Positions 1 through 64,000 of a DNA stretch of 64,000 bases are shown one piece after another. Made by a program: the position numbers and the translations under genes. Every line of letters starts with the position of its first letter. The stretch's first letter is position 1. The notes below the pieces were generated by a model. It was given only the letters and a program-made list of their open reading frames with translations. It had not been told where the DNA came from and did no database searches. The stretch is taken from IMG/VR virus record IMGVR_UViG_3300046007_014223, positions 18,802 to 82,801 of that record; one strand, given 5' to 3'. Source of the stretch: a virus.

Positions 1-1
1 A

Positions 2-592
2 AACATAGATTACATTGATGAATATATTGTTTCGAACTTCAATAAGTTAGAAGATATAGAGAAGATATGTGATTACACTTTTTCATCTAAAATCGATGTA
101 TTAGTAAATAACGCAGGCATTAACATCATAAACGATTTTGTAGATATACCTCCATCGGAGTTTATTCAAATACAGCAAGTTAACGTCTACGCCCCTTTTC
201 GCATTAGTCAACAAGCCATTAAAAACATGATTGAAAATAATTGGGGACGCATTGTCAATGTGAGTTCAGTATGGGGGATCATTAGTAAGAGCGGTCGTGC
301 AAGTTATAGCACAAGCAAGTTTGGAATAGATGGGCTTACATTAGCAATTGCTAATGAGCATGCACATAATGGAATTTTATGTAATAGCGTCGCCCCTGGG
401 TTTATTGATACTGACATGACTTGGAAGAATCTTGGTAATGAGGGGGTCTTAAAAATTTTAGAAGGTGTTCCAATCAAAAGATTGGCTAAAGTTAACGAGG
501 TGGCTAATTTAATTTATATGTTGGGTAGTGAGCAAAATACATATATCTCAGGGCAAAATATAGCGATTGATGGAGGGTTTACACGTGCTTAA
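2..592 (+). CDS. SDR-family oxidoreductase, 5'-truncated by the window edge
   Basis: This is a short-chain dehydrogenase/reductase whose frame is open to the first base, so the N-terminal Rossmann glycine motif lies outside the window. The visible 196 residues carry the NNAG motif (about residues 36-39 of the visible part), the catalytic Ser in a VNVSS context, the YSTSK active site (Tyr about 102, Lys about 106) and the typical APGFIDTDM segment after the active site. An internal Met at 227 is not the start, because the reading frame and SDR homology continue upstream. It overlaps the following AroB-like gene by 8 bases, so the two are probably co-transcribed. Such enzymes in sugar clusters reduce or oxidise hydroxyl/keto groups of nucleotide sugars or cyclitols; the substrate cannot be read from the sequence. 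Confidence 0.9.
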   Translation, partial: NIDYIDEYIVSNFNKLEDIEKICDYTFSSKIDVLVNNAGINIINDFVDIPPSEFIQIQQVNVYAPFRISQQAIKNMIENNWGRIVNVSSVWGIISKSGRASYSTSKFGIDGLTLAIANEHAHNGILCNSVAPGFIDTDMTWKNLGNEGVLKILEGVPIKRLAKVNEVANLIYMLGSEQNTYISGQNIAIDGGFTRA

Positions 593-1619
593 TATTAAAA
601 GTCATTCTTGTGATTATTGTGTTGAAATAGACAACCAAATAAAAACTAATGGGAAAATTCCCTCATTGGGCACACACTTTGTCATAGACAAAAAGGTATA
701 TGAAACCTTACCTGATGAGTTAAAACTTTCGTTGTTTAATGTTGTTCTTATAGAGGCGAATGAACAAACTAAAAGTTACCAAGGAATCGAACCTATTATA
801 GTAGAGCTTTTACAACAAAATTTGAGGCGTGATAGCACATTAGTAGCAATCGGGGGAGGGATAACACAAGATATCACATGCTTTATTGCTACAACATTCA
901 TGCGCGGAATAAAATGGGCTTTCGTTCCCACTACTCTATTAGCTCAGGCTGATAGTTGTATAGGTAGTAAAAGTAGTATAAATTTTAACAGTTACAAGAA
1001 TCTTCTTGGTAGTTTCACCCCCCCAAATAGAATCATCATATCTCAACAATTTTTAGAAACATTGCCTGATAATGACTTTACTAGCGGAGTGGGTGAAATA
1101 GCTAAACTTCTTATCATAGCAGGGAAGAATTTTGAATTTGGTCGTGTGAATCACACTACCATTTTTAATTTCACACTCGAAGCGTTGATGATAAAACGTG
1201 AATTTATTGAAAAGGATGAATTCGATAAAGGCATTCGACAAATTTTAAATTATGGACATTGTATTGGTCATGGAATCGAAAGCGCCACTAACTTTGTTAT
1301 ACCTCATGGTATAGCTATCTCTATGGGTATGGATGTAGTAAATCGTTTCGCACTAAACAAAAACCTGATTACGCAAGAACGATTTCAACATTTACATAAC
1401 TCTATCGCACCACTATACCAAAATTTTAATAAGATTGCAATACAAGTAGAAAAAGTATTCTATTCACAAACCAAAGACAAAAAAAATACAGGCAATAAAA
1501 TAAATCTTGTGCTCCCAGTGGGGAATAAAATTGAAAAACATGGGTTTGAAAACGAAAAAGCTCTATGGGATGAATTGCATAGAGCTTTTTCGCAAACACC
1601 TATTGCTATTCAATCATAG
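585..1619 (+). CDS. 3-dehydroquinate synthase-like sugar phosphate cyclase (AroB superfamily)
   Basis: The 344-residue product matches the AroB/sedoheptulose-7-phosphate cyclase superfamily, NAD- and metal-dependent enzymes that close sugar phosphates into carbocycles. Visible motifs are the GGG NAD loop (about residues 90-92), MRGIKWAFVPTTLLAQ, the GSK and YKNLLGSF substrate segments, GEIAK with a metal-ligand Glu (about 171), and the histidines of GHCIGH and PHG. I chose the GTG at 585 because GGAGG sits 8 bases before it; an upstream in-frame ATG at 567 lacks such a site. Whether it makes dehydroquinate, an inosose or a valiolone-type product cannot be decided. Neighbouring sugar genes argue for a surface-glycan or cyclitol role rather than aromatic amino acid synthesis. 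Its last codons contain a strong terminator hairpin. Confidence 0.8.
   Translation: MLNIKSHSCDYCVEIDNQIKTNGKIPSLGTHFVIDKKVYETLPDELKLSLFNVVLIEANEQTKSYQGIEPIIVELLQQNLRRDSTLVAIGGGITQDITCFIATTFMRGIKWAFVPTTLLAQADSCIGSKSSINFNSYKNLLGSFTPPNRIIISQQFLETLPDNDFTSGVGEIAKLLIIAGKNFEFGRVNHTTIFNFTLEALMIKREFIEKDEFDKGIRQILNYGHCIGHGIESATNFVIPHGIAISMGMDVVNRFALNKNLITQERFQHLHNSIAPLYQNFNKIAIQVEKVFYSQTKDKKNTGNKINLVLPVGNKIEKHGFENEKALWDELHRAFSQTPIAIQS
1555..1590. terminator. bidirectional intrinsic terminator between convergent genes
   Basis: A perfect 13-bp inverted repeat runs from AAAAAGCTCTATG (1555-1567) to CATAGAGCTTTTT (1578-1590) with a 10-base loop, so each strand reads a GC-containing stem followed by five Ts. 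On the minus strand it begins 16 bases after the stop of the aldolase gene. On the plus strand it lies inside the last codons of the AroB-like gene, 29 bases before its stop codon ends. Confidence 0.8.
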
Positions 1620-2406
1620 CTTTCCATCTCGACTCAAGCATTTCAATGCGTGTATCATCTTCTCTAAAGATGCTACCATAATAGTCACGCTTGTTTTTCA
1701 ACCATAGCAATTCAAACTTAACCGCTGCAATTAGAGCTTTATCGGCGGCAGGCAATTGAATTGCTTCACCCTTAAAAATAATCTTACGTGTCTCATAACG
1801 ATCTAAATGCACACTTTGAACTTCTCGTATTGATGGAATAGCGTCACGACTGATGCCCCCACCCATAACAAGTTCAATACCTGCCTTTTTACATGAGTGC
1901 GCTGTTGCAACAACTTTCTCAGTTACAAAATCTTTGTTGACATCTTCGCGACCGTTGGCTCCCATACTCATAACAAAATCGACTCGACCAAATACCAGGC
2001 CATCTAATCCATCTTGAACTTTTGCTGCTTCAATCATTCCATCAAGATTTTCGAAACCTGTGATTGTTTCAAGATTTGTTAAAAACTTGACTTCCTTGCG
2101 GTCATCAGAATCAAAAATTTTATTTTTTGAACTGATAAACTTCGATAAAGCATATGGAGTTTCAACCATTGGGGCAATGATATAATCTACTCCAAACTGC
2201 TTAACTTCCATCAAGTCACGCATCGCTTCACATCCGCCAATTTTAAGGCCGATGCCCAAATCTGCCTTTCGGGCGATTTCAATCAATCGTAGCAATTCAT
2301 CTGTTCGAGTTCCCTCTGCTTCAAATTCTGCCTTGACTGCTGTATATCCAAATTCTTGTTTACCCTGTTTAAGAATATCAAGCATTTGCCGTTCTTTTAA
2401 GTTCAT
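1606..2406 (-). CDS. HpcH/HpaI aldolase / citrate lyase-like TIM-barrel protein
   Basis: The 266-residue protein resembles HpcH/HpaI-type aldolases, metal-dependent TIM-barrel enzymes that make or break C-C bonds using pyruvate or acyl-CoA-like substrates. Supporting segments are a KAEFEAEGTRTDEL stretch near the N-terminus, APMVET (about 78-83) with the likely metal-ligand Glu, and GRVDF (about 140-144) with a second acidic ligand. It is the last gene of the long minus-strand sugar operon and overlaps the convergent AroB-like gene by 14 bases. It follows the RfbH-like gene by 14 bases. In this setting it might build a branched or higher-carbon sugar precursor, but that is inference from position only. 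Confidence 0.65.
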   Translation of the reverse strand: MNLKERQMLDILKQGKQEFGYTAVKAEFEAEGTRTDELLRLIEIARKADLGIGLKIGGCEAMRDLMEVKQFGVDYIIAPMVETPYALSKFISSKNKIFDSDDRKEVKFLTNLETITGFENLDGMIEAAKVQDGLDGLVFGRVDFVMSMGANGREDVNKDFVTEKVVATAHSCKKAGIELVMGGGISRDAIPSIREVQSVHLDRYETRKIIFKGEAIQLPAADKALIAAVKFELLWLKNKRDYYGSIFREDDTRIEMLESRWKAMIE

Positions 2407-2420
2407 TTTTTATCTCCTAT

Positions 2421-3740
2421 TTACTCAATTAGACTCATAAAGCTATCAACCTGTTCACCAATATAAGCAATTTGCTCTGGTGTAATCACAGGGCTAGTCC
2501 CGTGAAAATATGTATCTCCCATGACCTTGGTTGCATTAGGATAGTTTACTTTTGCATCGTCCGCCCTCATAATGCTCGAATAAGCGGGTTGTAGCATCAG
2601 ATTTCCTGCAAAGTAGGGTCGTGTTTGAATTAACCTGTCTTCAAGATGATTTACAATATCGATACGTTTAAATGGCGCACCATCTTTAATAGTAAGAGGG
2701 AATGCAAACCATGAAGGATCAGCACCTTTTTGTGGGCGAGGGAGGTGGAAAAATTCTTCATATTTTTCGTAAATTTTAAAAAGCAAGTTATAATTTCGCT
2801 TTCTTAGGGCATGTATTTCTTCTAGTTTGGTTAGTTGTACAAGCCCCATTGCGCCTTGTATTTCAATAGGTTTAAGATTGTAACCTATTTCATCGTAAAC
2901 GTATTTGTGATCAAAAATCTCACCACACATGTTAGGAATCCATTCAGAAAATCTTTTACCACATGTACCACATTGCAACTTATTCGCCTCAGGTCCCACG
3001 CAATAGCACCCACGACCCCATTCACGAAAGCTGCGCAAAATTACTTCTTGCTCGTATGTATTACATGCGACGAACCCACCTTCACCCATTGTCATATGAT
3101 GTGCAGGATAAAAGGAACAAGAAGCCATATCACCAAATGACCCCAAAGGTTTCCCATCATGTGTGCTTCCCAAGGCATCACAGCAATCTTCTAAAAATAT
3201 CAAATTATATTTTTTAACCAAATCCATAATTGCAGGCATATCCGGACAATTACCTAAAACATGTGCAAATGTAATTACCTTAACATTGTTTTTTCTGATA
3301 ATATCTTCTAGACCTTCAAGATTTATGTTCAAAGTATCGAGTTCGATGTCTGCGAACACAGGAACAAACCCGTTCTGAACTATGGGATTAAAGGTGGTTG
3401 GGAATCCTGCGATTGGAACTAGAACCTTAGTACCTTCAGGGAGATTGTACCCCCTCTTTGACTTTAAAGAAGTCATCATTAGCAAGTTTGCACTTGAGCC
3501 TGAGTTAGTTAGAATGCCATGATTCTTCCCAAATTGTGGAGGAAATTTTTTTTCGAAATCAAGACACTTATTACCCATAACAAGCCATCCATCAAGAAGG
3601 GTGTCCATTACTGAAGCGTACTCTCTTTCATCAAAGTAAGGCCCAGCGTAATTAACGAAGTCTTTACCTGCAACCCATTTCTTATTTTTTCCTTTATCTT
3701 TAAAGTATTCAGAAACTTTAGAAATAATTTCTTGCTTCAT
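2421..3740 (-). CDS. rfbH: RfbH-like sugar 3-dehydrase (PLP, iron-sulfur type)
   Basis: This 439-residue DegT/AHBA fold protein matches RfbH/E1, the CDP-4-keto-6-deoxyglucose-3-dehydrase used in 3,6-dideoxyhexose synthesis. The PLP Schiff-base Lys of the aminotransferase motif is His here (about residue 214 in SFYPAHHMTMGEGG), the hallmark of dehydrases rather than aminotransferases. A cysteine group (about C245, C247, C257, C260) fits the iron-sulfur cluster of the E1 class. EDCCDALG (about 185-191) supplies the PLP-contacting Asp. I chose the ATG at 3740 because GGGG precedes it at good spacing; an earlier in-frame start would overlap the upstream gene. No E3-like reductase gene is visible in the window, so a host or off-window partner would be needed. 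The nucleotide attached to the substrate is not determinable. Confidence 0.85.
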   Translation of the reverse strand: MKQEIISKVSEYFKDKGKNKKWVAGKDFVNYAGPYFDEREYASVMDTLLDGWLVMGNKCLDFEKKFPPQFGKNHGILTNSGSSANLLMMTSLKSKRGYNLPEGTKVLVPIAGFPTTFNPIVQNGFVPVFADIELDTLNINLEGLEDIIRKNNVKVITFAHVLGNCPDMPAIMDLVKKYNLIFLEDCCDALGSTHDGKPLGSFGDMASCSFYPAHHMTMGEGGFVACNTYEQEVILRSFREWGRGCYCVGPEANKLQCGTCGKRFSEWIPNMCGEIFDHKYVYDEIGYNLKPIEIQGAMGLVQLTKLEEIHALRKRNYNLLFKIYEKYEEFFHLPRPQKGADPSWFAFPLTIKDGAPFKRIDIVNHLEDRLIQTRPYFAGNLMLQPAYSSIMRADDAKVNYPNATKVMGDTYFHGTSPVITPEQIAYIGEQVDSFMSLIE

Positions 3741-3741
3741 A

Positions 3742-4674
3742 TTATCCCCAATATGCAAATGTGCTTTCTAATCCAGGAACCCTGTCGCGATTTTGTGGTT
3801 GATCTATTTGTAATGGATAAATCCAATGATCATTGAACATTTGATTCCATTCATTATAACCTGAGACCTTTGCCCACCGACCACCCTTAACACCGAAGTA
3901 TAATTGTATCACACCTCCAGTTTGTATGCCAATTTTACCTAAACTTTTTGCATGATCAACGAATATTGGAGACGAGGTGCTTGCACCAGATAATAACACA
4001 TCAAAGTCATATGACTCAATCAAAGTTTTAATATGATTAACCATATCCCCCCACGTATTGCAATTAGGATATTGTCTGTCATCGATTGCGGGATGATAGG
4101 GAGCACGAATAACATCAACCAAATCAAAAGGAACAATTTTTTGCAAATTTTCTCCCCAAATTAGTTTACGCTTGTTCCATTGACTTTTAATACTATTTGC
4201 ATGAGTAGAAATTACTAAAACTTTTTTTCCCTTTAAATACTGTGTCCATGGATCAAAGGAGATTGGATGTTGAAGGTTTTCAATATAAAGTTTTGAGTAA
4301 CCCAAAAGCGATCCGGGATCAAATACCATATACCCTTCACTAAAAAAAAGAACTTTATCTTTTAGAGGTTCTGTTAAAGGCGACCCATTTCGTATGACAT
4401 TTGAAATATCAACAAATCCTATTGCATTCGCTCTAAACATACATTCATAGGTTTTCTCATATGCAACTGATATTGCATACTCAGGGGTGTTGGGATATAC
4501 ACCACCTTCAAGAATAGTTAAGGGATTAAAAAATTGTTGTGAGATGGGTGTATTTTTTGCTACACAATCCATCACATATCCTGCAGTGTTGTCAAGGCGA
4601 ATAACTGAAGCAGGCTCTCCTCTTATTAGAAGATCGCTTAAGTATTCATTCATTTCATAAAAATTTTTATTCAT
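3742..4674 (-). CDS. putative GT-D-like glycosyltransferase
   Basis: I do not firmly recognise this 310-residue protein. The N-terminal segment SVIRLDNTAGYVMDC resembles the start of GT-D fold glycosyltransferases, which usually carry a GDGE-type motif there; here it would be DNTA. The C-terminal half has VLVISTHANSIKSQW, a later SGASTS segment and a GIQTGGVIQLYFG stretch, compatible with a nucleotide-sugar-binding Rossmann-like domain. It sits between a GT-A-like protein and the RfbH-like dehydrase in a tightly packed operon (8-base overlap upstream, 1-base gap downstream), which supports a role in glycan assembly. The assignment rests on weak motif similarity plus context. Confidence 0.5.
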   Translation of the reverse strand: MNKNFYEMNEYLSDLLIRGEPASVIRLDNTAGYVMDCVAKNTPISQQFFNPLTILEGGVYPNTPEYAISVAYEKTYECMFRANAIGFVDISNVIRNGSPLTEPLKDKVLFFSEGYMVFDPGSLLGYSKLYIENLQHPISFDPWTQYLKGKKVLVISTHANSIKSQWNKRKLIWGENLQKIVPFDLVDVIRAPYHPAIDDRQYPNCNTWGDMVNHIKTLIESYDFDVLLSGASTSSPIFVDHAKSLGKIGIQTGGVIQLYFGVKGGRWAKVSGYNEWNQMFNDHWIYPLQIDQPQNRDRVPGLESTFAYWG

Positions 4675-5377
4675 GCTTTAGTAGTTGTACAATTTGTTGT
4701 CGGTCATTTTTAATCCAATGAAATAAAACTTTTAGATTATGAGGTAGAACATTAAATAGTTGTGCCATTTCTGTTTCAGCTTGTACCTTATTATAGTTTG
4801 TTCCTGGTGGATGATCAATGGTGTGAAAGTAATCCCGAATCACAAGTCGACCCATGAGATAACTTATCGCAGGGAAAATAATATCCCACCCCCATCCCAT
4901 TTTGTAGGGGGACATATCTATTTTTTCTTGTTTGAAAACATCAATAACATCTTTATGAATAAACCAACATGTACAATCAGGACAGGCAACAAGTTTCATT
5001 GTTTTATCTCTCAGTTCAACACCTGCAATATCTGTTCGGGTAGAATCGTACCATGTATAATCAACGTTGGGTGCATAGATTCCCCAGTTATAGGTTTCAT
5101 ATGAATCATTTGCGTCCTGTAAAAGATTTTGCCAATCCCTATAAGAAGCATCACCTTGAATATGAAAAAGAACATCACCATCAAAAAGTTCTAATGCTTT
5201 CAGGAATTGATCTGTAAAGTATGCACTTTCACCAACGTTTACCCACCCCTCATCGTTGTGTGTTTCATCTGAATTTATGATGAGAGGTGTGTGTCCAATA
5301 GAATTTAGTTGTTCTATTTTTTCTTTGGTCTTATCATACTGCCCACGCCAATTAAAAATAAATGACTGTATCTTCAC
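4667..5377 (-). CDS. putative GT-A-like glycosyltransferase
   Basis: This 236-residue protein begins with a beta-strand and a conserved-looking FIFNWRGQYDKT segment. It continues with DVLFHIQGDASYRDW (about 69-83), which looks like the core strand of a GT-A nucleotide-diphospho-sugar transferase, then CPDCTCWFIHKDVI and MGWGWD, typical acceptor-side segments in GT2-like folds. No classical DxD motif is obvious, so activity is uncertain. The start is GTG; a GGAG lies 12 bases upstream, slightly distant. It overlaps the GT10 gene by 26 bases and the next gene by 8 bases, consistent with translational coupling in one operon. Confidence 0.55.
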   Translation of the reverse strand: MKIQSFIFNWRGQYDKTKEKIEQLNSIGHTPLIINSDETHNDEGWVNVGESAYFTDQFLKALELFDGDVLFHIQGDASYRDWQNLLQDANDSYETYNWGIYAPNVDYTWYDSTRTDIAGVELRDKTMKLVACPDCTCWFIHKDVIDVFKQEKIDMSPYKMGWGWDIIFPAISYLMGRLVIRDYFHTIDHPPGTNYNKVQAETEMAQLFNVLPHNLKVLFHWIKNDRQQIVQLLKHE

Positions 5378-6248
5378 GTTTTTTTATTCTCCGATAAACA
5401 ATAGCATCAAACCAATTTAAAAAGTTATCAAGGTTAACATAATAAGGGGGAATGTTATGTACGAATTTTGGTTGTGATATGTGGCTTTTATATAAGTCCT
5501 CATTTTCATCTAACCTTTGAATGTGCTCAATAGCTTTATTAAAGTTTGCGAACCTGTGCATATTAACAAATGCATGACCATTAAAGTCTGCTGCAATTGT
5601 AGGGCTTCCCCAATAGATCGGAACCGTTTGTGCATAAAAAGCGTGTAAAATCTTTTCTGTTACATATCCCGGATGTGAATAGCTTTCAAAACAAATATTG
5701 AATTTTCTTGTTGACAGAAAATCGATTTTAGCTTTCTCTCCTTCAAGATTTGCCTCAATATTGTTGAAGTGTTTACCCCCACTATCAATCTTTTTATATT
5801 CAGATAAAGCATTATAGAAGTCATTACGTGTTTTGCAATTGGGGTTGCTTACAACAAAACTTGCAAATCCTGTCTTTTCTTTAACATCAGTAGGATTAAA
5901 AATATACTCATACTTGTAGTTTGTCTTATGAATATGTTCAAGCGCCCACATATAGATTACGAAAAGAGGCAAACGATAATGCCAAGCATGTAAATTGTGG
6001 TCAAATGAAATTGCATAATCGCAATCATATTTTTCGGGTCTTTTATTCTCACCTGTGTAGAAAATTTTAACTACATCTTTTCGCGAAAATTTTTTATTTG
6101 ATTGACCAAAATTGTCATCACCGAAAATCAAAAAATCGGGATTGTCGTGATCTAGTTCTATGTCAAATCTTCTCGCTAGAATATTGTAAAAGAAAGTAGC
6201 TATATGTTCATGCGTATCTGTAAAGCCTAATTTAATTTTTGGTTTCAT
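5352..6248 (-). CDS. GT10-type alpha-fucosyltransferase-like protein
   Basis: The 298-residue protein carries the signature of glycosyltransferase family 10 (alpha-1,3/1,4-fucosyltransferases): FYTGENKRP at about residues 63-71, and the GDP-fucose-binding segment running from KFNICFES through GYVTEKIL to PIYWGSP (about 182-215). Family 10 enzymes transfer fucose from GDP-fucose to a glycan such as LPS O-antigen. Here the donor is likely the GDP-deoxysugar produced by the upstream Gmd, Fcl/ColC-like and ColD-like enzymes of the same operon. The C-terminus ends in a basic IVYRRIKKRE stretch, as in bacterial FucTs that bind membranes through basic tails. It overlaps the preceding gene by 17 bases. 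Confidence 0.88.
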   Translation of the reverse strand: MKPKIKLGFTDTHEHIATFFYNILARRFDIELDHDNPDFLIFGDDNFGQSNKKFSRKDVVKIFYTGENKRPEKYDCDYAISFDHNLHAWHYRLPLFVIYMWALEHIHKTNYKYEYIFNPTDVKEKTGFASFVVSNPNCKTRNDFYNALSEYKKIDSGGKHFNNIEANLEGEKAKIDFLSTRKFNICFESYSHPGYVTEKILHAFYAQTVPIYWGSPTIAADFNGHAFVNMHRFANFNKAIEHIQRLDENEDLYKSHISQPKFVHNIPPYYVNLDNFLNWFDAIVYRRIKKREDTVIYF

Positions 6249-7140
6249 TAATCACCCATTCGAATGTTTTAAAAATTGAGTCATCTGAATGATCAGTCAC
6301 ATGCTTATAATTACATTTGACCTTCACTTTGTTTGACATTGATTCATTGGGACCCTTACAAAAAGAAACAATCGTTTTACTTTCATCTTTTAAATTTTTC
6401 CCCGTCTCACAAAAAACAAAAGGTCCTGAATTTTTTCCTATAATTGCGTTACACTTTGTACTCAAATACGAGATTTCATTTAAGTCACATGTATTATGTG
6501 GACGATCAAACCAGTAAGGGTTGACACCAGTAAAGAATTGTTCAGTGTCTTGAATTATATCATCAGTGCATAAAATGTTAAATACATTTGCTTTTATTTT
6601 TTTAGTGCAAATAAAGTCAATGTCTTCGTTTTGTTTTGCAAACAGTTCAATCACTTCATTCATATCAGATTCAAATGATTGATTTGACATAGGTTTACCA
6701 TTGCAGATAAGAATTTTCTTTCTATCATTATTCGCAACAAATTTATCAACATTTGTTACATTAAAATAAGAGTAATCGACTTCAGGTAAATATCTTTCCG
6801 GATCATCATATAACTTAGCCCCCAATTTATCAAAAATTTGTTCCCAGCTTTCATATAATGATTGTAGATTTACACCCCCATGCCTTGTAAAAATATCATT
6901 CCACACACCAATCCATGTATTGATTGCAATCACTTCCCCTTGGTCATAAAATTTGATATTGTTATCTATTGTATTAGGCAAATTAGTAAGAGGTATATTT
7001 AAATCAAGATTTACCTTTGGGTGATTGTAATGCCAATACTCAAAGTTATACGAAGGAAAAATACTTTTCAAATGCCGGGCGAATTCCTTGTGAGTGAATA
7101 AATCACCCCGATGGAAATGATTGAAAAGGATGATTCTCAT
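6232..7140 (-). CDS. GT9/heptosyltransferase-like protein, paralogue of the gene at 45254
   Basis: Function is not certain for this 302-residue protein, but it is clearly homologous to the product of 45254-46216. Both share an ILFxNxxHxGDxF start, an INTWxG segment, an ICNGK segment and a CDLNEIxYxSTxCxxIxGKNSGPFxF block near the C-terminus. The GKNSGP segment after an xNEI helix resembles the donor-binding region of GT-B enzymes such as heptosyltransferases, where a GxxSGP loop is common. Its place between the GT10 gene and a small gene in the sugar operon supports a transferase role. It overlaps the upstream gene through ATGA. Confidence 0.6.
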   Translation of the reverse strand: MRIILFNHFHRGDLFTHKEFARHLKSIFPSYNFEYWHYNHPKVNLDLNIPLTNLPNTIDNNIKFYDQGEVIAINTWIGVWNDIFTRHGGVNLQSLYESWEQIFDKLGAKLYDDPERYLPEVDYSYFNVTNVDKFVANNDRKKILICNGKPMSNQSFESDMNEVIELFAKQNEDIDFICTKKIKANVFNILCTDDIIQDTEQFFTGVNPYWFDRPHNTCDLNEISYLSTKCNAIIGKNSGPFVFCETGKNLKDESKTIVSFCKGPNESMSNKVKVKCNYKHVTDHSDDSIFKTFEWVINETKN

Positions 7141-7484
7141 TCGACTCCCTTGTACAATTTTACTGAATCTTCTGCCAAAGATTTCCCGCGAATGATAGCA
7201 TCATCAACCATACGATTAATAGCTTGCACAAATTTAGGACGCTTTTGTTTAAAGCAAATATCAACCTTACGCTTAATATCAGCTAGTTCCTCATCTGATT
7301 TGGCAGCTTGTGCTGCATCCTCAAGCATCCATGTGCGAATATGAAGGATGACTAGCTTTTCAATAACTTCACCCAAGTTATCTGTTGGGATGTATTCTTC
7401 AATGTCAGGCATTTGTCTTTTCGTTAATACATCTTCAACGGTTCGAATAATAATACCTTCTAGTTCTTCAGCAAATATCGTCAT
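7137..7484 (-). CDS. small conserved helical protein of unknown function
   Basis: I do not recognise this 115-residue protein. It is rich in charged residues and mostly helical in appearance, with EELEGIIIRTVEDVL near the N-terminus and an EELADIKRKVDICF segment in the middle. No signal peptide or membrane segment is seen. I chose the ATG at 7484 because GGAGG lies 6 bases upstream; the alternative ATG at 7490 directly abuts that site. It overlaps the end of the ColD-like gene by 17 bases and the next gene by 4, so it is embedded in the sugar operon and could be an accessory factor of the enzymes beside it. Confidence 0.75.
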   Translation of the reverse strand: MTIFAEELEGIIIRTVEDVLTKRQMPDIEEYIPTDNLGEVIEKLVILHIRTWMLEDAAQAAKSDEELADIKRKVDICFKQKRPKFVQAINRMVDDAIIRGKSLAEDSVKLYKGVE

Positions 7485-8646
7485 ATACATCCTCCATAGC
7501 GTGTTCAAGTAATTTCATATGTTTGTTTCCTACAAAGTGATTGTTTCCAATATACACACCTTGTGAATGTAAAATTTCTGCGTTTGTTTTATGTTTGTTT
7601 GTTTCAATCTTATATCCTCTGTTAACCAAAAAAGGTTGTGTAAGAAGATTGCCGCTTACAATTGGGCGATACTCAATATTATAATGTTTAAATGCTTCTT
7701 TCATGATTCTAGCGATTTTTTCACTTTTGCATACGAAAGGAAAGCAAAAACTGCTATTGCCATCTTCATACGTATGAGGATAAAAAAGTGTAGGATATTG
7801 ATTAATGATTTTAACATATTGTTCGTAGTTATGTCTACGCTGTTCAATCATCGAATCTAATCTTTTAAGTTGTGAGGATCCGAGGACCGCACAAATTTCA
7901 TGGTTCCTAAAATTGTAACCATCTGTCATAAACAAAAAAGATGGTTCAATGTGTGAATATTTCTCAGCGTATTCTTTTTGTTTTGTCGATTCGCGAGCCA
8001 TCCCATGACTTCGCTTCATACGCATCAAATCGTATAGGTCAGCATTATTAGTTGATACCATACCCCCTTCAATAGTAGACATATGGTGTCCAAAGTAAAA
8101 ACTAAAAGTCGAACCTAAACTCTTTGATCCATACTTTTCACCTTCAACATCTTTACATCCATGCGACTCACAAATGTCATCGATAATAAGAGCATTGGGA
8201 AATAGTTTTTGTAGCTTATGATTATCCGCAGGGAACCCCAATAAGTGTGTTACAAAAATTGCTTTAATGTCTTTGTACTTTTTAGCGATTTGTTTTGCAT
8301 CATCAAGATCAAAACTATAATTTTGTAAGTTAATATCACAAAATATTGGCTGTAGACCCAATTGAAAAACAGGAGAGATGTTTGTAACCCATGTACATGC
8401 AGGAACAAGGACTTTATCTCCGTCCCTTAGATTATACAATTCTTTTACAGCGGAAAGTAAAAGCGTGTTTGCTGTACTTCCACTACTTACAAAAAGTGAA
8501 TGCTTTACACCTAGCCAGTTACTCCATTCTTGTTCAAATTTCTTGACCTTCTCCCCATACGTAAATCTTTTTGCAGTCATTACGAATGACGCCATTTTTA
8601 TCCTATCACCCCATGTAATAGTTTCACCCATCAAAGGCCATTTCAT
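7468..8646 (-). CDS. colD: ColD-like GDP-4-keto-6-deoxymannose 3-dehydratase
   Basis: This 392-residue DegT/DnrJ/EryC1-fold protein has the sequence SFYFGHHMSTIEGG (about 182-195), with His at the position where aminotransferases have the PLP lysine (about H187; E. coli ColD uses H188). It lacks the cysteine cluster of the RfbH class. ColD removes the C3 hydroxyl of GDP-4-keto-6-deoxymannose using PLP and glutamate, the committed step to GDP-colitose. Directly upstream genes encode Gmd and an Fcl/ColC-like reductase-epimerase, so all three GDP-colitose enzymes after GDP-mannose are present in order. It overlaps the Fcl-like gene by ATGA. Alternative: a GDP-perosamine-type aminotransferase, disfavoured by the missing lysine. 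Confidence 0.82.
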   Translation of the reverse strand: MKWPLMGETITWGDRIKMASFVMTAKRFTYGEKVKKFEQEWSNWLGVKHSLFVSSGSTANTLLLSAVKELYNLRDGDKVLVPACTWVTNISPVFQLGLQPIFCDINLQNYSFDLDDAKQIAKKYKDIKAIFVTHLLGFPADNHKLQKLFPNALIIDDICESHGCKDVEGEKYGSKSLGSTFSFYFGHHMSTIEGGMVSTNNADLYDLMRMKRSHGMARESTKQKEYAEKYSHIEPSFLFMTDGYNFRNHEICAVLGSSQLKRLDSMIEQRRHNYEQYVKIINQYPTLFYPHTYEDGNSSFCFPFVCKSEKIARIMKEAFKHYNIEYRPIVSGNLLTQPFLVNRGYKIETNKHKTNAEILHSQGVYIGNNHFVGNKHMKLLEHAMEDVYDDIC

Positions 8647-9578
8647 AGGAATCTCCCTCGATTTTCTTTAAACCATGCAATCGTTCTTGCAAGTCCCTCA
8701 TCAAACGATACCTTAGGCTTCCATCCAAGATCGAATAGTTTTGTGTTGTCTAGTTTTCTTCTAGGTGTGCCGTTTGGTTTGTCTGTGTTCCAAAAAATTT
8801 CACCGCTGTATCCCACCTCACGTTTAATAATTTCAGAAAGCTCTTTGATTGTAATTTCTACATCACTTCCCACATTAATATGTTCTGATGAGTTGTATTC
8901 ATTCATTAAAAATAAACAGGCGTCTGCTAGATCATCAACATAAAGAAACTCACGTGTCGGAGAACCATCACCCCATGCCTCAACAGTGTCTTGTCCTTCA
9001 AGTTTGGCATTGTAAAATTTATTAATGAGACCTGGAATTACATGACACTTATCAGGAAAGAAATTATCATTAGGTCCATACAAATTTGCAGGCATCAAAC
9101 TAATAGTGTTCAACCCATACTGCTTTGTGTAATACTTAGCCATCGTTAATCCTGCAATCTTTGCGAGCGCGTATGCATCATTCGTTGGTTCCAGCTTTGC
9201 TGATAGCAGGTATTCTTCTTTGATCGGTTGAGGTGTGACTTTAGGATAAATGCACGCCGAACCCAAAAACAATAATTTCTTTACACCTGTTTTATAAGCT
9301 GCATCAATCACATTTGATTGAATCATCAGATTATCATAAATGAAATCTGCAGGGTGTGTTGCATTGAAATTGATACCGCCGACCTTTGCTGCAGCGAGAA
9401 AAACATGCTCAGGTCGATACGTTCGAAAAAAATATTTGACAGATTCCTGATCACGTAAATCTAATGAATCTTTTGGTCGTACAATAATATCCTTGTAACC
9501 ATTTTCAGTTAGTTTTTTTACAAGAGCAGTCCCCACCAACCCGTTTCCTGCTACGTATATTCTGCTATTCTTATCCAT
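8643..9578 (-). CDS. fcl: GDP-L-fucose synthase / GDP-colitose synthase-like epimerase-reductase
   Basis: The 311-residue protein aligns closely with GDP-L-fucose synthase. The catalytic residues fall at the E. coli positions: S107 and C109 in GSACIYPK, Y136 and K140 in YALAK, and H179 in CHVIPG. The N-terminal dinucleotide motif is GNGLVG, one residue shorter than the usual form. The enzyme performs 3,5- or 5-epimerisation and C4 reduction of a GDP-4-keto sugar. Because a ColD-like dehydratase follows, the true product could be GDP-colitose (ColC reaction) rather than GDP-fucose; the two families are homologous and cannot be separated by eye. It overlaps gmd by 8 bases. Confidence 0.88.
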
Positions 9579-10575
9579 GAATGCACATCTCCTCTACCAA
9601 ATCATTAAAACTATATTCAGGTTTCCAACCTAACACAGTTCTTGCCTTAGTAGAATCCCCCAACAATGTTTCTACCTCAGCAGGCCTAAAATACTTCAGA
9701 TCAACGTCTACAATAGTTTTTCCTGTATTCGTATCGACACCAACTTCATCAACACCTTCACCATACCATTCAATATTCATATCAAAATATGGTGCACACC
9801 GTTCAACAAATTGCTTTACTGAATATTGTTCACCTGTCGCAATCACAAAATCTTCTGCAGTATGATGTTGTAGGATCATCCACATTGCTCGACTATAGTC
9901 CTTAGCATGCCCCCAATCTCGCAAGGCATTTAGATTGCCTAAGGTTACTTTTTGTTGTTTTCCTCTACGAACATTTCGCAATCCATCAACAATCTTCTTC
10001 GTTACAAAGTTGTGACCGCGTCGAGGACTCTCATGGTTAAACAGAATACCTGAACAAGCAAACATGTTGTATGCCTCGCGATAATTCTTTACAATCCAGA
10101 ACCCATACAATTTTGCAACGCCATAGGGACTCCTCGGATAGAACGGCGTGCGCTCAGTTTGCGGAGTCTCTTGTACAAGGCCATAGAGCTCTGACGTAGA
10201 TGCCTGGTAAATCCTTACATCCTTTTCCATGCCCAATAGGCGAACTGCCTCAAGAACTTTCAACGTGCCCAAGCCATCAACCATTGCTGTGTACTCAGGT
10301 GTCTCAAAGGAAACCTTTACGTGACTCTGTGCAGCCAGATTATAAATTTCTTGTGGTTGTACTTTTTTGATGACTCCCATTATTGTCAGAGAATCAGTAA
10401 CATCACCATAGTGCAGCTTTAGTTTTGGATTGCTATATAGATGATCAATCCTACCAGTATTGATAGATGAACTTCTGCGAATAATGCCGTGAACATTATA
10501 ACCTTTTTCAAGCAATATTTCGGCTAGGTAGGAACCATCTTGACCCGTGATTCCTGTGATTAGAGCGGTTTTCAT
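9571..10575 (-). CDS. gmd: GDP-mannose 4,6-dehydratase
   Basis: The 334-residue product is a near full-length GDP-mannose 4,6-dehydratase, which converts GDP-mannose to GDP-4-keto-6-deoxymannose. Motifs are [13 protein letters not shown] (NADP binding, about 8-20), the ASTSELYG active-site segment, the YGVAK catalytic Tyr/Lys pair and FNHESPRRG, all standard for the family. It is the first gene of the minus-strand sugar operon. AGGTGA precedes the ATG at good spacing, and a TATAAATA late-promoter element lies about 30 bases upstream. GDP-mannose itself would come from the host. It feeds both the Fcl-like and ColD-like enzymes directly downstream. Confidence 0.95.
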
Positions 10576-10602
10576 AACAAGTCACCTGTAATATCGATAC
10601 TG

Positions 10603-10610
10603 TATTTATA
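10603..10610 (-). promoter_or_regulatory. T4-type late promoter for the sugar operon
   Basis: The minus strand reads TATAAATA, the exact T4 late promoter core recognised by gp55-bearing RNA polymerase, 28 bases before the gmd start codon. A gp55 homologue is encoded at 23740. It lies just past a terminator, so gmd and the downstream genes should form a separate late transcript. Confidence 0.65.
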
Positions 10611-10614
10611 ATAC

Positions 10615-10640
10615 AAAAAAGGCGCCAGTTCAATGGCGCC
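10615..10640 (-). terminator. intrinsic terminator after the CobS-like gene
   Basis: A 7-bp stem GGCGCCA/TGGCGCC (10621-10640) with a 6-base loop is followed, on the minus strand, by six Ts (10620-10615). It begins 20 bases past the stop of the MoxR/CobS-like gene and insulates it from the late sugar operon. Confidence 0.88.
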
Positions 10641-10660
10641 TTGAAGAAAAGAAAACTTAT

Positions 10661-11854
10661 TTAGACTGCAGGTACTTCTTCTGCAGGAGCGACTTCATCT
10701 GCTGCAGGTTGCTCAGTAGCTTTTACATCCACTTTGCTGTACAGATCAAGGAACGCTGCTTTAGTTTCTGCATCAAAGCGGTTGGTGCAAAGCTGGATTG
10801 CCTTGAGACGATTCTTGAACATGCCGTAGGCGCGAACGATATGCACCAGGCGGCGAGTCGAGACAAGTTCATCAATGCCACCCTCAAGGTAAGTTTTACG
10901 AATAATCTCACCCCAGGACACCAGCTTGTCAGCAAAATCTTCATCAACCTCGCCGACAACTGCCATGTTATTCAGAATAATCTTACGCTCAACAGACGCA
11001 GTAGGATATTCTTGCTCATGAGTAATCGGGAAGCGCTCGAGGAAGGCCTCATCAAGAATCTGGGCAGCGATAAACTTGCCATCATCTGTACCACGACCTT
11101 TAGTGTTGGCAGTGGCGATGATGTTGAACCCCGGTTGTCCGTGAATCAGCTCACCGGTTTTCTTGTTGAAGTACGGCTTGCCTTCAAGAATCGCTTGCAA
11201 GCACATAAGTTTGTTTGAGCCACGGTCAATCTCATCAAGAATGACAATTGCACCGCGCTTCATCGCTAGAAGGATAGGACCCTCGCGATAAACCACGTTA
11301 CCATCAATCAGTGTATTCGACCCAATGAGATCGTCCTCATCAGTTTCAATACTGATATTGACTCGAATGCACTCACGTTTCAGTTTAGCACAAACCTGCT
11401 CAACCATGAACGTCTTACCGTTACCAGACAGGCCTGTGATAAACACTGGGTAAAATTGATTGCTTGAGACAATCGCCTCGAGGTCCTTGAAGAACCCAAA
11501 GGGGACATAAGTGCGATCTTTCTCAGGCACCAAGTTATCGGAAATGTCAGTGACTAGGCGCTTCATTTTAACCGTGGTAATTGGCGTCACGGTAGCAGCA
11601 AGCGCAGGTTCAGCAACAGGTTCCTGCTTGGTAACAACAGGTTTCGGAGCAGAAACTGCAGAAGGAGACAAGCTGTACAACCCACGACCTGCTTTGTATT
11701 GAGCCCCATCAAGAAGAAACCAGGGGGTCGGGAGCTGATTGTCAGCACAATACTGAGTGATCTCACCGCGAGTCACCGAAGTGCCATAAGCAGCGATAAG
11801 AGACTCGATAAGTTGAGCGCGAAGCTCAGTGGTGTAAGAAGTAGAACGGGCCAT
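10661..11854 (-). CDS. cobS: CobS/MoxR-like AAA+ ATPase
   Basis: This 397-residue AAA+ ATPase has Walker A GLSGNGKT (about 141-148), Walker B AIVILDEID (about 202-210) and an ATANTKGRG sensor segment, matching the CobS protein of T4-like cyanophages and MoxR-type ATPases. Bacterial CobS is part of aerobic cobaltochelatase, but no CobN is visible. The adjacent VWA protein makes a MoxR-VWA chaperone-like pair an equally good reading. The N-terminal region (about 1-110) holds a small helical domain and a Pro/Val/Ala-rich linker. I chose the ATG at 11854, with AGGAG 8 bases upstream; a GTG at 11863 overlaps that site. A perfect consensus promoter sits in front and a terminator follows. Confidence 0.85.
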   Translation of the reverse strand: MARSTSYTTELRAQLIESLIAAYGTSVTRGEITQYCADNQLPTPWFLLDGAQYKAGRGLYSLSPSAVSAPKPVVTKQEPVAEPALAATVTPITTVKMKRLVTDISDNLVPEKDRTYVPFGFFKDLEAIVSSNQFYPVFITGLSGNGKTFMVEQVCAKLKRECIRVNISIETDEDDLIGSNTLIDGNVVYREGPILLAMKRGAIVILDEIDRGSNKLMCLQAILEGKPYFNKKTGELIHGQPGFNIIATANTKGRGTDDGKFIAAQILDEAFLERFPITHEQEYPTASVERKIILNNMAVVGEVDEDFADKLVSWGEIIRKTYLEGGIDELVSTRRLVHIVRAYGMFKNRLKAIQLCTNRFDAETKAAFLDLYSKVDVKATEQPAADEVAPAEEVPAV

Positions 11855-11886
11855 GCAAGTCACTCCTGAAAAATCATCATGTTTAA

Positions 11887-11915
11887 ATTATATAAAAAAC
11901 CCAGATTCTTGTCAA
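11887..11915 (-). promoter_or_regulatory. perfect sigma70-type promoter for the CobS-like gene
   Basis: On the minus strand TTGACA (11915-11910) is followed by exactly 17 bases and TATAAT (11892-11887), a full match to the bacterial vegetative consensus. It lies just after the stop of the VWA gene and about 33 bases before the ATPase start codon, so the ATPase can be transcribed early by unmodified host polymerase, independently of the VWA gene. Confidence 0.88.
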
Positions 11916-11922
11916 GAAGTTT

Positions 11923-14043
11923 TTACAACTGAGCACAGATAGTGTTGCAAAAACGCGACAAAAATACCCTGTTAGTTGCCCGGGAATTTACACTTTTCAT
12001 AAAGGCCCGGCGAATATCACTCTTACTCGCTGATGTATCTACATCAATACCGAGGTCGTTAACTTCCAGGTCGCGACCGCCAGGAACCACAAAGTAGACA
12101 TCAAACCCCGTATTCATAACCGGGAAGAATTTTTCCTTTCGTCCTTTGTTCGCCAACACTTCAATATTATCTGGTGTCGCGACACCATACAACCGATGGA
12201 CCTTCTTTACATTGCTCAAAAAAGGACTCCCGTCGGTGATAAAGAAGCCAACATAATTAGCTCCCGTGATTTTTTTTGCCAACATGAGAAGACCTTTTGT
12301 AATCTCCTCATCACCAACTGTAACTGAATGCTTCGTAACCGGATCGGTAATGTTGATCCTATAATCCCAAGAACCTACTTGTGCGCGAAAAGAAGGCGAA
12401 CCGCTTGTTGAAGATGAACATACATAGTTGGTAACCGTTTGTTGACCTTCACCGTCGGTCAAGAACATGCAAGTTACAATTTCCAACCGATTGGAATCGC
12501 GAAAATTATTTACCACGCTGATTGAAGCCGCTACAGCCTCATTCAACGGAGTTCCGTTAAGATGTTCTGTCGCAGGAACCATTCCCGTTGAGCGTTGAAA
12601 CATCTCACCCAACAGCAACAGATTAAGCATTGCTTGATTATATTTCGTCCGAGACATTTTAGATGAAAGGTAACGCTTCAACCTAAAAGTGTTCTCGGCG
12701 TAAAAAATAATATTTCCTTCAGCACGCTCACCTAGTGGAACACCTTGGAAGGGAAAATGCTCTCGATGTTGTTGGTCTACCACTCCTGAATCAGTAAACC
12801 CATAAACCTCGAAAGGAATGTTTACTTTACGGCAGAAGGTGGTTACAATAAGCAGCTGCTCAACAGTGCCTTTAAAGTTCGCCCTCATTGATCCAGACAG
12901 ATCAAGAAACATAACCAGACCGTGACTTTTGCCTTGCGGAACAATCGTCACTCGGCGGAAAAGATCCTCGGTCAATTTGTATTGACCAATTTTCTTCATA
13001 TCAAGTTCGCCTGATTTATTGACGCTTGCCCGAGCGAATTGTTTCGCGTTCTTGCGAAGTTCGAACTCCTTCACCATGTAATTTACATAACGCTCATTCT
13101 TTTGCAAGAACGCCTTGGTTGAAACACCGAAAGTTGAAAACAGATCGTATGGTTGTTTCGCTACGTGGTTTTTGATGTTGTCATGAACCAGATCCTCATG
13201 AACAATCCGATCTTTCATATTGATCTTCGGAAAATTGACATAAGCAATCGGTTTGCACTGATCATCTACAAGATCAGATTCCTTACGACGGAAAACCTCA
13301 TCGGTAACAGACTTGGGAGTATTGTCGTAATTATTTGACAACATTTTTTCAACTTTTGCGACCTTGGCGTCTTTACCGTCGCCGACTTCCATCTCATCAT
13401 CCGATTCTTCATCGCCAAGATCGGACAAATCAAGATCGTCTAAAAGGTCTTCGATATCCGGATTGATATCCGTTTCTGGTTCATCATTCTTTGCATAATC
13501 ATAAAGGGCTTGAGCAACCCGGACAACATCTTCCCAGGTTGTTACACCATCAACCATATCAACGAACTTTTGCTCATGGGCAGCAAATTTTACATTGATG
13601 AGCGTGCCAAGTTTGAAGTGGAGGTTGATGCGGTCAATAAGTTTCAGATCACTAATATCAGTGTATTCAGAAACGCCGAAGAATCCTCGCTCGAAAAGAT
13701 TCTTGTAACCCTTGAAGAAGGAACTACGAATACCGGGAAACTTATCTTTGATACGCTTCTCGATCCGAGCATCTTCTACAATGTTCAGAAACGATTTAAA
13801 GTTTTTCTGATTACTTTTTGCGACGGCATTGTGCCAGCCCTCAGGCGGTGTATACAATGCATGTCCGACCTCATGACCCATCAAAAGGTCATAAAGTTCA
13901 GCAGGCATGTCTTTGAGAATAGGACACACCAGCACGCGGTTCTTAACGTCAAAGTACGCAGTGTTCGCTTTCTTATGCTGGACAGAAATATTCTCCTCAG
14001 CCAAGAGCTTGGCGAGAAGTGACTTAGATTCTACAACTGACAT
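11923..14043 (-). CDS. VWA-domain protein with HEVGH metallopeptidase-like site (CobT-like)
   Basis: The 706-residue protein has two recognisable parts. Near the N-terminus HEVGH (about 57-61) with a downstream NIVEDARIEK helix looks like a zinc-peptidase site of the HExxH type. After an acidic linker (about 187-223), a C-terminal VWA domain begins at about 374 with the MIDAS motif DLSGS (381-385). CobT-like VWA proteins partner with CobS/MoxR ATPases, and the ATPase gene lies immediately downstream. The complex could remodel host or phage proteins; the substrate is unknown. The start ATG is preceded by GGAG, and a candidate sigma70 promoter lies just upstream. It is larger than most phage VWA proteins I can recall, and both domains appear intact. 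Confidence 0.8.
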   Translation of the reverse strand: MSVVESKSLLAKLLAEENISVQHKKANTAYFDVKNRVLVCPILKDMPAELYDLLMGHEVGHALYTPPEGWHNAVAKSNQKNFKSFLNIVEDARIEKRIKDKFPGIRSSFFKGYKNLFERGFFGVSEYTDISDLKLIDRINLHFKLGTLINVKFAAHEQKFVDMVDGVTTWEDVVRVAQALYDYAKNDEPETDINPDIEDLLDDLDLSDLGDEESDDEMEVGDGKDAKVAKVEKMLSNNYDNTPKSVTDEVFRRKESDLVDDQCKPIAYVNFPKINMKDRIVHEDLVHDNIKNHVAKQPYDLFSTFGVSTKAFLQKNERYVNYMVKEFELRKNAKQFARASVNKSGELDMKKIGQYKLTEDLFRRVTIVPQGKSHGLVMFLDLSGSMRANFKGTVEQLLIVTTFCRKVNIPFEVYGFTDSGVVDQQHREHFPFQGVPLGERAEGNIIFYAENTFRLKRYLSSKMSRTKYNQAMLNLLLLGEMFQRSTGMVPATEHLNGTPLNEAVAASISVVNNFRDSNRLEIVTCMFLTDGEGQQTVTNYVCSSSTSGSPSFRAQVGSWDYRINITDPVTKHSVTVGDEEITKGLLMLAKKITGANYVGFFITDGSPFLSNVKKVHRLYGVATPDNIEVLANKGRKEKFFPVMNTGFDVYFVVPGGRDLEVNDLGIDVDTSASKSDIRRAFMKSVNSRATNRVFLSRFCNTICAQL

Positions 14044-14068
14044 ATGATCTCCTCAATCAACACTGTCA

Positions 14069-14096
14069 ATTATACGCAGATTCTAGAACTGTACAA
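14069..14096 (-). promoter_or_regulatory. candidate sigma70-like promoter for the VWA gene
   Basis: On the minus strand an exact TATAAT (14074-14069), preceded by GCG, lies 16 bases after TTGTAC (14096-14091), a half-matching -35. It is about 26 bases upstream of the VWA start codon. Confidence 0.5.
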
Positions 14097-14112
14097 CCGG
14101 TATTTTTAACTC

Positions 14113-14149
14113 GTTGTTTTTACACAACATTTTGTTGTTTTTATGCAAC
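14113..14149. repeat. two tandem copies of a short dyad repeat
   Basis: The segment GTTGTTTTTACACAAC (14113-14128) is followed 5 bases later by GTTGTTTTTATGCAAC (14134-14149); the copies differ at two positions. Each can form a 5-bp hairpin. The second copy overlaps the stop codon of the deformylase gene. It could be a weak terminator or regulatory site; there is no clear T-run after the hairpin on the minus strand. Confidence 0.5.
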
Positions 14150-14650
14150 ACCGTAGGATTTCTTGCGTTTTTTAAGGGCAACTGCCCATTTTAGAGGAGT
14201 AACATGGTCCTTTATAGTGACTCCTTGCATATGATCATACTCATGTAAAAAGATTCTTGCAGTGAGCCCCCCTAATGTCCTCTCCTGCTTCTCACCCTTT
14301 GCATTGTAAAATTCTACCGTGATTTCCTCAGGCCTTTTGATTTTTATTTGCACGCCAATGTAGGACAAGCATCCTTCATTGTAGTCACACTCACCTGTTG
14401 AAGAAATAATTTTAGGATTGAAAACATCAAGACGAAAGTCATCGACACCAATGACAAAGACAGACGCATCGATACCAACTTGATTCGCTGACAATCCGAC
14501 ACCTTTGAATTCTTTCATCTTTTGGTGAAGAACATTAGCAAACAATTCAGCTGTCTCCCCATGTTGTTCAAAGTCATATGGTTTCGGTGCCTTATGTAGA
14601 AAAGGATCACTGTCAGGAATTAGTTTTAATTCAGATCGTTTTACAATCAT
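14141..14650 (-). CDS. def: peptide deformylase
   Basis: The 169-residue enzyme removes the formyl group from nascent N-terminal methionine. All three family motifs are intact: GVGLSANQ (about 50-57), EGCLS (92-96, metal-binding Cys) and HEYDH (136-140, two metal-ligand His and the catalytic Glu). I chose the ATG at 14650 because it starts right after the gp46 stop and begins at the natural family N-terminus; the longer frame would run into gp46. Phage deformylases are common in cyanophages, where they are thought to support translation during infection. Confidence 0.93.
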   Translation of the reverse strand: MIVKRSELKLIPDSDPFLHKAPKPYDFEQHGETAELFANVLHQKMKEFKGVGLSANQVGIDASVFVIGVDDFRLDVFNPKIISSTGECDYNEGCLSYIGVQIKIKRPEEITVEFYNAKGEKQERTLGGLTARIFLHEYDHMQGVTIKDHVTPLKWAVALKKRKKSYGVA

Positions 14651-14651
14651 A

Positions 14652-16367
14652 TCACAATATCCTACTAAAATTTTGATGTTTCTCAACACGGATAACGTTT
14701 TTAAACTTATCAAGCATCTGGTCACCCTTATGACTAATCACAAAAACATGAGTATCAGTGTCAAGGGTATCAAGAAGGTTCATCACATAATCCGTTCCGT
14801 TCGCATCTAAACTACTATCAAAAACTTCATCAAGAAGTAACAGGTTTGTACTTACGCTATTTTTCATCTTTGCGATTGCTCGCCACGTAAACAACAATGC
14901 AAGATCGATTCTTTGCTTTTCACCTTCTGAAAACGATGCATAACTAAAATCATCTCGATGCCGCGACTTGATACTTTCATTGAATGCATCATCCAGTTCA
15001 AAGGATACAAAGAAATCCATTGCAGAGAGATATTTATTCACCAGCTTATTGATTACAGGAATATACTGTCGGATGATTTTCGTCTTAATACCTGTGTCCT
15101 TCAATAATGTGCCTGCTGCCTCAAGATAAAAATATGTCTCAGTAATCTTTGTCTTGTTTTCTGACACATCAAGAATCTTCTTCGCAATAGATTTTAGTTC
15201 CTCTTTTGCGCCATCAAGTTCGGTTGTATCAATCTTATCCTTGTCGTTGTCATCAGACATCTTTTTAATCAGTGCTTGCTTCGTTATAATATCTGAGTTC
15301 AGTTCAATTAGTTGCATCTGATAGGTAGAGATGTTTTCTTTCACCTTAGTAATCTGATCTATTTTTTCTTCAATGCTAGTTATCTTTGATGACAAAGTGT
15401 CGATTGCTGTTTGCACTTCTTCTATCTTATGTGCATGTTTTTCTATTGCCTGATGTTTTAAATCATCTGAAATGTTTTGCATACAGGTAGGACACTCATC
15501 ATGATTCTCATAGAAGTCAATGTTTGTCCTAGAATTTTTTATACGCTCAGAAAGACTTTTAAGTAATGTTGACCATTCAGCACGCTTCGTGACCAATGAC
15601 TTTTCATCCATCAAAGAGGATTGCAATTCGGATATGTTTGATTGAATCGTTGAAACTGTCAAGGTTGCATTCGCAATGTCTCTTTGTGTTCTTTCAATTT
15701 CCTGTTGGTTGTCTTGCGCTCGCTTTTCAATATCCTTTTCTAACTTTGCAATAAAATCTTTTTGCAATTTTACTGCTTGCTTACCTACCACGATTTCGTT
15801 TTCCAATTGAGACAATTCTGTTTTGGTCGTGGTCAATCGATTCTTCAGAATCGTATTCATTGTAGTGAATATTTGAATATCAAGAATATCCTCAATAACT
15901 TCCCGACGATGACCTTGAGGAAGTTGCATGAAGGGGGTAAACGATGCTGATCCCAAAATAACTATCTGTGTGAATGACTTATAATTTAACTTAAGAATCT
16001 TTTCTTCAAGATGTGTTTGATAGTCTCTTGAAGCTGCATCCTGTGATAACAATTCATTGTCAACATAAATTTCCAATACCGTAGGTTTGATACCTCGCAC
16101 CACACGATACTCACGTTTGCCAATGTTAAAGAAAACCTCAACCACACAATTCTTTTGATTGATTGAATTCACTAGCTGAGGTTTATTGATATTACGAAAG
16201 GCCTTTCCAAACAAACCAAAACAAAGAGCATCAAGAATCGTACTTTTACCTGCGCCGTTTTCACCTATGATAAGAGTGGTTTGATGTTCTACAAAGTTTA
16301 TTTCTGTAAATTGATTACCTGTCGATAAAAAGTTACGCCAACGAATACTATTAAATTTAATTGCCAT
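14652..16367 (-). CDS. 46: gp46-like recombination endonuclease subunit (SbcC/Rad50 family)
   Basis: The 571-residue protein has an ABC-type ATPase split by a coiled coil: Walker A GENGAGKS (about 35-42) at the N-terminus, a long charged helical middle, a CPTC zinc-hook motif near residue 295, and a C-terminal SFSEGEKQR signature with LLLLDEVFDSSLD as Walker B. With gp47 it forms the T4 Mre11/Rad50-like complex that processes DNA ends for recombination-dependent replication and host DNA degradation. It sits directly after gp47 (stop 16368, start 16367). Confidence 0.95.
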   Translation of the reverse strand: MAIKFNSIRWRNFLSTGNQFTEINFVEHQTTLIIGENGAGKSTILDALCFGLFGKAFRNINKPQLVNSINQKNCVVEVFFNIGKREYRVVRGIKPTVLEIYVDNELLSQDAASRDYQTHLEEKILKLNYKSFTQIVILGSASFTPFMQLPQGHRREVIEDILDIQIFTTMNTILKNRLTTTKTELSQLENEIVVGKQAVKLQKDFIAKLEKDIEKRAQDNQQEIERTQRDIANATLTVSTIQSNISELQSSLMDEKSLVTKRAEWSTLLKSLSERIKNSRTNIDFYENHDECPTCMQNISDDLKHQAIEKHAHKIEEVQTAIDTLSSKITSIEEKIDQITKVKENISTYQMQLIELNSDIITKQALIKKMSDDNDKDKIDTTELDGAKEELKSIAKKILDVSENKTKITETYFYLEAAGTLLKDTGIKTKIIRQYIPVINKLVNKYLSAMDFFVSFELDDAFNESIKSRHRDDFSYASFSEGEKQRIDLALLFTWRAIAKMKNSVSTNLLLLDEVFDSSLDANGTDYVMNLLDTLDTDTHVFVISHKGDQMLDKFKNVIRVEKHQNFSRIL

Positions 16368-17408
16368 TCATTTTTCCTCTGCATAGTCATGTGCCTCTAT
16401 ATACAGTTCCTTGAGAATATTCTTAAGGCGACTTTTATCTGCATCTGTTTCTATTGCATCAACATATTCTGATAGCAATGACATTGTATCCTCAATGTTT
16501 ATACTGTCATCGTCTACCTGATTTTCAAAATCAGACATATCCTCGATGATTTTCACTTCCGCAGGATTCTTATTATACAATGAGTCAACAACAGAATCAA
16601 ATTGAGAAAAATTCTTTTTTGTAACAACAACTAGTTTGACATACTTGTCTGTCACGTTTGAATCAAACTCAACCTTTCCTGATGAATCATCATAGTACAA
16701 TTTGACAAACATCGGATCATTGTTCTGTATGAATTCAAGATCGTTTGTTACGGTGTCCCAAATGTAAAAACCTTTTGGATCTTTGTAATCATTCCAAAAT
16801 AACTCATAAGGGGTTCCCAAATACATGATGTTGCCTTTGTTTGACTTTGTATGGAAATGCCCACTAAACACTTGTTTGTATTTCGCAAGCACAGAAGGAT
16901 CCATACCTTCATGGTTTTCGATACCCTTTGACATTTCAAAACCTTTTAGCTCAAAATGTCCAAAACAATAAGGTCGAGTTGACTTGTCAATGAACTCATG
17001 AATCTGTTTTTCATTATCCTTACATAACCAAGGAATCACGTCTGCATTATCTAAAACGACGGGTTCTTGAATGATATGAATATTTTTATACGCTTCAAGA
17101 AGCAACGTCGGGGAGTTTACATCTAACTTCTCACGCCAAAAAATATCATGATTGCCAAGAAGGGAATACATTACGTATCCCTCTCGTTCAATAACATCAA
17201 AAAAATATCTTTTGCTTTGTTCAAGTGTGTAGAAATTAATGTACTTTCTTCTATCGAACAAATCACCTAACTGAATGATTTGATCTACACCTCTCTCTTT
17301 TAGTGCAGGGAAAAACACTTCGGTGTAGAAATTTTCCATGTACTTATGAAAAATTTTACTATCATTTCTAACACCGAAGTGTGTATCACCTAAAAGGCAA
17401 ATTTTCAT
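16368..17408 (-). CDS. 47: gp47-like recombination endonuclease subunit (SbcD/Mre11 family)
   Basis: The 346-residue metallophosphoesterase carries the Mre11 motifs in order: GDTHFG (about 7-12), QLGDLFDRR, LLGNHD and FSGHFHTK. It is the nuclease partner of gp46, whose gene follows immediately. It overlaps the upstream transporter gene by 4 bases (ATGA), so the recombination genes appear to be read through from the 7-deazaguanine cassette. Confidence 0.95.
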   Translation of the reverse strand: MKICLLGDTHFGVRNDSKIFHKYMENFYTEVFFPALKERGVDQIIQLGDLFDRRKYINFYTLEQSKRYFFDVIEREGYVMYSLLGNHDIFWREKLDVNSPTLLLEAYKNIHIIQEPVVLDNADVIPWLCKDNEKQIHEFIDKSTRPYCFGHFELKGFEMSKGIENHEGMDPSVLAKYKQVFSGHFHTKSNKGNIMYLGTPYELFWNDYKDPKGFYIWDTVTNDLEFIQNNDPMFVKLYYDDSSGKVEFDSNVTDKYVKLVVVTKKNFSQFDSVVDSLYNKNPAEVKIIEDMSDFENQVDDDSINIEDTMSLLSEYVDAIETDADKSRLKNILKELYIEAHDYAEEK

Positions 17409-18073
17409 ACTGCGTGCTTTGCTTCTTTATCAGTCGGAGCCAAAGACACCAGCGGAGTAAGTGCAAGAATGAACAAAAGTTTAAACAGTGTAGAACCTGA
17501 AACGATTCTTGCAATTGCTGAGTTGATATCCATCGCATTGCCTCCAAGAATTACAGGCATCGCAACGAAGGCAATCATTACAAAGAAGATAGCATCAACA
17601 GGCAAACTTACAAAATTCGAAACAAATGTCCTTGCCCATGAGCTCCAATCTCGATCCCACAATGCTTGATAAACATATGTGTTTACCCATTGCGAAATTA
17701 CAGTAGCAATCTCAGATCCAATCACAATACCTAATGACATTTTAAATACTGCGTCAAAGTTAACGCTAGGTCTAAATCCTGGAGCAGGAATAAAGGTCAT
17801 TGCATACATGAATGCAGCAACAAGCAAATTTAAAATTACCCCAATAAAGATAATTCTTGTCACATAAGCAGCACCTGCTAGTTTATGCAACATATCACGC
17901 AACACAAATACAACACCAAAAAGCATTGCACCTGCAGGTGTTACAACAAACCCAAAATCAAGAAATTTAACCGCAGCAAAATCAGCAACAGTCATTGCAA
18001 GAATAAGTGCAGACGACAATCCTGCAATCCACAAAAGATTGCCATTGTCACGGGGAGGAAGAATCAAGTTCAT
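17405..18073 (-). CDS. yhhQ: queuosine-precursor transporter, YhhQ/VUT family
   Basis: The 222-residue membrane protein has about six hydrophobic segments, including LLWIAGLSSALILAMTVAD near the N-terminus and an FVVTPAGAMLFGVVFVLRD stretch. It also has the loop containing GSEIATVISQWVNTY, characteristic of the YhhQ/VUT family that imports preQ0/preQ1 across the inner membrane. It is the last gene of a complete preQ0 synthesis and insertion cassette, 9 bases after queD, which supports the substrate call. An importer beside a de novo pathway suggests that precursor supply matters during infection. Family identity rests on pattern recognition; transport of another small molecule cannot be excluded. 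Confidence 0.82.
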   Translation of the reverse strand: MNLILPPRDNGNLLWIAGLSSALILAMTVADFAAVKFLDFGFVVTPAGAMLFGVVFVLRDMLHKLAGAAYVTRIIFIGVILNLLVAAFMYAMTFIPAPGFRPSVNFDAVFKMSLGIVIGSEIATVISQWVNTYVYQALWDRDWSSWARTFVSNFVSLPVDAIFFVMIAFVAMPVILGGNAMDINSAIARIVSGSTLFKLLFILALTPLVSLAPTDKEAKHAV

Positions 18074-18082
18074 AGTGTCTCC

Positions 18083-18550
18083 TTAGTTTTCGTTTACCCA
18101 CATAGCCGAGTTGGCAGGGGTTTCCATAACTTTGACAAGTCGCAATTTAACACGACCGTCAGAGTATCCGTTTTCAGGCATCCAAATTTCTTGAATGTAA
18201 TCTGCCAGAAATTTAGAAAGGCCTTCACAACCTGTGCGTTCTACAACAACCATCTTACATAGTTTCTTTTCGTGCAACATTTTGAATGTTTCAAATTCAG
18301 GATCATCTTCTGCAACCAACAAAGTATGATCAAACCATTCGTCAAGTTTTTCTTTGAGAGATTTATATCCTCCAAAGTCAACACACCAATTGCGACGGTC
18401 AAGTTTGTCCTCATCACATTCAAATTCGAAATGAAATGCCAATGCATACCCATGAATAAGATTGCAATGTGAATCAGCACGCCATTGACGATATGCTACA
18501 GCGTATCCTCTCTCATGTCCATATGTTTTAGTTGAAATAAATTTTCCCAT
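18083..18550 (-). CDS. queD: 6-carboxytetrahydropterin synthase-like protein
   Basis: The 155-residue protein belongs to the QueD/PTPS fold and would convert 7,8-dihydroneopterin triphosphate to 6-carboxytetrahydropterin, the second step of preQ0 synthesis. The active-site block reads WRADSHCNLIHGY (about 23-35): Cys and the first HG histidine are present, but the second histidine of the usual HGH zinc motif is Tyr. A WFDHT segment and a Glu in GCEGLSKF match later family motifs. The variant could use a different third zinc ligand, for example the His right before the Cys. It is the only QueD candidate in the cassette. Confidence 0.8.
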   Translation of the reverse strand: MGKFISTKTYGHERGYAVAYRQWRADSHCNLIHGYALAFHFEFECDEDKLDRRNWCVDFGGYKSLKEKLDEWFDHTLLVAEDDPEFETFKMLHEKKLCKMVVVERTGCEGLSKFLADYIQEIWMPENGYSDGRVKLRLVKVMETPANSAMWVNEN

Positions 18551-19168
18551 TCAATCACCTATGTAGTAAGGGTTCTCAAGAGTAATAAATTTGCTAACTG
18601 CAAACAAAGATGAAAAATTAAAATCCATATGATGTAAAGTATTCGGGGGTGTACTATGAGAACCCTTGAAGGGTGTCGATGATAGATTTAGTGCAGCATC
18701 ATAAAACATGGGTGAAATTTCATTTCGAAAAAGATACAAGTGTTCGTAGTCATAAAGTAAACAAGAAAATGTTCCATCAAGGTTATTTAGGTTATCCCTG
18801 TTTTGTGTAATTGTTTTTAACATTAAAAAAGTATCCCACTCACAAACTTCATCTAATTCTTTTTTTAGCTTTTGAATATATGTTTGTTTTAAGATACCAT
18901 TATGCCACAAATACCGACCATCATAGTGTGCAGGGTGTATTGATGAAGTCTCTTGTGTCGTAGGTGCTTGTGAGTGGATGATAATATAAACAAGAGGTGA
19001 TTGTTCAACATTATCAAAATTGATAGCACCCTCATATCTGTTGACGGTTAGTTTACCTGTTACAACATCATAATAACTAATTGAGTGAGCGTAATCACCT
19101 CTTTGAACATTATGTTTATATAAGTCGATCAATTTCTCTTTTTTAAACGACCCAATAATGCTACACAT
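18551..19168 (-). CDS. stand-alone class II glutamine amidotransferase domain beside QueC
   Basis: The 205-residue protein starts MCSIIGSF, placing a Cys at position 2 after Met as in N-terminal-nucleophile (class II) glutamine amidotransferases. An HSQAPTTQETSS segment (about 65-76) and HNGIL (about 89-93) match substrate-binding loops of that fold. Its start overlaps the end of queC by 8 bases (ATGTGTAG). In archaea and phages such as 9g, a class II amidotransferase domain is fused to QueC and makes archaeosine-type amidines from preQ0. Here the domain is a separate protein, which would supply ammonia to QueC or to another cassette enzyme. The specific reaction is inference. Confidence 0.78.
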   Translation of the reverse strand: MCSIIGSFKKEKLIDLYKHNVQRGDYAHSISYYDVVTGKLTVNRYEGAINFDNVEQSPLVYIIIHSQAPTTQETSSIHPAHYDGRYLWHNGILKQTYIQKLKKELDEVCEWDTFLMLKTITQNRDNLNNLDGTFSCLLYDYEHLYLFRNEISPMFYDAALNLSSTPFKGSHSTPPNTLHHMDFNFSSLFAVSKFITLENPYYIGD

Positions 19169-19940
19169 TTAGAAGTTTACTCCACGGAATGTTTGCTGAG
19201 TAAGGAATGGGGTCAACAAGACCTGCCTTTGCAAAGTTTGCAATCCTTTCAGAACATGATGGACACTTGCCACATGAATGTCCTTTATCATCAGGATTAT
19301 AACATGTAAGCGTATTAGCCAACAAGTCAACATTACCATCAAGATGTTGCAAAACTTTAATTTCATCAAATTTACTTAATCCTGCAAAGGGTGCAATAAC
19401 TTTGATCTTGATGATTCTGTTTTCAGAAAGAACATCGTTTACTTTACTTACGAACCTTGCAGTCGTATCATGATAACCATACTCATCGTGAATTTGTAAA
19501 CCCATAACGATGGTATCAAAACCTTCAACTTCAGCAAAAGCTGCTGCTACTGACATGAGAATCATATTACGATTCGGGACATAAGTTTTCGGGCGCGGAT
19601 CACCTAACACATCCTTAATCGTAGGCATACTAATATCAGTGTCTACATTTGCAGAGAAACCTTTACTAATTTCCCCTAATACAGACAAGTCAAATACTTT
19701 GTGCTTGACACCAAGATGTTTGGTTGTAAACTTTGCCTTTTCAATTTCAATAGATTGTCTTTGCCCATAAAAGTAAGTAAGAGCCCTTACATTATCTTTG
19801 CCATACTTTTCTATACACAACCTCAATGAAATTGTGCTGTCCATACCGCCCGATAAAATAACTATTGCACCTTTAGTATCGGGTAACTTAGCTAGAATAT
19901 CTTCAATCATCATTGCCTCATGGTTTTGTTCACTAGACAT
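19161..19940 (-). CDS. queC: 7-cyano-7-deazaguanine synthase
   Basis: The 259-residue enzyme converts 7-carboxy-7-deazaguanine to preQ0 with ATP and ammonia. The PP-loop SGGMDS (about 30-35) and the zinc cysteines in CYNPDDKGHSCGKCPSC (about 221-237) are intact. An alternative start at the ATG at 19913 or 19910 would shorten it by 9-10 residues and give an ATGA-type junction with queF. The 19940 start has only a weak GGA site, so the exact start is open. The gene lies between queF and the amidotransferase with overlaps on both sides. Confidence 0.92.
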   Translation of the reverse strand: MSSEQNHEAMMIEDILAKLPDTKGAIVILSGGMDSTISLRLCIEKYGKDNVRALTYFYGQRQSIEIEKAKFTTKHLGVKHKVFDLSVLGEISKGFSANVDTDISMPTIKDVLGDPRPKTYVPNRNMILMSVAAAFAEVEGFDTIVMGLQIHDEYGYHDTTARFVSKVNDVLSENRIIKIKVIAPFAGLSKFDEIKVLQHLDGNVDLLANTLTCYNPDDKGHSCGKCPSCSERIANFAKAGLVDPIPYSANIPWSKLLNV

Positions 19941-20842
19941 TTAGTTTCCATCAGAATCATTGACTCTGCATTTAGAATAAGTTCACTTGATGCACGAATC
20001 GGGTTTATATCAATACCCCCTCGCCGTGTATAAAGGCAAGCAACAAATAACTCATCAGGTTGCAGTATATCATAAAGTCGTTTGTAAATACATTCACAAA
20101 TTTCTTCGTGAAAGTGATTTTCTTTTCGCATGGAAACGATATATTGCAAAAATGATTGTGGGGTTATCGTTTTTTCCCCTCTGATGTAGACGAAAACATC
20201 ACCCCAATCAGGTTGATTAGTAACCCGACAATTCGAACGAAGAGCAGAGGTATGATAGCGAGTATCGCTAAGAGCGTGTGCACTAACAACTTCCAGCAAA
20301 GAAGGATCTTCATTGTATGCATTAAAATCAGTTTTAGTTACATCAATAGTCTCATCAACAAACCAAAAATAGTTTGATAGAGGTTGTGAATTATACATGA
20401 AAACTTGTTTTTGACGATGGAAGGTAGCACTCACCTTACATTGCAAAAGTTTTGATAGATCAGACTCAACTTTTTCTCTAATAATGAGTCCTGCCATGTC
20501 AACAGAATCACAAAGTTTTACCATATTAAAAGAATTTAAATATAGCTTTAATGATTTGGATTCAACGATATATTTTGAATTTGCAGGATAGAAAATCTTT
20601 AGCGTCCCTGAAAGAGGGAACCCACTTGTAAGCAACGTTGAAAACTCATAGCAGTTCCAAACATCACCCCCAACAAAAGGCAGATGAGCGTCGTCGATGT
20701 TGTATTGTGTTCTATTTAGTTGGCGAGGAACAGCAACAAGAAGCGATGGATCAATTTCGTCAGGTGTTACATAAGGTTTTACAACTGACCCATCACCCGC
20801 TTTTCCTAAGTGTACGGATGCGATTTGTTCGATTGTATTCAT
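19910..20842 (-). CDS. queF: NADPH-dependent 7-cyano-7-deazaguanine reductase
   Basis: The 310-residue protein is the long, two-domain (E. coli-type) QueF that reduces preQ0 to preQ1. The NADPH-binding motif ESKSLKLYLNSFN (about 94-106), the thioimide-forming Cys in SNC (C205), the catalytic Asp in QPDWG (D212) and an NHFHEEICE segment are all present. YTRRGGIDINP near the C-terminus is also typical. Because the NADPH motif is intact, it should be a true reductase, not a QueF-like amidinotransferase. The cassette therefore probably yields preQ1 or a derivative in DNA. It overlaps dpdA by 4 bases and queC by 31. Confidence 0.93.
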   Translation of the reverse strand: MNTIEQIASVHLGKAGDGSVVKPYVTPDEIDPSLLVAVPRQLNRTQYNIDDAHLPFVGGDVWNCYEFSTLLTSGFPLSGTLKIFYPANSKYIVESKSLKLYLNSFNMVKLCDSVDMAGLIIREKVESDLSKLLQCKVSATFHRQKQVFMYNSQPLSNYFWFVDETIDVTKTDFNAYNEDPSLLEVVSAHALSDTRYHTSALRSNCRVTNQPDWGDVFVYIRGEKTITPQSFLQYIVSMRKENHFHEEICECIYKRLYDILQPDELFVACLYTRRGGIDINPIRASSELILNAESMILMETKCLVNKTMRQ

Positions 20843-22158
20843 TGAAAAAGGTCCTCAAGTGATCCATGATTTTCTTCACGGACAATTCGTTTACTTTTTA
20901 TGTTTGACTTTGCAGCGTTCAGCCAAGACATCATAGTTGTATCATCACGTATATTTAGCAGTTTGTCGATATGTTGATTGCCTGAAGTTGACTCGACTAA
21001 AACTTTATCGATACAAGATACAAAATTATCGATTTGAAAATATGTATGCATAGCTTTTGACAAGTATGCAATAATTAGTTTTTCATCTGATAAGTTAGCT
21101 GCACTTTCTTTAACTGTTGAATATTTCCAATCACGAATACCATCACCCAAAATAATATCAATGTACTCATCCTCGCTGACCTTAGGTGAAAGGTAATTGT
21201 AAAAGAGATTGTAGACATTCCTAAAGTGTGCTTCACCTTTAGGTGTTCGAACACTGCCCAACGGTCGGCATGTTCCGTTGACTTTCAATAATCCATAATC
21301 AAAGGTAGACGTATGGGATGAACTATCATAAGATACTTTCTCAAATGTGTCCAAGTAACCCGACTTATTCAAATAAAGAATTGGGCGCATTCTTGAAATA
21401 CTACCAACACCTAAGATGTGCAAATGCTTTTTGATGTTATCATGGCAAATCATAGAAATGTGTTTAGCACCTCGCAACATTTCAATCGATTCAAGTTCAC
21501 CATTACCCATGCAAGTATCAGCTATCGCCATACCACTAATAAATTCATAATCTTCGGGTTCAAGTTCATTGACGATCATGTTAAAAAAGGTAATCATATC
21601 CTGATAGGTATTACCTTGAATAATAGGAATGACTTTTGTTTTCGCACCCAATGATTTGAATGCTTCGATTTGTTCCTTAATATTCTTACCTGTCAAGGTG
21701 CCTTTCTCAGCATGTTCAGACGATTTGAAAATTTTATTTCCAACATTCGATCTTTCGTTACGTGTGCGCGTGACACTGAAAGAACCCAGCGCAATCTCAT
21801 CGAAGCACATAGCGTAATCAGCCGCAGTTTGTGTCTTGTAAATTTGTTGCTTAATTTCAGGTGTAATCTTTTTACCTGCAGTAACAATTTGTAATCCACC
21901 CGAATCTGCATACAGTTTTTTTGCCCCGAGATTGTTTAGAACGGCAAATCGTTCTGTAAATCCTGATTCGGTGTAACCATTAAACAAAGTAGCAATAGTT
22001 GGGTTTGTATTCTTTGCCTTTCTTTGTACACTTTCGTTCAAGCATTTCATCAATTCAAGCAAACTTGATTTCCATGCTTCTCGGTGGTTATCATAAACTT
22101 GATTGGTAAAAACACCCATCATACCACAGGCGCTTATTACATACTCGAGGTTAATCAT
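20839..22158 (-). CDS. dpdA: DpdA-like DNA 7-deazaguanine transglycosylase
   Basis: The 439-residue protein is a tRNA-guanine transglycosylase relative. YADSGGLQI (about 83-91) carries the DSGG substrate-recognition motif, an Asp in CFDEI (about 120) lies on the next strand, and HILGVGS (about 246-252) corresponds to the LLPGIG-type loop. The CxCxxC zinc site of bacterial tRNA TGT is not seen. In phages this branch (DpdA) exchanges guanine for preQ0-type bases in DNA. Its location between folE and queF in a preQ0 gene cluster strongly supports DNA modification. The precise base inserted must be measured. Confidence 0.88.
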   Translation of the reverse strand: MINLEYVISACGMMGVFTNQVYDNHREAWKSSLLELMKCLNESVQRKAKNTNPTIATLFNGYTESGFTERFAVLNNLGAKKLYADSGGLQIVTAGKKITPEIKQQIYKTQTAADYAMCFDEIALGSFSVTRTRNERSNVGNKIFKSSEHAEKGTLTGKNIKEQIEAFKSLGAKTKVIPIIQGNTYQDMITFFNMIVNELEPEDYEFISGMAIADTCMGNGELESIEMLRGAKHISMICHDNIKKHLHILGVGSISRMRPILYLNKSGYLDTFEKVSYDSSSHTSTFDYGLLKVNGTCRPLGSVRTPKGEAHFRNVYNLFYNYLSPKVSEDEYIDIILGDGIRDWKYSTVKESAANLSDEKLIIAYLSKAMHTYFQIDNFVSCIDKVLVESTSGNQHIDKLLNIRDDTTMMSWLNAAKSNIKSKRIVREENHGSLEDLFQ

Positions 22159-22829
22159 CGCTTGTTTACCAAGTTCATGAACTCAGCACGCACTGCTTGA
22201 TCTGATTTGAATTCGCCACCCAGCTTACTAGTAATTGTTGATGAACCAACATCTTCTACGCCGCGTGATTTGACACAATAATGTTGAGCATCAATAAGAA
22301 CAGCAATGTCATCAGTGCCTAGAATATATTGCAAGGCATGATAAATTTGTTCAGTCAATCGTTCTTGAATTTGTGGGCGTTTACTAAAGTATTCAACCAC
22401 ACGATTGATTTTACTCAATCCCAATACTTTCTCTTTTGGAATATATGCAACGGTTGCCTTTCCGTCGATAACTACAAAGTGATGTTCACAGTTTGATTGC
22501 ACATTGATATTACGCTCGATAACCATCTCATCATACTTCATCTTATTATCGACCGTTGTACATTTAGGAAATGCTTCAGGATCCAGACCCCAAAAGATTT
22601 CGTTGACAAACATCTTTGCTACACGATTTGGAGTCTCTTTCAAACTATCATCCTTCAGATCAAGACCCAATACCAGCATGATATATTCAAAGTGTTTTTG
22701 AATTTCTGTAATCTTTTCCTTATGTGTCAAAGGATTCGACCACATGGGAGTCTGAACTCCACATTTGATTAGATGTTCGTGAATTTGTTGACCCAACTCA
22801 GGATCGGTTTTTGTTTTATTGAATGACAT
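22155..22829 (-). CDS. folE: GTP cyclohydrolase I
   Basis: The 224-residue enzyme converts GTP to 7,8-dihydroneopterin triphosphate, the first step of 7-deazaguanine synthesis. The zinc and substrate motifs are visible: NCEHHF, AYIPKEKVLGLSKINR, RPQIQERLT and CVKSRGVED. It overlaps dpdA by ATGA and follows queE, so it is expressed with the rest of the cassette. Phage folE could also raise pterin levels, but here the clustered queDEC genes give it a clear job. Confidence 0.95.
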   Translation of the reverse strand: MSFNKTKTDPELGQQIHEHLIKCGVQTPMWSNPLTHKEKITEIQKHFEYIMLVLGLDLKDDSLKETPNRVAKMFVNEIFWGLDPEAFPKCTTVDNKMKYDEMVIERNINVQSNCEHHFVVIDGKATVAYIPKEKVLGLSKINRVVEYFSKRPQIQERLTEQIYHALQYILGTDDIAVLIDAQHYCVKSRGVEDVGSSTITSKLGGEFKSDQAVRAEFMNLVNKR

Positions 22830-22853
22830 ATTATCCTTCCTTACGCGGATAGT

Positions 22854-23693
22854 TTAAGTACCCCATGCATTTTTAAACAAGGGGACCTGTAAGCGATCTG
22901 AATAACGATAGCCTCTTGCCATCGCCAATTCAGCCACCCTCTTATTATTTAGCGAATACACACTCTCTACACCACCAACAGGCATTAGATAAACAGGACC
23001 TTTAAATCCTGCTTTACGATAAGCAGATACAGCGTCTTCGATTTCCTCACTATCTTCTTCGCCAGTTACAACAAATTTTAAATATGTAAACCCAAGTAGT
23101 TCATAATCACACACCACGTCTGGCTTAATCGCATCTTCCCACTTCTCACCACTTACACTCAATTTAGGACTTACACTAAATGTAACTTCGTAAATGTTGC
23201 TATCATTTAATAGGTAATCAAAAAATTCACTTGTTAGACTCTGTGTACCATTCGTTTCAAATGTGAGTTCCTTTAAATTACGAATCAAATCATGTTCAAG
23301 AAGTTCAGGATACGCTCGTTGCCAACCCAACAAAGGTTCGCCGCCTGTAATGACTAGGTGTTCTTCTTTCCATTGGTTATGTGGGAGTAGATCGATGATA
23401 GCTTTGGCGATAGCATCTGTATCAAGAAGTGGAGACATATGCTTAAAGCGAGGATCCCAACTAGCGTAAGAATCACAACCGGTATTAACCAAAGGAAGAT
23501 CTCTGTATTGGTTATAGAATGTAATATTTGCAGCCACATCGTCTCGTTCACGACTTATCTCTCCTCGTGGCATACCGAAACCACCACAGGTAAAATTACA
23601 TCCAAATGTTCGAAGAAAGACACTAGGTACACCCATGTATCTACCTTCACCTTGTATCGAATAAAAAAGTTCACTCACCTTAATCTTTTGCAT
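22854..23693 (-). CDS. queE: 7-carboxy-7-deazaguanine synthase (radical SAM) with unusual cluster motif
   Basis: The 279-residue protein has the QueE start LFYSIQGEGRYMGVPSVFLR and the SAM-binding ITGGEPLLGW segment (about 120-129). The radical-SAM cysteines are unusual: C32 and C36 fit CxxxC, but the position of the third Cys of CxxxCxxC is Phe. The next candidate is C73 in NTGCDSY, giving CX3C-X36-C. I chose the ATG at 23693 because GGGGGA precedes it closely; the longer frame starts upstream of that site. It is the first gene of the 7-deazaguanine cassette. Confidence 0.88.
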   Translation of the reverse strand: MQKIKVSELFYSIQGEGRYMGVPSVFLRTFGCNFTCGGFGMPRGEISRERDDVAANITFYNQYRDLPLVNTGCDSYASWDPRFKHMSPLLDTDAIAKAIIDLLPHNQWKEEHLVITGGEPLLGWQRAYPELLEHDLIRNLKELTFETNGTQSLTSEFFDYLLNDSNIYEVTFSVSPKLSVSGEKWEDAIKPDVVCDYELLGFTYLKFVVTGEEDSEEIEDAVSAYRKAGFKGPVYLMPVGGVESVYSLNNKRVAELAMARGYRYSDRLQVPLFKNAWGT

Positions 23694-23739
23694 ACATCCC
23701 CCAATAAAAAGCACATGATATAAGAATATTTAGCAGAAA

Positions 23740-24285
23740 TCAATCATCAAATTCAAGTTTTAGTGCTGTTTCCTCAGCCATCTTTGTACTTTTCTTTTGA
23801 GGTGTCGCTGCTCTGCGATCCGGATCAATCGTATCCAATTGCTTTTTGACGTAATCTAAAAACTGATTACTAAAGTCACTTGAGTCAGTCTCTTGGGTAA
23901 TGATCTCATCAATATCAATGTTTTCAAGAAGTTTATACTTTGTGGCTTGTTGTTTCTTTTCTTTTTGGATTCGTCGAATGAACGCATAATAAACGATTTG
24001 AGTATAATATGCAAAAGGATTCTTTGACTTTTCGGGATCAAATTTTTCAGCAGCAACAAGGCAATTTTCAATTGCATCAGATACCATATCGTCGCGGAAT
24101 GAATAATTTATAAAGTTACCTTTGTAAGCTAAATGGTTAGATATCTTAATAAAACATTCGCCGATGTACTTAGGCAAAATAGGTTTGTCAACCCCTTGTG
24201 CAACAGCCTCATTACAAGCGGCTTTATACTGTGTCAATGCCTCAAGGAATTTATCATTGTCAACATAATGTGTTGCTTTTCTCAT
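23740..24285 (-). CDS. 55: gp55-like sigma factor for late transcription
   Basis: The 181-residue protein matches T4-type gp55, the small sigma factor that directs RNA polymerase to TATAAATA late promoters. The core segment is YSFRDDMVSDAIENC, followed by PFAYYTQIVYYAFIRRI, the sigma-2-like region, then a basic stretch and an acidic C-terminus ending LKLEFDD that would contact the sliding clamp. I chose the ATG at 24285, one base past the upstream stop; a longer TTG-initiated frame would overlap the upstream gene. Several TATAAATA sites in the window are its likely targets. Confidence 0.93.
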   Translation of the reverse strand: MRKATHYVDNDKFLEALTQYKAACNEAVAQGVDKPILPKYIGECFIKISNHLAYKGNFINYSFRDDMVSDAIENCLVAAEKFDPEKSKNPFAYYTQIVYYAFIRRIQKEKKQQATKYKLLENIDIDEIITQETDSSDFSNQFLDYVKKQLDTIDPDRRAATPQKKSTKMAEETALKLEFDD

Positions 24286-24286
24286 A

Positions 24287-24727
24287 TTAGTGATACCATT
24301 TCTTTCTATTTTCTTGTGATTTGGATACTTCTTCAAGCATTTCTTCTATTTCTTCATCTTCATCGTACTCATCATCTTCAGTACCTGCGATCTCAGCTCC
24401 ACCTTCTTCAATGGGTTGTTGAGAATTAGGATCGGTTATAAATTCAATGTACTTGTCGATAAAAATTTCCTTTAACTTACCCACAAACACTACATTACTC
24501 ATAGGTATTTTTGTTGTGTTGTCGCTTGAAAACGGTGTCCAAGATTGCATAATGTATTTTTCAATGATGACACCATTGTGAGGAATCTTAAATGAAAAGA
24601 TTTGAATGGGATCTATTATAGGAAGAAACTTTAATTTTTCAATTGTTGATACATCATGAAGGGTTGTGCAAATCAAGTTATCTCCGTTAGATAGCTTAAT
24701 AAAAATAAACTTTGCTTCTTCAGTCAT
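24287..24727 (-). CDS. conserved small protein with acidic tail, unknown function
   Basis: I do not recognise this 146-residue protein beyond its position: a protein of unknown function often lies between uvsW and gp55 in T4-like cyanophages. The N-terminal part (about 1-105) is predicted to be beta-rich (FIFIKLSNGDNLICTTLHD, NVVFVGKLKE) and could be a small SH3/Sm-like fold. The C-terminal 40 residues are strongly acidic. Such an acidic tail next to the gp55 gene makes a transcription or clamp partner conceivable, but nothing shows it. It overlaps uvsW by 8 bases. Confidence 0.8.
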   Translation of the reverse strand: MTEEAKFIFIKLSNGDNLICTTLHDVSTIEKLKFLPIIDPIQIFSFKIPHNGVIIEKYIMQSWTPFSSDNTTKIPMSNVVFVGKLKEIFIDKYIEFITDPNSQQPIEEGGAEIAGTEDDEYDEDEEIEEMLEEVSKSQENRKKWYH

Positions 24728-26213
24728 TTAAAGGTACCTTTACTAAAGTGTAACTAAACGACTCCTCATTATAAATTTTTATTCTTTCAACCATATGTTG
24801 TAATGTAAAATTTTTCTTACTTTTCCAACTTAGATCATCACCAATATCATACAAATTACATTTATCTTTGGTTTCAGAAATACGCAAACCCCTACCTATC
24901 GATTGCAAGTTGCGAACCCTTGACTTAGAAGGCGAAGCAAAAATAATATTATGAAGGTTACGAATATTTACACCTGTTGAGAATGTCCCATACGATGCTA
25001 CAATTATGGCATCATTCTCCTTCTCTGTCAATGCCCTTATATTTTCACGTTGCTGGGTATCGGTGCCTCCATATACAAAGAACACCTTTCTATCCTCGCA
25101 CTTCGCCCAAATCATATCATGAAGCATCTTGCCATGCTTTTCTACATATTGAAACAATACAAGAGTGTTACCTTTGCAATTGACAGCCAAGTTACGAATG
25201 AATTTATTTCTTGCATTGTTTGAAACAAGAAAATCCATCTCCTGTTGATAATCAAAACCTTTAGCTGCCTTTTTTAATTCATCTGAGTAATTTAGCACAA
25301 GGCAAAATATTTTTAAGTCAGCTAATTTTTTGTTTTCGATCAACTTTCGCGTCGTTGTCACTTTATATATAGGACCAAACAAACCCTCGAGGACTAATTT
25401 ATGTGTTTGTGTTCCATCAAGTGAACCTGTTGCACCGATACGATAAGGCGTTTTCGTGCAACGAGACATGATAGCAGTCAATGACTTGGCTTTAAACAGA
25501 TGTGCCTCATCACCATATATGCAATCAAAGTCTTCGAAAAAATCTTTGGGTAGTTTTTGTAATGATTGCCATGTTGAAATAATTACAGGAAAGTCATTTG
25601 TCTTTTCCTTTCCTGAATAAATTCGATGACAATTCTTTTCTACATTCCAATTATTGACACTTGAATAATCAATGAAGTCGGTGTACAATTGTTCTACAAG
25701 TGATGTTGTGGGGACAACAATCAACTGTTTTCGTCCTTTGTTATGGTGCCATCTAATAAGCGAATAGATGATTAAAGACTTACCCGAACCTGTTGGCGAT
25801 ATAAGCATCTTTCTACCACAGGACAACGCTTGATAAATTGCATCGATTTGATACTCACGCACATCAATGGGTTTGCCTTGTGATGAAAGTTGTAGGTCAT
25901 TACAAAATGTTTCTACATCAGTAGAAGTGCATTGGTCACCCACACGTTCATACTTAGAAAAATCAATAGTATAGCCGCTATTGACAGCAAAGTCATTAAT
26001 ATGATCCACCAATCCACAATATACCTCACCAGTCATGTATGAAAAAAGACGAATCTTTCCATCCCACATTCTGTTTCGATACAAAGGTGTAAATTTGGCG
26101 CCAGGAACATCGAATGTGAAATGTTCACTTAGCTCTTGTCTTAAGCTGGGTTCACAATCAACGATTACATGAACCTCATCTTTCTTTTTAATTCGAATAT
26201 CAGATTGATCCAT
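24720..26213 (-). CDS. uvsW: UvsW-like DNA/RNA helicase
   Basis: The 497-residue superfamily 2 helicase has Walker A SPTGSGKS (about 140-147), the DEAH box in YGDEAH, a GATGSLDGT motif III region and QSIGRGLR as motif VI. T4 UvsW unwinds R-loops and branched recombination intermediates and helps switch replication from origin- to recombination-driven mode. It follows uvsY with a 14-base overlap, as in other T4-like genomes. Confidence 0.95.
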   Translation of the reverse strand: MDQSDIRIKKKDEVHVIVDCEPSLRQELSEHFTFDVPGAKFTPLYRNRMWDGKIRLFSYMTGEVYCGLVDHINDFAVNSGYTIDFSKYERVGDQCTSTDVETFCNDLQLSSQGKPIDVREYQIDAIYQALSCGRKMLISPTGSGKSLIIYSLIRWHHNKGRKQLIVVPTTSLVEQLYTDFIDYSSVNNWNVEKNCHRIYSGKEKTNDFPVIISTWQSLQKLPKDFFEDFDCIYGDEAHLFKAKSLTAIMSRCTKTPYRIGATGSLDGTQTHKLVLEGLFGPIYKVTTTRKLIENKKLADLKIFCLVLNYSDELKKAAKGFDYQQEMDFLVSNNARNKFIRNLAVNCKGNTLVLFQYVEKHGKMLHDMIWAKCEDRKVFFVYGGTDTQQRENIRALTEKENDAIIVASYGTFSTGVNIRNLHNIIFASPSKSRVRNLQSIGRGLRISETKDKCNLYDIGDDLSWKSKKNFTLQHMVERIKIYNEESFSYTLVKVPLND

Positions 26214-26640
26214 TTGACCACTTTAGCCACTCGATAGCATTTTTTATATCCCACGTTCTTGAATTCAATGAGCGAATGATTTGTTCTAATTGATATAGAA
26301 CAGTTTTGAAGTATTCAATTTTATCTTGCAATGCAATCAAATCAGAATCAAATGAAAGGAACTCATCCATTTCGTTTTTAAGTGGTTTCGTTCCTTGCCA
26401 TTGTTCCCATTCTTCATTTAAAAGTTCTTGCTGAGTCATCTCACCTCGATAATAACGAAACTTCTTTCTACGCATGTTTGCGTAGTCAGACTCTGCCTTT
26501 CGCAAATTTAGTTTTGTTGAGGTAAGCAGATTCAAATACTTTGCATGAAGAATCGGTATCTTCGTTGCTTCACCACCCAAGTTCATTTCATCAATGGGAG
26601 AGTCTTTCTCCCATTGTGTTTGCAGATCACTTAATTTCAT
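26200..26640 (-). CDS. uvsY: UvsY-like recombination mediator
   Basis: The 146-residue, mostly helical and charged protein matches UvsY, which loads the UvsX recombinase on single-stranded DNA. Length is close to T4 UvsY (137 residues), and the lysine/tyrosine-rich segment MRRKKFRYYRGEMT followed by a long C-terminal helical region fits the family. Position directly before uvsW is the conserved T4 arrangement. Confidence 0.9.
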   Translation of the reverse strand: MKLSDLQTQWEKDSPIDEMNLGGEATKIPILHAKYLNLLTSTKLNLRKAESDYANMRRKKFRYYRGEMTQQELLNEEWEQWQGTKPLKNEMDEFLSFDSDLIALQDKIEYFKTVLYQLEQIIRSLNSRTWDIKNAIEWLKWSNGSI

Positions 26641-27464
26641 CGAGACTTTTCAAAGATAATCGTCGGATTTCCTGGGAAAGCATATGTACCATAGTGATTC
26701 AAGCTGATGTTTGGATCAAGCCAAACTTGCCCGCCCAATTCTTGCCAACGGCGACAAAATGTATAATCTTCTGAAAGATAACGTTTTGAGCTTTTTTCAA
26801 TAATAGTATCAAATAATGCATATGTAAATTGATCAAGATCTTTATCAACATTAATATCATTATTATATTGTAGCTCAGGATATGCCTTGGTCATTTTATC
26901 AAAAACAGCGCGTTTGATGAGCATGAATCCTGTACCAGCATCTTTCAATGATACCAATCCATCTTGAACTTCAATAGAACGCTCTTCAAGATTTTTGAAG
27001 TTAAAGTTAATTGCATATTCACTACCTGACGCACTTACATCAGAGGTAACTGAATCTTTATTATCTAGAACATGACGGCGTACAAGGTCCCAATTAATAC
27101 CTTTCTTAGGATATGCACCAACTGTCACATCTTTATCCGCTGCGATTAGACGAACAACATCCTCAACCTTGAATTCAATATCTGCATCGATGAACAACAG
27201 GTGTGTACAATCAGAGCGCAAGAAAAAGGCAGCAAGTGTGTTACGTGCTCGAGGAACTAAGGATTCATTCGCAATAGTTCCGAATTGCAAAGGAATATTG
27301 TGCTTGTCAAAGAAAAACACAAGTCGCAAAATACTTTTAAAATATGGTTCAGTCAATGCACCCCCATAACAAGGAGTTGCAATAAACAATTTTGTTTTTT
27401 GAAGATCAGAAACAGCAATACTTTTTTTCGTCACTTCAGGTTGTGCTTCGATTAATTCAGACAT
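26637..27464 (-). CDS. GT-A family glycosyltransferase, paralogue of the gene at 46182
   Basis: The 275-residue protein starts with a charged leader then LFIATPCYGG and has the metal-binding DxD motif in FIDADIEF (D93 and D95). Other GT-A features are NESLVPRARN before the DxD, the VGAYPKKG segment and DAGTGFMLIKRAVF. The similar gene at 46182 shares IATPC, ANES/SNES, ARN, the DxD and GTGF segments. The nucleotide sugar and acceptor are unknown; glycosylation of phage DNA, virion or host surface are all possible. It sits between the structural block and uvsY, preceded by GGAG before its ATG. Confidence 0.8.
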   Translation of the reverse strand: MSELIEAQPEVTKKSIAVSDLQKTKLFIATPCYGGALTEPYFKSILRLVFFFDKHNIPLQFGTIANESLVPRARNTLAAFFLRSDCTHLLFIDADIEFKVEDVVRLIAADKDVTVGAYPKKGINWDLVRRHVLDNKDSVTSDVSASGSEYAINFNFKNLEERSIEVQDGLVSLKDAGTGFMLIKRAVFDKMTKAYPELQYNNDINVDKDLDQFTYALFDTIIEKSSKRYLSEDYTFCRRWQELGGQVWLDPNISLNHYGTYAFPGNPTIIFEKSR

Positions 27465-27479
27465 AATTTACTCCAAGTT

Positions 27480-28061
27480 TTATAATGATTTTATTTCAAA
27501 TGATCTATATTTGAAAGTTGCTCCGCAGACAAGATACTGAATGTTATCAATTGTTGTATCAAATGACAATGGTTGTAACTCTAAAGGAAAAAGTTCAGTA
27601 AACTTTATTTCTAATTTTGGTGTATTTGATGAATTTAAAATAAACAATGATGCATCAGAATATTTTAAAGACTCAGAATATTTATTATCCTTTGTCGCAC
27701 CGGGAAAACGATTTAATCTTTTATTAACAAAATCTGTCCAAATACTATCATCATATGCACTAATAGCTATAATCCAATTATATAGCTCTGAATAATTTTG
27801 CATTCCCTCTGATACAATAAATTTCAAACTAAAGTCGCCGAATTCAGGTTTTTGATCTGCAAGTTTTAAATTTATAGATGGTGTGGGAATATTAACATAT
27901 CCAATTGCAACAGAAGGCAACGACACTTCTTGACAAGTATATGAAACATTAGGTAAATCTTTTACAACAAATCTAAACCCATTGGGTTTCAAATAGTCAT
28001 AAGTTGCAGGTTGACTATTTGCATAATTGTTTGCTAAATCTGAATTACCTTCAATATACAA
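27480..28061 (-). CDS. tail-tube/baseplate-like structural protein
   Basis: This 193-residue protein looks like a T4 gp19/gp54-type tail protein: FRFVVKDLPNVSYTCQEVSL near the N-terminus, followed by FGDFSLKFIVSEGMQNY, is the pattern of the tube-domain beta-barrel core. It is encoded just past the gp23 terminator. The start appears to be TTG at 28061, chosen because AGGAG lies 6 bases upstream and no ATG is available. A CATAAATA late-promoter variant lies about 20 bases upstream. Whether it is a baseplate, tube-initiator or other tail protein is not resolved. Confidence 0.75.
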   Translation of the reverse strand: MYIEGNSDLANNYANSQPATYDYLKPNGFRFVVKDLPNVSYTCQEVSLPSVAIGYVNIPTPSINLKLADQKPEFGDFSLKFIVSEGMQNYSELYNWIIAISAYDDSIWTDFVNKRLNRFPGATKDNKYSESLKYSDASLFILNSSNTPKLEIKFTELFPLELQPLSFDTTIDNIQYLVCGATFKYRSFEIKSL

Positions 28062-28081
28062 GATTTTCTCCTATGATGCAA

Positions 28082-28089
28082 TATTTATG
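28082..28089 (-). promoter_or_regulatory. variant late promoter (CATAAATA)
   Basis: The minus strand reads CATAAATA, one base off the T4 late core, placed between the gp23 terminator and the TTG start of the tail-tube-like gene. Confidence 0.45.
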
Positions 28090-28092
28090 CAT

Positions 28093-28117
28093 AAAAAAAG
28101 GGGGACCGAAGTCCCCC
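28093..28117 (-). terminator. intrinsic terminator after gp23
   Basis: A 7-bp stem GGGGGAC/GTCCCCC (28100-28117) closes a TTCG tetraloop on the minus strand and is followed by seven Ts. It lies 23 bases past the gp23 stop codon, a textbook intrinsic terminator at the end of the major capsid gene. Confidence 0.93.
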
Positions 28118-28139
28118 AAACCCGATCTGCGCCGGTTTC

Positions 28140-29432
28140 TTACATGAGATTTAGAACGCCAGACTTACGATAGTACTGATTACGTCCTGACGTAAATGCA
28201 TCACCATCAGCAGCTGTTGAAGATGCATTTGGTGTAACGTATGGGTTAGCAATCATACCATAACGTGTCTTGAAGCCAATCTTTGGCTGGAAGGTGTTAG
28301 GATCAACTGCACGAACCATTTGGAGAGGAACGTATGGGCAGTAGAAAAGACCAGCGTCATAAGGTGAAGCACCTTTATAACCAACTACATAGAACTGATA
28401 CTGTGCGCCAAGGTTGGCTGAGTATGGATCGATGTAGACACGGAAACGACCATTGAGAACACCAGCGAATGTATTGCCTGTGTCATCAACGTTTAGGCCT
28501 GTTGAAAGAGCAGGTGCATAGTCAAGAACTCCAGCCATTGCAAGAGCAGAAGCTACGTCTGCTGAGCAAATGACGAAGTTACCTTTGCCTCTACGAGTAT
28601 CTTGTGCAATATGGTTTGCATCGCGTTCCATATTGAATAGAAGACCCTTGAAGCGCTCGACTGACCAACGACCGTTTGAATCAATATCAAGGTCAAACGT
28701 ACCTGGGGTTGCTGTTGTAGGTGAACCTGTCTTGGCAACTTTGTAAACAGTACGAATAACTTCACGGTTGATTTCAAACATGATTTCTTGTGAAAGAATG
28801 TTTGTAAGCTCTGACTCAGCGTCAAGACCATGAACTGCCTTAAGGTCTTGTGCAAGTTCAACTGTGTACTCTGCCTTAAGAGCACGTGACTTAGCAGTAA
28901 CAGTTGTCTTATCGATTGAGAAAGACATCTGACCGAAGTCATAGTTTGTTGTACCTAGCTGTTCTGCCCAAGCTGTAACGTTAGCAGTACCTGTTGTGTA
29001 AGAACCATTTACTGGATTTGTGCCAAGGTGTGTGCCTGTACCAGAGAAGTCGGTATCAGCTTCGTTGTAGAGAGCTTCAACACGACCACCAGCATTTGTA
29101 CGCTCTGTACCATAAAGCGAACGCATTGCGAAGATAAGTCCTGTAGGACCAGTCATTGGCTGAACGCCAGCAACGTCATAAGCCATTAGGTTAGGCATAG
29201 CACGACGAACTAGACCGATAAGGATCGGATCATACTTGTCAATACCAGAACCTGAAATGTTGTTTGCAGGAATATCTTCAAAAAGGGCTTGACGCTCTTC
29301 GCGAAGGGCTTTTTCTTGATTCTCTAGAAGAACAGCAGTAACGGCTCTCTTGTAGGTATCTTTGATCTCGGGAAGATCAGAATGCTCAATAATGGCACCC
29401 CATTTCTTCTGTAGTTGTTCGGTCATATACAT
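28140..29432 (-). CDS. 23: major capsid protein gp23
   Basis: The 430-residue protein matches T4-type gp23. Characteristic segments are the N-terminal helix (QLQKKWGAIIEH), DPILIGLVRRAMPNLMAYD, GVQPMTGPTGLIFAMRS and, later, FVICSADVASALAMAGVLD. It self-assembles into the capsid lattice after N-terminal cleavage by the gp21 protease. AAGGAGAT precedes the ATG at 29432 by 9 bases from AGGAG; the second ATG two codons later is less well spaced. It has its own late promoter and a strong terminator, as expected for the most abundant virion protein. Confidence 0.97.
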   Translation of the reverse strand: MYMTEQLQKKWGAIIEHSDLPEIKDTYKRAVTAVLLENQEKALREERQALFEDIPANNISGSGIDKYDPILIGLVRRAMPNLMAYDVAGVQPMTGPTGLIFAMRSLYGTERTNAGGRVEALYNEADTDFSGTGTHLGTNPVNGSYTTGTANVTAWAEQLGTTNYDFGQMSFSIDKTTVTAKSRALKAEYTVELAQDLKAVHGLDAESELTNILSQEIMFEINREVIRTVYKVAKTGSPTTATPGTFDLDIDSNGRWSVERFKGLLFNMERDANHIAQDTRRGKGNFVICSADVASALAMAGVLDYAPALSTGLNVDDTGNTFAGVLNGRFRVYIDPYSANLGAQYQFYVVGYKGASPYDAGLFYCPYVPLQMVRAVDPNTFQPKIGFKTRYGMIANPYVTPNASSTAADGDAFTSGRNQYYRKSGVLNLM

Positions 29433-29463
29433 CTTTGAAATCTCCTTGATTGGATATTATTTT

Positions 29464-29471
29464 TATTTATA
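29464..29471 (-). promoter_or_regulatory. T4-type late promoter for gp23
   Basis: The minus strand has an exact TATAAATA overlapping the space at the gp22 stop, 32 bases before the gp23 start codon. Confidence 0.7.
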
Positions 29472-29474
29472 AAA

Positions 29475-30560
29475 TTAACGTGCTTTTACAGCTCTTGAAA
29501 GAGCTTGTACATACTTCGACATTACATCGCTTGTCTGTTGTACAGGAGCTTCTTCATTTAAAAGCTGTTCTTCAGGTGAACTCTTTGCAGCTTTTGGAAA
29601 ATAATTTTCCTTAATAACTTTTACTTTCTCACGGAAAAGCTCTTCCGAATCATAAGATACACCTTCAACTAGCTTACCTAGCTTTTCTGCTTCGGTATCA
29701 GCTAGATCACCACTCATTTCACTTAACACAATAGCTTTTCTTAAAGATGAAAGCTGTTCTGTAAGCTCAATGTTCTTATTCTCAGATTCATTAAGTTTTT
29801 CCTCAAGCTCATCTGATTTGGTTGAAAGAGTTTCAATAACATCGACTTTATCTTCAGGAATATCAATGTAATTCTCTTGGAACAGAGTTTTTAGACCTGT
29901 GATAAAATCTTCAGCGATTTCAGTGCGTAATCCGCCTTCAATCTCAAGTTTATTCTCTTCCATCCATTGCTCAACAACATAATTCATAAATGAATCTACT
30001 TTTTCGATTAAACCTTCAGTAATATCTTCAAGTTGCTTTTGCTTTTCTTCTTCAAGCTGAGCAACTACAGCGTCCATTTCTTCGTTTACACGTGCAATGA
30101 CAGCTGCTTCGAAAATTGCAGTAGCTTTATCACGGAAATCTTCTGAAAGGTCGTCACCAAAAATGGCTGACAGTTGTTCTTTCAATGAAGGTTTTGAATC
30201 TTCTTTTTCTTCACCCATCGGCTTGTTGCCCGAGGATGCTTGCATGTTGACCATAGAAGTTGGGTCACCTGCATTCATGAAATTGGGTGCTGCACCTGGG
30301 CCCGAATTTGCTGGGCGAGGTGAATTTGGTGTTGACTTTGATACAACTGCGCCTTGGTTTTCTTCTTTTTCATCTCTTTCTTCATAATCAGCATCTTGTG
30401 AAGAACCCTGACGAGGTGGTGTTGTATCACCTTGATTGGCGGCTTTAATGGATGTGTCTTTGGAAACGTTACCCGCACCCATCGGAGCCATACCTTCCTC
30501 ATTAAGCTGCTCTTCACTCTTACGTGATAGCAACTCTTTGATTTTGCTCTCAATTGACAT
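29475..30560 (-). CDS. 22: gp22-like prohead core (scaffold) protein
   Basis: This 361-residue, strongly charged, largely helical protein sits between gp21 and gp23, the gp22 position. The N-terminal third is a low-complexity, Gly/Pro/Ser-rich region (about 20-115), followed by coiled-coil-like acidic helices (EEEKQKQLEDITEGLIEKV, ESENKNIELTEQLSSLRK). Such composition fits the scaffold core around which the capsid assembles and which gp21 later degrades. Assignment relies on position and composition more than on a motif. Confidence 0.85.
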   Translation of the reverse strand: MSIESKIKELLSRKSEEQLNEEGMAPMGAGNVSKDTSIKAANQGDTTPPRQGSSQDADYEERDEKEENQGAVVSKSTPNSPRPANSGPGAAPNFMNAGDPTSMVNMQASSGNKPMGEEKEDSKPSLKEQLSAIFGDDLSEDFRDKATAIFEAAVIARVNEEMDAVVAQLEEEKQKQLEDITEGLIEKVDSFMNYVVEQWMEENKLEIEGGLRTEIAEDFITGLKTLFQENYIDIPEDKVDVIETLSTKSDELEEKLNESENKNIELTEQLSSLRKAIVLSEMSGDLADTEAEKLGKLVEGVSYDSEELFREKVKVIKENYFPKAAKSSPEEQLLNEEAPVQQTSDVMSKYVQALSRAVKAR

Positions 30561-30586
30561 AGATCTCTCCTAATGAAATTTACTTT

Positions 30587-30594
30587 TATTTATA
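30587..30594 (-). promoter_or_regulatory. T4-type late promoter for gp22
   Basis: An exact TATAAATA on the minus strand lies in the gp21-gp22 gap, 27 bases before the gp22 start codon. Confidence 0.7.
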
Positions 30595-30598
30595 AGTT

Positions 30599-31240
30599 TT
30601 ATTTTTTAGAAATTAGAGTAATGAATTGATTGAACAAATCAAGCTTTTTAGACTCAGAAAGTTTTGTTTTCTTTACCTCTTTCTTAATTTGTTCCATTAC
30701 CCATCCCTTACCTTCAACGTATAACCAAGATGCATCTTCCATAATGCCTTGAACAAAAGCATCGGGTGCAGAAGGATCAGCAACAATGTCTACGGTTGCC
30801 AAATGAAAGTCATCTTGCACTTCATTGACACCATCTTTGAGTTGTTTGACTGATCCTAATCCGCGCGAAGATACACCTAAGCGAACACCTTCCTCAATAA
30901 AATTCTGTGCAATTTTCCCCATTGGGGTGTCTAGAATTTTAGCTTTCCCATAAACATCATTTCCTTCAAATCTTAAATTCGTGATAAGATGTGATACTTG
31001 GTTTAGATTGATTGAAGGATTTGGTGGGTGTCCTAATTCGCCTAAAGCGCGCTTTTCACTAATGAGAGATTGATACCTATCAAGTTCTTTCTCAACGATA
31101 GGTTTTCTATAGACACGACCATTACGATTTGTTTTCTCTGTCTGCATGAAGATACCTTCAATATAGACATTCTTACCGCCCGTTTCTTTTTTCTCGGTGA
31201 TATATTTAACTTCTTGTGTGACTTCGGTAATAAGTTTCAT
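30599..31240 (-). CDS. 21: gp21-like prohead protease
   Basis: The 213-residue protein matches the T4 prohead serine protease. Visible features are NRNGRVYRKPIVEKE, the GELGHP histidine, and VSSRGLGSV with the catalytic Ser, plus TVDIVADPSAPDAF near the C-terminus. It matures the capsid by cleaving core and shell proteins. I chose the ATG at 31240, which starts directly after the upstream stop at 31242; the longer frame overlaps the upstream gene. Confidence 0.93.
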   Translation of the reverse strand: MKLITEVTQEVKYITEKKETGGKNVYIEGIFMQTEKTNRNGRVYRKPIVEKELDRYQSLISEKRALGELGHPPNPSINLNQVSHLITNLRFEGNDVYGKAKILDTPMGKIAQNFIEEGVRLGVSSRGLGSVKQLKDGVNEVQDDFHLATVDIVADPSAPDAFVQGIMEDASWLYVEGKGWVMEQIKKEVKKTKLSESKKLDLFNQFITLISKK

Positions 31241-31241
31241 G

Positions 31242-31637
31242 TTAGTTTCCCGATACAAAACCTTGCTGATCTGGCTCAGCAAATCCGGCTTCTTTTGTTA
31301 GACCTAGAATTACCGTTCCTCCAGAAGCAGGAATCGTCACTACAACGTTTGCAGAGTTATTCGACGTATCTGTAAATCCTGATACTTGTGAAAAGCTCCA
31401 ATTATCACTACCGAAAAGAACTAAAACGTTTGAATTATTTCTTTTAAATAAGATTGGGCCGTTTTCTGAATTATAGTAAACACTGTTGATATTTACCTTA
31501 ATGGCAGCGACATTACTAACTGTTTCGTCAGATAATTTTAAGTCTGCGACAAGATCAACGTTAGCCGTGCCATCACCGACAAGTTTGACTACAGCTTGCT
31601 GCCTTACCTTCTTTAATATTGTTTTAGTGATTGGCAT
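31242..31637 (-). CDS. small structural protein upstream of gp21
   Basis: This 131-residue protein is not firmly recognised. It has an N-terminal basic segment (ITKTILKKVRQQAVVK) followed by a beta-rich body with many Asn, Ser and Val (NINSVYYNSENGPILFKR, NVVVTIPASGGTVILG). A gene of this type precedes gp21 in T4-like cyanophages and is thought to be a virion component. No catalytic motif is visible. Confidence 0.75.
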   Translation of the reverse strand: MPITKTILKKVRQQAVVKLVGDGTANVDLVADLKLSDETVSNVAAIKVNINSVYYNSENGPILFKRNNSNVLVLFGSDNWSFSQVSGFTDTSNNSANVVVTIPASGGTVILGLTKEAGFAEPDQQGFVSGN

Positions 31638-31646
31638 TTTTTGACC

Positions 31647-31778
31647 TTATCGAATGACTCTTCTTGGAGGTGGTGATCTTTTTGTTGCCCTTGCATTGAC
31701 ACCAATTGAAATCTTTCCACCAGGAATTTTAATTGATTTTGTTGCTCTTAGAATAGAAGTGATGATTGAGCTAAACAT
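31647..31778 (-). CDS. 43-residue basic protein in the prohead gene block
   Basis: This short gene encodes 43 residues beginning MFSSIITSILRATKSIKIPG and ending in a basic, proline-containing SPPPRRVIR tail, net charge strongly positive. AAGGA lies 6 bases before the ATG. The gene fits the gap between its neighbours with only 3 bases upstream and 9 downstream, as expected in this packed block. An N-terminal hydrophobic/amphipathic helix followed by a basic tail could bind DNA or the capsid interior; function is unknown. Confidence 0.7.
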   Translation of the reverse strand: MFSSIITSILRATKSIKIPGGKISIGVNARATKRSPPPRRVIR

Positions 31779-31781
31779 TTT

Positions 31782-32807
31782 TTATTCCTTTGCTTTTTTG
31801 GCTTTTTTCTTCATGGGAGAATGGTTGTTATGATACTCAGCCATCATAACTTCAACATCTTCAGTAAAGATAACTTCTTCACCGTGATCAAATTGAACTG
31901 TATACCATTCAATGTCGCCATTCTCATCAGGATCAGCGTGTTGACCTTCAACAACAACACCTTCACCGTACACATCAGAGAAAACATGTTTAGCGCAATA
32001 GTGTTGATCTTGCTGAACACTTTCATTCATATCATCCATAAAATGTGATTTAGGTCTAGCTGTATGCACATGAACAGTTCCTCCACCAGTACCATAATCC
32101 ATATGATCATTTACGTCCGTGCCACCTATTTTGGATCCAACCTTAAGATTGTTCTTTGCAGCAAGTGGACTTTTGGGACCAACTGCAACAACCTTATACT
32201 GTGCTTTTTCGCTTGTTGGATTGCCTGTGCCAATATGATGGAGATGAATATCTCTGGGACCAATTTTTTTAGGTACATTAGGTTTACCATCAACCAATTT
32301 ATGATGTGTCATTTCCGGAGAAACACCAGCATAAAAGTCTTTTCGTTCATCAATCTGTTCTGTTTCTTCAGTCCTCATTGCTTGCTTTGTTGCAGTGGCA
32401 TACATTACTTCTTTAGCGCGCTCACCATAACGTTTTTTAAAGTCGCCAAATTTCTTTTTCATTGACTTGACAGTTTTTTCACGTTTTTTCATTTGTGTCT
32501 CGGTCATTTTTTCTTGAATATCCATTTGTGTACTCTCTTTAACTGTTGAAGGTGAGTAGATAGATTTAATCTTATTGGCTTCTTCTGCACTAATTTCATC
32601 ATCTTTTAGAAGCCTATTTGCATGAGCAGAAATATTCTTGTGCAGTGCTGAATGTTGTTCGGGGGTTAGTGACTTTTTAACATAAGCAGCATGCCTTTGC
32701 ATTTGAGACATCATCGATGCAGGAACACCCTTTCCTTGGCTTGAACCAACAAGATCTGCATACTGATCCATATGATCAGCAGGTGATTTTGCCCATGCAA
32801 AGTCCAT
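31782..32807 (-). CDS. putative internal/structural protein of the prohead block
   Basis: I do not recognise this 341-residue protein. It starts MDFAWAKSPADHMDQYADL, has a helical, Lys/Met-rich centre (EKMTETQMKKREKTVKSMKK, about 99-118), a His-rich stretch with HLHHIGTGNP and VHVHTARP in the second half, then an acidic beta segment (DIEWYTVQFDHGEEVIFTEDV) and a terminal poly-Lys tail. The first codon overlaps the stop of the gp67-like gene. Position between gp67 and gp21 suggests a prohead core or virion-internal role; the His-rich part may bind metal. Confidence 0.8.
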   Translation of the reverse strand: MDFAWAKSPADHMDQYADLVGSSQGKGVPASMMSQMQRHAAYVKKSLTPEQHSALHKNISAHANRLLKDDEISAEEANKIKSIYSPSTVKESTQMDIQEKMTETQMKKREKTVKSMKKKFGDFKKRYGERAKEVMYATATKQAMRTEETEQIDERKDFYAGVSPEMTHHKLVDGKPNVPKKIGPRDIHLHHIGTGNPTSEKAQYKVVAVGPKSPLAAKNNLKVGSKIGGTDVNDHMDYGTGGGTVHVHTARPKSHFMDDMNESVQQDQHYCAKHVFSDVYGEGVVVEGQHADPDENGDIEWYTVQFDHGEEVIFTEDVEVMMAEYHNNHSPMKKKAKKAKE

Positions 32808-32974
32808 TATTCTTCCTCTTGAGCGTAAAGATTAGAAGCAACGGTTTGTTTTTGCGCTTCTAATGCATCTGTAACTTTAATAGAAATAATATCTTCAAAG
32901 CGCTCTTGCGCTTCTGCAGACTGCCCGTCAAGCACATTAGCCATCATTTGTTTAATTAAATCTTTTGTTTCCAT
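32807..32974 (-). CDS. 67: gp67-like prohead core protein
   Basis: This small 55-residue protein (starting METKDLIKQMMANVLDG, acidic end AQEEE) lies directly after gp20, the exact position of T4 gp67. Its amphipathic, charged helix fits the prohead core component. AAGGA stands 7 bases before the ATG, and its TAA overlaps the next ATG by one base. Confidence 0.8.
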   Translation of the reverse strand: METKDLIKQMMANVLDGQSAEAQERFEDIISIKVTDALEAQKQTVASNLYAQEEE

Positions 32975-32991
32975 TTCACATCCTTTATTTA

Positions 32992-34566
32992 TTATTTATT
33001 AGTTTCAGGTTGTTCTTTTTCTTGTTGTTGCATTGCGGCTATACCCTGCATTGCCTGCATTTGTTGCAATTCTAACATCGGATTGGGTGGTTCTTCACCG
33101 ATCTCCTTTTCAATATTTTCGATCTCATCATCAGTGAGGCGTAAAATATTACGCTTGACAAACCCCTGACTGTAGTACAACCCAACATAAGGCTGTATAG
33201 TTTGTAAAAGATCCATACGATTTCTTAAACTTTCCGCATCTTTTGCTTCTTGGAAATATTGATCTTGAGCAAATTTAAAACGAATTTGTTCTTTAATATC
33301 ATCCCAATCAGCTTCAACAATAATACCCTTTAGTATTAATTGTGTTTTTAAAAGATCTCGGAAAAGATCAGCAAATTTGTTGCGAAGACGACCAATAAAT
33401 TTTGCAAACTTCAACTCATCACGTGTAACTTCTGCAACACGACCGAAGGTAATACCTTGTTGAGGTTCTAGTCTTGATAGAGGAACGTTTAATGCTTGAT
33501 ACATTTTCTTCTGAAAATAAACAATATCATCTATCTGACCGAGGTTTTCACCTCCCGGGAGAGTGCTAATTTCTGTACCCTTTCCGCCTTCACGACGAGG
33601 TAACCAGAAATCTTCAAGCATCGACATAAACTTTCTATCGTCTCTCACCTCACCTGTGCTGGAATCATAAACAATCTTATTACGATACCTTGCCATCACG
33701 TCTTTAAGGTATTGTTCAGCTTTTAATTTGGGAAGATTGCCCACATCGATATAAAAGATTCGACGTTCGGGGGCACGTGCAAGACGATAGATTACCAATG
33801 CATCTTCCATCATCTTTAATTGGTTTACAGGTTTAATCGCCTTATGCAAGTATCCGATAACAATGTTCTTATCAAGATCAACTAACCCCGAATGACAATA
33901 AGCGATTGAATCAAGAGTGATTCTGATGCCCGTGCCTTGTGATACTGTTTGACTGGTGCTTAAAGCAACTGTATATTGAATACCTTTATCATTGTATAAG
34001 TAATATTCATCAATTGTCTTTATAATATCAATACCGTTGGGTAATTTTTCTTTCTTTACATCACGAATCTTTTTTATCTTTCGTGGGTCAATGTAACGAA
34101 GTTCTAATATACCCCTTTTTGCTGATCCGGTATCTACAATTTTTTGATAATAAATCCTTCCATCAACATACCAACGACGAAAAATTTCATGTGCCTTTGC
34201 ATTAAAATCAAGCAATGAAAGAATTTCTTTAAATTCGGCTTCTATTGTTTTTCGTATATTATCAGAAAGTTGCAGTTCTTCCAAATCTATAGACACGGGA
34301 GGCTCATCTTCAACATTAGCGATAGCTTCTGAAACAATATCTTCAATGGCCATATCACAATCAGCGTACATCGCCATTTGACGATAACGAGTGATTAGCT
34401 CTGATTCTGTTTTAGAAGTAGCGTCAAGGTCAACATATGTGCCATAATAACCACCAGCTGAAATAGTGGTGGCCCCGTCCTCGGCAATTGGAGTAACAAA
34501 GTTTTGATTCTTTGCTTCTTGCTTGCGAGGACGGGTTATTTTAAACCCAAATAAATTCAAATCCAT
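32992..34566 (-). CDS. 20: portal vertex protein gp20
   Basis: The 524-residue protein matches T4-type portal protein, the dodecameric ring at the packaging vertex. Typical segments are an MAMYADCDMAIEDIVSEAI helix near residue 65, an RYIDPRKIKKIRDVKKE stretch, YRLARAPERRIFYIDVGNLP, GEVRDDRKFMSMLEDFWLPRR-type and PGGENLGQIDDI segments, and a C-terminal Gln/Met-rich tail. It follows gp19 as in other T4-like phages. Confidence 0.97.
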   Translation of the reverse strand: MDLNLFGFKITRPRKQEAKNQNFVTPIAEDGATTISAGGYYGTYVDLDATSKTESELITRYRQMAMYADCDMAIEDIVSEAIANVEDEPPVSIDLEELQLSDNIRKTIEAEFKEILSLLDFNAKAHEIFRRWYVDGRIYYQKIVDTGSAKRGILELRYIDPRKIKKIRDVKKEKLPNGIDIIKTIDEYYLYNDKGIQYTVALSTSQTVSQGTGIRITLDSIAYCHSGLVDLDKNIVIGYLHKAIKPVNQLKMMEDALVIYRLARAPERRIFYIDVGNLPKLKAEQYLKDVMARYRNKIVYDSSTGEVRDDRKFMSMLEDFWLPRREGGKGTEISTLPGGENLGQIDDIVYFQKKMYQALNVPLSRLEPQQGITFGRVAEVTRDELKFAKFIGRLRNKFADLFRDLLKTQLILKGIIVEADWDDIKEQIRFKFAQDQYFQEAKDAESLRNRMDLLQTIQPYVGLYYSQGFVKRNILRLTDDEIENIEKEIGEEPPNPMLELQQMQAMQGIAAMQQQEKEQPETNK

Positions 34567-34581
34567 ATTTTAACTTTTTAA

Positions 34582-35106
34582 TTAAACTGCGCCAGAACCT
34601 ATAACTTCAAATCTCTGATATTGCCAAGTACACGTGAATGAGCTAATTTGGTCGTTAGCATCAAAACTTAATGGTACCTCAGAAATATCAGAAGGCCATG
34701 CACCAATTAACCTATACTCGCGAGTTGGATTACCTGCTTTATCAAGTTGGCGAACAGTAATGTCACCAAAGTAACCTGCAGGTGATCCATCCTCATTTGC
34801 ATTGGGTGTTTTTACTTCAAGATCTTCAATGTAATCATTCATCCAAGATTCAATGTATTCACGTAATTGAAAGCTGGTGTCATTGATGATTGTTGTTGTC
34901 CAAGGTGCAAATACCATATCACCTGCTAATTTAAGCTCACGACCACGATAAAATGCACTTGCGGTACCAAATGTTCTTCCAGGTAAAGACGCAGCTGTTA
35001 CAAGAAAATTTGAAATTTGTTCAGCACCTGCAATTTCAACCTCAAAAAGATTAGGCCTTGCACCAGCTTGAAGTGTTTCTCTGAATTGTTCTATTTCGAA
35101 CGCCAT
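34582..35106 (-). CDS. 19: tail tube protein gp19
   Basis: The 174-residue protein lies between the sheath and portal genes, the gp19 position, and has the tube-protein features RPNLFEVEIAGAEQISNF, SLPGRTFGTASAFYRGREL, a WTTTIINDTSFQLREYIESW segment and the terminal CTWQYQRFEV strand. Hexamers of it stack to form the inner tail tube. Confidence 0.95.
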   Translation of the reverse strand: MAFEIEQFRETLQAGARPNLFEVEIAGAEQISNFLVTAASLPGRTFGTASAFYRGRELKLAGDMVFAPWTTTIINDTSFQLREYIESWMNDYIEDLEVKTPNANEDGSPAGYFGDITVRQLDKAGNPTREYRLIGAWPSDISEVPLSFDANDQISSFTCTWQYQRFEVIGSGAV

Positions 35107-35117
35107 TTAAGCTCTCC

Positions 35118-36890
35118 TTAAGCTGTTACTTCTGCAAAGTCAATGCCAGTCTTTGTAGCAATGAAGTTCAGAGTAATGTAGTTGATTGAACGAGCGGGTT
35201 TAACATATATATCCGCAATAAACTCATTCCTATCAATTACTTCGCCTGTGTTATTAGTTTCATCGCATACAACCTTGAAGTCAGTGATACCACGACGACC
35301 TTTAACATCACGTAGATAAGGTTCTACGATATTTCTGAACTGAGCACGTGTGAATGCATCATTGAATTCAAACAACTGTGCTCTTGCCGCTGCTGTAATT
35401 GCTTTTTTGAGAACAATAAACAAGCGACGAACATTGATACGGTCAAAGGCGCTTGGCTTAATCTGTAGTGTCTTGTCGCCAAACAGAATCGTACCGTAGC
35501 CAGGTGATGAAATAACAGGGTTTACACCAGCTGAATAGAGAGTGTCACGCTGACCTTTGTTAGGATTGAATGCAAGTTTTACAACATTACGAATCTGACC
35601 TCTGTTTACACCAGCAGGTGAGAACCAAGGATCGGCTGTAAAGTCAGTACGAGCACACAACCCAGCAATGTCACCATTTAGAGGCAACCAACGATAAACG
35701 TCATTGTAACGGTCGTATTGATACTTCCATCCGCTATCCATCACCACATATGAAGATGAAAGATTCGTTAGATCTGTATTTCTATAACCAGTTACATTCG
35801 TAGCTTTTGTTGAATCAGCAACACTTGGCTGAACATCAGCGTACTCAGGGGAAACAAAAATAACCACATCATTACGCTTACCATCACCTGTTAGCGCATT
35901 AATAACAGTAAGAGCGTTTGCACCAGGTAAATCACCCACAGGAACTAAGGAAATATCATAAACTTCATCATTCTCGAGAAGTGAAAATCCTGTTGCTTTT
36001 TGACCTGGTGTGGGTGTTGCATCAGCAGCATTTGAAAATGACATAAAACCTGCGTTAACATTTGCGTTAGGGTTATTGTTTCCTAATGTATCAAATACAA
36101 CATTATTATTTCCGCCGATGCCTGTGAAAGAAGTTCCCCAATTTAGCGCTGAATTGGTAACATTTGCAGGGTGTGATCTCCATCTGACATACCTTGATTG
36201 CTCATTGATTACTGTAGGATAATAAATGCTTCTTCCGTCTGCCCCCAAAGCATCGCGTGCCTTTGAAAGATATTGAAACTTTTCAAGGACAGTATTTTTA
36301 GTTCCGGTAATTAACCCATCTTGATCAATTACAGCTATGTGCAATTCATCTTTTGCACCTGATGTTCCGTAAGTTGATGCATATGTTGAAACATTAGGTC
36401 TAACATCAAACAATGAAGTGATTGTTGATGTTGCATTGGCCCAAGACGCATTGTCAACAACAGCAACTGCAAGAGAATTTCCAATGTTACCTGGATATCT
36501 AGCAGTCATGAAAATATTTGCGTTACCGGTTAATCCTAAGTATGCATCATCGTTTAAAATTTTCTCTCCTGCAACAACAACGGTTGAATTACCTGAAATG
36601 TTAGATCCGAGAGTTGCATTAAGAGTTGTTGTATCTGCAGTACGAACAATATACATGCGGTTCGCATAACCTAAAAAGTTAGCGGCTGTAAAAAATGAAA
36701 GATAGGTGTTTGCGTCAGGTCTTCCAAATTGGTTTACCAGATCAACTTCGCTTGTTACAAGCGTTGGTTGATCAACAGGTCCCCATTGAAACTCTCCCGC
36801 AAAACCTCCCACAGAAGTAGCAACAGCCGGGACAACGGTAGTTAAGTCCTTCTCTGTTGCGATAATTCCTGGTGAAAGTTGATAAGGCAT
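35118..36890 (-). CDS. 18: tail sheath protein gp18
   Basis: The 590-residue protein is a contractile sheath subunit: the N-terminal LSPGIIATEKDLTTVVPAV and GGFAGEFQWGPVDQP, and the C-terminal NVRRLFIVLKKAITAAAR with INYITLNFIATKTG, are typical. The middle (about 100-330) is a variable, Asn/Thr-rich surface domain. A late-promoter core lies about 50 bases upstream of the start, at the end of the terminase gene. Confidence 0.97.
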   Translation of the reverse strand: MPYQLSPGIIATEKDLTTVVPAVATSVGGFAGEFQWGPVDQPTLVTSEVDLVNQFGRPDANTYLSFFTAANFLGYANRMYIVRTADTTTLNATLGSNISGNSTVVVAGEKILNDDAYLGLTGNANIFMTARYPGNIGNSLAVAVVDNASWANATSTITSLFDVRPNVSTYASTYGTSGAKDELHIAVIDQDGLITGTKNTVLEKFQYLSKARDALGADGRSIYYPTVINEQSRYVRWRSHPANVTNSALNWGTSFTGIGGNNNVVFDTLGNNNPNANVNAGFMSFSNAADATPTPGQKATGFSLLENDEVYDISLVPVGDLPGANALTVINALTGDGKRNDVVIFVSPEYADVQPSVADSTKATNVTGYRNTDLTNLSSSYVVMDSGWKYQYDRYNDVYRWLPLNGDIAGLCARTDFTADPWFSPAGVNRGQIRNVVKLAFNPNKGQRDTLYSAGVNPVISSPGYGTILFGDKTLQIKPSAFDRINVRRLFIVLKKAITAAARAQLFEFNDAFTRAQFRNIVEPYLRDVKGRRGITDFKVVCDETNNTGEVIDRNEFIADIYVKPARSINYITLNFIATKTGIDFAEVTA

Positions 36891-36939
36891 TTGTATCTCC
36901 TTGAACGTTATTTATTATAAAGTATCTTGATGGTATAAG

Positions 36940-38646
36940 TTATTTATAAAATCGCTCTTTTTCAAAGGGGTTAGTATCATACCAAGATTGTTTCAACTTA
37001 TTCATATATTCGTTCATATCGCCTGTTATCCATAAATCACCTGCCATTACTTCAGCAGAAACTTTTTCCGGTACCCCAGTATTTAACATACCAAAAGGTG
37101 TCAGTTCGTCTTCAATTTGTTTCATTTGATTTTCAAACAATGCATTTCGAAGATTGACGTTAGTCAATTCTTTAAAATAAGGATCTTTACTTGCCCATGC
37201 TAATAGAACAAGTGTCATAACTAAATCATCATGATAACCTTCATCCGCACCGTAAACGCCGCCGCGCACTTCGATGAAAGTTGACAATTCAGATATTATA
37301 TCCTTATCGAAGATCAGTAACTTTTTTGTTTCGATGAGTGTTTTTAAATTTGAACAACCAATTCTTTTGACCTGTTTGGTTGTTCTAACGCCCATCAATG
37401 CAGATCCTTTAAATCCGCTTGTAAGAAACTGACCGCTTTTTGTGCTTGATCCTACTCTGAAAATGTTTTCGTATTCTAAATCTGAATGTAAAATATCAGC
37501 TATCTGTTGTCCAATATCATTAATCTCAACTAAAACATAAGCATTGTTAAAGTCCTTTGCAACCTTATGTATTATGTCAGGGTACAATAAGGGACTAATT
37601 TTATTGTTTCTATATTTACCCACGACCTTGTACGGAACAGACGTAACATCAGTTAATGTAAATGCTGAATAATCTCCGCCTACACCTCGCGAAGTATCTA
37701 CAACTACAACATATTGACGATCTTTTTGTGGTTCTTCAAGAATATCCAACCCATCTTCAGTTGTAAATACGTAAGGTGTTGCAGAAAGAGATGCAATAAC
37801 ATCTCCTGAAATAAGAGAAGCAGAAGATCCGATAAATGAGCAAAGCACCTCTTGATTGAACTTCAGATCGCCAAGAAGTTTACGCTGCTCTTCTGCCCAC
37901 TTTTCATCTCGATTTGGATGTTCGTTGTATTTTACACGATAAGAAACAAAACCATTTGTTCCTTGTTCAGCATCATTCCAAAACTTCCAAAAGTGGTTAT
38001 AACCCAAAGGTGTAGACGTTAATATAATCTTGGTTGTTGAACCTGCCGAAACCACGGGATAAACAGCAGTGAAAAATTCTTCAGCGATGTTATTTGGAAT
38101 AATAGCTGTTTCGTCAACGTAAAGCAAGTTAACAGAACGACCACGAACACCCGACTTACTTGTCGCCGCAGTAAAAACAATCGATCCGTTTTCCAATTCA
38201 ATATCCCCTTTATTCCAGGTGCGAATACCTTGCTGAAGGAATAAAGGAAGGTGCTCATACATCAACTGATAACGAAACATTATCTCTCGCGCTGCGTTAG
38301 CTTTATTAGCTAAAATAGCAACTGTTTTATTTGCTTGAAAAAGAGTATACCACAAACAATAAGCAGCGACAACTTGTGACTTGCCCATCTGTCGCGGCTG
38401 CATACTTATAACTTTTCTATTATTTTCAATAATATCGATAAATTTTTTCTGATAATCATAAAGATCAAAGTCAACAAGGCCCAAGTCAAGCGAAACTATT
38501 TTACAATACTTTTGAATAAAATAAATGGGATCGCGCGCGCACGCGACAAGTTCTTTTACTTGATCTTGAGAAAACTGAATAGGATACCCGACTTGCTTAA
38601 GGCGAGTATTTCCATTATAACTATTCTTTAATTTATTCTGAATCAA
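36940..38646 (-). CDS. 17: large terminase subunit gp17
   Basis: The 568-residue ATPase-nuclease packages DNA into proheads. The ATPase Walker A is in MQPRQMGKSQ (about 82-91) and Walker B in LLYVDETA (about 173-180); the nuclease domain begins with VVVDTSRGVGGDYSAF. The first possible initiation codon in frame is TTG at 38646; no ATG occurs before the conserved region, so a TTG start (or another non-ATG codon) is needed. It overlaps gp16 by 14 bases. Confidence 0.96.
   Translation of the reverse strand: MIQNKLKNSYNGNTRLKQVGYPIQFSQDQVKELVACARDPIYFIQKYCKIVSLDLGLVDFDLYDYQKKFIDIIENNRKVISMQPRQMGKSQVVAAYCLWYTLFQANKTVAILANKANAAREIMFRYQLMYEHLPLFLQQGIRTWNKGDIELENGSIVFTAATSKSGVRGRSVNLLYVDETAIIPNNIAEEFFTAVYPVVSAGSTTKIILTSTPLGYNHFWKFWNDAEQGTNGFVSYRVKYNEHPNRDEKWAEEQRKLLGDLKFNQEVLCSFIGSSASLISGDVIASLSATPYVFTTEDGLDILEEPQKDRQYVVVVDTSRGVGGDYSAFTLTDVTSVPYKVVGKYRNNKISPLLYPDIIHKVAKDFNNAYVLVEINDIGQQIADILHSDLEYENIFRVGSSTKSGQFLTSGFKGSALMGVRTTKQVKRIGCSNLKTLIETKKLLIFDKDIISELSTFIEVRGGVYGADEGYHDDLVMTLVLLAWASKDPYFKELTNVNLRNALFENQMKQIEDELTPFGMLNTGVPEKVSAEVMAGDLWITGDMNEYMNKLKQSWYDTNPFEKERFYK
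36941..36948 (-). promoter_or_regulatory. T4-type late promoter for gp18
   Basis: An exact TATAAATA on the minus strand overlaps the stop codon of gp17, 51 bases before the gp18 start codon. Confidence 0.65.
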
Positions 38647-39034
38647 TTGTCTTAGTGTCTTGTTGCTTTATCATTCGCAACAAGTCCTCCGTTGATCCTG
38701 CAAAGACAATGTTGTTTTGTTGTGCTATTTGAGCTGCAGCAACAGGAGATTCTTTTGGGTTATCTAATTCAAATTTTTGCTTTTTCAATGTCAAAAGATC
38801 TTTAGCGACATCTGACATTGTTTTCATAATCTGTCCTGCAACCTCATAACTACGAGGATGCTCTGAACTTCTAGCCAAAGAAATAACATCATCCAAAGCA
38901 TTCCTACCTTGTGTTATAACCTCTCGCAAGGTATCACGAGCAAGTTCATAATCGTCATCATGTTGAACTTCTCGCAAAACTCTTTGTGATTCACGAGGTT
39001 CTATATTAAATACCTCATTTAGTTTATCAGTCAT
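38633..39034 (-). CDS. 16: small terminase subunit gp16
   Basis: This 133-residue protein precedes gp17 and has the T4-like small terminase pattern: an acidic N-terminal segment, a helical centre (ELARDTLREVITQGRNALDD, MKTMSDVAKDLLTLKKQKFE) for oligomerisation and a short C-terminal tail with NNIVFAGSTEDLLRMI. It recognises viral DNA and stimulates gp17. Confidence 0.92.
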   Translation of the reverse strand: MTDKLNEVFNIEPRESQRVLREVQHDDDYELARDTLREVITQGRNALDDVISLARSSEHPRSYEVAGQIMKTMSDVAKDLLTLKKQKFELDNPKESPVAAAQIAQQNNIVFAGSTEDLLRMIKQQDTKTIDSE

Positions 39035-39785
39035 CTAATCCCTCAAATGTCTCTACAAAAACAATCGTATTGCCGGGGTAAACATTTGCTGTAGTTGTTA
39101 CAGAATAGTTAAACATTAGATTGCTTAATTCAGGATCAGAATACGTATTAACTTTAGCTGTTCTAATAACACCCTGCTTGGAAGAGGGCCCATAGAAGTT
39201 AACTTTCATTGTAAATGATAAGGTCCAAATAATCGCTCTACGTTCTGTAAACTCTCCATCATAACTATCAGAAAATTCTATATTATCAAGGATTATTGGA
39301 ATATCATGCTTAATGTTTAATTCGGGCACTGCTTTAATGGTTAAATTAAAGTCTGGATTAAAATAAGGAAGAATTTGTTCTATTACTTGTAATGCATCAT
39401 CAGAATTTTTTGCGTAGATATAAAGATTTATTAAAATATTATAAGGAACAGGAGCGTATTGTGTTGTAAGTGTGTTGTTTGTTGAATTCACATACCTATT
39501 TTGTTGAACCGCAGATATCTTTCTTGTTGAATCATATGTTATTTTTACTAATTCAAAAGACATACGAGGCAGAACAATTTGAACATTTCTCTCTTCTGCG
39601 TTAGGTAATTGATCTATTCTTGCAAGAAATTTTTGTCTCGGGGCGTATGCAAGTGGAACACGAATCGATTTGTTAATTGATCCATTAGCATTTAGACGTT
39701 CTATTTCAACGTTATTGAAAAGATTTCCAAATGCAATGATGCATTTACGAATTGTACCCCAATAAAAGCGTCCGGTGCTTAACAT
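39027..39785 (-). CDS. 15: tail completion/sheath terminator protein gp15
   Basis: The 252-residue protein starts MLSTGRFYWGTIRKCIIAFG with NNVEIERLNANG, and contains VPLAYAPRQKFLARI and MSFELVKITYDSTRK, all typical of T4-type gp15, the hexameric ring that caps the contractile tail. It sits between gp14 and gp16 as expected. Confidence 0.94.
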   Translation of the reverse strand: MLSTGRFYWGTIRKCIIAFGNLFNNVEIERLNANGSINKSIRVPLAYAPRQKFLARIDQLPNAEERNVQIVLPRMSFELVKITYDSTRKISAVQQNRYVNSTNNTLTTQYAPVPYNILINLYIYAKNSDDALQVIEQILPYFNPDFNLTIKAVPELNIKHDIPIILDNIEFSDSYDGEFTERRAIIWTLSFTMKVNFYGPSSKQGVIRTAKVNTYSDPELSNLMFNYSVTTTANVYPGNTIVFVETFEGLDD

Positions 39786-40531
39786 TATCGTGTATATACC
39801 TCACCAAAAGGGTTGCGCTCTGTAAAATCAAGAATATCAGATATGTTAGTATCAAAATCATCATTTTGAGCATTTTTGTCGGTAGTGTTTATGTCAAATG
39901 TTTCAATGAGAAGCTCAGATGGTCTGTCTGTTTCCAAAAGAAAAGGTGTGCTATCTTCTAATTCTAATGCAAAAACATCGACCCCCTGATTAATCTTATC
40001 TTCGATTTCATCAATCTCTCGAATTTCAGTGTTAATATTTTCATGACTATATTGAAATAGTTCACACTCAAGTTTATAAACATAAAGTTTACCCACCTGA
40101 AAGAATGGATCTTTTACTTCAACATATTTAATTTCGAAAAATGATTTCGTCACAGGAAAATATAATAAATCCCCCTCTGCAGGTCGATTCACTAAAACAC
40201 TAGCTTTCTTCCTACCGACTGATTGTTCCCATCTTCTACGAGCTATAATAAAAGTAGCGGTATCTTGTATTTCTACACCGAACTTACTTAAAAGATCTGT
40301 ACCTCCAAACCCTGTAGTATTCTCCAAATAAGCTTCTAATGGAAACGCATCTTCATACTTATTTGTGGGGTCTTCATTTAAAATTAAATCACGGTTAACA
40401 GCAACACGCGGAATATAATAACAATCAAATCCATAAATTTTTAAACATTCAATAATAAGATCTTCATGAAGAAGCGACTCTGATCGCTTCCCCATCGGTA
40501 TTCCACTTTGAAAATAGAAATTTGTTGGCAT
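39785..40531 (-). CDS. 14: neck protein gp14
   Basis: The 248-residue protein has the gp14 start FYFQSGIPMGKRSESLLHED and the CLKIYGFDCYYIPRV and FIIARRRWEQSVG segments. It forms the neck with gp13 to join head and tail. Its stop overlaps the gp15 start through TAATG. Confidence 0.94.
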   Translation of the reverse strand: MPTNFYFQSGIPMGKRSESLLHEDLIIECLKIYGFDCYYIPRVAVNRDLILNEDPTNKYEDAFPLEAYLENTTGFGGTDLLSKFGVEIQDTATFIIARRRWEQSVGRKKASVLVNRPAEGDLLYFPVTKSFFEIKYVEVKDPFFQVGKLYVYKLECELFQYSHENINTEIREIDEIEDKINQGVDVFALELEDSTPFLLETDRPSELLIETFDINTTDKNAQNDDFDTNISDILDFTERNPFGEVYTR

Positions 40532-40595
40532 TACTTATCTTGTGTATTGTTATTTAATTGACATGGGTGTACAATTGCTTTGTCAGGAATGATGA

Positions 40596-41555
40596 TTAAC
40601 CAACAAAAAAGTCAGTAGGCAATTCAAATCTTGACTGAACTTCATCTTCAATTTTTTGTATCTCTTCTAAAGCCTCTTCGAAGATTTTTTGTCCATTCAA
40701 AGTGACACCGCCGGGTAACTGAACACCTTCAAATTTCTTTAGGTTCTCTCCCCACTGTCGTTTCAAAAGAGCTGTTGCATATCTTTTAAGGAACATATCA
40801 TTATAAACATCAGTATACGTGCTTGGATCTAGAATTCTAAAGGCATTAACAATTAAGTAATCACCCAATCCTGCGTCTTTTTCCCAATCCATATCAACAA
40901 ACAATTTATTCATATGTCGATTATAGCGGAAAGGTTTTTCTCCAACAAGAAGCATATTAATCATTTGAAGGTGATTCTGAATCATTGTATAATGAATCAT
41001 GTCTACTGACATAAGATTATACAAATCTTGAACCAACATTTGATACCGAATATCAAATAAGTTTATGCCTGATGTTCGGTTATAGAAAGGTAAAACTTTC
41101 TTGATTCCATACACTGCATCAGAAATAGGGAAGTAACGATTATCGTATGTACCCTTTGAAAAGGAAGTGACAACACCTGTTGCACCAGAATCAGCAATTA
41201 CTGTTTCTCCTGCTGTGAAATCTACGTCTTGAGTTGTCTTGTAAACTTGAATTAAGTTTCCTGAGAGAGGTGTAGAGACAACTGTTGTTAAAACACCAGA
41301 AGTTTGACCCGTAATTTTTTCACCACCGACAAATGCATTTGCAGTATTGGTAGTTAAAATTAAGTTTGAGGAAGTAATCTGTGCCTTCAGATAAACTTCT
41401 TCCACAGCATCGAAGTGATATTCTCGATAGAATTGTAAAGCATCATCTATTCTATCTTCTATCTGGTCATCATCAACGTTAATTTCAATAACGGGGTGAC
41501 CTAGTCGACGCAAGCAATAATCTATTAATTCTTGTCTAGATGATACAGAAGCCAT
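40596..41555 (-). CDS. 13: neck protein gp13
   Basis: The 319-residue protein begins SSRQELIDYCLRRLGHPVIE, followed by DDRIDDALQFYREYHF-like residues, and later has the MLVQDLYNLMSVDMIHYTM and MNKLFVDMDWEKDAGLGDY segments of gp13. A Thr/Val/Gly-rich beta domain (about 65-135) is inserted after the N-terminal region, as in cyanophage-type gp13. An exact late promoter lies just upstream. Confidence 0.94.
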   Translation of the reverse strand: MASVSSRQELIDYCLRRLGHPVIEINVDDDQIEDRIDDALQFYREYHFDAVEEVYLKAQITSSNLILTTNTANAFVGGEKITGQTSGVLTTVVSTPLSGNLIQVYKTTQDVDFTAGETVIADSGATGVVTSFSKGTYDNRYFPISDAVYGIKKVLPFYNRTSGINLFDIRYQMLVQDLYNLMSVDMIHYTMIQNHLQMINMLLVGEKPFRYNRHMNKLFVDMDWEKDAGLGDYLIVNAFRILDPSTYTDVYNDMFLKRYATALLKRQWGENLKKFEGVQLPGGVTLNGQKIFEEALEEIQKIEDEVQSRFELPTDFFVG

Positions 41556-41578
41556 AACAGTCCCTATAAGTTTCTGAA

Positions 41579-41586
41579 TATTTATA
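41579..41586 (-). promoter_or_regulatory. T4-type late promoter for gp13
   Basis: An exact TATAAATA on the minus strand lies 24 bases before the gp13 start codon, at the head of the gp13-gp17 gene block. Confidence 0.72.
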
Positions 41587-41600
41587 AGGACTGTAAGTTA

Positions 41601-42437
41601 CTACTTCAGGCCCATTGTTTTACGTATTTTTGTGGCACTAATTGAGTGTATATTATCATCAAAAACTTCTTGCTCTATCTTATATCCCACATCTCGACCA
41701 TACGTTATATTTACAATGTTGGGGACTGCAATAATCTCATACTGACCTTGATAATGAGGGTCTAGATCTCTGCGAATAAAGTTTTTAACTTGCTGAATTG
41801 CAAAGGGATTACTATCATTCCACCCCTGACAATCACGAATCATAATACAAACTTGACCCGTTTTAGCAAGAGCTCTTTCGAATAGTGCACGATGACCTGC
41901 ATGCCAAGGTTGCCATCGGCCCAACATTTGAACGCTTTCTTTTTGCCAATCAAATCTTGGACGACGAAGATTTTGCACAATTCTTTCACCCACATAAGGA
42001 ACCCATGCTTCAGCATTTTGTTCTGTTATACGAAAATCATACTGTTCTGGTGGTATAAATGCCTTATTTGTGTCATCAAATCTACCTTCTGCAATGGTAT
42101 CCATCCAGATTGTCCAATCTGCTTTAAAGTTGTTTCGCATCTCTACAAGAGGCGCTACAAAATCGCAAATTACATATTCTTCATTACAAGAAAGAGCGAA
42201 TTCAAGCATTCGAATAGATTGACGAATTCTTCCTTCAGTGGTGAAATCCCAATCATTATACTTTCTTCGTACTTCGTCAGCATTAAACCACTTTACTCGA
42301 GCGTTTAGGTTTTGAAAGGGTGTATCAGGTGCAGATGATAGATCCCTTTTTCCGTGCTTCTCAAGGTAAATTTTTAATCTTTCTGCAAAGTATGTCTTTC
42401 CTGCCCCAGGAAGACCCATAATAAGAATTTTTTGCAT
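41601..42437 (-). CDS. fused P-loop kinase (APS-kinase-like) and HxGH nucleotidyltransferase
   Basis: The 278-residue protein joins two enzyme domains. Residues about 1-135 form a P-loop kinase with GLPGAGKT (8-15) and a WFNADEVRRKYNDWDF segment, similar to adenylylsulfate kinases. Residues about 170-278 form a nucleotidyltransferase with GRWQPWHAGH (173-182, HxGH) and ISATKIR near the C-terminus, like NMN adenylyl- or glycerol-phosphate cytidylyltransferases. A sulfotransferase gene lies one gene upstream, so PAPS supply is one possible role. A second possibility is nucleotide-sugar or NAD precursor activation. I chose the ATG at 42437, one base past the upstream stop. Confidence 0.8.
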   Translation of the reverse strand: MQKILIMGLPGAGKTYFAERLKIYLEKHGKRDLSSAPDTPFQNLNARVKWFNADEVRRKYNDWDFTTEGRIRQSIRMLEFALSCNEEYVICDFVAPLVEMRNNFKADWTIWMDTIAEGRFDDTNKAFIPPEQYDFRITEQNAEAWVPYVGERIVQNLRRPRFDWQKESVQMLGRWQPWHAGHRALFERALAKTGQVCIMIRDCQGWNDSNPFAIQQVKNFIRRDLDPHYQGQYEIIAVPNIVNITYGRDVGYKIEQEVFDDNIHSISATKIRKTMGLK

Positions 42438-42438
42438 A

Positions 42439-42696
42439 TTAAGCCAACGCTGCCTTTCCATTAGTAATTGCTGCTGTAAGATCGGATAGATCGCCCCCAA
42501 GTTCAACAACTTGTGGATCTGACATAACGATTTCTAAATGAGCAACGTTGCGTTCAATATTTCCGCGACCTTCTTCTGAAAGCACTCCTGTGTCAGCTTT
42601 CTTTTGAAGTTCATTTGTAACAACCCAAACGCTGTCACGTGCTGCTCGTACTGTTCCATCTACTCTTTGCTGTGCTGTTAGTTGTTGTTCAAGCAT
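42439..42696 (-). CDS. small helical protein of unknown function
   Basis: I do not recognise this 85-residue protein. It is helical, Ala/Val/Glu-rich (QQRVDGTVRAARDSVWVV, GNIERNVAHLEIVM) and has no membrane segment. It lies between the sulfotransferase and the kinase fusion with one-base gaps on both sides, so it is co-translated with them. Its size and composition resemble small cyanophage proteins of unknown function found upstream of gp13. Confidence 0.78.
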   Translation of the reverse strand: MLEQQLTAQQRVDGTVRAARDSVWVVTNELQKKADTGVLSEEGRGNIERNVAHLEIVMSDPQVVELGGDLSDLTAAITNGKAALA

Positions 42697-42697
42697 T

Positions 42698-43630
42698 TTA
42701 AGCTCCTATTATAAATGAAGGATTTTCTTGTGTTATGGGGAGTTCATTATCTGGAAGAAATTCTTCTTGAGGAATTTCTTCATTCATTGTACGCCAAAAT
42801 TCAGCGTTCTTACATTTATTTATAATTGTTTCAGATAAAATTTCAGCAGGATTTATACCACGACGACCCAAAGTTGTACGAACATCATGCATGTCTGCCA
42901 TTCCATATACTTGACCATCGTTTTCTTGGTGAATATTTACCAGGTTTGCAAAGTCATGTTTGAAGTAGTCCTCTTCAAGAAAGTCGTAAATTTTTTCCAT
43001 GGTATCTTGTGGATTATCAAGTAAATCATCATATTCGACAAAGTGTAAAGCCCTTTGTTGTCCTTGCATGATGCATTGCTTTAACCCCTCATAACTTTGA
43101 CCTAAAATGCCCATGGGGCTTGCTAATAGCTCACATCGATTATCATCTGTTAGTGGGAGATTTGATTTAACAAGCATTTCATCAAGAAAATTAAGTTTTA
43201 CGCTATCAACTTTTTGAAGATTTCTTCTTTGCATTGCGATGAACGATGCAAGGATTTCATCAATACTTCTAACAGGGCAAATAACTTTTGGCTGAATGCC
43301 AAAGTATCCTGAAATATAATGTAACCGATTAACCCATGATCTGTTTTTATCAATGATTACGGGTTTGTCAACATCCATATAAAATTGTGGCAAAATGTTT
43401 GCAATCATTTGTGCAGCAATTTGTGGTTTTGGATACGCTAAAAACAATTCATCTTGTGCCAAAGATGTTTCAAGAGCAAGCATCGTAGGCACTACAGGCG
43501 AGCTAGGTCCGGAATAGATTCGTGGATTTTGATTTAAAATAGCAGATAATAGAGTGCTACCCGCTCGAGGCAGTCCTGCCATAAAGTAATAAGATTTTGG
43601 TTCAATTTGTTTTGGGGGTTCATTAGCCAT
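42698..43630 (-). CDS. sulfotransferase-family protein
   Basis: The 310-residue protein has the PAPS 5'-phosphosulfate loop in GLPRAGSTLLSAIL (about 19-32) and a 3'-phosphate segment CPVRSIDEILASF (about 137-149), the two signatures of sulfotransferases. A later FVEYDDLLDNPQDTMEKIYDF segment is also typical. It could add sulfate to a glycan or virion or host molecule. Two bases separate it from the next gene, and the downstream kinase fusion might provide the donor. Confidence 0.85.
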   Translation of the reverse strand: MANEPPKQIEPKSYYFMAGLPRAGSTLLSAILNQNPRIYSGPSSPVVPTMLALETSLAQDELFLAYPKPQIAAQMIANILPQFYMDVDKPVIIDKNRSWVNRLHYISGYFGIQPKVICPVRSIDEILASFIAMQRRNLQKVDSVKLNFLDEMLVKSNLPLTDDNRCELLASPMGILGQSYEGLKQCIMQGQQRALHFVEYDDLLDNPQDTMEKIYDFLEEDYFKHDFANLVNIHQENDGQVYGMADMHDVRTTLGRRGINPAEILSETIINKCKNAEFWRTMNEEIPQEEFLPDNELPITQENPSFIIGA

Positions 43631-43639
43631 AATAATCTC

Positions 43640-44539
43640 CTATTGCTTGTCCACAGATTCAATAATCTTATTTACATCAAACAATTTTACATCTTCTGTG
43701 AAAGGATATTCATGTTCATTCCCGTTAAAATCAAAGTCAAATAGATAGCTTCCGGGAAGTTTAAAGTCGTATGGAATTTCTGTGCAAATATTATCATGCA
43801 TATCATAACCAAATACCTTGGGGCTTGTTCCATTCCATAAAACGGTTGATTTTTTATTCATTGCAGCCGCGGCGTGTTGCAAACTTGAATCGATTAAAAT
43901 TCTTTTTTTTGCATGGAGTAAAATGGTAAAAAATTCAATCAAACTTAAAGATTGTTGAGGTGTAGCAAAAATGTGTTCTGCTCCATCAAGTTTTGGTGAG
44001 TTAAATTTTGTTACCTGATAGATGTGATAATCATTTTTGTAATGATTAATAAGATCCTGAGCAATATCGGGAGGCATGTCACGTGTCCATGCATATGGTT
44101 TTGCGTCAGTTGCCATCAATCCCCCGTTTGTATGAATCAACATTAGAGGTTTGTTTCTTTGCCAGAAAGTTTTTGATAAGTCAAATTGCAACTTGTTAAA
44201 CTTTAAAATTGGCATTTCATTATTATACTTCAATCCATACATCTCACACCAGTTAGGGATAAGTCTTTTTCTTTTGTGAATGTGATTTGTAGTAAAGTAG
44301 GGTTCGTGATGGAACAAAATAGAATCTTTATCTTGAACATACCTTTGATAAAAATAACTTGTATTACCCAAAGTATATACACGTTCGACAAAGTTTAGAT
44401 TTATAAACAAATCTGGGTAAGCACAAACCACAATTAGTTTTCTATCTGGGTAGTTGTTTTTAATGCACCTTGCTACAGCGGTCGCTGCTACATGTTTACC
44501 AATCCCCCCTTGAAGGTGGAAAATACTATATTTACTCAT
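43640..44539 (-). CDS. GT9/heptosyltransferase-like protein
   Basis: The 299-residue protein begins YSIFHLQGGIGKHVAATAVA, the GGxGD/K-type loop of GT-B transferases such as heptosyltransferases, and continues with CIKNNYPDRKLIVVCAYPDL. The C-terminal half has FATPQQSLSLIEFFTIL and ILIDSSLQHAAAAMNKKST, the donor-site region. I chose the ATG at 44539, preceded by GAGGAA and overlapping the upstream stop by ATGA. Substrates are unknown. Confidence 0.72.
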   Translation of the reverse strand: MSKYSIFHLQGGIGKHVAATAVARCIKNNYPDRKLIVVCAYPDLFINLNFVERVYTLGNTSYFYQRYVQDKDSILFHHEPYFTTNHIHKRKRLIPNWCEMYGLKYNNEMPILKFNKLQFDLSKTFWQRNKPLMLIHTNGGLMATDAKPYAWTRDMPPDIAQDLINHYKNDYHIYQVTKFNSPKLDGAEHIFATPQQSLSLIEFFTILLHAKKRILIDSSLQHAAAAMNKKSTVLWNGTSPKVFGYDMHDNICTEIPYDFKLPGSYLFDFDFNGNEHEYPFTEDVKLFDVNKIIESVDKQ

Positions 44540-45261
44540 AATTTCCTCATTGTGTTTTGTACAATTTCCCAATTTCTTCCATTAAAGAAATGATTATATC
44601 GGTACACGTTTACAGTATCAAGATCAATTCTTCTTTGAACACTTTGTTTTATATCTTCACTGACAATAGTTTTTGAAACTACACCATGAATCTTGCTTGT
44701 TTTTAAAGTATAAATATTTTTGCATCGTTGAATCAAATAATCATCCCCATACCACACTTGATATAAACTTGGTATTACACGATAAGATGATCTTTTCACA
44801 AACATACACACACCATAAGCAAAACTCTGCCCACCAATAGGTTGTGACTTATTTACGTTTAAGCGAATAAGTTCTTCTTTTCTATCGGGATGGTTGGTGA
44901 TGTGATAGTTGGTGATACCATCCTTTAAATGCACTCCGATTATGTCTATTTCGGAAAAATCTAAATTTTGCATAAACTCAAAAACACCATCTTCAACATA
45001 TATATCATCGTTTAAAAGATTGATTATATCTGCGTTTGAACGATAGTATCCTTCATTCCATGCAGGGTTCACATAAATATTTTTGCCATAATTAACTAAG
45101 GTCAACTTATCGTGTTTGATTAAATCTTTTGGGCGTTTAACATAATCATTGTCGATTACAATGATCTTATTGATAGACTTACACTCACAATATTTTTTTA
45201 AAGCATCGGGGAAGTTTTCATCTCGCCACATTGTGGGAATAATCACATCAATTTTATTCAT
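44536..45261 (-). CDS. GT2-like glycosyltransferase
   Basis: The 241-residue protein starts IDVIIPTMWRDENFPDAL, followed by KIIVIDNDY and NPAWNEGYYRSNADIINLLNDDIYV, which matches the GT-A/GT2 pattern with a DD metal site (about 88-89). Near its C-terminus it has VWYGDDYLIQRCK. It probably transfers a sugar to a glycan made by this island; donor and acceptor are unknown. It overlaps the upstream paralogue gene by 8 bases. Confidence 0.82.
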   Translation of the reverse strand: MNKIDVIIPTMWRDENFPDALKKYCECKSINKIIVIDNDYVKRPKDLIKHDKLTLVNYGKNIYVNPAWNEGYYRSNADIINLLNDDIYVEDGVFEFMQNLDFSEIDIIGVHLKDGITNYHITNHPDRKEELIRLNVNKSQPIGGQSFAYGVCMFVKRSSYRVIPSLYQVWYGDDYLIQRCKNIYTLKTSKIHGVVSKTIVSEDIKQSVQRRIDLDTVNVYRYNHFFNGRNWEIVQNTMRKL

Positions 45262-46216
45262 ATCTAGATAAGTTTATAATTAATCCATGAGATAATTTTA
45301 TTGCACTTTCAATTGCGTTTGCTACAAGATTGGGTGACTCTGCTGCAGTAAAGAAATATTTGCAAGGCAGATTTTTAATGTGGTGGGGATAGCAGTCACT
45401 CACATTGTGACTCATCGCAACAAAAATCTTGTTAACATTATTTATATTCTCTTTAACATGAGTAAACATGAAAGGACCCGAATTCTTTCCCATGATAGTG
45501 TCACAATGTGTTGACATGTATGCAATCTCATTTAAGTCACAATCAATATTGAATATATCAGAGGTAAAATATACATTGTTTAATTTTGTTTCAAATTTTT
45601 CTGTGCAAATGAAAGTATCAGTCGAATAAGTTTTAGCTAAATGTTCTATTATAGGGGCAAGGTTATCCAATCCGCTTTGCATACTACGAACTTTTCCATT
45701 ACAAATCAAATGTTTTTTACCTTTATGTTGTTGCAGGAAGTTATCAGCTGATTTGATTTCATAAACACTCCAATTTACTTTTGGAACATAAAGTAAAGGA
45801 TTGTCACTCAAAATTATATCACACCCATGGTTCTTATTTAAATAGTCAATTATAAAAGTATAAATTTTATGTAATGACAAGTAATTTGCGTGACCTTCTC
45901 CTGGGAGGTTTGCCACAAACTCTTTGTGGTCGCCCATTCGCGCTTGATTTTGATAAAAGTACGCTCCCACCCATGTGTTGATGTAGATGGTTTCATCTGT
46001 TTCAAAAATCTTATTGTAGTTTAGTTGTTCGACTTGCCATTTTTTCAAATCAGGCTTAAATTGTGTGCGAATAAGATCAGTAACGATCTTTGAATTGCAC
46101 ACATGATAGTAGCCGAACTTTACGTTAGGGAGCGAGTCTTTAATGTGTTTAAGGTAACCTCGACCTGAAAAAACGTCACCATTATGCCACAGATTGTAGA
46201 ATAGAATGTTTTTCAT
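45254..46216 (-). CDS. GT-B-like protein, paralogue of the gene at 6232
   Basis: This protein (about 320 residues from the ATG at 46216) shares with the 6232-7140 product the ILFYNLWHNGDVF start, an INTWVGA segment, LICNGKVRSMQSGL, and the CDLNEIAYMSTHC and IMGKNSGPFMF blocks. It is likely a nucleotide-sugar-binding transferase of the heptosyltransferase type, though unproven. A longer frame extends to 46255 but lies in the upstream glycosyltransferase; no strong ribosome site decides the start. Confidence 0.62.
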   Translation of the reverse strand: MKNILFYNLWHNGDVFSGRGYLKHIKDSLPNVKFGYYHVCNSKIVTDLIRTQFKPDLKKWQVEQLNYNKIFETDETIYINTWVGAYFYQNQARMGDHKEFVANLPGEGHANYLSLHKIYTFIIDYLNKNHGCDIILSDNPLLYVPKVNWSVYEIKSADNFLQQHKGKKHLICNGKVRSMQSGLDNLAPIIEHLAKTYSTDTFICTEKFETKLNNVYFTSDIFNIDCDLNEIAYMSTHCDTIMGKNSGPFMFTHVKENINNVNKIFVAMSHNVSDCYPHHIKNLPCKYFFTAAESPNLVANAIESAIKLSHGLIINLSRYE

Positions 46217-46853
46217 TATAATCTTTTTCAAAGTTACCTTTGTACATTTTAACACCCAAATGAGCTACAGTGTGTTTGGGGTTAACCCAAATTTCATAAC
46301 CCAACTCTTTTATCTTTCGTGATAAAGTGATATCTTCACCGACGAATGAATCATTCCGAACAGAAAATTCACAAATGTTTTTTAAAATTTTACCTCGAAA
46401 AGATATTTCAGGATTGGATTGCCATAAGTCAGTTAACACTTTTCGAGACAGCTTTACAAACCCAGTTCCAACTTTTTGAACGTTGATATATCCATCTGTA
46501 GGATCAACTTTACTATTCTCCGAAAGGTAGACATTATATTCAATCTTTTTGTCACCCTTATTGACAACGGGAACAGCAACGACATCCTTCGGAGACTTAA
46601 GAATTTCAATGAGAATATTCGGACTCCAGTATTCATCATCATCGATGAATACCATGTGATCATAACCTTGAGTATAAGCAAGGTTGAACAATTCGTTTCT
46701 TGCCATGGGGAGAATTGATTCATTAGAAAGGAAGACTGCGTTAATCGCAAGATCTTCTTTCAACCCCAATTTAATTGATTCACATAAACTGTGAACATAA
46801 TATGCATCAACTTTACCATATAAACATGGTGTGGCTATCAAAATCTTTTTCAT
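46182..46853 (-). CDS. GT-A glycosyltransferase, paralogue of the gene at 26637
   Basis: The 223-residue protein has ILIATPCLYG at the N-terminus, SNESILPMARNELFN, and the metal motif DDD (71-73) in VFIDDDEYW, then KVGTGFVKLSRKVL and SFVGEDITLSRKIKELGYEIW, as in GT2-like GT-A enzymes. It matches the 26637 product in order of motifs. It is the first gene of the second sugar island. Confidence 0.82.
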   Translation of the reverse strand: MKKILIATPCLYGKVDAYYVHSLCESIKLGLKEDLAINAVFLSNESILPMARNELFNLAYTQGYDHMVFIDDDEYWSPNILIEILKSPKDVVAVPVVNKGDKKIEYNVYLSENSKVDPTDGYINVQKVGTGFVKLSRKVLTDLWQSNPEISFRGKILKNICEFSVRNDSFVGEDITLSRKIKELGYEIWVNPKHTVAHLGVKMYKGNFEKDYNEKHSILQSVA

Positions 46854-46877
46854 AATGTATCTCCATAAAAATAATAT

Positions 46878-49800
46878 TTATTTAGATTCAATCGCCTCAA
46901 TTCTTGCTTTTAATTGATCAATCTCCGCTGACATTTCTTTTATAGCATTAACCAGAATAGGTATCAAATAATCGCTTGTTATTTGTAACTTATCTGGAGT
47001 ATCGTCACTGACGATAACCTTTTCAACACCCTCTAATGCTGCAATTTCTTGTGCACTAAATCCATAACGTTTTTTATTTGGAGGATCAGTAATTTCATTC
47101 GTTATACGGTTTTTGAATGCATAAGCTATAGGATTAACATTACTTAAAAATCCTCTTCCATGTGGGACAGGGCCGAAAATACATTTATCACGAATATCAG
47201 AAACAGCTGTCCAAGCAATTTGTATTTGAGCACAAGCGTGGGAGCTATTGCCCATAATAATACGATTTGATTCAGTCGTTATGTTTGCAAGACCAGTAGC
47301 TCCTACCCCACTACAACATCCGAAGAATATGTTATTAGTACCTGTAGTGTTACAATTTCCGGCACACAAACCAGCAAAAAGATTATGATTTCCATTAATA
47401 CTTTCTATACCTGCCGATGTTCCTATAAAAATATTATGATTTCCCGTAGTATTTGAAAACCCCGCGGCCCACCCAATAAACGTATTATAAGTGCCGGAAT
47501 CATTACAATAACCTGTAGCTCTGCCAATAAAGTTATTGTGACAACCATTGACATTATTTGTACCTGCAGAAGTACCAATAAACGTATTATAAGTGCCAAT
47601 ATTATAAGCACCTGATGCAGTGTTTTCTCCTATAAAGATGTTTTTTGACCCGGTTGTATTTCTATAACCTGCATTTTTACCTAGAGCAATATTTAAATTA
47701 CCTGTAGTATTATTATATCCTGCGTCGAGACCAAAGAAGTTATTATAACAACCTGTAGTATTACATCCACCTGCATTACGACCAAAGAAATTATTATGAT
47801 TACCTGTTGTGTTACTTAAAGCTGTTAATGTTCCGAAGAAATTATTATAACTACCTGTGGTATTCTTATTTCCTGCACTTAATCCAAAAAAGTTATTATT
47901 GCAACCTGTACTATTACAACAACCTGCGCCATTACCAAAGAAGTTATTATGAATACCTGTAGTATTGTAACGACCCGCATAACGACCAAAGAAACTATTA
48001 TTACAACCTGTGGTATTACAACGACCCGCACTTAATCCAAAAAAGTTGTTGTCACAGCCAGTAGTATTTAAACAACCTGTAGCGCGCCCAAAGAAGTTGT
48101 TGTTCCTGGCTGTCGTATTGCCGCATCCAGCACACCGTCCTAAGAAGTTATTATCACAACCTGTGGTATTACAACGACCTGCATTTTCTCCAATAAAGTT
48201 ATTGTAGGAACCTGTAGTATTGTAACGACCCGCCCAAAATCCAAAGAAGCTATTATGAACACCTGTAGTATTTAAACATCCTGCGTAACAACCAAAGAAG
48301 TTATTATTACAACCTGTAGTATTGCAGAACCCAGCACGGCGGCCAATGAAGATGTTTTCACAGCCGATGGTGTTGTTGTACCCCGCAAAAAAACCAAAGA
48401 AGTTATTTGAAACGCCTGTAGTGTTACTACGACCTGCACTAAATCCGGCAAAGAAATTATATGATCCAAATGTTGTACAACGACCTGCATACCGTCCAAT
48501 AAAGATATTATGACAACCTGTTGCTGTTAATGCACAGGCATCAACAACAGTAAAGTTCTTTTGTGCATCTAATGTTGCTCCACCACCCCCACCTGCACTA
48601 ATGGTCACATTAGACGCTGCAGTAATACGACCTTGTGCGTCAACTGTTATCACAGGAACTATAGTAGAATTTCCATAAGTGGCTGCCGTTACACCACTAG
48701 TAGCTAACCCAACAGTGATTACGTTACCTTCACCTGTAGTACCTGTTGCTGTTATACCTGTACCACCAACAACACGATCTGTGTAGTTTCCTGTTGTATC
48801 TGTTCCAAGTGCAACAGAGTTTGACGCAACAGTTAATGTTACATCTAATGAATTAGTATTTTGATTGGTTAAGTTAAGATTAGCTGTACCTGTTACATCA
48901 CCCGTAAATCTTAAATTAACCGCAGGTTTGTTTGTTGTTATACCATAATTTCTATCAATAGCTACATTAGATGCACTTGTTACTCTACCCGTAGTATCAA
49001 CTGTTACTTGTGATACCACATTTGCATTACCGTAACTACCTGCTGTAACACCACTGGTAGCTAATGCAACAGTGATTACGTTACCTTCACCTGTAGTACC
49101 TGTAGCAGTAATACCTGTGCCTCCAACAACACGATCTGTGTAGTTTCCTGTTGTATCTGTTCCTAAGGCAACAGAATTGGTTGCGACAGTTAATGTTACA
49201 TCTAATGAATTAGTATTTTGATTGGTTAAGTTAAGATTAGCTGTACCCGTAACATCGCCAGTAAATCTTAAATTAACCGCAGGTTTGTTTGTAGTTATAC
49301 CATAATTTCTATCAATTAATAAGTTGGCTGCTGATGTTACTCTACCAGTAGTATCAAGTGTTACTCGTGGCACAGCATTTGCATTACCGTAACTGCCCGC
49401 AGTTACACCACTGGTAGCTAATGCAACAGTTATAACATTACCTTCATCTGCTGTACCTGTAGCAGTAATACCTGTACCTCCAACAACACGATTTGTGTAG
49501 TTTCCTGTTGTATCTGTACCTAAAGCGACAGAGTTTGTTGCTATCGTAGTTGTTATTGATATAACAGTTGAATTAGCCGTCAAAACTGCGTTTGCTGTTC
49601 CGGTAACATCACCTGTTAATATTATATTAGCCGCAGGATCATTAACAAAATTATTATAGTTTAAATAATACGTTGAATCTTGTCCGTCTAGTAAGTCTGA
49701 ATCACTTGCCTTTGCCGTTAATCCTAAGTAACGTGTATCAAGGTTAGCTGTAGCTACTGAAGCTGCTGTTACATGCCCAAATGTATCGAATTCTAAAGAT

Positions 49801-51086
49801 ACGTCCTGAATGACAATACCATTTGAGTTGTCACTAGATACGTTTGCTACAGAGCTAGTATCAGCATGTGAGACGGTTATAACATTACCTTCGTCGGCTG
49901 TACCTGTTGCTGTTATACCCGTTCCTGCGACAACTGTATTAGTATAATTTCCTGTTGTATCTGTTCCTAAAGCGACAGAGTTTGTTGCTACAGTTAATGT
50001 TACATCTAATGAATTAGTATTTTGATTGGTTAAGTTAAGATTAGCTGTACCAGTAACATCTCCAGTAAAGTTTAAATTAACCGCAGGTTTGTTTGTTGTT
50101 ATACCATAATTTCTATCAATTAATAGGTTAGATGCACTAGTTACTCTACCAGTAGCGTCTACAGTAATTTGTGACACAGCATTTGCATTACCGTAAATAC
50201 CTGCCGTTACTCCGCTTGTTCCTAAACCAACTGTAATTACGTTACCTTCACCTGTAGTGCCTGTTGCTGTTATACCTGTACCACCAACAACCCTATCGGT
50301 ATAGTTTCCTGTTGTATCTGTTCCTAAAGCGACAGAGTTTGCTCCAACAGTTAATGATACATCCAAGGAATTAGTATTTTGATTACTTAAGTTAAGATTA
50401 GCTGTACCTGTTACATCACCCGTAAATCTTAAATTAACTGCAGGTTTGTTTGTAATAGACGCATAAGCGGGTGTTGCTGTTACATTAGATGCGCTTGTAA
50501 TTCTTCCCTTAGCATCTACGGTAATGGCAGGTATACTTGTCACCCCACCATATGTGGTAGCAACTACTCCTGAATTGGGAAGTGAGGTTGAACTTCCTAA
50601 AGTGCCTGTAATATTTCCGCTCACACTAATGTTGCCTGCAACCACATTATTTGTAGCAATCAAATTAGCCGCAATGATGTTTGCTGATGCAACTACAGAG
50701 TTTCCAGTATTTGTGGTAAGTGTTATGCTGTTACCTTGCAAATCACCATTTACATTTAGTTTAAATCCTCCATCAGTCGCTGTTCCGATGAGAACGTTTC
50801 CACTGTATTGCGCTATGCGAACTTGACCCGTATCATACACTTCTAGAGAAGGGATACCTGATATATCATTTACACTGTAAATAACACCTGTCAAAGAGTT
50901 TTCTATACTAAAAAGCTGACCCGCACTTCCTTCCCAACTTAATGTGCCATTTCCTGTGGGATATGTTCGAACTGTTATATTATAAGGACCTAATGTTGCA
51001 TTTCCTGCAGTAAAAACTATCTTCGGATCATCAACAGACGATCCTTTATTAGGTGTAATTACAATATCTTTATCGGTATTTGCCAT
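46878..51086 (-). CDS. giant repeat tail-fibre protein with S74 chaperone domain
   Basis: The 1402-residue protein is modular. Residues about 1-180 form a head with a region similar to other fibres. About 180-850 hold 119-residue repeats (motifs FTGDVTGTANLNL, GTDTTGNYT, GTGITATG). About 852-1252 hold roughly 23 copies of a 17-residue repeat (NNFFGxxAGxxNTTGxx), rich in Cys. The end (about 1290-1402) is an S74 intramolecular chaperone starting at SDIRDKCIFGPVPHG and containing KRYGFSAQEIAALEG, with a coiled-coil tail. Such chaperones trimerise fibres and are then cleaved off. It is likely the receptor-binding or long fibre component. Confidence 0.9.
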   Translation of the reverse strand: MANTDKDIVITPNKGSSVDDPKIVFTAGNATLGPYNITVRTYPTGNGTLSWEGSAGQLFSIENSLTGVIYSVNDISGIPSLEVYDTGQVRIAQYSGNVLIGTATDGGFKLNVNGDLQGNSITLTTNTGNSVVASANIIAANLIATNNVVAGNISVSGNITGTLGSSTSLPNSGVVATTYGGVTSIPAITVDAKGRITSASNVTATPAYASITNKPAVNLRFTGDVTGTANLNLSNQNTNSLDVSLTVGANSVALGTDTTGNYTDRVVGGTGITATGTTGEGNVITVGLGTSGVTAGIYGNANAVSQITVDATGRVTSASNLLIDRNYGITTNKPAVNLNFTGDVTGTANLNLTNQNTNSLDVTLTVATNSVALGTDTTGNYTNTVVAGTGITATGTADEGNVITVSHADTSSVANVSSDNSNGIVIQDVSLEFDTFGHVTAASVATANLDTRYLGLTAKASDSDLLDGQDSTYYLNYNNFVNDPAANIILTGDVTGTANAVLTANSTVISITTTIATNSVALGTDTTGNYTNRVVGGTGITATGTADEGNVITVALATSGVTAGSYGNANAVPRVTLDTTGRVTSAANLLIDRNYGITTNKPAVNLRFTGDVTGTANLNLTNQNTNSLDVTLTVATNSVALGTDTTGNYTDRVVGGTGITATGTTGEGNVITVALATSGVTAGSYGNANVVSQVTVDTTGRVTSASNVAIDRNYGITTNKPAVNLRFTGDVTGTANLNLTNQNTNSLDVTLTVASNSVALGTDTTGNYTDRVVGGTGITATGTTGEGNVITVGLATSGVTAATYGNSTIVPVITVDAQGRITAASNVTISAGGGGGATLDAQKNFTVVDACALTATGCHNIFIGRYAGRCTTFGSYNFFAGFSAGRSNTTGVSNNFFGFFAGYNNTIGCENIFIGRRAGFCNTTGCNNNFFGCYAGCLNTTGVHNSFFGFWAGRYNTTGSYNNFIGENAGRCNTTGCDNNFLGRCAGCGNTTARNNNFFGRATGCLNTTGCDNNFFGLSAGRCNTTGCNNSFFGRYAGRYNTTGIHNNFFGNGAGCCNSTGCNNNFFGLSAGNKNTTGSYNNFFGTLTALSNTTGNHNNFFGRNAGGCNTTGCYNNFFGLDAGYNNTTGNLNIALGKNAGYRNTTGSKNIFIGENTASGAYNIGTYNTFIGTSAGTNNVNGCHNNFIGRATGYCNDSGTYNTFIGWAAGFSNTTGNHNIFIGTSAGIESINGNHNLFAGLCAGNCNTTGTNNIFFGCCSGVGATGLANITTESNRIIMGNSSHACAQIQIAWTAVSDIRDKCIFGPVPHGRGFLSNVNPIAYAFKNRITNEITDPPNKKRYGFSAQEIAALEGVEKVIVSDDTPDKLQITSDYLIPILVNAIKEMSAEIDQLKARIEAIESK
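47330..48530 (-). repeat. 51-bp coding repeat array, about 23 units
   Basis: The minus strand encodes a 17-residue repeat unit of the type NNFFGxxAGxxNTTGxx, about 23 times. Units differ mainly at positions around the Ala-Gly and after Asn-Thr-Thr-Gly, and Cys is frequent. Confidence 0.9.
48700..50460 (-). repeat. 357-bp tandem coding repeats
   Basis: Copies of one 119-codon unit recur at fixed spacing: matching segments at about 48841 and 49198 are 357 bases apart, as are those at about 50002 and 50359. A diverged or spacer segment of about 447 extra bases separates the pairs. The unit carries the GDVTGTANLNL and TDTTGNYT motifs. Confidence 0.85.
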
Positions 51087-51098
51087 GGTTCTATTTGG

Positions 51099-51248
51099 TT
51101 AAGTTATAATTTCAGCATCATTGTATTCTTTCAAAAGTTCAATATAAATTTCTTCTACATTATTAAAATTTTTATTATATGTTCTGTCAAATGTTTTAAT
51201 GTCGATTGTTTTGTCATAATTTGTTTCCAATACATTGATGATGCACAT
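51099..51248 (-). CDS. possible 49-residue protein between fibre genes
   Basis: An open frame starting at ATG 51248 encodes 49 residues, MCIINVLETNYDKTID to LLKEYNDAEIIT, with ordinary mixed composition. No clear ribosome-binding site precedes it, and a CATAAATA late-promoter variant (51251-51258) directly abuts the ATG, so the region could instead be the leader of the fibre gene. This is weakly supported. No other gene is visible in the 270-base gap from 51087 to 51356. Confidence 0.35.
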   Translation of the reverse strand: MCIINVLETNYDKTIDIKTFDRTYNKNFNNVEEIYIELLKEYNDAEIIT

Positions 51249-51322
51249 ATTATTTATGTTTTTATACTCTTTTATTATTACTTAATGACTTTGAGTTTTT
51301 CGGGTCAGTAAGAAATATTATT

Positions 51323-51343
51323 CCCCCTTTATCTATTTGGGGG
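51323..51343 (-). terminator. weak hairpin after the LamG gene
   Basis: CCCCC (51323-51327) and GGGGG (51339-51343) can pair across an 11-base loop, 14 bases past the stop of the LamG gene. There is no T-run after it, so it is at best a weak terminator. Confidence 0.3.
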
Positions 51344-51356
51344 CCAGCAAAGCTAC

Positions 51357-52058
51357 TCATACATTAAACCTGCCTCGAAGAGCATTAAAATTTTGTTGCA
51401 CTTCATTGATATTCAATTCTTTATTATATATTTTAGCCACAGCAATTCTACCTTTCATGTAATTACCGGGAGCATTGTTAAGAGTACTACCCTGTCCCCC
51501 TAAAGAATAATTACCTACGTCAGGTGATCCTGTGGGCGATCCATTTGCACTACTACTCACTGTTCCGTTTATGTATAGGTTTACATTTGATGTACCGTCC
51601 CATGTTCCTACGATATGTACCCAAGTATTACTTGTCACAGTCCCATATACTTGAATTGTAGCTGTATCGTGTCTCAACCACATTCCGACTTCATTATCAA
51701 CATTTCTTCTTATTAAGCCAAAAGTGCCAGCTGTGCTACCCCGACTAAACAATCCTCCACGATTCGTGTTATGCCATGTGCCATCCGAGTCAAAATATGT
51801 CCACATTTCGAAAGAAGTGGGTTGACTCCATGTAGAGGGATAAGTTATCCCTGCTGTAACCATTGCAGAGTTTACAGTGGCATCTAAACCAAAATAACCA
51901 GAAGTATTGTAAAGAGTGTTTGCTCCTAGTGTTGCGTATGAACTATCTAAAAGTCCTGTCCACGTTAGTCCATTACCTGAATAACTTTTTAAATTTATAG
52001 CATCTAAATACAACTGTAATCTACTGGTGACAATACTGGGGCTATGACGTAAACTCAT
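51357..52058 (-). CDS. LamG/concanavalin-like fibre-associated protein
   Basis: The 233-residue protein has the LamG-type jelly-roll pattern: SPSIVTSRLQLYLDAIN, a QPTSFEMWTYFD strand, NTWVHIVGTWDGTSNVNLYI and, at the end, KIYNKELNINEVQQNFNALRG. Such domains bind carbohydrates. It is a clear paralogue of the next gene upstream on the strand (both end NFxALRGRxNV), with a 4-base overlap. It probably decorates the fibres and binds host glycans. Confidence 0.85.
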   Translation of the reverse strand: MSLRHSPSIVTSRLQLYLDAINLKSYSGNGLTWTGLLDSSYATLGANTLYNTSGYFGLDATVNSAMVTAGITYPSTWSQPTSFEMWTYFDSDGTWHNTNRGGLFSRGSTAGTFGLIRRNVDNEVGMWLRHDTATIQVYGTVTSNTWVHIVGTWDGTSNVNLYINGTVSSSANGSPTGSPDVGNYSLGGQGSTLNNAPGNYMKGRIAVAKIYNKELNINEVQQNFNALRGRFNV

Positions 52059-52744
52059 ACGTTATATCTCCCACGCAAGGCTTGAAAGTTTTGTAAAATT
52101 TCTGAATCACTTAATGTTCTATTGTAAAATACTACATTGGAATACTTTCCAATAAAGCATTGAGATGATTGAAATCCACTTTCAACACCATCTTGTTCTT
52201 GACCCATAACGATTGCTCCAGTTATAGTTAATGTAGTAGAAGGACATGCTGCTGTTCCCTGATCAACCCCATTTAAAAATAACCCCATTGTTGTCCCACC
52301 GGTCCTATAGAATACAAAATTATACCATGTATTATTCTGAAATGTATAATTAAATGTACTATAAGTTGTGTCTATTAATGTTTGGATATAAGTGTTATAC
52401 CACTCAACAGAAAAATTGTTCCCTCCAGTATTTGTTGCATGAAATAAAGTATTCAAATTTCCAGAAGTAATAGATGTTGCATTCACCCACAATGATAAAG
52501 TAAAATCTGTAATATTAGAAATTACTGAGTTTGGTATTAAGATGTAATTTGTAATATTTGCACTACTACCTAAATCGATAGTTTTGTCATTGAACGTAGT
52601 AGTTCCCTTTAAAATTCCGTTATTTCCAAGACCACTCAAATCAACCCAAGTGTTCCCGCTACCTAGATAGCTTTTTATGTTAGCTGCATCTAAACACAGC
52701 TGTAATCCATTGGTGACAATACTAGGATTATAAGATACACTCAT
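52055..52744 (-). CDS. LamG/concanavalin-like fibre-associated protein, paralogue
   Basis: The 229-residue protein parallels its neighbour: NPSIVTNGLQLCLDAAN, TDFTLSLWVNATS, NTWYNFVFYRTGG and the end SNVVFYNRTLSDSEILQNF. The pair looks like a tandem duplication with divergence outside the strand core. It follows the giant fibre gene by 2 bases. Confidence 0.85.
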   Translation of the reverse strand: MSVSYNPSIVTNGLQLCLDAANIKSYLGSGNTWVDLSGLGNNGILKGTTTFNDKTIDLGSSANITNYILIPNSVISNITDFTLSLWVNATSITSGNLNTLFHATNTGGNNFSVEWYNTYIQTLIDTTYSTFNYTFQNNTWYNFVFYRTGGTTMGLFLNGVDQGTAACPSTTLTITGAIVMGQEQDGVESGFQSSQCFIGKYSNVVFYNRTLSDSEILQNFQALRGRYNV

Positions 52745-52746
52745 CG

Positions 52747-55700
52747 TTATTTTTCTACAACTAATTTATTTACATCTTTTCTTTCTGCAAAAATCATATA
52801 GAAACACTCAATTTTTTTGTCTAATAAGTTATCATTTTTAATGACAACACAATTTTCTGTAATTTTATCGACATACAGCTTTTGATGTTTACCTATCGGT
52901 GTTATATTCACAGTTATTGAATCGATACTTACTAAGTTTTTCCAATAATAGGGTAATTCAATGACTCCCATTTCCTTCTCAGTTAACTTTCCACGAACGT
53001 AAACACCATTTTCGGGGCCTTCAAGCGATCCATAAACCAGACGTTTACCTTCAACTGATGGGTGAGGAATATCAAAGGATTTAGTAGTTGCTGCAAATGA
53101 TCCATTAACTTCAAGGGCATATGTCGGATTTATGGTCCTGATTCCGACATTTCCTGCAACAATTAGAGATTTATTCGTTGCTGCGGGTTCAAGGAAGTAT
53201 GAAACGTTTGATGATGAGAAATAAATGTTTGAAAGAACATTACCTGTGAGCGTTGTATTACTATTAGCACCATCATGTAAATAGCGAACAATTGATCCGG
53301 TTGCTAGTATAATTGTATTTGAAGTTGCTCCAGTACAAGAAACAGAACCTAAAATTATGTTATTGTTTCCAGTAGTAATATCAGAGCCAGAATTAAGGCC
53401 CAAGAAGATATTGCAACTACCTGTAGTATTACAAAGACCAGCACTTGCACCAAAGAAGTTGTTATGATTACCTGTTGTGTTTAAACAACCCGCTCCAGGA
53501 CCAAAGAAGTTGTTATTACCCCCTGTTGTATTACAACGACCTGCATTTATTCCAAAAAAGTTATTATAACAACCTGAAGTATTTGAACGCCCTGCAGCTT
53601 GGCCAAATAAGTTATTATGATTACCTGTTGTATTACAAAGACCAGCATTAGGTCCTAAGAAGTTGTTGGAATTACCTGTTGTATTTCCACATCCTGCATT
53701 TTGTCCAAAGAAGTTATTATAAGAACCTATAGTATTTGAACAACCTGCATTAGGTCCTATGAAGTTATTCGAACGACCTGTTGTATTTAAACACCCTGCA
53801 CCTTGTCCAAAGAAGTTATTATAACAACCTGTAGTATTACAACGCCCCGCATTTATACCAAAGAAGGTATTACTATTTCCTGTAGTATTACAACGACCAG
53901 CATTTTGTCCAATGAAAGTATTATAACACCCTGTAGTATTTGAAAACCCTGCTTCTTGACCAAAGAAGTTATTAAAACATCCTGTAGTATTTGAACAACC
54001 TGCATTTAATCCAAAAAAGTTGTTGGAAGCACCTGTCGTATTATTACGTCCTGCTGCAGAACCAAAGAAGTTGTTTCTAATACCTGTAGTATTACAAAGC
54101 CCTGCACTTAATCCAAAAAAGTTATTATTATTACCTGTAGTATTACTACTACCTGCTACATGACCAATGAAGTTATTGTAAGATCCTGTTGTATTTGCAC
54201 AACCTGCTTGTACACCAAAGAAATTATTTGAATTGCCAGTAGTGTTTGAACTACCTGCATTTGCACCAAAGAAGTTGTTTCTAAGGCCTGTAGTATTACA
54301 ATGACCTGCTTCTGGACCAAAGAAGTTATTTTCATTGCCTGTGGTATTACAACGACCTGCAGAGCGACCAAAGAAGTTATTTAAATTGCCAGTTGTATTA
54401 CTACGTCCTGCATTTGAACCAATGAAAGTATTATAACACCCTGTAGTATTTGAAAACCCCGCAGAATTTCCAAAGAAGGTATTATGATTGCCTGTGGTAT
54501 TTAAACATCCTGCGTTTACACCAAAAAAGTTATTCGAACACCCTGTAGTATTTGAAAACCCTGCAGCTTGGCCAAAGAAGTTGTTGTGATTGGCTGTAGT
54601 ATTTGAAAACCCTGCAGAATTTCCAAAGAAGTTGTTCGAACAACCTGTGGTATTTAAACATCCTGCATTTACACCAAAGAAGTTATTCAAACAACCTGTA
54701 GTATTTAAACATCCTGCATTTGCACCAAAAAAGTTATTATTATTACCTGTAGTATTACAACGACCAGCATTTATTCCAATGAAGGTATTATAACAACCTG
54801 TAGTATTTGAACGCCCCGCAGCTTGGCCAAAGAAGTTATTATGATTACCTGTTGTATTACAAAGACCAGCACTAGGTCCAAAGAAGTTATTGGAACCACC
54901 CGTGGTGTTTAAACGACCTGCATAATTACCAAAAAAGTTATTATAACAACCTGTGGTATTATCACGACCAGCTGCACGACCAAAGAAGTTATTCAAACTA
55001 CCTGTGGTATTACAACGACCTGCACTTAATCCAATGAAGGTATTATAACAACCTGTAGTATTTGAAAGACCTGCCTCACATCCAAAGAAACTATTACTAC
55101 TACCTGTTGTATTTAAACATCCTGCGTTTAATCCAAAGAAGTTGTTGTGATTGCCTGTGGTATTTAAACATCCTGCATTTACACCAAAAAAGTTATTCGA
55201 ACACCCTGTAGTATTACAACGACCTGCACTTACACCAAAGAAGTTATTAAAACAACCTGTACTATTATTACGACCTGCATAATTACCAAAGAAGTTGTTA
55301 TTACTACCTGTGGTATTTTCACGACCCGCTGCACGACCAATGAAGGTATTATAACAACCTGTGGTATTTGCACAACCTGCATTTATTCCAAAGAAGTTAT
55401 TATAACTGCCTGTAGTATTACTACGACCTGCTGCACGACCAATGAAGTTATTGGAACCACCCGTGGTGTTTAAAAAACCCGCCTCACATCCAAAGAAGTT
55501 ATTACTACTACCTGTTGTATTTAAACAACCTGAATTTATACCAAAGAAGTTATTAAAACTACCTGTGGTATTACAACGACCTGCAGTTCCCCCAAAGAAG
55601 TTATTATAACTGCCTGTAGTATTACCACGACCTGCTGCAGAACCAAAGAAGTTATTATTATTACCTCCGGTATTTAAACGACCTGCATAATTCCCAAAGA

Positions 55701-58359
55701 AATTGTTACCGGTACCTATAGTATTTTCACGACCCGCTGCACGACCAATGAAGTTGTTATAAGCTCCTGTAGTATTTGAAAGACCTGCCTCACATCCAAA
55801 GAAGTTATTATGACTACCTGTACTATTTAAAAAACCTGCACATAATCCTGCAAAAGTATTAAAATTACCTATACTATTAGAGCGTCCGGCTGATTTACCT
55901 ATGAAGATGTTGTAACTACCTGTTTGATTACAATATCCCGTATTACTTCCAATGAAAACATTATCAGTGCCAGTGTAATTATAATATCCAGAACATTGAC
56001 CCGCAAAGAAATTATTGCTCCCCAGACTATTATAATAACCTGATAATGCTCCAAAGAAAATATTAAATGTTCCTATTGTGTTACACGCACCTGCAGATCT
56101 ACCTATAAAAACATTACAACCCCCTGTAGTATTTTCGAATGCAGTTAAAGGTCCAAAGAAAATGTTATCATTGCCTGTAGTGTTTTTTCTACCAGTGCAA
56201 TCACCTAGAAAAATATTCCTTGCACCGGATGTATTTTCACATCCTGCGTTTACACCCATAAAAATATTTCTTAACCCCGTGGAGTTAGTGAATCCTGCAC
56301 ATCTGCCTGCAAAGAAATTATATTTTCCAAATGTTGTACAACGACCCGCATCTTGTCCGACAAAAATGTTGTGACAACCTGTTGCTGTTAATGCACAGGC
56401 ATCAACAACAGTAAAGTTCTTTTGTGCATCTAATGTTGCTCCACCAACCCCCGACAAATTTATTGCCACATTAGACGCTGCGGTAATACGACCTTGTGCA
56501 TCAACAGTGATTACTGGAATTATATTAGAACTTCCATAAGAATTAGCAGTAACTCCAGTATTTGTTAGACCAACAGTTATAACATTACCTTCATCTGCTG
56601 TACCTGTTGCTGTTATACCCGTTCCTGCGACAACACGATTTGTATAATTGCCTGTTGTATCTGTTCCTAAAGCGACAGAGTTTGCTCCAACAGTTAATGT
56701 TACATCTAATGAATTGGTATTTTGATTAGATAGATTCAGATTAGCTGTACCTGTTACATCACCCGTAAATCTTAAATTAACCGCAGGTTTGTTTGTTACT
56801 GTTCCGTAATTTCTATCAATTAATAGGTTAGATGCTGCAGTAATGCGTCCTGTAGCGTCAACAGTTACTTGTGATACTGCATTTGCATTGCCATAACTGC
56901 CCGCAGTTACACCACTGGTAGCTAATGCAACAGTAATAACATTACCTTCATCAGCAGTGCCCGTAGCAGTTAAACCGGTTCCTGCAACAACACGATTTGT
57001 ATAATTGCCTGTTGTATCTGTTCCTAAAGCGACAGAGTTTGCTCCAACAGTTAATGCAATCGATAATGAGTTAGTATTATTATTGGCAAGATTTACTCCC
57101 CCCGAACCTGTAACATCTCCTGTAAACGTTAAGTTAATTGAGGGTTTATTTGTATGATTTGCCCAATCAAGATAATATGTTCCTTGCTGGTTATCAAGCA
57201 GATCAGCATTTAAGTTAATTACAGTATTTGAATCAGTGACATTTATTCTATTTGAATATAAAATGTTTGCTGCAAAATTTGCTAATCTAAATGAAGCATT
57301 CGCTGTATCGATGTTAACATTTAACGATGGCTCTATAGGGTATTGATCAAATACTTTCCATATACCATTATCTGAAGCATCTCTAAAGAAACCCGCATGA
57401 ACATTAGAACCAGTATTATAATGCCCAATAATACCAAAATCAGTAACATCTGAAATATTATTCTTAGCAATTTGAATAAGATTATCTTCAATAATTAAGT
57501 TATTGGCTCCAATTGTTGTTACGTTGCCACTAAATGTAATATTACCTTGAAAATCGATGGGGCCAGTTACAAACTGTGCCGAACCTGCCGAAAGTCTTAA
57601 AAATCTAGAATCAAGATCTGTTGTTGTAACAGATGCTGCAGTCACATGCCCAAATGTATCAAATCCTAATGTTACATCTTGTATTACTACACCATTTGAA
57701 TTATCGCTTGAAACATTCGCAACTGAACTTGTATCAGCATGAGAAACAGTAATTACGTTACCTTCATCTGCTGTACCTGTAGCAGTAATACCCGTTCCTG
57801 CGACAACTCTATTAGTATAGTTTCCTGTTGTATCTGTTCCTAATGCTACACTATTCGCTTGAATCGTTGTTGTTATTGATATAACAGTTGAGTTAGCTGT
57901 CAAAACTGCGTTAGCAGAACCACTAACATCACCTGTTAATACTATATTAGCCGCAGGATCATTAACAAAATTATTATAATTTAAATAATACGTTGAATTT
58001 TGACCATCAAAAAGATCAGCATCTAATCCTGAACCTGCGCCGTCTACTTGCAAAATACTTGAAAGAAGATTTGCGTTACTGACTTCACCTGTAAAGGAAC
58101 CAACTGATATAACTGTTCCTTGAGAATTTACAGGAACCCATGCATTACTGGCAGTTAACCAAGTTAAGACTTGAGCATTTGCAGGTGCAGTGTTCGCTAC
58201 GCTACGCCCACGTAATCCGATAACCGTAGGAAAAAAGACATTTCCCCCGAGATCGCCACCAAGCTCGGTTTTGAATAAATTGAGGTTAGAAAAGTTATTA
58301 TCAACCTCAGAATTTGTTAAGGGCGTTCCCTTAACTAAACGTAACGTTACATTAGCCAT
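52747..58359 (-). CDS. giant repeat tail-fibre protein, 1870 residues
   Basis: This is the largest gene in the window. After an N-terminal part with LVKGTPLTNSEVDNNFSNL and a LDADLFDGQNSTYYL segment, it has diverged 119-residue-type repeats to about residue 650, then about 59 copies of the 17-residue repeat (to about 1666), and a distinct C-terminal domain beginning near KSFDIPHPSVEGKRLVYGS and GPENGVYVRGKL, ending LVVEK. That tail resembles a C-terminal domain found in cyanophage structural proteins and replaces the S74 chaperone of the other two fibres. It is probably a fibre or tail-associated adhesin. Confidence 0.92.
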   Translation of the reverse strand: MANVTLRLVKGTPLTNSEVDNNFSNLNLFKTELGGDLGGNVFFPTVIGLRGRSVANTAPANAQVLTWLTASNAWVPVNSQGTVISVGSFTGEVSNANLLSSILQVDGAGSGLDADLFDGQNSTYYLNYNNFVNDPAANIVLTGDVSGSANAVLTANSTVISITTTIQANSVALGTDTTGNYTNRVVAGTGITATGTADEGNVITVSHADTSSVANVSSDNSNGVVIQDVTLGFDTFGHVTAASVTTTDLDSRFLRLSAGSAQFVTGPIDFQGNITFSGNVTTIGANNLIIEDNLIQIAKNNISDVTDFGIIGHYNTGSNVHAGFFRDASDNGIWKVFDQYPIEPSLNVNIDTANASFRLANFAANILYSNRINVTDSNTVINLNADLLDNQQGTYYLDWANHTNKPSINLTFTGDVTGSGGVNLANNNTNSLSIALTVGANSVALGTDTTGNYTNRVVAGTGLTATGTADEGNVITVALATSGVTAGSYGNANAVSQVTVDATGRITAASNLLIDRNYGTVTNKPAVNLRFTGDVTGTANLNLSNQNTNSLDVTLTVGANSVALGTDTTGNYTNRVVAGTGITATGTADEGNVITVGLTNTGVTANSYGSSNIIPVITVDAQGRITAASNVAINLSGVGGATLDAQKNFTVVDACALTATGCHNIFVGQDAGRCTTFGKYNFFAGRCAGFTNSTGLRNIFMGVNAGCENTSGARNIFLGDCTGRKNTTGNDNIFFGPLTAFENTTGGCNVFIGRSAGACNTIGTFNIFFGALSGYYNSLGSNNFFAGQCSGYYNYTGTDNVFIGSNTGYCNQTGSYNIFIGKSAGRSNSIGNFNTFAGLCAGFLNSTGSHNNFFGCEAGLSNTTGAYNNFIGRAAGRENTIGTGNNFFGNYAGRLNTGGNNNNFFGSAAGRGNTTGSYNNFFGGTAGRCNTTGSFNNFFGINSGCLNTTGSSNNFFGCEAGFLNTTGGSNNFIGRAAGRSNTTGSYNNFFGINAGCANTTGCYNTFIGRAAGRENTTGSNNNFFGNYAGRNNSTGCFNNFFGVSAGRCNTTGCSNNFFGVNAGCLNTTGNHNNFFGLNAGCLNTTGSSNSFFGCEAGLSNTTGCYNTFIGLSAGRCNTTGSLNNFFGRAAGRDNTTGCYNNFFGNYAGRLNTTGGSNNFFGPSAGLCNTTGNHNNFFGQAAGRSNTTGCYNTFIGINAGRCNTTGNNNNFFGANAGCLNTTGCLNNFFGVNAGCLNTTGCSNNFFGNSAGFSNTTANHNNFFGQAAGFSNTTGCSNNFFGVNAGCLNTTGNHNTFFGNSAGFSNTTGCYNTFIGSNAGRSNTTGNLNNFFGRSAGRCNTTGNENNFFGPEAGHCNTTGLRNNFFGANAGSSNTTGNSNNFFGVQAGCANTTGSYNNFIGHVAGSSNTTGNNNNFFGLSAGLCNTTGIRNNFFGSAAGRNNTTGASNNFFGLNAGCSNTTGCFNNFFGQEAGFSNTTGCYNTFIGQNAGRCNTTGNSNTFFGINAGRCNTTGCYNNFFGQGAGCLNTTGRSNNFIGPNAGCSNTIGSYNNFFGQNAGCGNTTGNSNNFLGPNAGLCNTTGNHNNLFGQAAGRSNTSGCYNNFFGINAGRCNTTGGNNNFFGPGAGCLNTTGNHNNFFGASAGLCNTTGSCNIFLGLNSGSDITTGNNNIILGSVSCTGATSNTIILATGSIVRYLHDGANSNTTLTGNVLSNIYFSSSNVSYFLEPAATNKSLIVAGNVGIRTINPTYALEVNGSFAATTKSFDIPHPSVEGKRLVYGSLEGPENGVYVRGKLTEKEMGVIELPYYWKNLVSIDSITVNITPIGKHQKLYVDKITENCVVIKNDNLLDKKIECFYMIFAERKDVNKLVVEK
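53345..56400 (-). repeat. 51-bp coding repeat array, about 59 units
   Basis: About 3 kb of near-continuous 51-base units encode the 17-residue Cys-rich repeat. Neighbouring copies are often almost identical in DNA, indicating recent duplication or exchange. Confidence 0.92.
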
Positions 58360-58366
58360 GTATTAA

Positions 58367-58813
58367 TTAGCTATTGCTAACAGTCCACGTAATCGATAAT
58401 GTATCTGCTGTGCCTTTATTAACAACGTCAAATACTGTACGACAAAGCATTTCACCTGCAACTGCAGCGTTAAAAATTGCAGCTTCGGTGATTGCATTTG
58501 CAGTTGCAGGTGTACCTGGATTGAATGTCGCTACATATGTTACTACGTTTGCATTAGCTGTGCCTGATGTTAACGTTACGCGAGCAGTTTCAGTTCCTAA
58601 AGTTGTATTGTTAAGAGCCGCCGCAGTATTATTTGTTCCGATAGCCATGTGTGACATGATAACGTTCGAATTACTTGCCATGCGATTAGCAATATAATTT
58701 CTACCCGTTTGTACAACAAGATTAGGAACTTTAAAATTTTGTTTTATATTCCCATCACCGTCTATTAAAACAACATCAAGTGATCCTATTGTTTCGATTT
58801 TATCTTTAATCAT
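58367..58813 (-). CDS. fibre-region structural protein
   Basis: This 148-residue protein begins MIKDKIETIGSLDVVLIDGDG and has a long Asn/Thr/Ala-rich beta region (SHMAIGTNNTAAALNN, RVTLTSGTANANVV). I recall similar small proteins in T4-like cyanophage fibre regions. It lies between the giant fibre and the 18-residue-repeat protein, suggesting a connector or baseplate/fibre accessory role; nothing more specific is visible. Confidence 0.72.
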   Translation of the reverse strand: MIKDKIETIGSLDVVLIDGDGNIKQNFKVPNLVVQTGRNYIANRMASNSNVIMSHMAIGTNNTAAALNNTTLGTETARVTLTSGTANANVVTYVATFNPGTPATANAITEAAIFNAAVAGEMLCRTVFDVVNKGTADTLSITWTVSNS

Positions 58814-58822
58814 AATTTTCCC

Positions 58823-59911
58823 TTAGGTGAAAGTTCTTGATTCTCCTACATAGTCCTCGAGGAAGTATGTATTATCTACTGTATACCCTTGAGATATGAG
58901 AGATCCGCTACTTGATATGTTTAAAACATCAGATAACTTTTTATTAACTGCATTATTTATAGCATCTTGGGTTTGAAAAAAATCTGATTTAGGTGTAGTA
59001 AAAGTGTATTTAGGTGCATCAGAAAGTATAGGTAAATCTTGTAAAACTTTGTTTGAAATTTTTGTAAGTGTGTCGTTAAACACACCCAAATCGTTTAAAC
59101 GCTTACCTATATTTTTAACTGGTGAGTCTGTAAACAAAGAGGCTTCTTGTAAAAGTTTTGTTACAGTTTTAAAAGGAGAATCTGTTGAGAATGAAAAGTC
59201 TTGTGGGCGTTTAATAAAACTTAACGCTAAAATTTCATTAACTAACGAATCATCCAATAAACTCTTCGTCACTTGTTTTCTTGTTTCATCACCACTTAAT
59301 TTTGAATCTGATAAAACTTTACCAAAACTTTTTACAGGAATATCAGTTGAATTTGTAAAATCTTGTAAGCTCTTACCGAATGTAACAACAAAAATTTCAT
59401 TTAACGTTATTAATTCTTCGAGAAGCTTTGTTACACTTAATCTTGTTGAATCTGACCTTTGAGTTACATCTGATAAAGGTTTTTGTAATTGTAAGGCGGG
59501 AATGTCTGAGACATTGAAGGTATCTGATGCAGATTTTATTAAACTTATAACCTTTGAGTCAGAAAATACGATGGGTTCATCAAAGGATTTTGAAACGTTT
59601 AAGATAACAATATCAACTTGTGAAATTTGTTCGTCAAAAAATCTGTTGTACAAAACTTGTCGGATGAAATCATCAAATGATGTATAATCATCAGATAAAG
59701 ATTTTTCTTTGAGAAGTCCACCTTCAAATATGATGGTGCCCTGCACTATTTCAGGGCGAACTATACCTTTTAATACAGGATCAGTGGATATTACTAATCC
59801 TGTCTTATCTTCTGTGGTTAGTAATACGCTTTTGCGTATTTGTTCATCAGATAAAATTGTTCCTGATGTCTTGTTATTTAAAACAAGAATTGTAGCTTTC
59901 TTAACACTCAC
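58823..59911 (-). CDS. 18-residue-repeat structural protein
   Basis: The 362-residue protein has an N-terminal domain of about 107 residues, then 13 consecutive units of exactly 18 residues (about 108-341), then 21 final residues. The consensus is K-hydrophobic-L-x-D with a later acidic SD/TD and a trailing hydrophobic position, for example KVLSDSKLSGDETRKQVT. Start is GTG at 59911 with AAGG 6 bases upstream. Such strict periodicity suggests a beta-solenoid or a trimeric fibre shaft. The N-terminal part (QVDIVILNV, YTSFDDFIRQV) may attach to another tail protein. Confidence 0.8.
   Translation of the reverse strand: MSVKKATILVLNNKTSGTILSDEQIRKSVLLTTEDKTGLVISTDPVLKGIVRPEIVQGTIIFEGGLLKEKSLSDDYTSFDDFIRQVLYNRFFDEQISQVDIVILNVSKSFDEPIVFSDSKVISLIKSASDTFNVSDIPALQLQKPLSDVTQRSDSTRLSVTKLLEELITLNEIFVVTFGKSLQDFTNSTDIPVKSFGKVLSDSKLSGDETRKQVTKSLLDDSLVNEILALSFIKRPQDFSFSTDSPFKTVTKLLQEASLFTDSPVKNIGKRLNDLGVFNDTLTKISNKVLQDLPILSDAPKYTFTTPKSDFFQTQDAINNAVNKKLSDVLNISSSGSLISQGYTVDNTYFLEDYVGESRTFT
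58889..59590 (-). repeat. 13 tandem 54-bp units coding an 18-residue repeat
   Basis: The minus strand encodes 13 units of 18 residues without any length variation, running from KSFDEPIVFSDSKVISLI to KKLSDVLNISSSGSLISQ. Sequence identity between units is low, so it is an old, structurally constrained repeat. Confidence 0.9.
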
Positions 59912-59914
59912 AAA

Positions 59915-60247
59915 TTACCTTGTAACTTGAGGATAAACAGTTATTATGCCTTCAATTGGTCTTAAAACAACCCCTGCACTTGATATTTCAACATCATAAA
60001 CGTATCTTCCATATTTAAGATTAGCCGTTTGTGAAGGTGTTAATGTTAATGTGAGAGTTCCGTTTGCAGCTTGGAAAACATTAGAGGTAAAGGTAGCAGA
60101 CACAGTGTTAGTTGCATAGTTTCGGCGAATTTGCGCCGCAGGTGTATATCCTGCCAAATCAAAAACAGACCCATCTTCGCCAAAAATTTGCACTGTTGCA
60201 TTAAAAGAAGCACCTTGATCGATGTACAGATTGTTTACTGTTCCCAT
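59915..60247 (-). CDS. small beta-rich tail protein
   Basis: The 110-residue protein is beta-rich: NNLYIDQGASFNATVQIF, a GYTPAAQIRRNYAT loop, GTLTLTLTPSQTANLKYGRY and VYDVEISSAGVVLRPIEG. This resembles a class of small phage tail/baseplate proteins common in cyanophages, but no specific family is certain. Its start overlaps the stop of the fibre gene beyond it (TAATG). Confidence 0.7.
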   Translation of the reverse strand: MGTVNNLYIDQGASFNATVQIFGEDGSVFDLAGYTPAAQIRRNYATNTVSATFTSNVFQAANGTLTLTLTPSQTANLKYGRYVYDVEISSAGVVLRPIEGIITVYPQVTR

Positions 60248-63200
60248 TATAGTCTCTTTTTAAGTTCTTCTACTTCAGCTTTCAAGGCCTCATAATCTTT
60301 TGTAAGCTCTTTAATTGCATTAACTAAGACAGGTATGATATAGTCAGGTGTTAACGAAAGTTTTTCTGTATCATCTATACTTGCGATTACAGGATTATCA
60401 CCCTCAAGTTGTGATATTTCTTGTGCACTAAATCCGTATCTCTTTCTGGTATCAGAAATTTCACCGGTTTCACGGTTTTTAAATGAGTAAGCGATAGGAT
60501 TAACATTACTTAAAAATCCCTTACCATGAGGTACAGGGCCAAATATACACTTATCGCGAATATCAGACACTGTTGACCAACCAATTTGAATTTGAGCGCA
60601 AGTGTGGGCGCTATTGCCCATAATGATACGGTTAGATTGTGTGGTAATGTTAGCAAGGCCAGTAGCTCCTACCCCGCTGTAGGATCCAAAAAATAGATTA
60701 TTACTACCTGTAGTATTTGCACAACCTGCACGATCTCCGAAGAAGTTATTATTATTACCTGTGGTGTTATAAAATCCTGTAGCTTTGCCTAAGAATGTAT
60801 TATTGTAACCTGTGGTGTTACATGCACCTGCCGCTTGCCCCATGAAGTTATTATCATTGGCTGTTGTACGATAACCCGCTCTTTCCCCAAAGAAGTTGTT
60901 ATATTTCCCTGTGGTATTAAAATATCCTGCGTTACATCCAAAGAAATTATTATAAGATCCAGTTGTATTACAATATCCTGTAGAATTTCCAAAGAAGATA
61001 TTAAATTTACCTGTTGTGTTATAACGACCCGCATCAGCCCCAAAGAAGGTATTGCAAGCGCCTATTGTATTTGAACAACCTGCTGCACTACCTATAAAAA
61101 TATTTTTAGCACCTGTTGTGTTGTTACGACCAGCTAAATTGCCCAGGAAAACATTATTATCGCCGATGGTATTAGAAAGACCAGCACTATGTCCGATGAA
61201 AATGTTTCTTGTTCCTGTCGTGTTGCTGTACCCAGCACCTAACCCTGCAAAAAAATTATAATTGCCTGTTGTATTGTATTTTCCTGCACTATCTCCGAGG
61301 AAAATATTTCTATTACCTGTCGTTGTGTCTCTACCTGCTTGTTCACCAATAATAATATTATCTTGAGCTGTTGTGACATTAGCTCCTGCACAAAAACCTA
61401 CAAAGAAATTTCTGGATCCTGATGTTATTGAGTTACCAGCTAAACAACCTAAAGTTATATTTTTTAAACAAGAGTCAATCTTAAATTTTGAGGTACCTCC
61501 CGTAGCCATTATAATGACGTTACTGGTAGAAGCAGTTAATCCAACATTTCCTGTGACACAACCAAAGATAATATTATCATTACCTGTTACAATGTTTCCA
61601 CCACCGCAACAGCCGAGAATAATATTTCTAGAGCCGCTAACTAAACAAGCACCTGCTTCAGATCCGATGATGTTATTATGATTACCGTCAGCTAACATGT
61701 ATCCGCCACGATAACCTATAATGTTATTTAAAGATCCGCTGTTAACTGACGCCGCAGCACACAGTCCAAAGAAGTTATTACAACTTCCAGATGAATTAAA
61801 ATATCCTGCGAAAGATCCAATGAAATTGTTATATTTCCCCGATGAACCGATAGTTCCCGCCCCTGCGCTAACTCCAAAATAGTTATTATAACATCCCGTT
61901 GTAACACCACTGCCCGCTGAGGATCCTATGAAAGAATTATTTCGTCCAGTAGATATACGAATACCCGAACAAGTACCCAAATTAATATTATTGCACACAC
62001 CATCTATTTCAAGTCTCGGTACCCCTCCCGTAGACATAATAATCACGTTACTGGTAGAGGATGTTAACCCCACGCAAGAAGTTAAGCAACCGAAAATTAT
62101 ATTATCATTACCAGTAGCTACATTACCTCCTGAATAATGTCCTAAGTAAATGTGTCTTGAGCCTGAAGTGTTTGTGTCTCCTGCATAACAACCCATGAAT
62201 ATATTATGGCAACCTGTTGTGTTCAAGAACCCGGAACATAATCCAGCGAAGAAATTATGACAGCCTGTAGTATTACAAAAACCTGTACATAGACCAAAAA
62301 AGTTATTATAACAACCTGAAGTATTACGAAAACCTGAATAACTTCCGATGAAGTTATTATTTTTTCCTGCAAGATTACAATTACCTGTATTTCTTCCAAA
62401 GAAGTTATTGCAACTTCCGGTTGTATTAAAACGACCAGCACTTCTTCCAAAGAAGTTATTATAACAACCTGATGTATTACTATAGCCAGAAAGAGTTCCA
62501 AAGAAAAAATTATTATTCGGTGCATCAACCTTAACTATTTGACTACCACCAGTAGCCATAATAATGACGTTACTAGTAGCATCAGACAATCCAACACAAG
62601 AGGCTAAGCAACCAAATATGATATTATCATTGCCTGTTGTTACATTACCTCCTGAATAAACCCCCAAGTAAATGTTTCTATCACCTGTTGTGTTTTCACA
62701 TCCTGAAAAGTTGCCTAAAAATGTGTTACACCTTCCTGTGGTGTTCAATGCCCCGGTTGCATATCCAAAGAATACGTTATTAGAACCAGAGCAATTTTTA
62801 CGCCCAGCTATAGCACCTACAAATGAATTTTGTGCAGCTCCTGCACAAGAATTGCATCTTCCTGCCTGATTGCCGATAAAAACATTATTATTTGTAGTTA
62901 TATTGCAGTGTCCGGCGTATTTACCCAAAAATACATTATCATTTCCGGTTGTATTACATGATCCTGCACAACTTCCTAGAAATACATTATACGCCCCGTT
63001 AGTATTTCTTAAACCTGCACAATGACCTGCAAAAAAGTTTCTGCAGCCAATGGTATTGCAACCCCCAGCGAAAGCCCCAATGAAGGTGTTATAAATTCCA
63101 GTGGTGTTTCTATATCCAGCATTACTACCCATAAAGATATTATAGTTACCTCTTGTATTATACCTTCCAGCATCTTTTCCTATAAAGGTGTTGTACGATC

Positions 63201-64000
63201 CTGTAGTAGTAGCCATCCCTGCACGTAAACCAAAGAAGGTATTATGGACAGCTGTTAGACCTGGAATAGGTCCTGCTTTAATTGAACTTACCCCGGCACA
63301 TTCACCAACATAAAAATTAGTATAGTTCCCCGCAACATAAAGCCGTGTAATACCCGCCGTTGACATAATTATTTGGTTAGAATCTATGGTAGAGTTATTA
63401 TTAAACCATATATTACCTGTGACACACCCAAAGATAATATTATCACTACCTGTTGTAATATTACCCCCTGCACATGTTCCAACGAGGAAATTTCTACTGC
63501 CTGAGGTAATTAAATTGCCTGCACAAGCCCCGAGGATTGTGTTAAATCCTCCTGATGTTATCTTAAATCCTGAACCAGGCCCAACAATAAAGTTTGGATT
63601 TGAAGTAGTTAAACTTCCAACTGAGGTTTGTGTACATGAGAAAATTGTTTCGTTAGTTTTGTCAAATTGTTGAGTTACGGCCGGAGCAGATGTGCAATAT
63701 GTTGCTGTTGTAACTGCAGTCACGTGACCGCGATCATCAACTGTAATAGATGCAATACCTGAACCGCCTTGTGCTCCAGTTAAAGTAGAGGTATCAGCGT
63801 GATTAACTGTAATTACATTACCTTCATCATTATTGCCTGTAACAGTGATTGCAGTTCCCGCTACAACTCTATCAGTATAGTTTCCTGACGTATTAGTTCC
63901 AAGTGCAATATCAATTGTCGTATCACTTGCACTTGTTATTCTACCTGTTCTATCAACAGTGAATGTACCTACACTGCTAGCTGTACCATATGTCGCTGGA
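60247..64000 (-). CDS. giant repeat tail-fibre protein with S74 chaperone, start beyond the window
   Basis: The frame stays open past a possible GTG at 63723 to the window end, and the added residues continue the fibre theme (GTNTSGNYTDRVVAG, EGNVITVNHADTST), so the gene is cut by the window. At least 1250 residues are visible. The centre (about 60690-63600) has 17-residue repeats broken by four divider segments with GNDNIIFGC and SNVIIMATGG. The C-terminus is an S74 chaperone (SDIRDKCIFGPVPHG, KRYGFSAQEISQLEG) followed by a coiled coil (DYEALKAEVEELKKRL), very similar to the end of the 46878-51086 fibre. Confidence 0.9.
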   Translation of the reverse strand, partial: PATYGTASSVGTFTVDRTGRITSASDTTIDIALGTNTSGNYTDRVVAGTAITVTGNNDEGNVITVNHADTSTLTGAQGGSGIASITVDDRGHVTAVTTATYCTSAPAVTQQFDKTNETIFSCTQTSVGSLTTSNPNFIVGPGSGFKITSGGFNTILGACAGNLITSGSRNFLVGTCAGGNITTGSDNIIFGCVTGNIWFNNNSTIDSNQIIMSTAGITRLYVAGNYTNFYVGECAGVSSIKAGPIPGLTAVHNTFFGLRAGMATTTGSYNTFIGKDAGRYNTRGNYNIFMGSNAGYRNTTGIYNTFIGAFAGGCNTIGCRNFFAGHCAGLRNTNGAYNVFLGSCAGSCNTTGNDNVFLGKYAGHCNITTNNNVFIGNQAGRCNSCAGAAQNSFVGAIAGRKNCSGSNNVFFGYATGALNTTGRCNTFLGNFSGCENTTGDRNIYLGVYSGGNVTTGNDNIIFGCLASCVGLSDATSNVIIMATGGSQIVKVDAPNNNFFFGTLSGYSNTSGCYNNFFGRSAGRFNTTGSCNNFFGRNTGNCNLAGKNNNFIGSYSGFRNTSGCYNNFFGLCTGFCNTTGCHNFFAGLCSGFLNTTGCHNIFMGCYAGDTNTSGSRHIYLGHYSGGNVATGNDNIIFGCLTSCVGLTSSTSNVIIMSTGGVPRLEIDGVCNNINLGTCSGIRISTGRNNSFIGSSAGSGVTTGCYNNYFGVSAGAGTIGSSGKYNNFIGSFAGYFNSSGSCNNFFGLCAAASVNSGSLNNIIGYRGGYMLADGNHNNIIGSEAGACLVSGSRNIILGCCGGGNIVTGNDNIIFGCVTGNVGLTASTSNVIIMATGGTSKFKIDSCLKNITLGCLAGNSITSGSRNFFVGFCAGANVTTAQDNIIIGEQAGRDTTTGNRNIFLGDSAGKYNTTGNYNFFAGLGAGYSNTTGTRNIFIGHSAGLSNTIGDNNVFLGNLAGRNNTTGAKNIFIGSAAGCSNTIGACNTFFGADAGRYNTTGKFNIFFGNSTGYCNTTGSYNNFFGCNAGYFNTTGKYNNFFGERAGYRTTANDNNFMGQAAGACNTTGYNNTFLGKATGFYNTTGNNNNFFGDRAGCANTTGSNNLFFGSYSGVGATGLANITTQSNRIIMGNSAHTCAQIQIGWSTVSDIRDKCIFGPVPHGKGFLSNVNPIAYSFKNRETGEISDTRKRYGFSAQEISQLEGDNPVIASIDDTEKLSLTPDYIIPVLVNAIKELTKDYEALKAEVEELKKRL
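60690..63600 (-). repeat. interrupted 51-bp repeat array with four divider cassettes
   Basis: The 17-residue repeat occurs in several blocks separated by segments coding GNDNIIFGC then SNVIIM(A/S)TGG and a short KVD/EID-like strand. Dividers lie near 61470-61590, 61985-62115, 62510-62640 and 63310-63450. Confidence 0.85.

Follow-up and report, generated by a model that had tools for sequence, protein, structure and literature searches.

A 59-unit, cysteine-enriched 17-residue repeat array in a tail fibre of a T4-like phage

The gene at positions 52747-58359 of the window, by which we mean the whole 64,000-nucleotide stretch of viral DNA analysed here, very probably encodes the shaft of a tail fibre, built from 59 unbroken units of a 17-residue coil whose cysteines all sit at six variable positions. 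The coil itself is already known and widespread, and the enrichment in cysteine belongs to a subset of the phages that carry it. The best explanation, which we hold tentatively, is a trimeric solenoid shaft with dispersed thiols that is remodelled by recombination and possibly cross-linked after lysis.

The 59-unit gene and its fibre cassette

The window belongs to an 82.8-kb IMG/VR contig, which is a fragment. It carries genes for a sheath protein (phrog_23), a portal (phrog_213), the large terminase and a major head protein (phrog_138), as well as T4-type replication and repair genes (SbcC/SbcD-like subunits and a helicase), and on these structural and replication genes the phage is assigned to the T4-like myophages. 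The nearest major head protein is that of Methylophilales phage Melnitz (67%), followed by those of Pelagibacter phages Mosig and HTVC008M. Aminotransferase and nucleotide-sugar epimerase genes at 7468-10575 and 2421-3758 are perhaps a sugar-modification cassette. In the fibre cassette, three genes share the 17-residue repeat and lie with the genes of two LamG-fold proteins and of small tail proteins; its features are as follows.

46878..51086 (-): sister fibre, 1402 aa, about 23 units, S74-like C-terminus (S74 match below the cut-off)
51357..52058 (-): second LamG-fold protein (Pfam Laminin_G_3, 8e-16)
52055..52744 (-): LamG/pentraxin-like lectin-fold protein, immediately 3' of the fibre gene (Pfam Laminin_G_3, 3e-15)
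52747..58359 (-): tail-fibre gene, 1870 aa (phrog_23837, E 5e-72; phrog_4636 'tail spike protein', 6e-40)
52747..53367 (-): its C-terminal domain, 206 aa, not S74 (phrog_17490/28536)
53368..56376 (-): its 59 contiguous 17-residue units, pattern xxNNFFGxxAGxxNTTG, with Cys at 1, 2, 8, 9, 12 and 13 only
56377..58359 (-): its N-terminal region, aa 1-661, with the conserved start and fibre modules of the NSVALGTDTTGNYTxxVV type
58367..58813 (-): 148-aa protein adjoining the fibre gene on its 5' side (phrog_5417), a conserved synteny marker
59915..60247 (-): 110-aa protein (phrog_1084), also matching an L-shaped tail fibre assembly family
60247..63723 (-): sister fibre, 1158 aa, about 45 units, S74 chaperone C-terminus; the frame continues to the window end

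The cassette lies with T4-like structural genes and includes a phrog_1084/3304 neighbour, as in T4-like tail fibres. An earlier note on this DNA had read the gene as a fibre, which the PHROG tail-spike and virion families and the adjacent structural genes support; it had also called the fibre 'secreted-type', for which no feature was seen in this phage tail-fibre gene, and it had missed the two sister genes. The tandem LamG/pentraxin-like pair at 51357-52744, 3' of the 59-unit fibre, may represent tip adhesins.

A register scan of the 1870-aa protein places the units at aa 662-1664 (1003 residues), with 17-residue spacing and no break, so the coordinates, the minus strand and the count of about 59 units given earlier are exact. 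The unit can be written x1 x2 N3 N4 F5 F6 G7 x8 x9 A10 G11 x12 x13 N14 T15 T16 G17. N3 and G7 are invariant across the 59 units, F5, G11, N14 and G17 are almost so, and variation is concentrated in the residue pairs 1-2, 8-9 and 12-13. The units had been described as near-identical, which is overstated: mean pairwise identity is 59% in amino acids and 66% in nucleotides, and just 8 of 1711 unit pairs reach 90% nucleotide identity.

The N-terminal region opens with the conserved motif MANxTLRLVKGxPLTNxEVDxNFSN, and its first ~390 aa are 61% identical to the product of a 526-aa gene that occupies the equivalent position in a related contig (L050) and 58% identical to the counterpart in another (L049). 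The ~259 aa that precede the array (aa 404-662) share 82% identity with the pre-array region of the sister fibre at 46878-51086, the corresponding segments lying at window positions 56374-57150 and 48500-49300. This likeness suggests recombination or gene conversion between two fibre genes within one phage, as judged from the sequences. The same sister fibre contains, at 48683-49541, a 357-bp (119-aa) module repeated 2.4 times with 88% match, of the pattern NSVALGTDTTGNYT...GVTAGSYGNAN...DRNYGITTNKPAVNLRFTGDVTGTANLN, and related modules also occur in the fibre at 52747-58359. At its C-terminus it is 68% identical to the other sister fibre (60247-63723).

The 59-unit gene has no S74 match, and its C-terminal domain is likely the trimerising or receptor-binding head of the fibre. 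This domain is common to many phage fibres that lack the array (39 viral relatives; 24 were inspected, 0/24 with an array). Its AF2 model is poor overall (pLDDT 63.6), with residues 121-200 at pLDDT ~90, and this best-modelled part gives weak fold hints, and hints only, to AP22 gp53 and R-pyocin fibre heads.

Relatives and predicted fold of the repeat

The repeat occurs at about 40 distinct phage loci in IMG/VR scans, with some arrays reaching 81-94 unbroken units. In one such phage (L118, L119, L132), at least two adjoining fibre genes have 81 unbroken units each and are followed by a third. PHROG 23837, 4636 and 6002, which are phage virion repeat proteins with the same 17-residue repeat, match the fibre at E 5e-72, 6e-40 and 9e-41, the profiles aligning over the repeat region in 8-9 stretches. 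Many of these relatives have no repeat cysteines and their arrays are short, whereas the 59 unbroken units here make a long array. Searches by tblastn with the repeat also find fibres of P-SSM2-type cyanophages and of pelagiphages. NTTG-type repeats in Bacteroidota and other bacteria have the tandem pattern x-x-N-T/V-F-I-G-Y-Q-A-G-Y-S-N-T-T-G, as in the phage unit, but at 70 loci on cellular contigs, mostly of Bacteroidota, they are practically free of cysteine, unlike the phage subset. A literature search on exactly this 17-residue repeat found nothing.

An AF2 monomer of 14 units, modelled with 44 blocks from relatives and sister fibres, is a solenoid in which positions 4-6 of each coil form a single strand (pLDDT 84.6, pTM 0.85). 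Searches of the PDB by sequence and by fold gave nothing significant for the array, and none of the Pfam repeat families matched it, including YadA_head and the chlorovirus glycoprotein repeat PF06598 (the latter at E up to 10). Predicted viral proteins in BFVD do match the repeat fold with probability 1.00 and TM up to 0.72, among them phage proteins and proteins of Bodo saltans virus and a marseillevirus. The protein of Marseillevirus LCMAC201 matches at TM 0.72, and a Chlorovirus glyco repeat protein of Tenacibaculum phage pT24 at TM 0.68. The array also resembles the left-handed beta-roll heads of YadA type (e.g., BpaC, PMC9543794), trimeric fibres of stacked short coils: both have a short conserved strand that ends in Gly with an Asn ahead of it (AIG in YadA heads, FFG here). 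However, the YadA period is 14 (GxNSVAIGAxSxAx, in coils of 14-15 residues), compared with 17 in the array.

The shaft is probably a trimeric beta-solenoid or beta-roll, the trimer being assumed by analogy with phage fibres in general. In the proposed coil, N3, F5, F/I6, G7, A10, G11, N14, T15, T16 and G17 build the structure, and the pairs 1-2, 8-9 and 12-13 would lie at the coil turns, facing outwards or towards chain interfaces. Beta-rolls have a measured rise of 4.8 A per coil (PMC9543794), and with the same rise the shaft would be about 28 nm long.

Unit number and recombination

Orthologues of the gene are recognised by the conserved start and by their place after the 148-aa gene. They contain 0 units in L050, which is 91% identical to the window just beyond the fibre cassette, at least 20 in L049 (cut by the contig end) and 59 in the window, so the number of units varies. 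Two further contigs that are 98-99.6% identical (L243 and L245) differ by one block of 5 units (84 aa). Their other 79 units are all identical in DNA, and the additional block is nearly the same as the one beside it; the simple reading is duplication or loss by recombination, although the assembler could also have produced the difference by collapsing a tandem duplication. In a more distant pair (L126 and L287), the flanks are 93-97% alike, yet the arrays have ~62 and 37 units and many units are only 75-88% alike, indicating that an array can diverge faster than its flanks. Where one phage is represented by contigs from several samples, the unit number is the same in all of them, but these contigs are ~100% identical and hence little informative.

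Unit number therefore changes in frame by blocks, together with swaps of cassettes, and in the repeat-fibre family recombination is likely to drive changes in length. The proposal that copy number changes by recombination finds support in these relatives and orthologues, while the claim that it does so rapidly does not, as contigs of the same phage keep their number. Nor can near-identical DNA units be the cause in the 59-unit gene, where mean nucleotide identity is 66%. Unit identity in this gene shows no decay with distance, and recent local duplication, sought through the similarity of nearby units, was rejected for it.

Cysteine placement and its possible role

The array holds 54 cysteines, all at positions 1, 2, 8, 9, 12 and 13 (15, 2, 3, 4, 14 and 16, respectively). 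They fill 54/354 of these sites (15%), compared with 1.2% cysteine in the 33 other ORFs of the window, which is far beyond chance, and the same fibre has 0.5% outside its repeats. Cysteine does recur at set positions, as first noted, within the six variable positions only; RCNTTGC is not a fixed motif, occurring twice in the array. The preference for the six positions is alike in the ~40 phage loci: in 1137 distinct units from other phages, cysteine occupies 21, 8, 7, 18, 9 and 27.5% of positions 1, 2, 8, 9, 12 and 13 and is essentially absent elsewhere in the unit. The IMG/VR scans used a cysteine-containing query, and L049 and L050, found independently of it through the neighbouring 148-aa gene, have repeats with 5-7% cysteine. 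In bacteria, where the query was cysteine-free and whole arrays were counted, each position has 0-0.5% (852 units, 70 loci).

Named phages with cysteine at these positions include marine virus AG-345-L05 and Pelagibacter phage HTVC112P, and the array is free of cysteine in CRP-1, Venkman, Axy12, S-B05 and methanogen virus vir515. Since several phages have the repeat without it, cysteine is dispensable for the shaft. A clear T4-like head protein was present on 5 of 21 cysteine-rich contigs, which are mostly partial.

The arrangement of the cysteines was compared with counts expected from permuting them within arrays, in deduplicated discovery and validation sets. Cysteines at position 13 of adjacent units were seen 41 times in the first set, where 79 were expected, and after deduplication 38 against 77 in the discovery set and 44 against 59 in the validation set. 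Pooled, there are 82 against 136 expected (z -6.6), a ratio of 0.60 (locus-bootstrap CI 0.47-0.76, 44 loci). No other residue at site 13, and cysteine at no other site, avoids its neighbours in this way; adjacent-coil cysteines at 1, 9 and 12 are near neutral. Both sets also avoid two cysteines within one pair (1-2, 8-9 or 12-13), and in the 59-unit array Cys12 and Cys13 are mutually exclusive, while the combination of Cys13 with Cys1 in the subsequent unit occurs 2 times with ~4 expected. Within units, Cys1 together with Cys13 seemed enriched in the first set (90 against 70), an excess that new loci did not reproduce (41 against 38). Across all cysteine-rich phage arrays, Tyr12 is clustered in neighbouring units (138 against 108, z 4.1), which hints at stacking of Tyr along the shaft.

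The repeat cysteines may be functional thiols, which we put forward tentatively, and interchain or inter-fibre disulphides formed after lysis are the leading option. The gene itself very probably encodes a tail fibre, one of three in this T4-like myophage, in which the N-terminal part presumably attaches the fibre to the virion, the 59 coils form the shaft and the C-terminal domain forms the tip, probably with help from the LamG-fold proteins encoded next door. In the cysteine-rich group the small-residue member of each variable pair is often cysteine, placed singly (at most one per pair) and unstacked at site 13, giving dispersed thiols. Oxidation after lysis could produce sparse disulphides between chains or fibres and a stiffer shaft, and the spacing would be kept to avoid wrong bonds between neighbours, while recombination between units and swaps of whole fibre cassettes would alter the length and identity of the shaft. 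A precedent for virion disulphides is Agrobacterium phage Milano, in which disulphides link all tail components, the tailspike and short tail fibre included (PMC10811340). Both cases involve cysteine-rich virion proteins of contractile-tail phages, but Milano has defined cysteine pairs, whereas here the cysteines are dispersed in a repeat array and no covariation pairing replicated. Against this explanation, the fold is an AF2 monomer with no PDB match, and the trimer and the facing of residues are inferred; each of the sites has cysteine in only part of the units, and a search of the 82.8-kb record, itself a fragment, turned up neither thioredoxin nor glutaredoxin.

Cysteine here also replaces Ser, Asn or Ala where small residues are usual, and tolerance by itself could account for this. 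The main rival, possible but doubtful, is that the cysteines have no thiol function: turns that tolerate small residues would have drifted from Ser, Asn or Ala to Cys in one lineage, and neighbouring cysteines would be purged solely because stray disulphides harm folding. The codon TGT is one step from AGT, TAT, CGT and GGT, NNY codon families dominate the variable sites, positions 1, 9 and 13, which take small residues, have the most cysteine, and no fixed cysteine pairing replicates. Cysteine counts at 1, 8, 9 and 13 are also near the expectation from independent base-1 and base-2 frequencies, a weak test as those frequencies include the Cys codons. Drift accounts less readily for cysteine at 26-28% of position 13 when the 852 bacterial units, with the same preference for Ser, Asn and Ala, have practically none, or for its low level in the rest of the same fibre.

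It is improbable that surface thiols take a direct part in adsorption, for instance through thiol-disulphide exchange with host surface components or their reversible capture, with Cys, Tyr, Arg and Asn at the variable turns forming a putative extended, weak-affinity binding surface tuned by recombination. The variable positions are indeed rich in Tyr, Arg, Cys and Asn and vary from unit to unit and among relatives on a constant frame, and arrays can outpace their flanks (L126 and L287); however, the closest pair, with the 5-unit difference, has an otherwise unchanged array, and receptor binding is more simply assigned to the C-terminal domain. Least probable is the stacked cysteine ladder or metal-binding array along the fibre interior that was first proposed, because same-position cysteines, which recur each coil and would stack in a solenoid, instead avoid one another at site 13, their commonest site, and are near neutral at 1, 9 and 12, while no fixed cysteine pair or two-site ligand set replicates across phage loci and HxH motifs, as in iron-binding tail fibres, number 0 in all three fibres. 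As the ladder is contradicted at site 13 and nothing supports a recurrent metal site, dispersed single thiols remain.

The replicated avoidance of neighbouring Cys13 is a structural constraint and suggests that site 13 of successive coils lie close together. The coil is common to phages, giant viruses and bacteria, and only some phages fill its turns with cysteine, in a non-random and non-stacking manner. Gain or loss of whole-unit blocks is a route to new fibre lengths without a break of frame. In its fullest form, which we consider unlikely as a whole, the proposal is that some aquatic phages have converted a widespread cysteine-free solenoid into a covalently set, length-tunable fibre, in which chains or neighbouring fibres become cross-linked only outside the reducing cell, with stiffness and length adjusted through recombination of units. 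If true, selectively spaced thiols would set the fibre covalently after its exit from the reducing cell. Comparison of the natural cysteine-rich and cysteine-free versions of one scaffold makes the role of thiols in a phage fibre directly testable.
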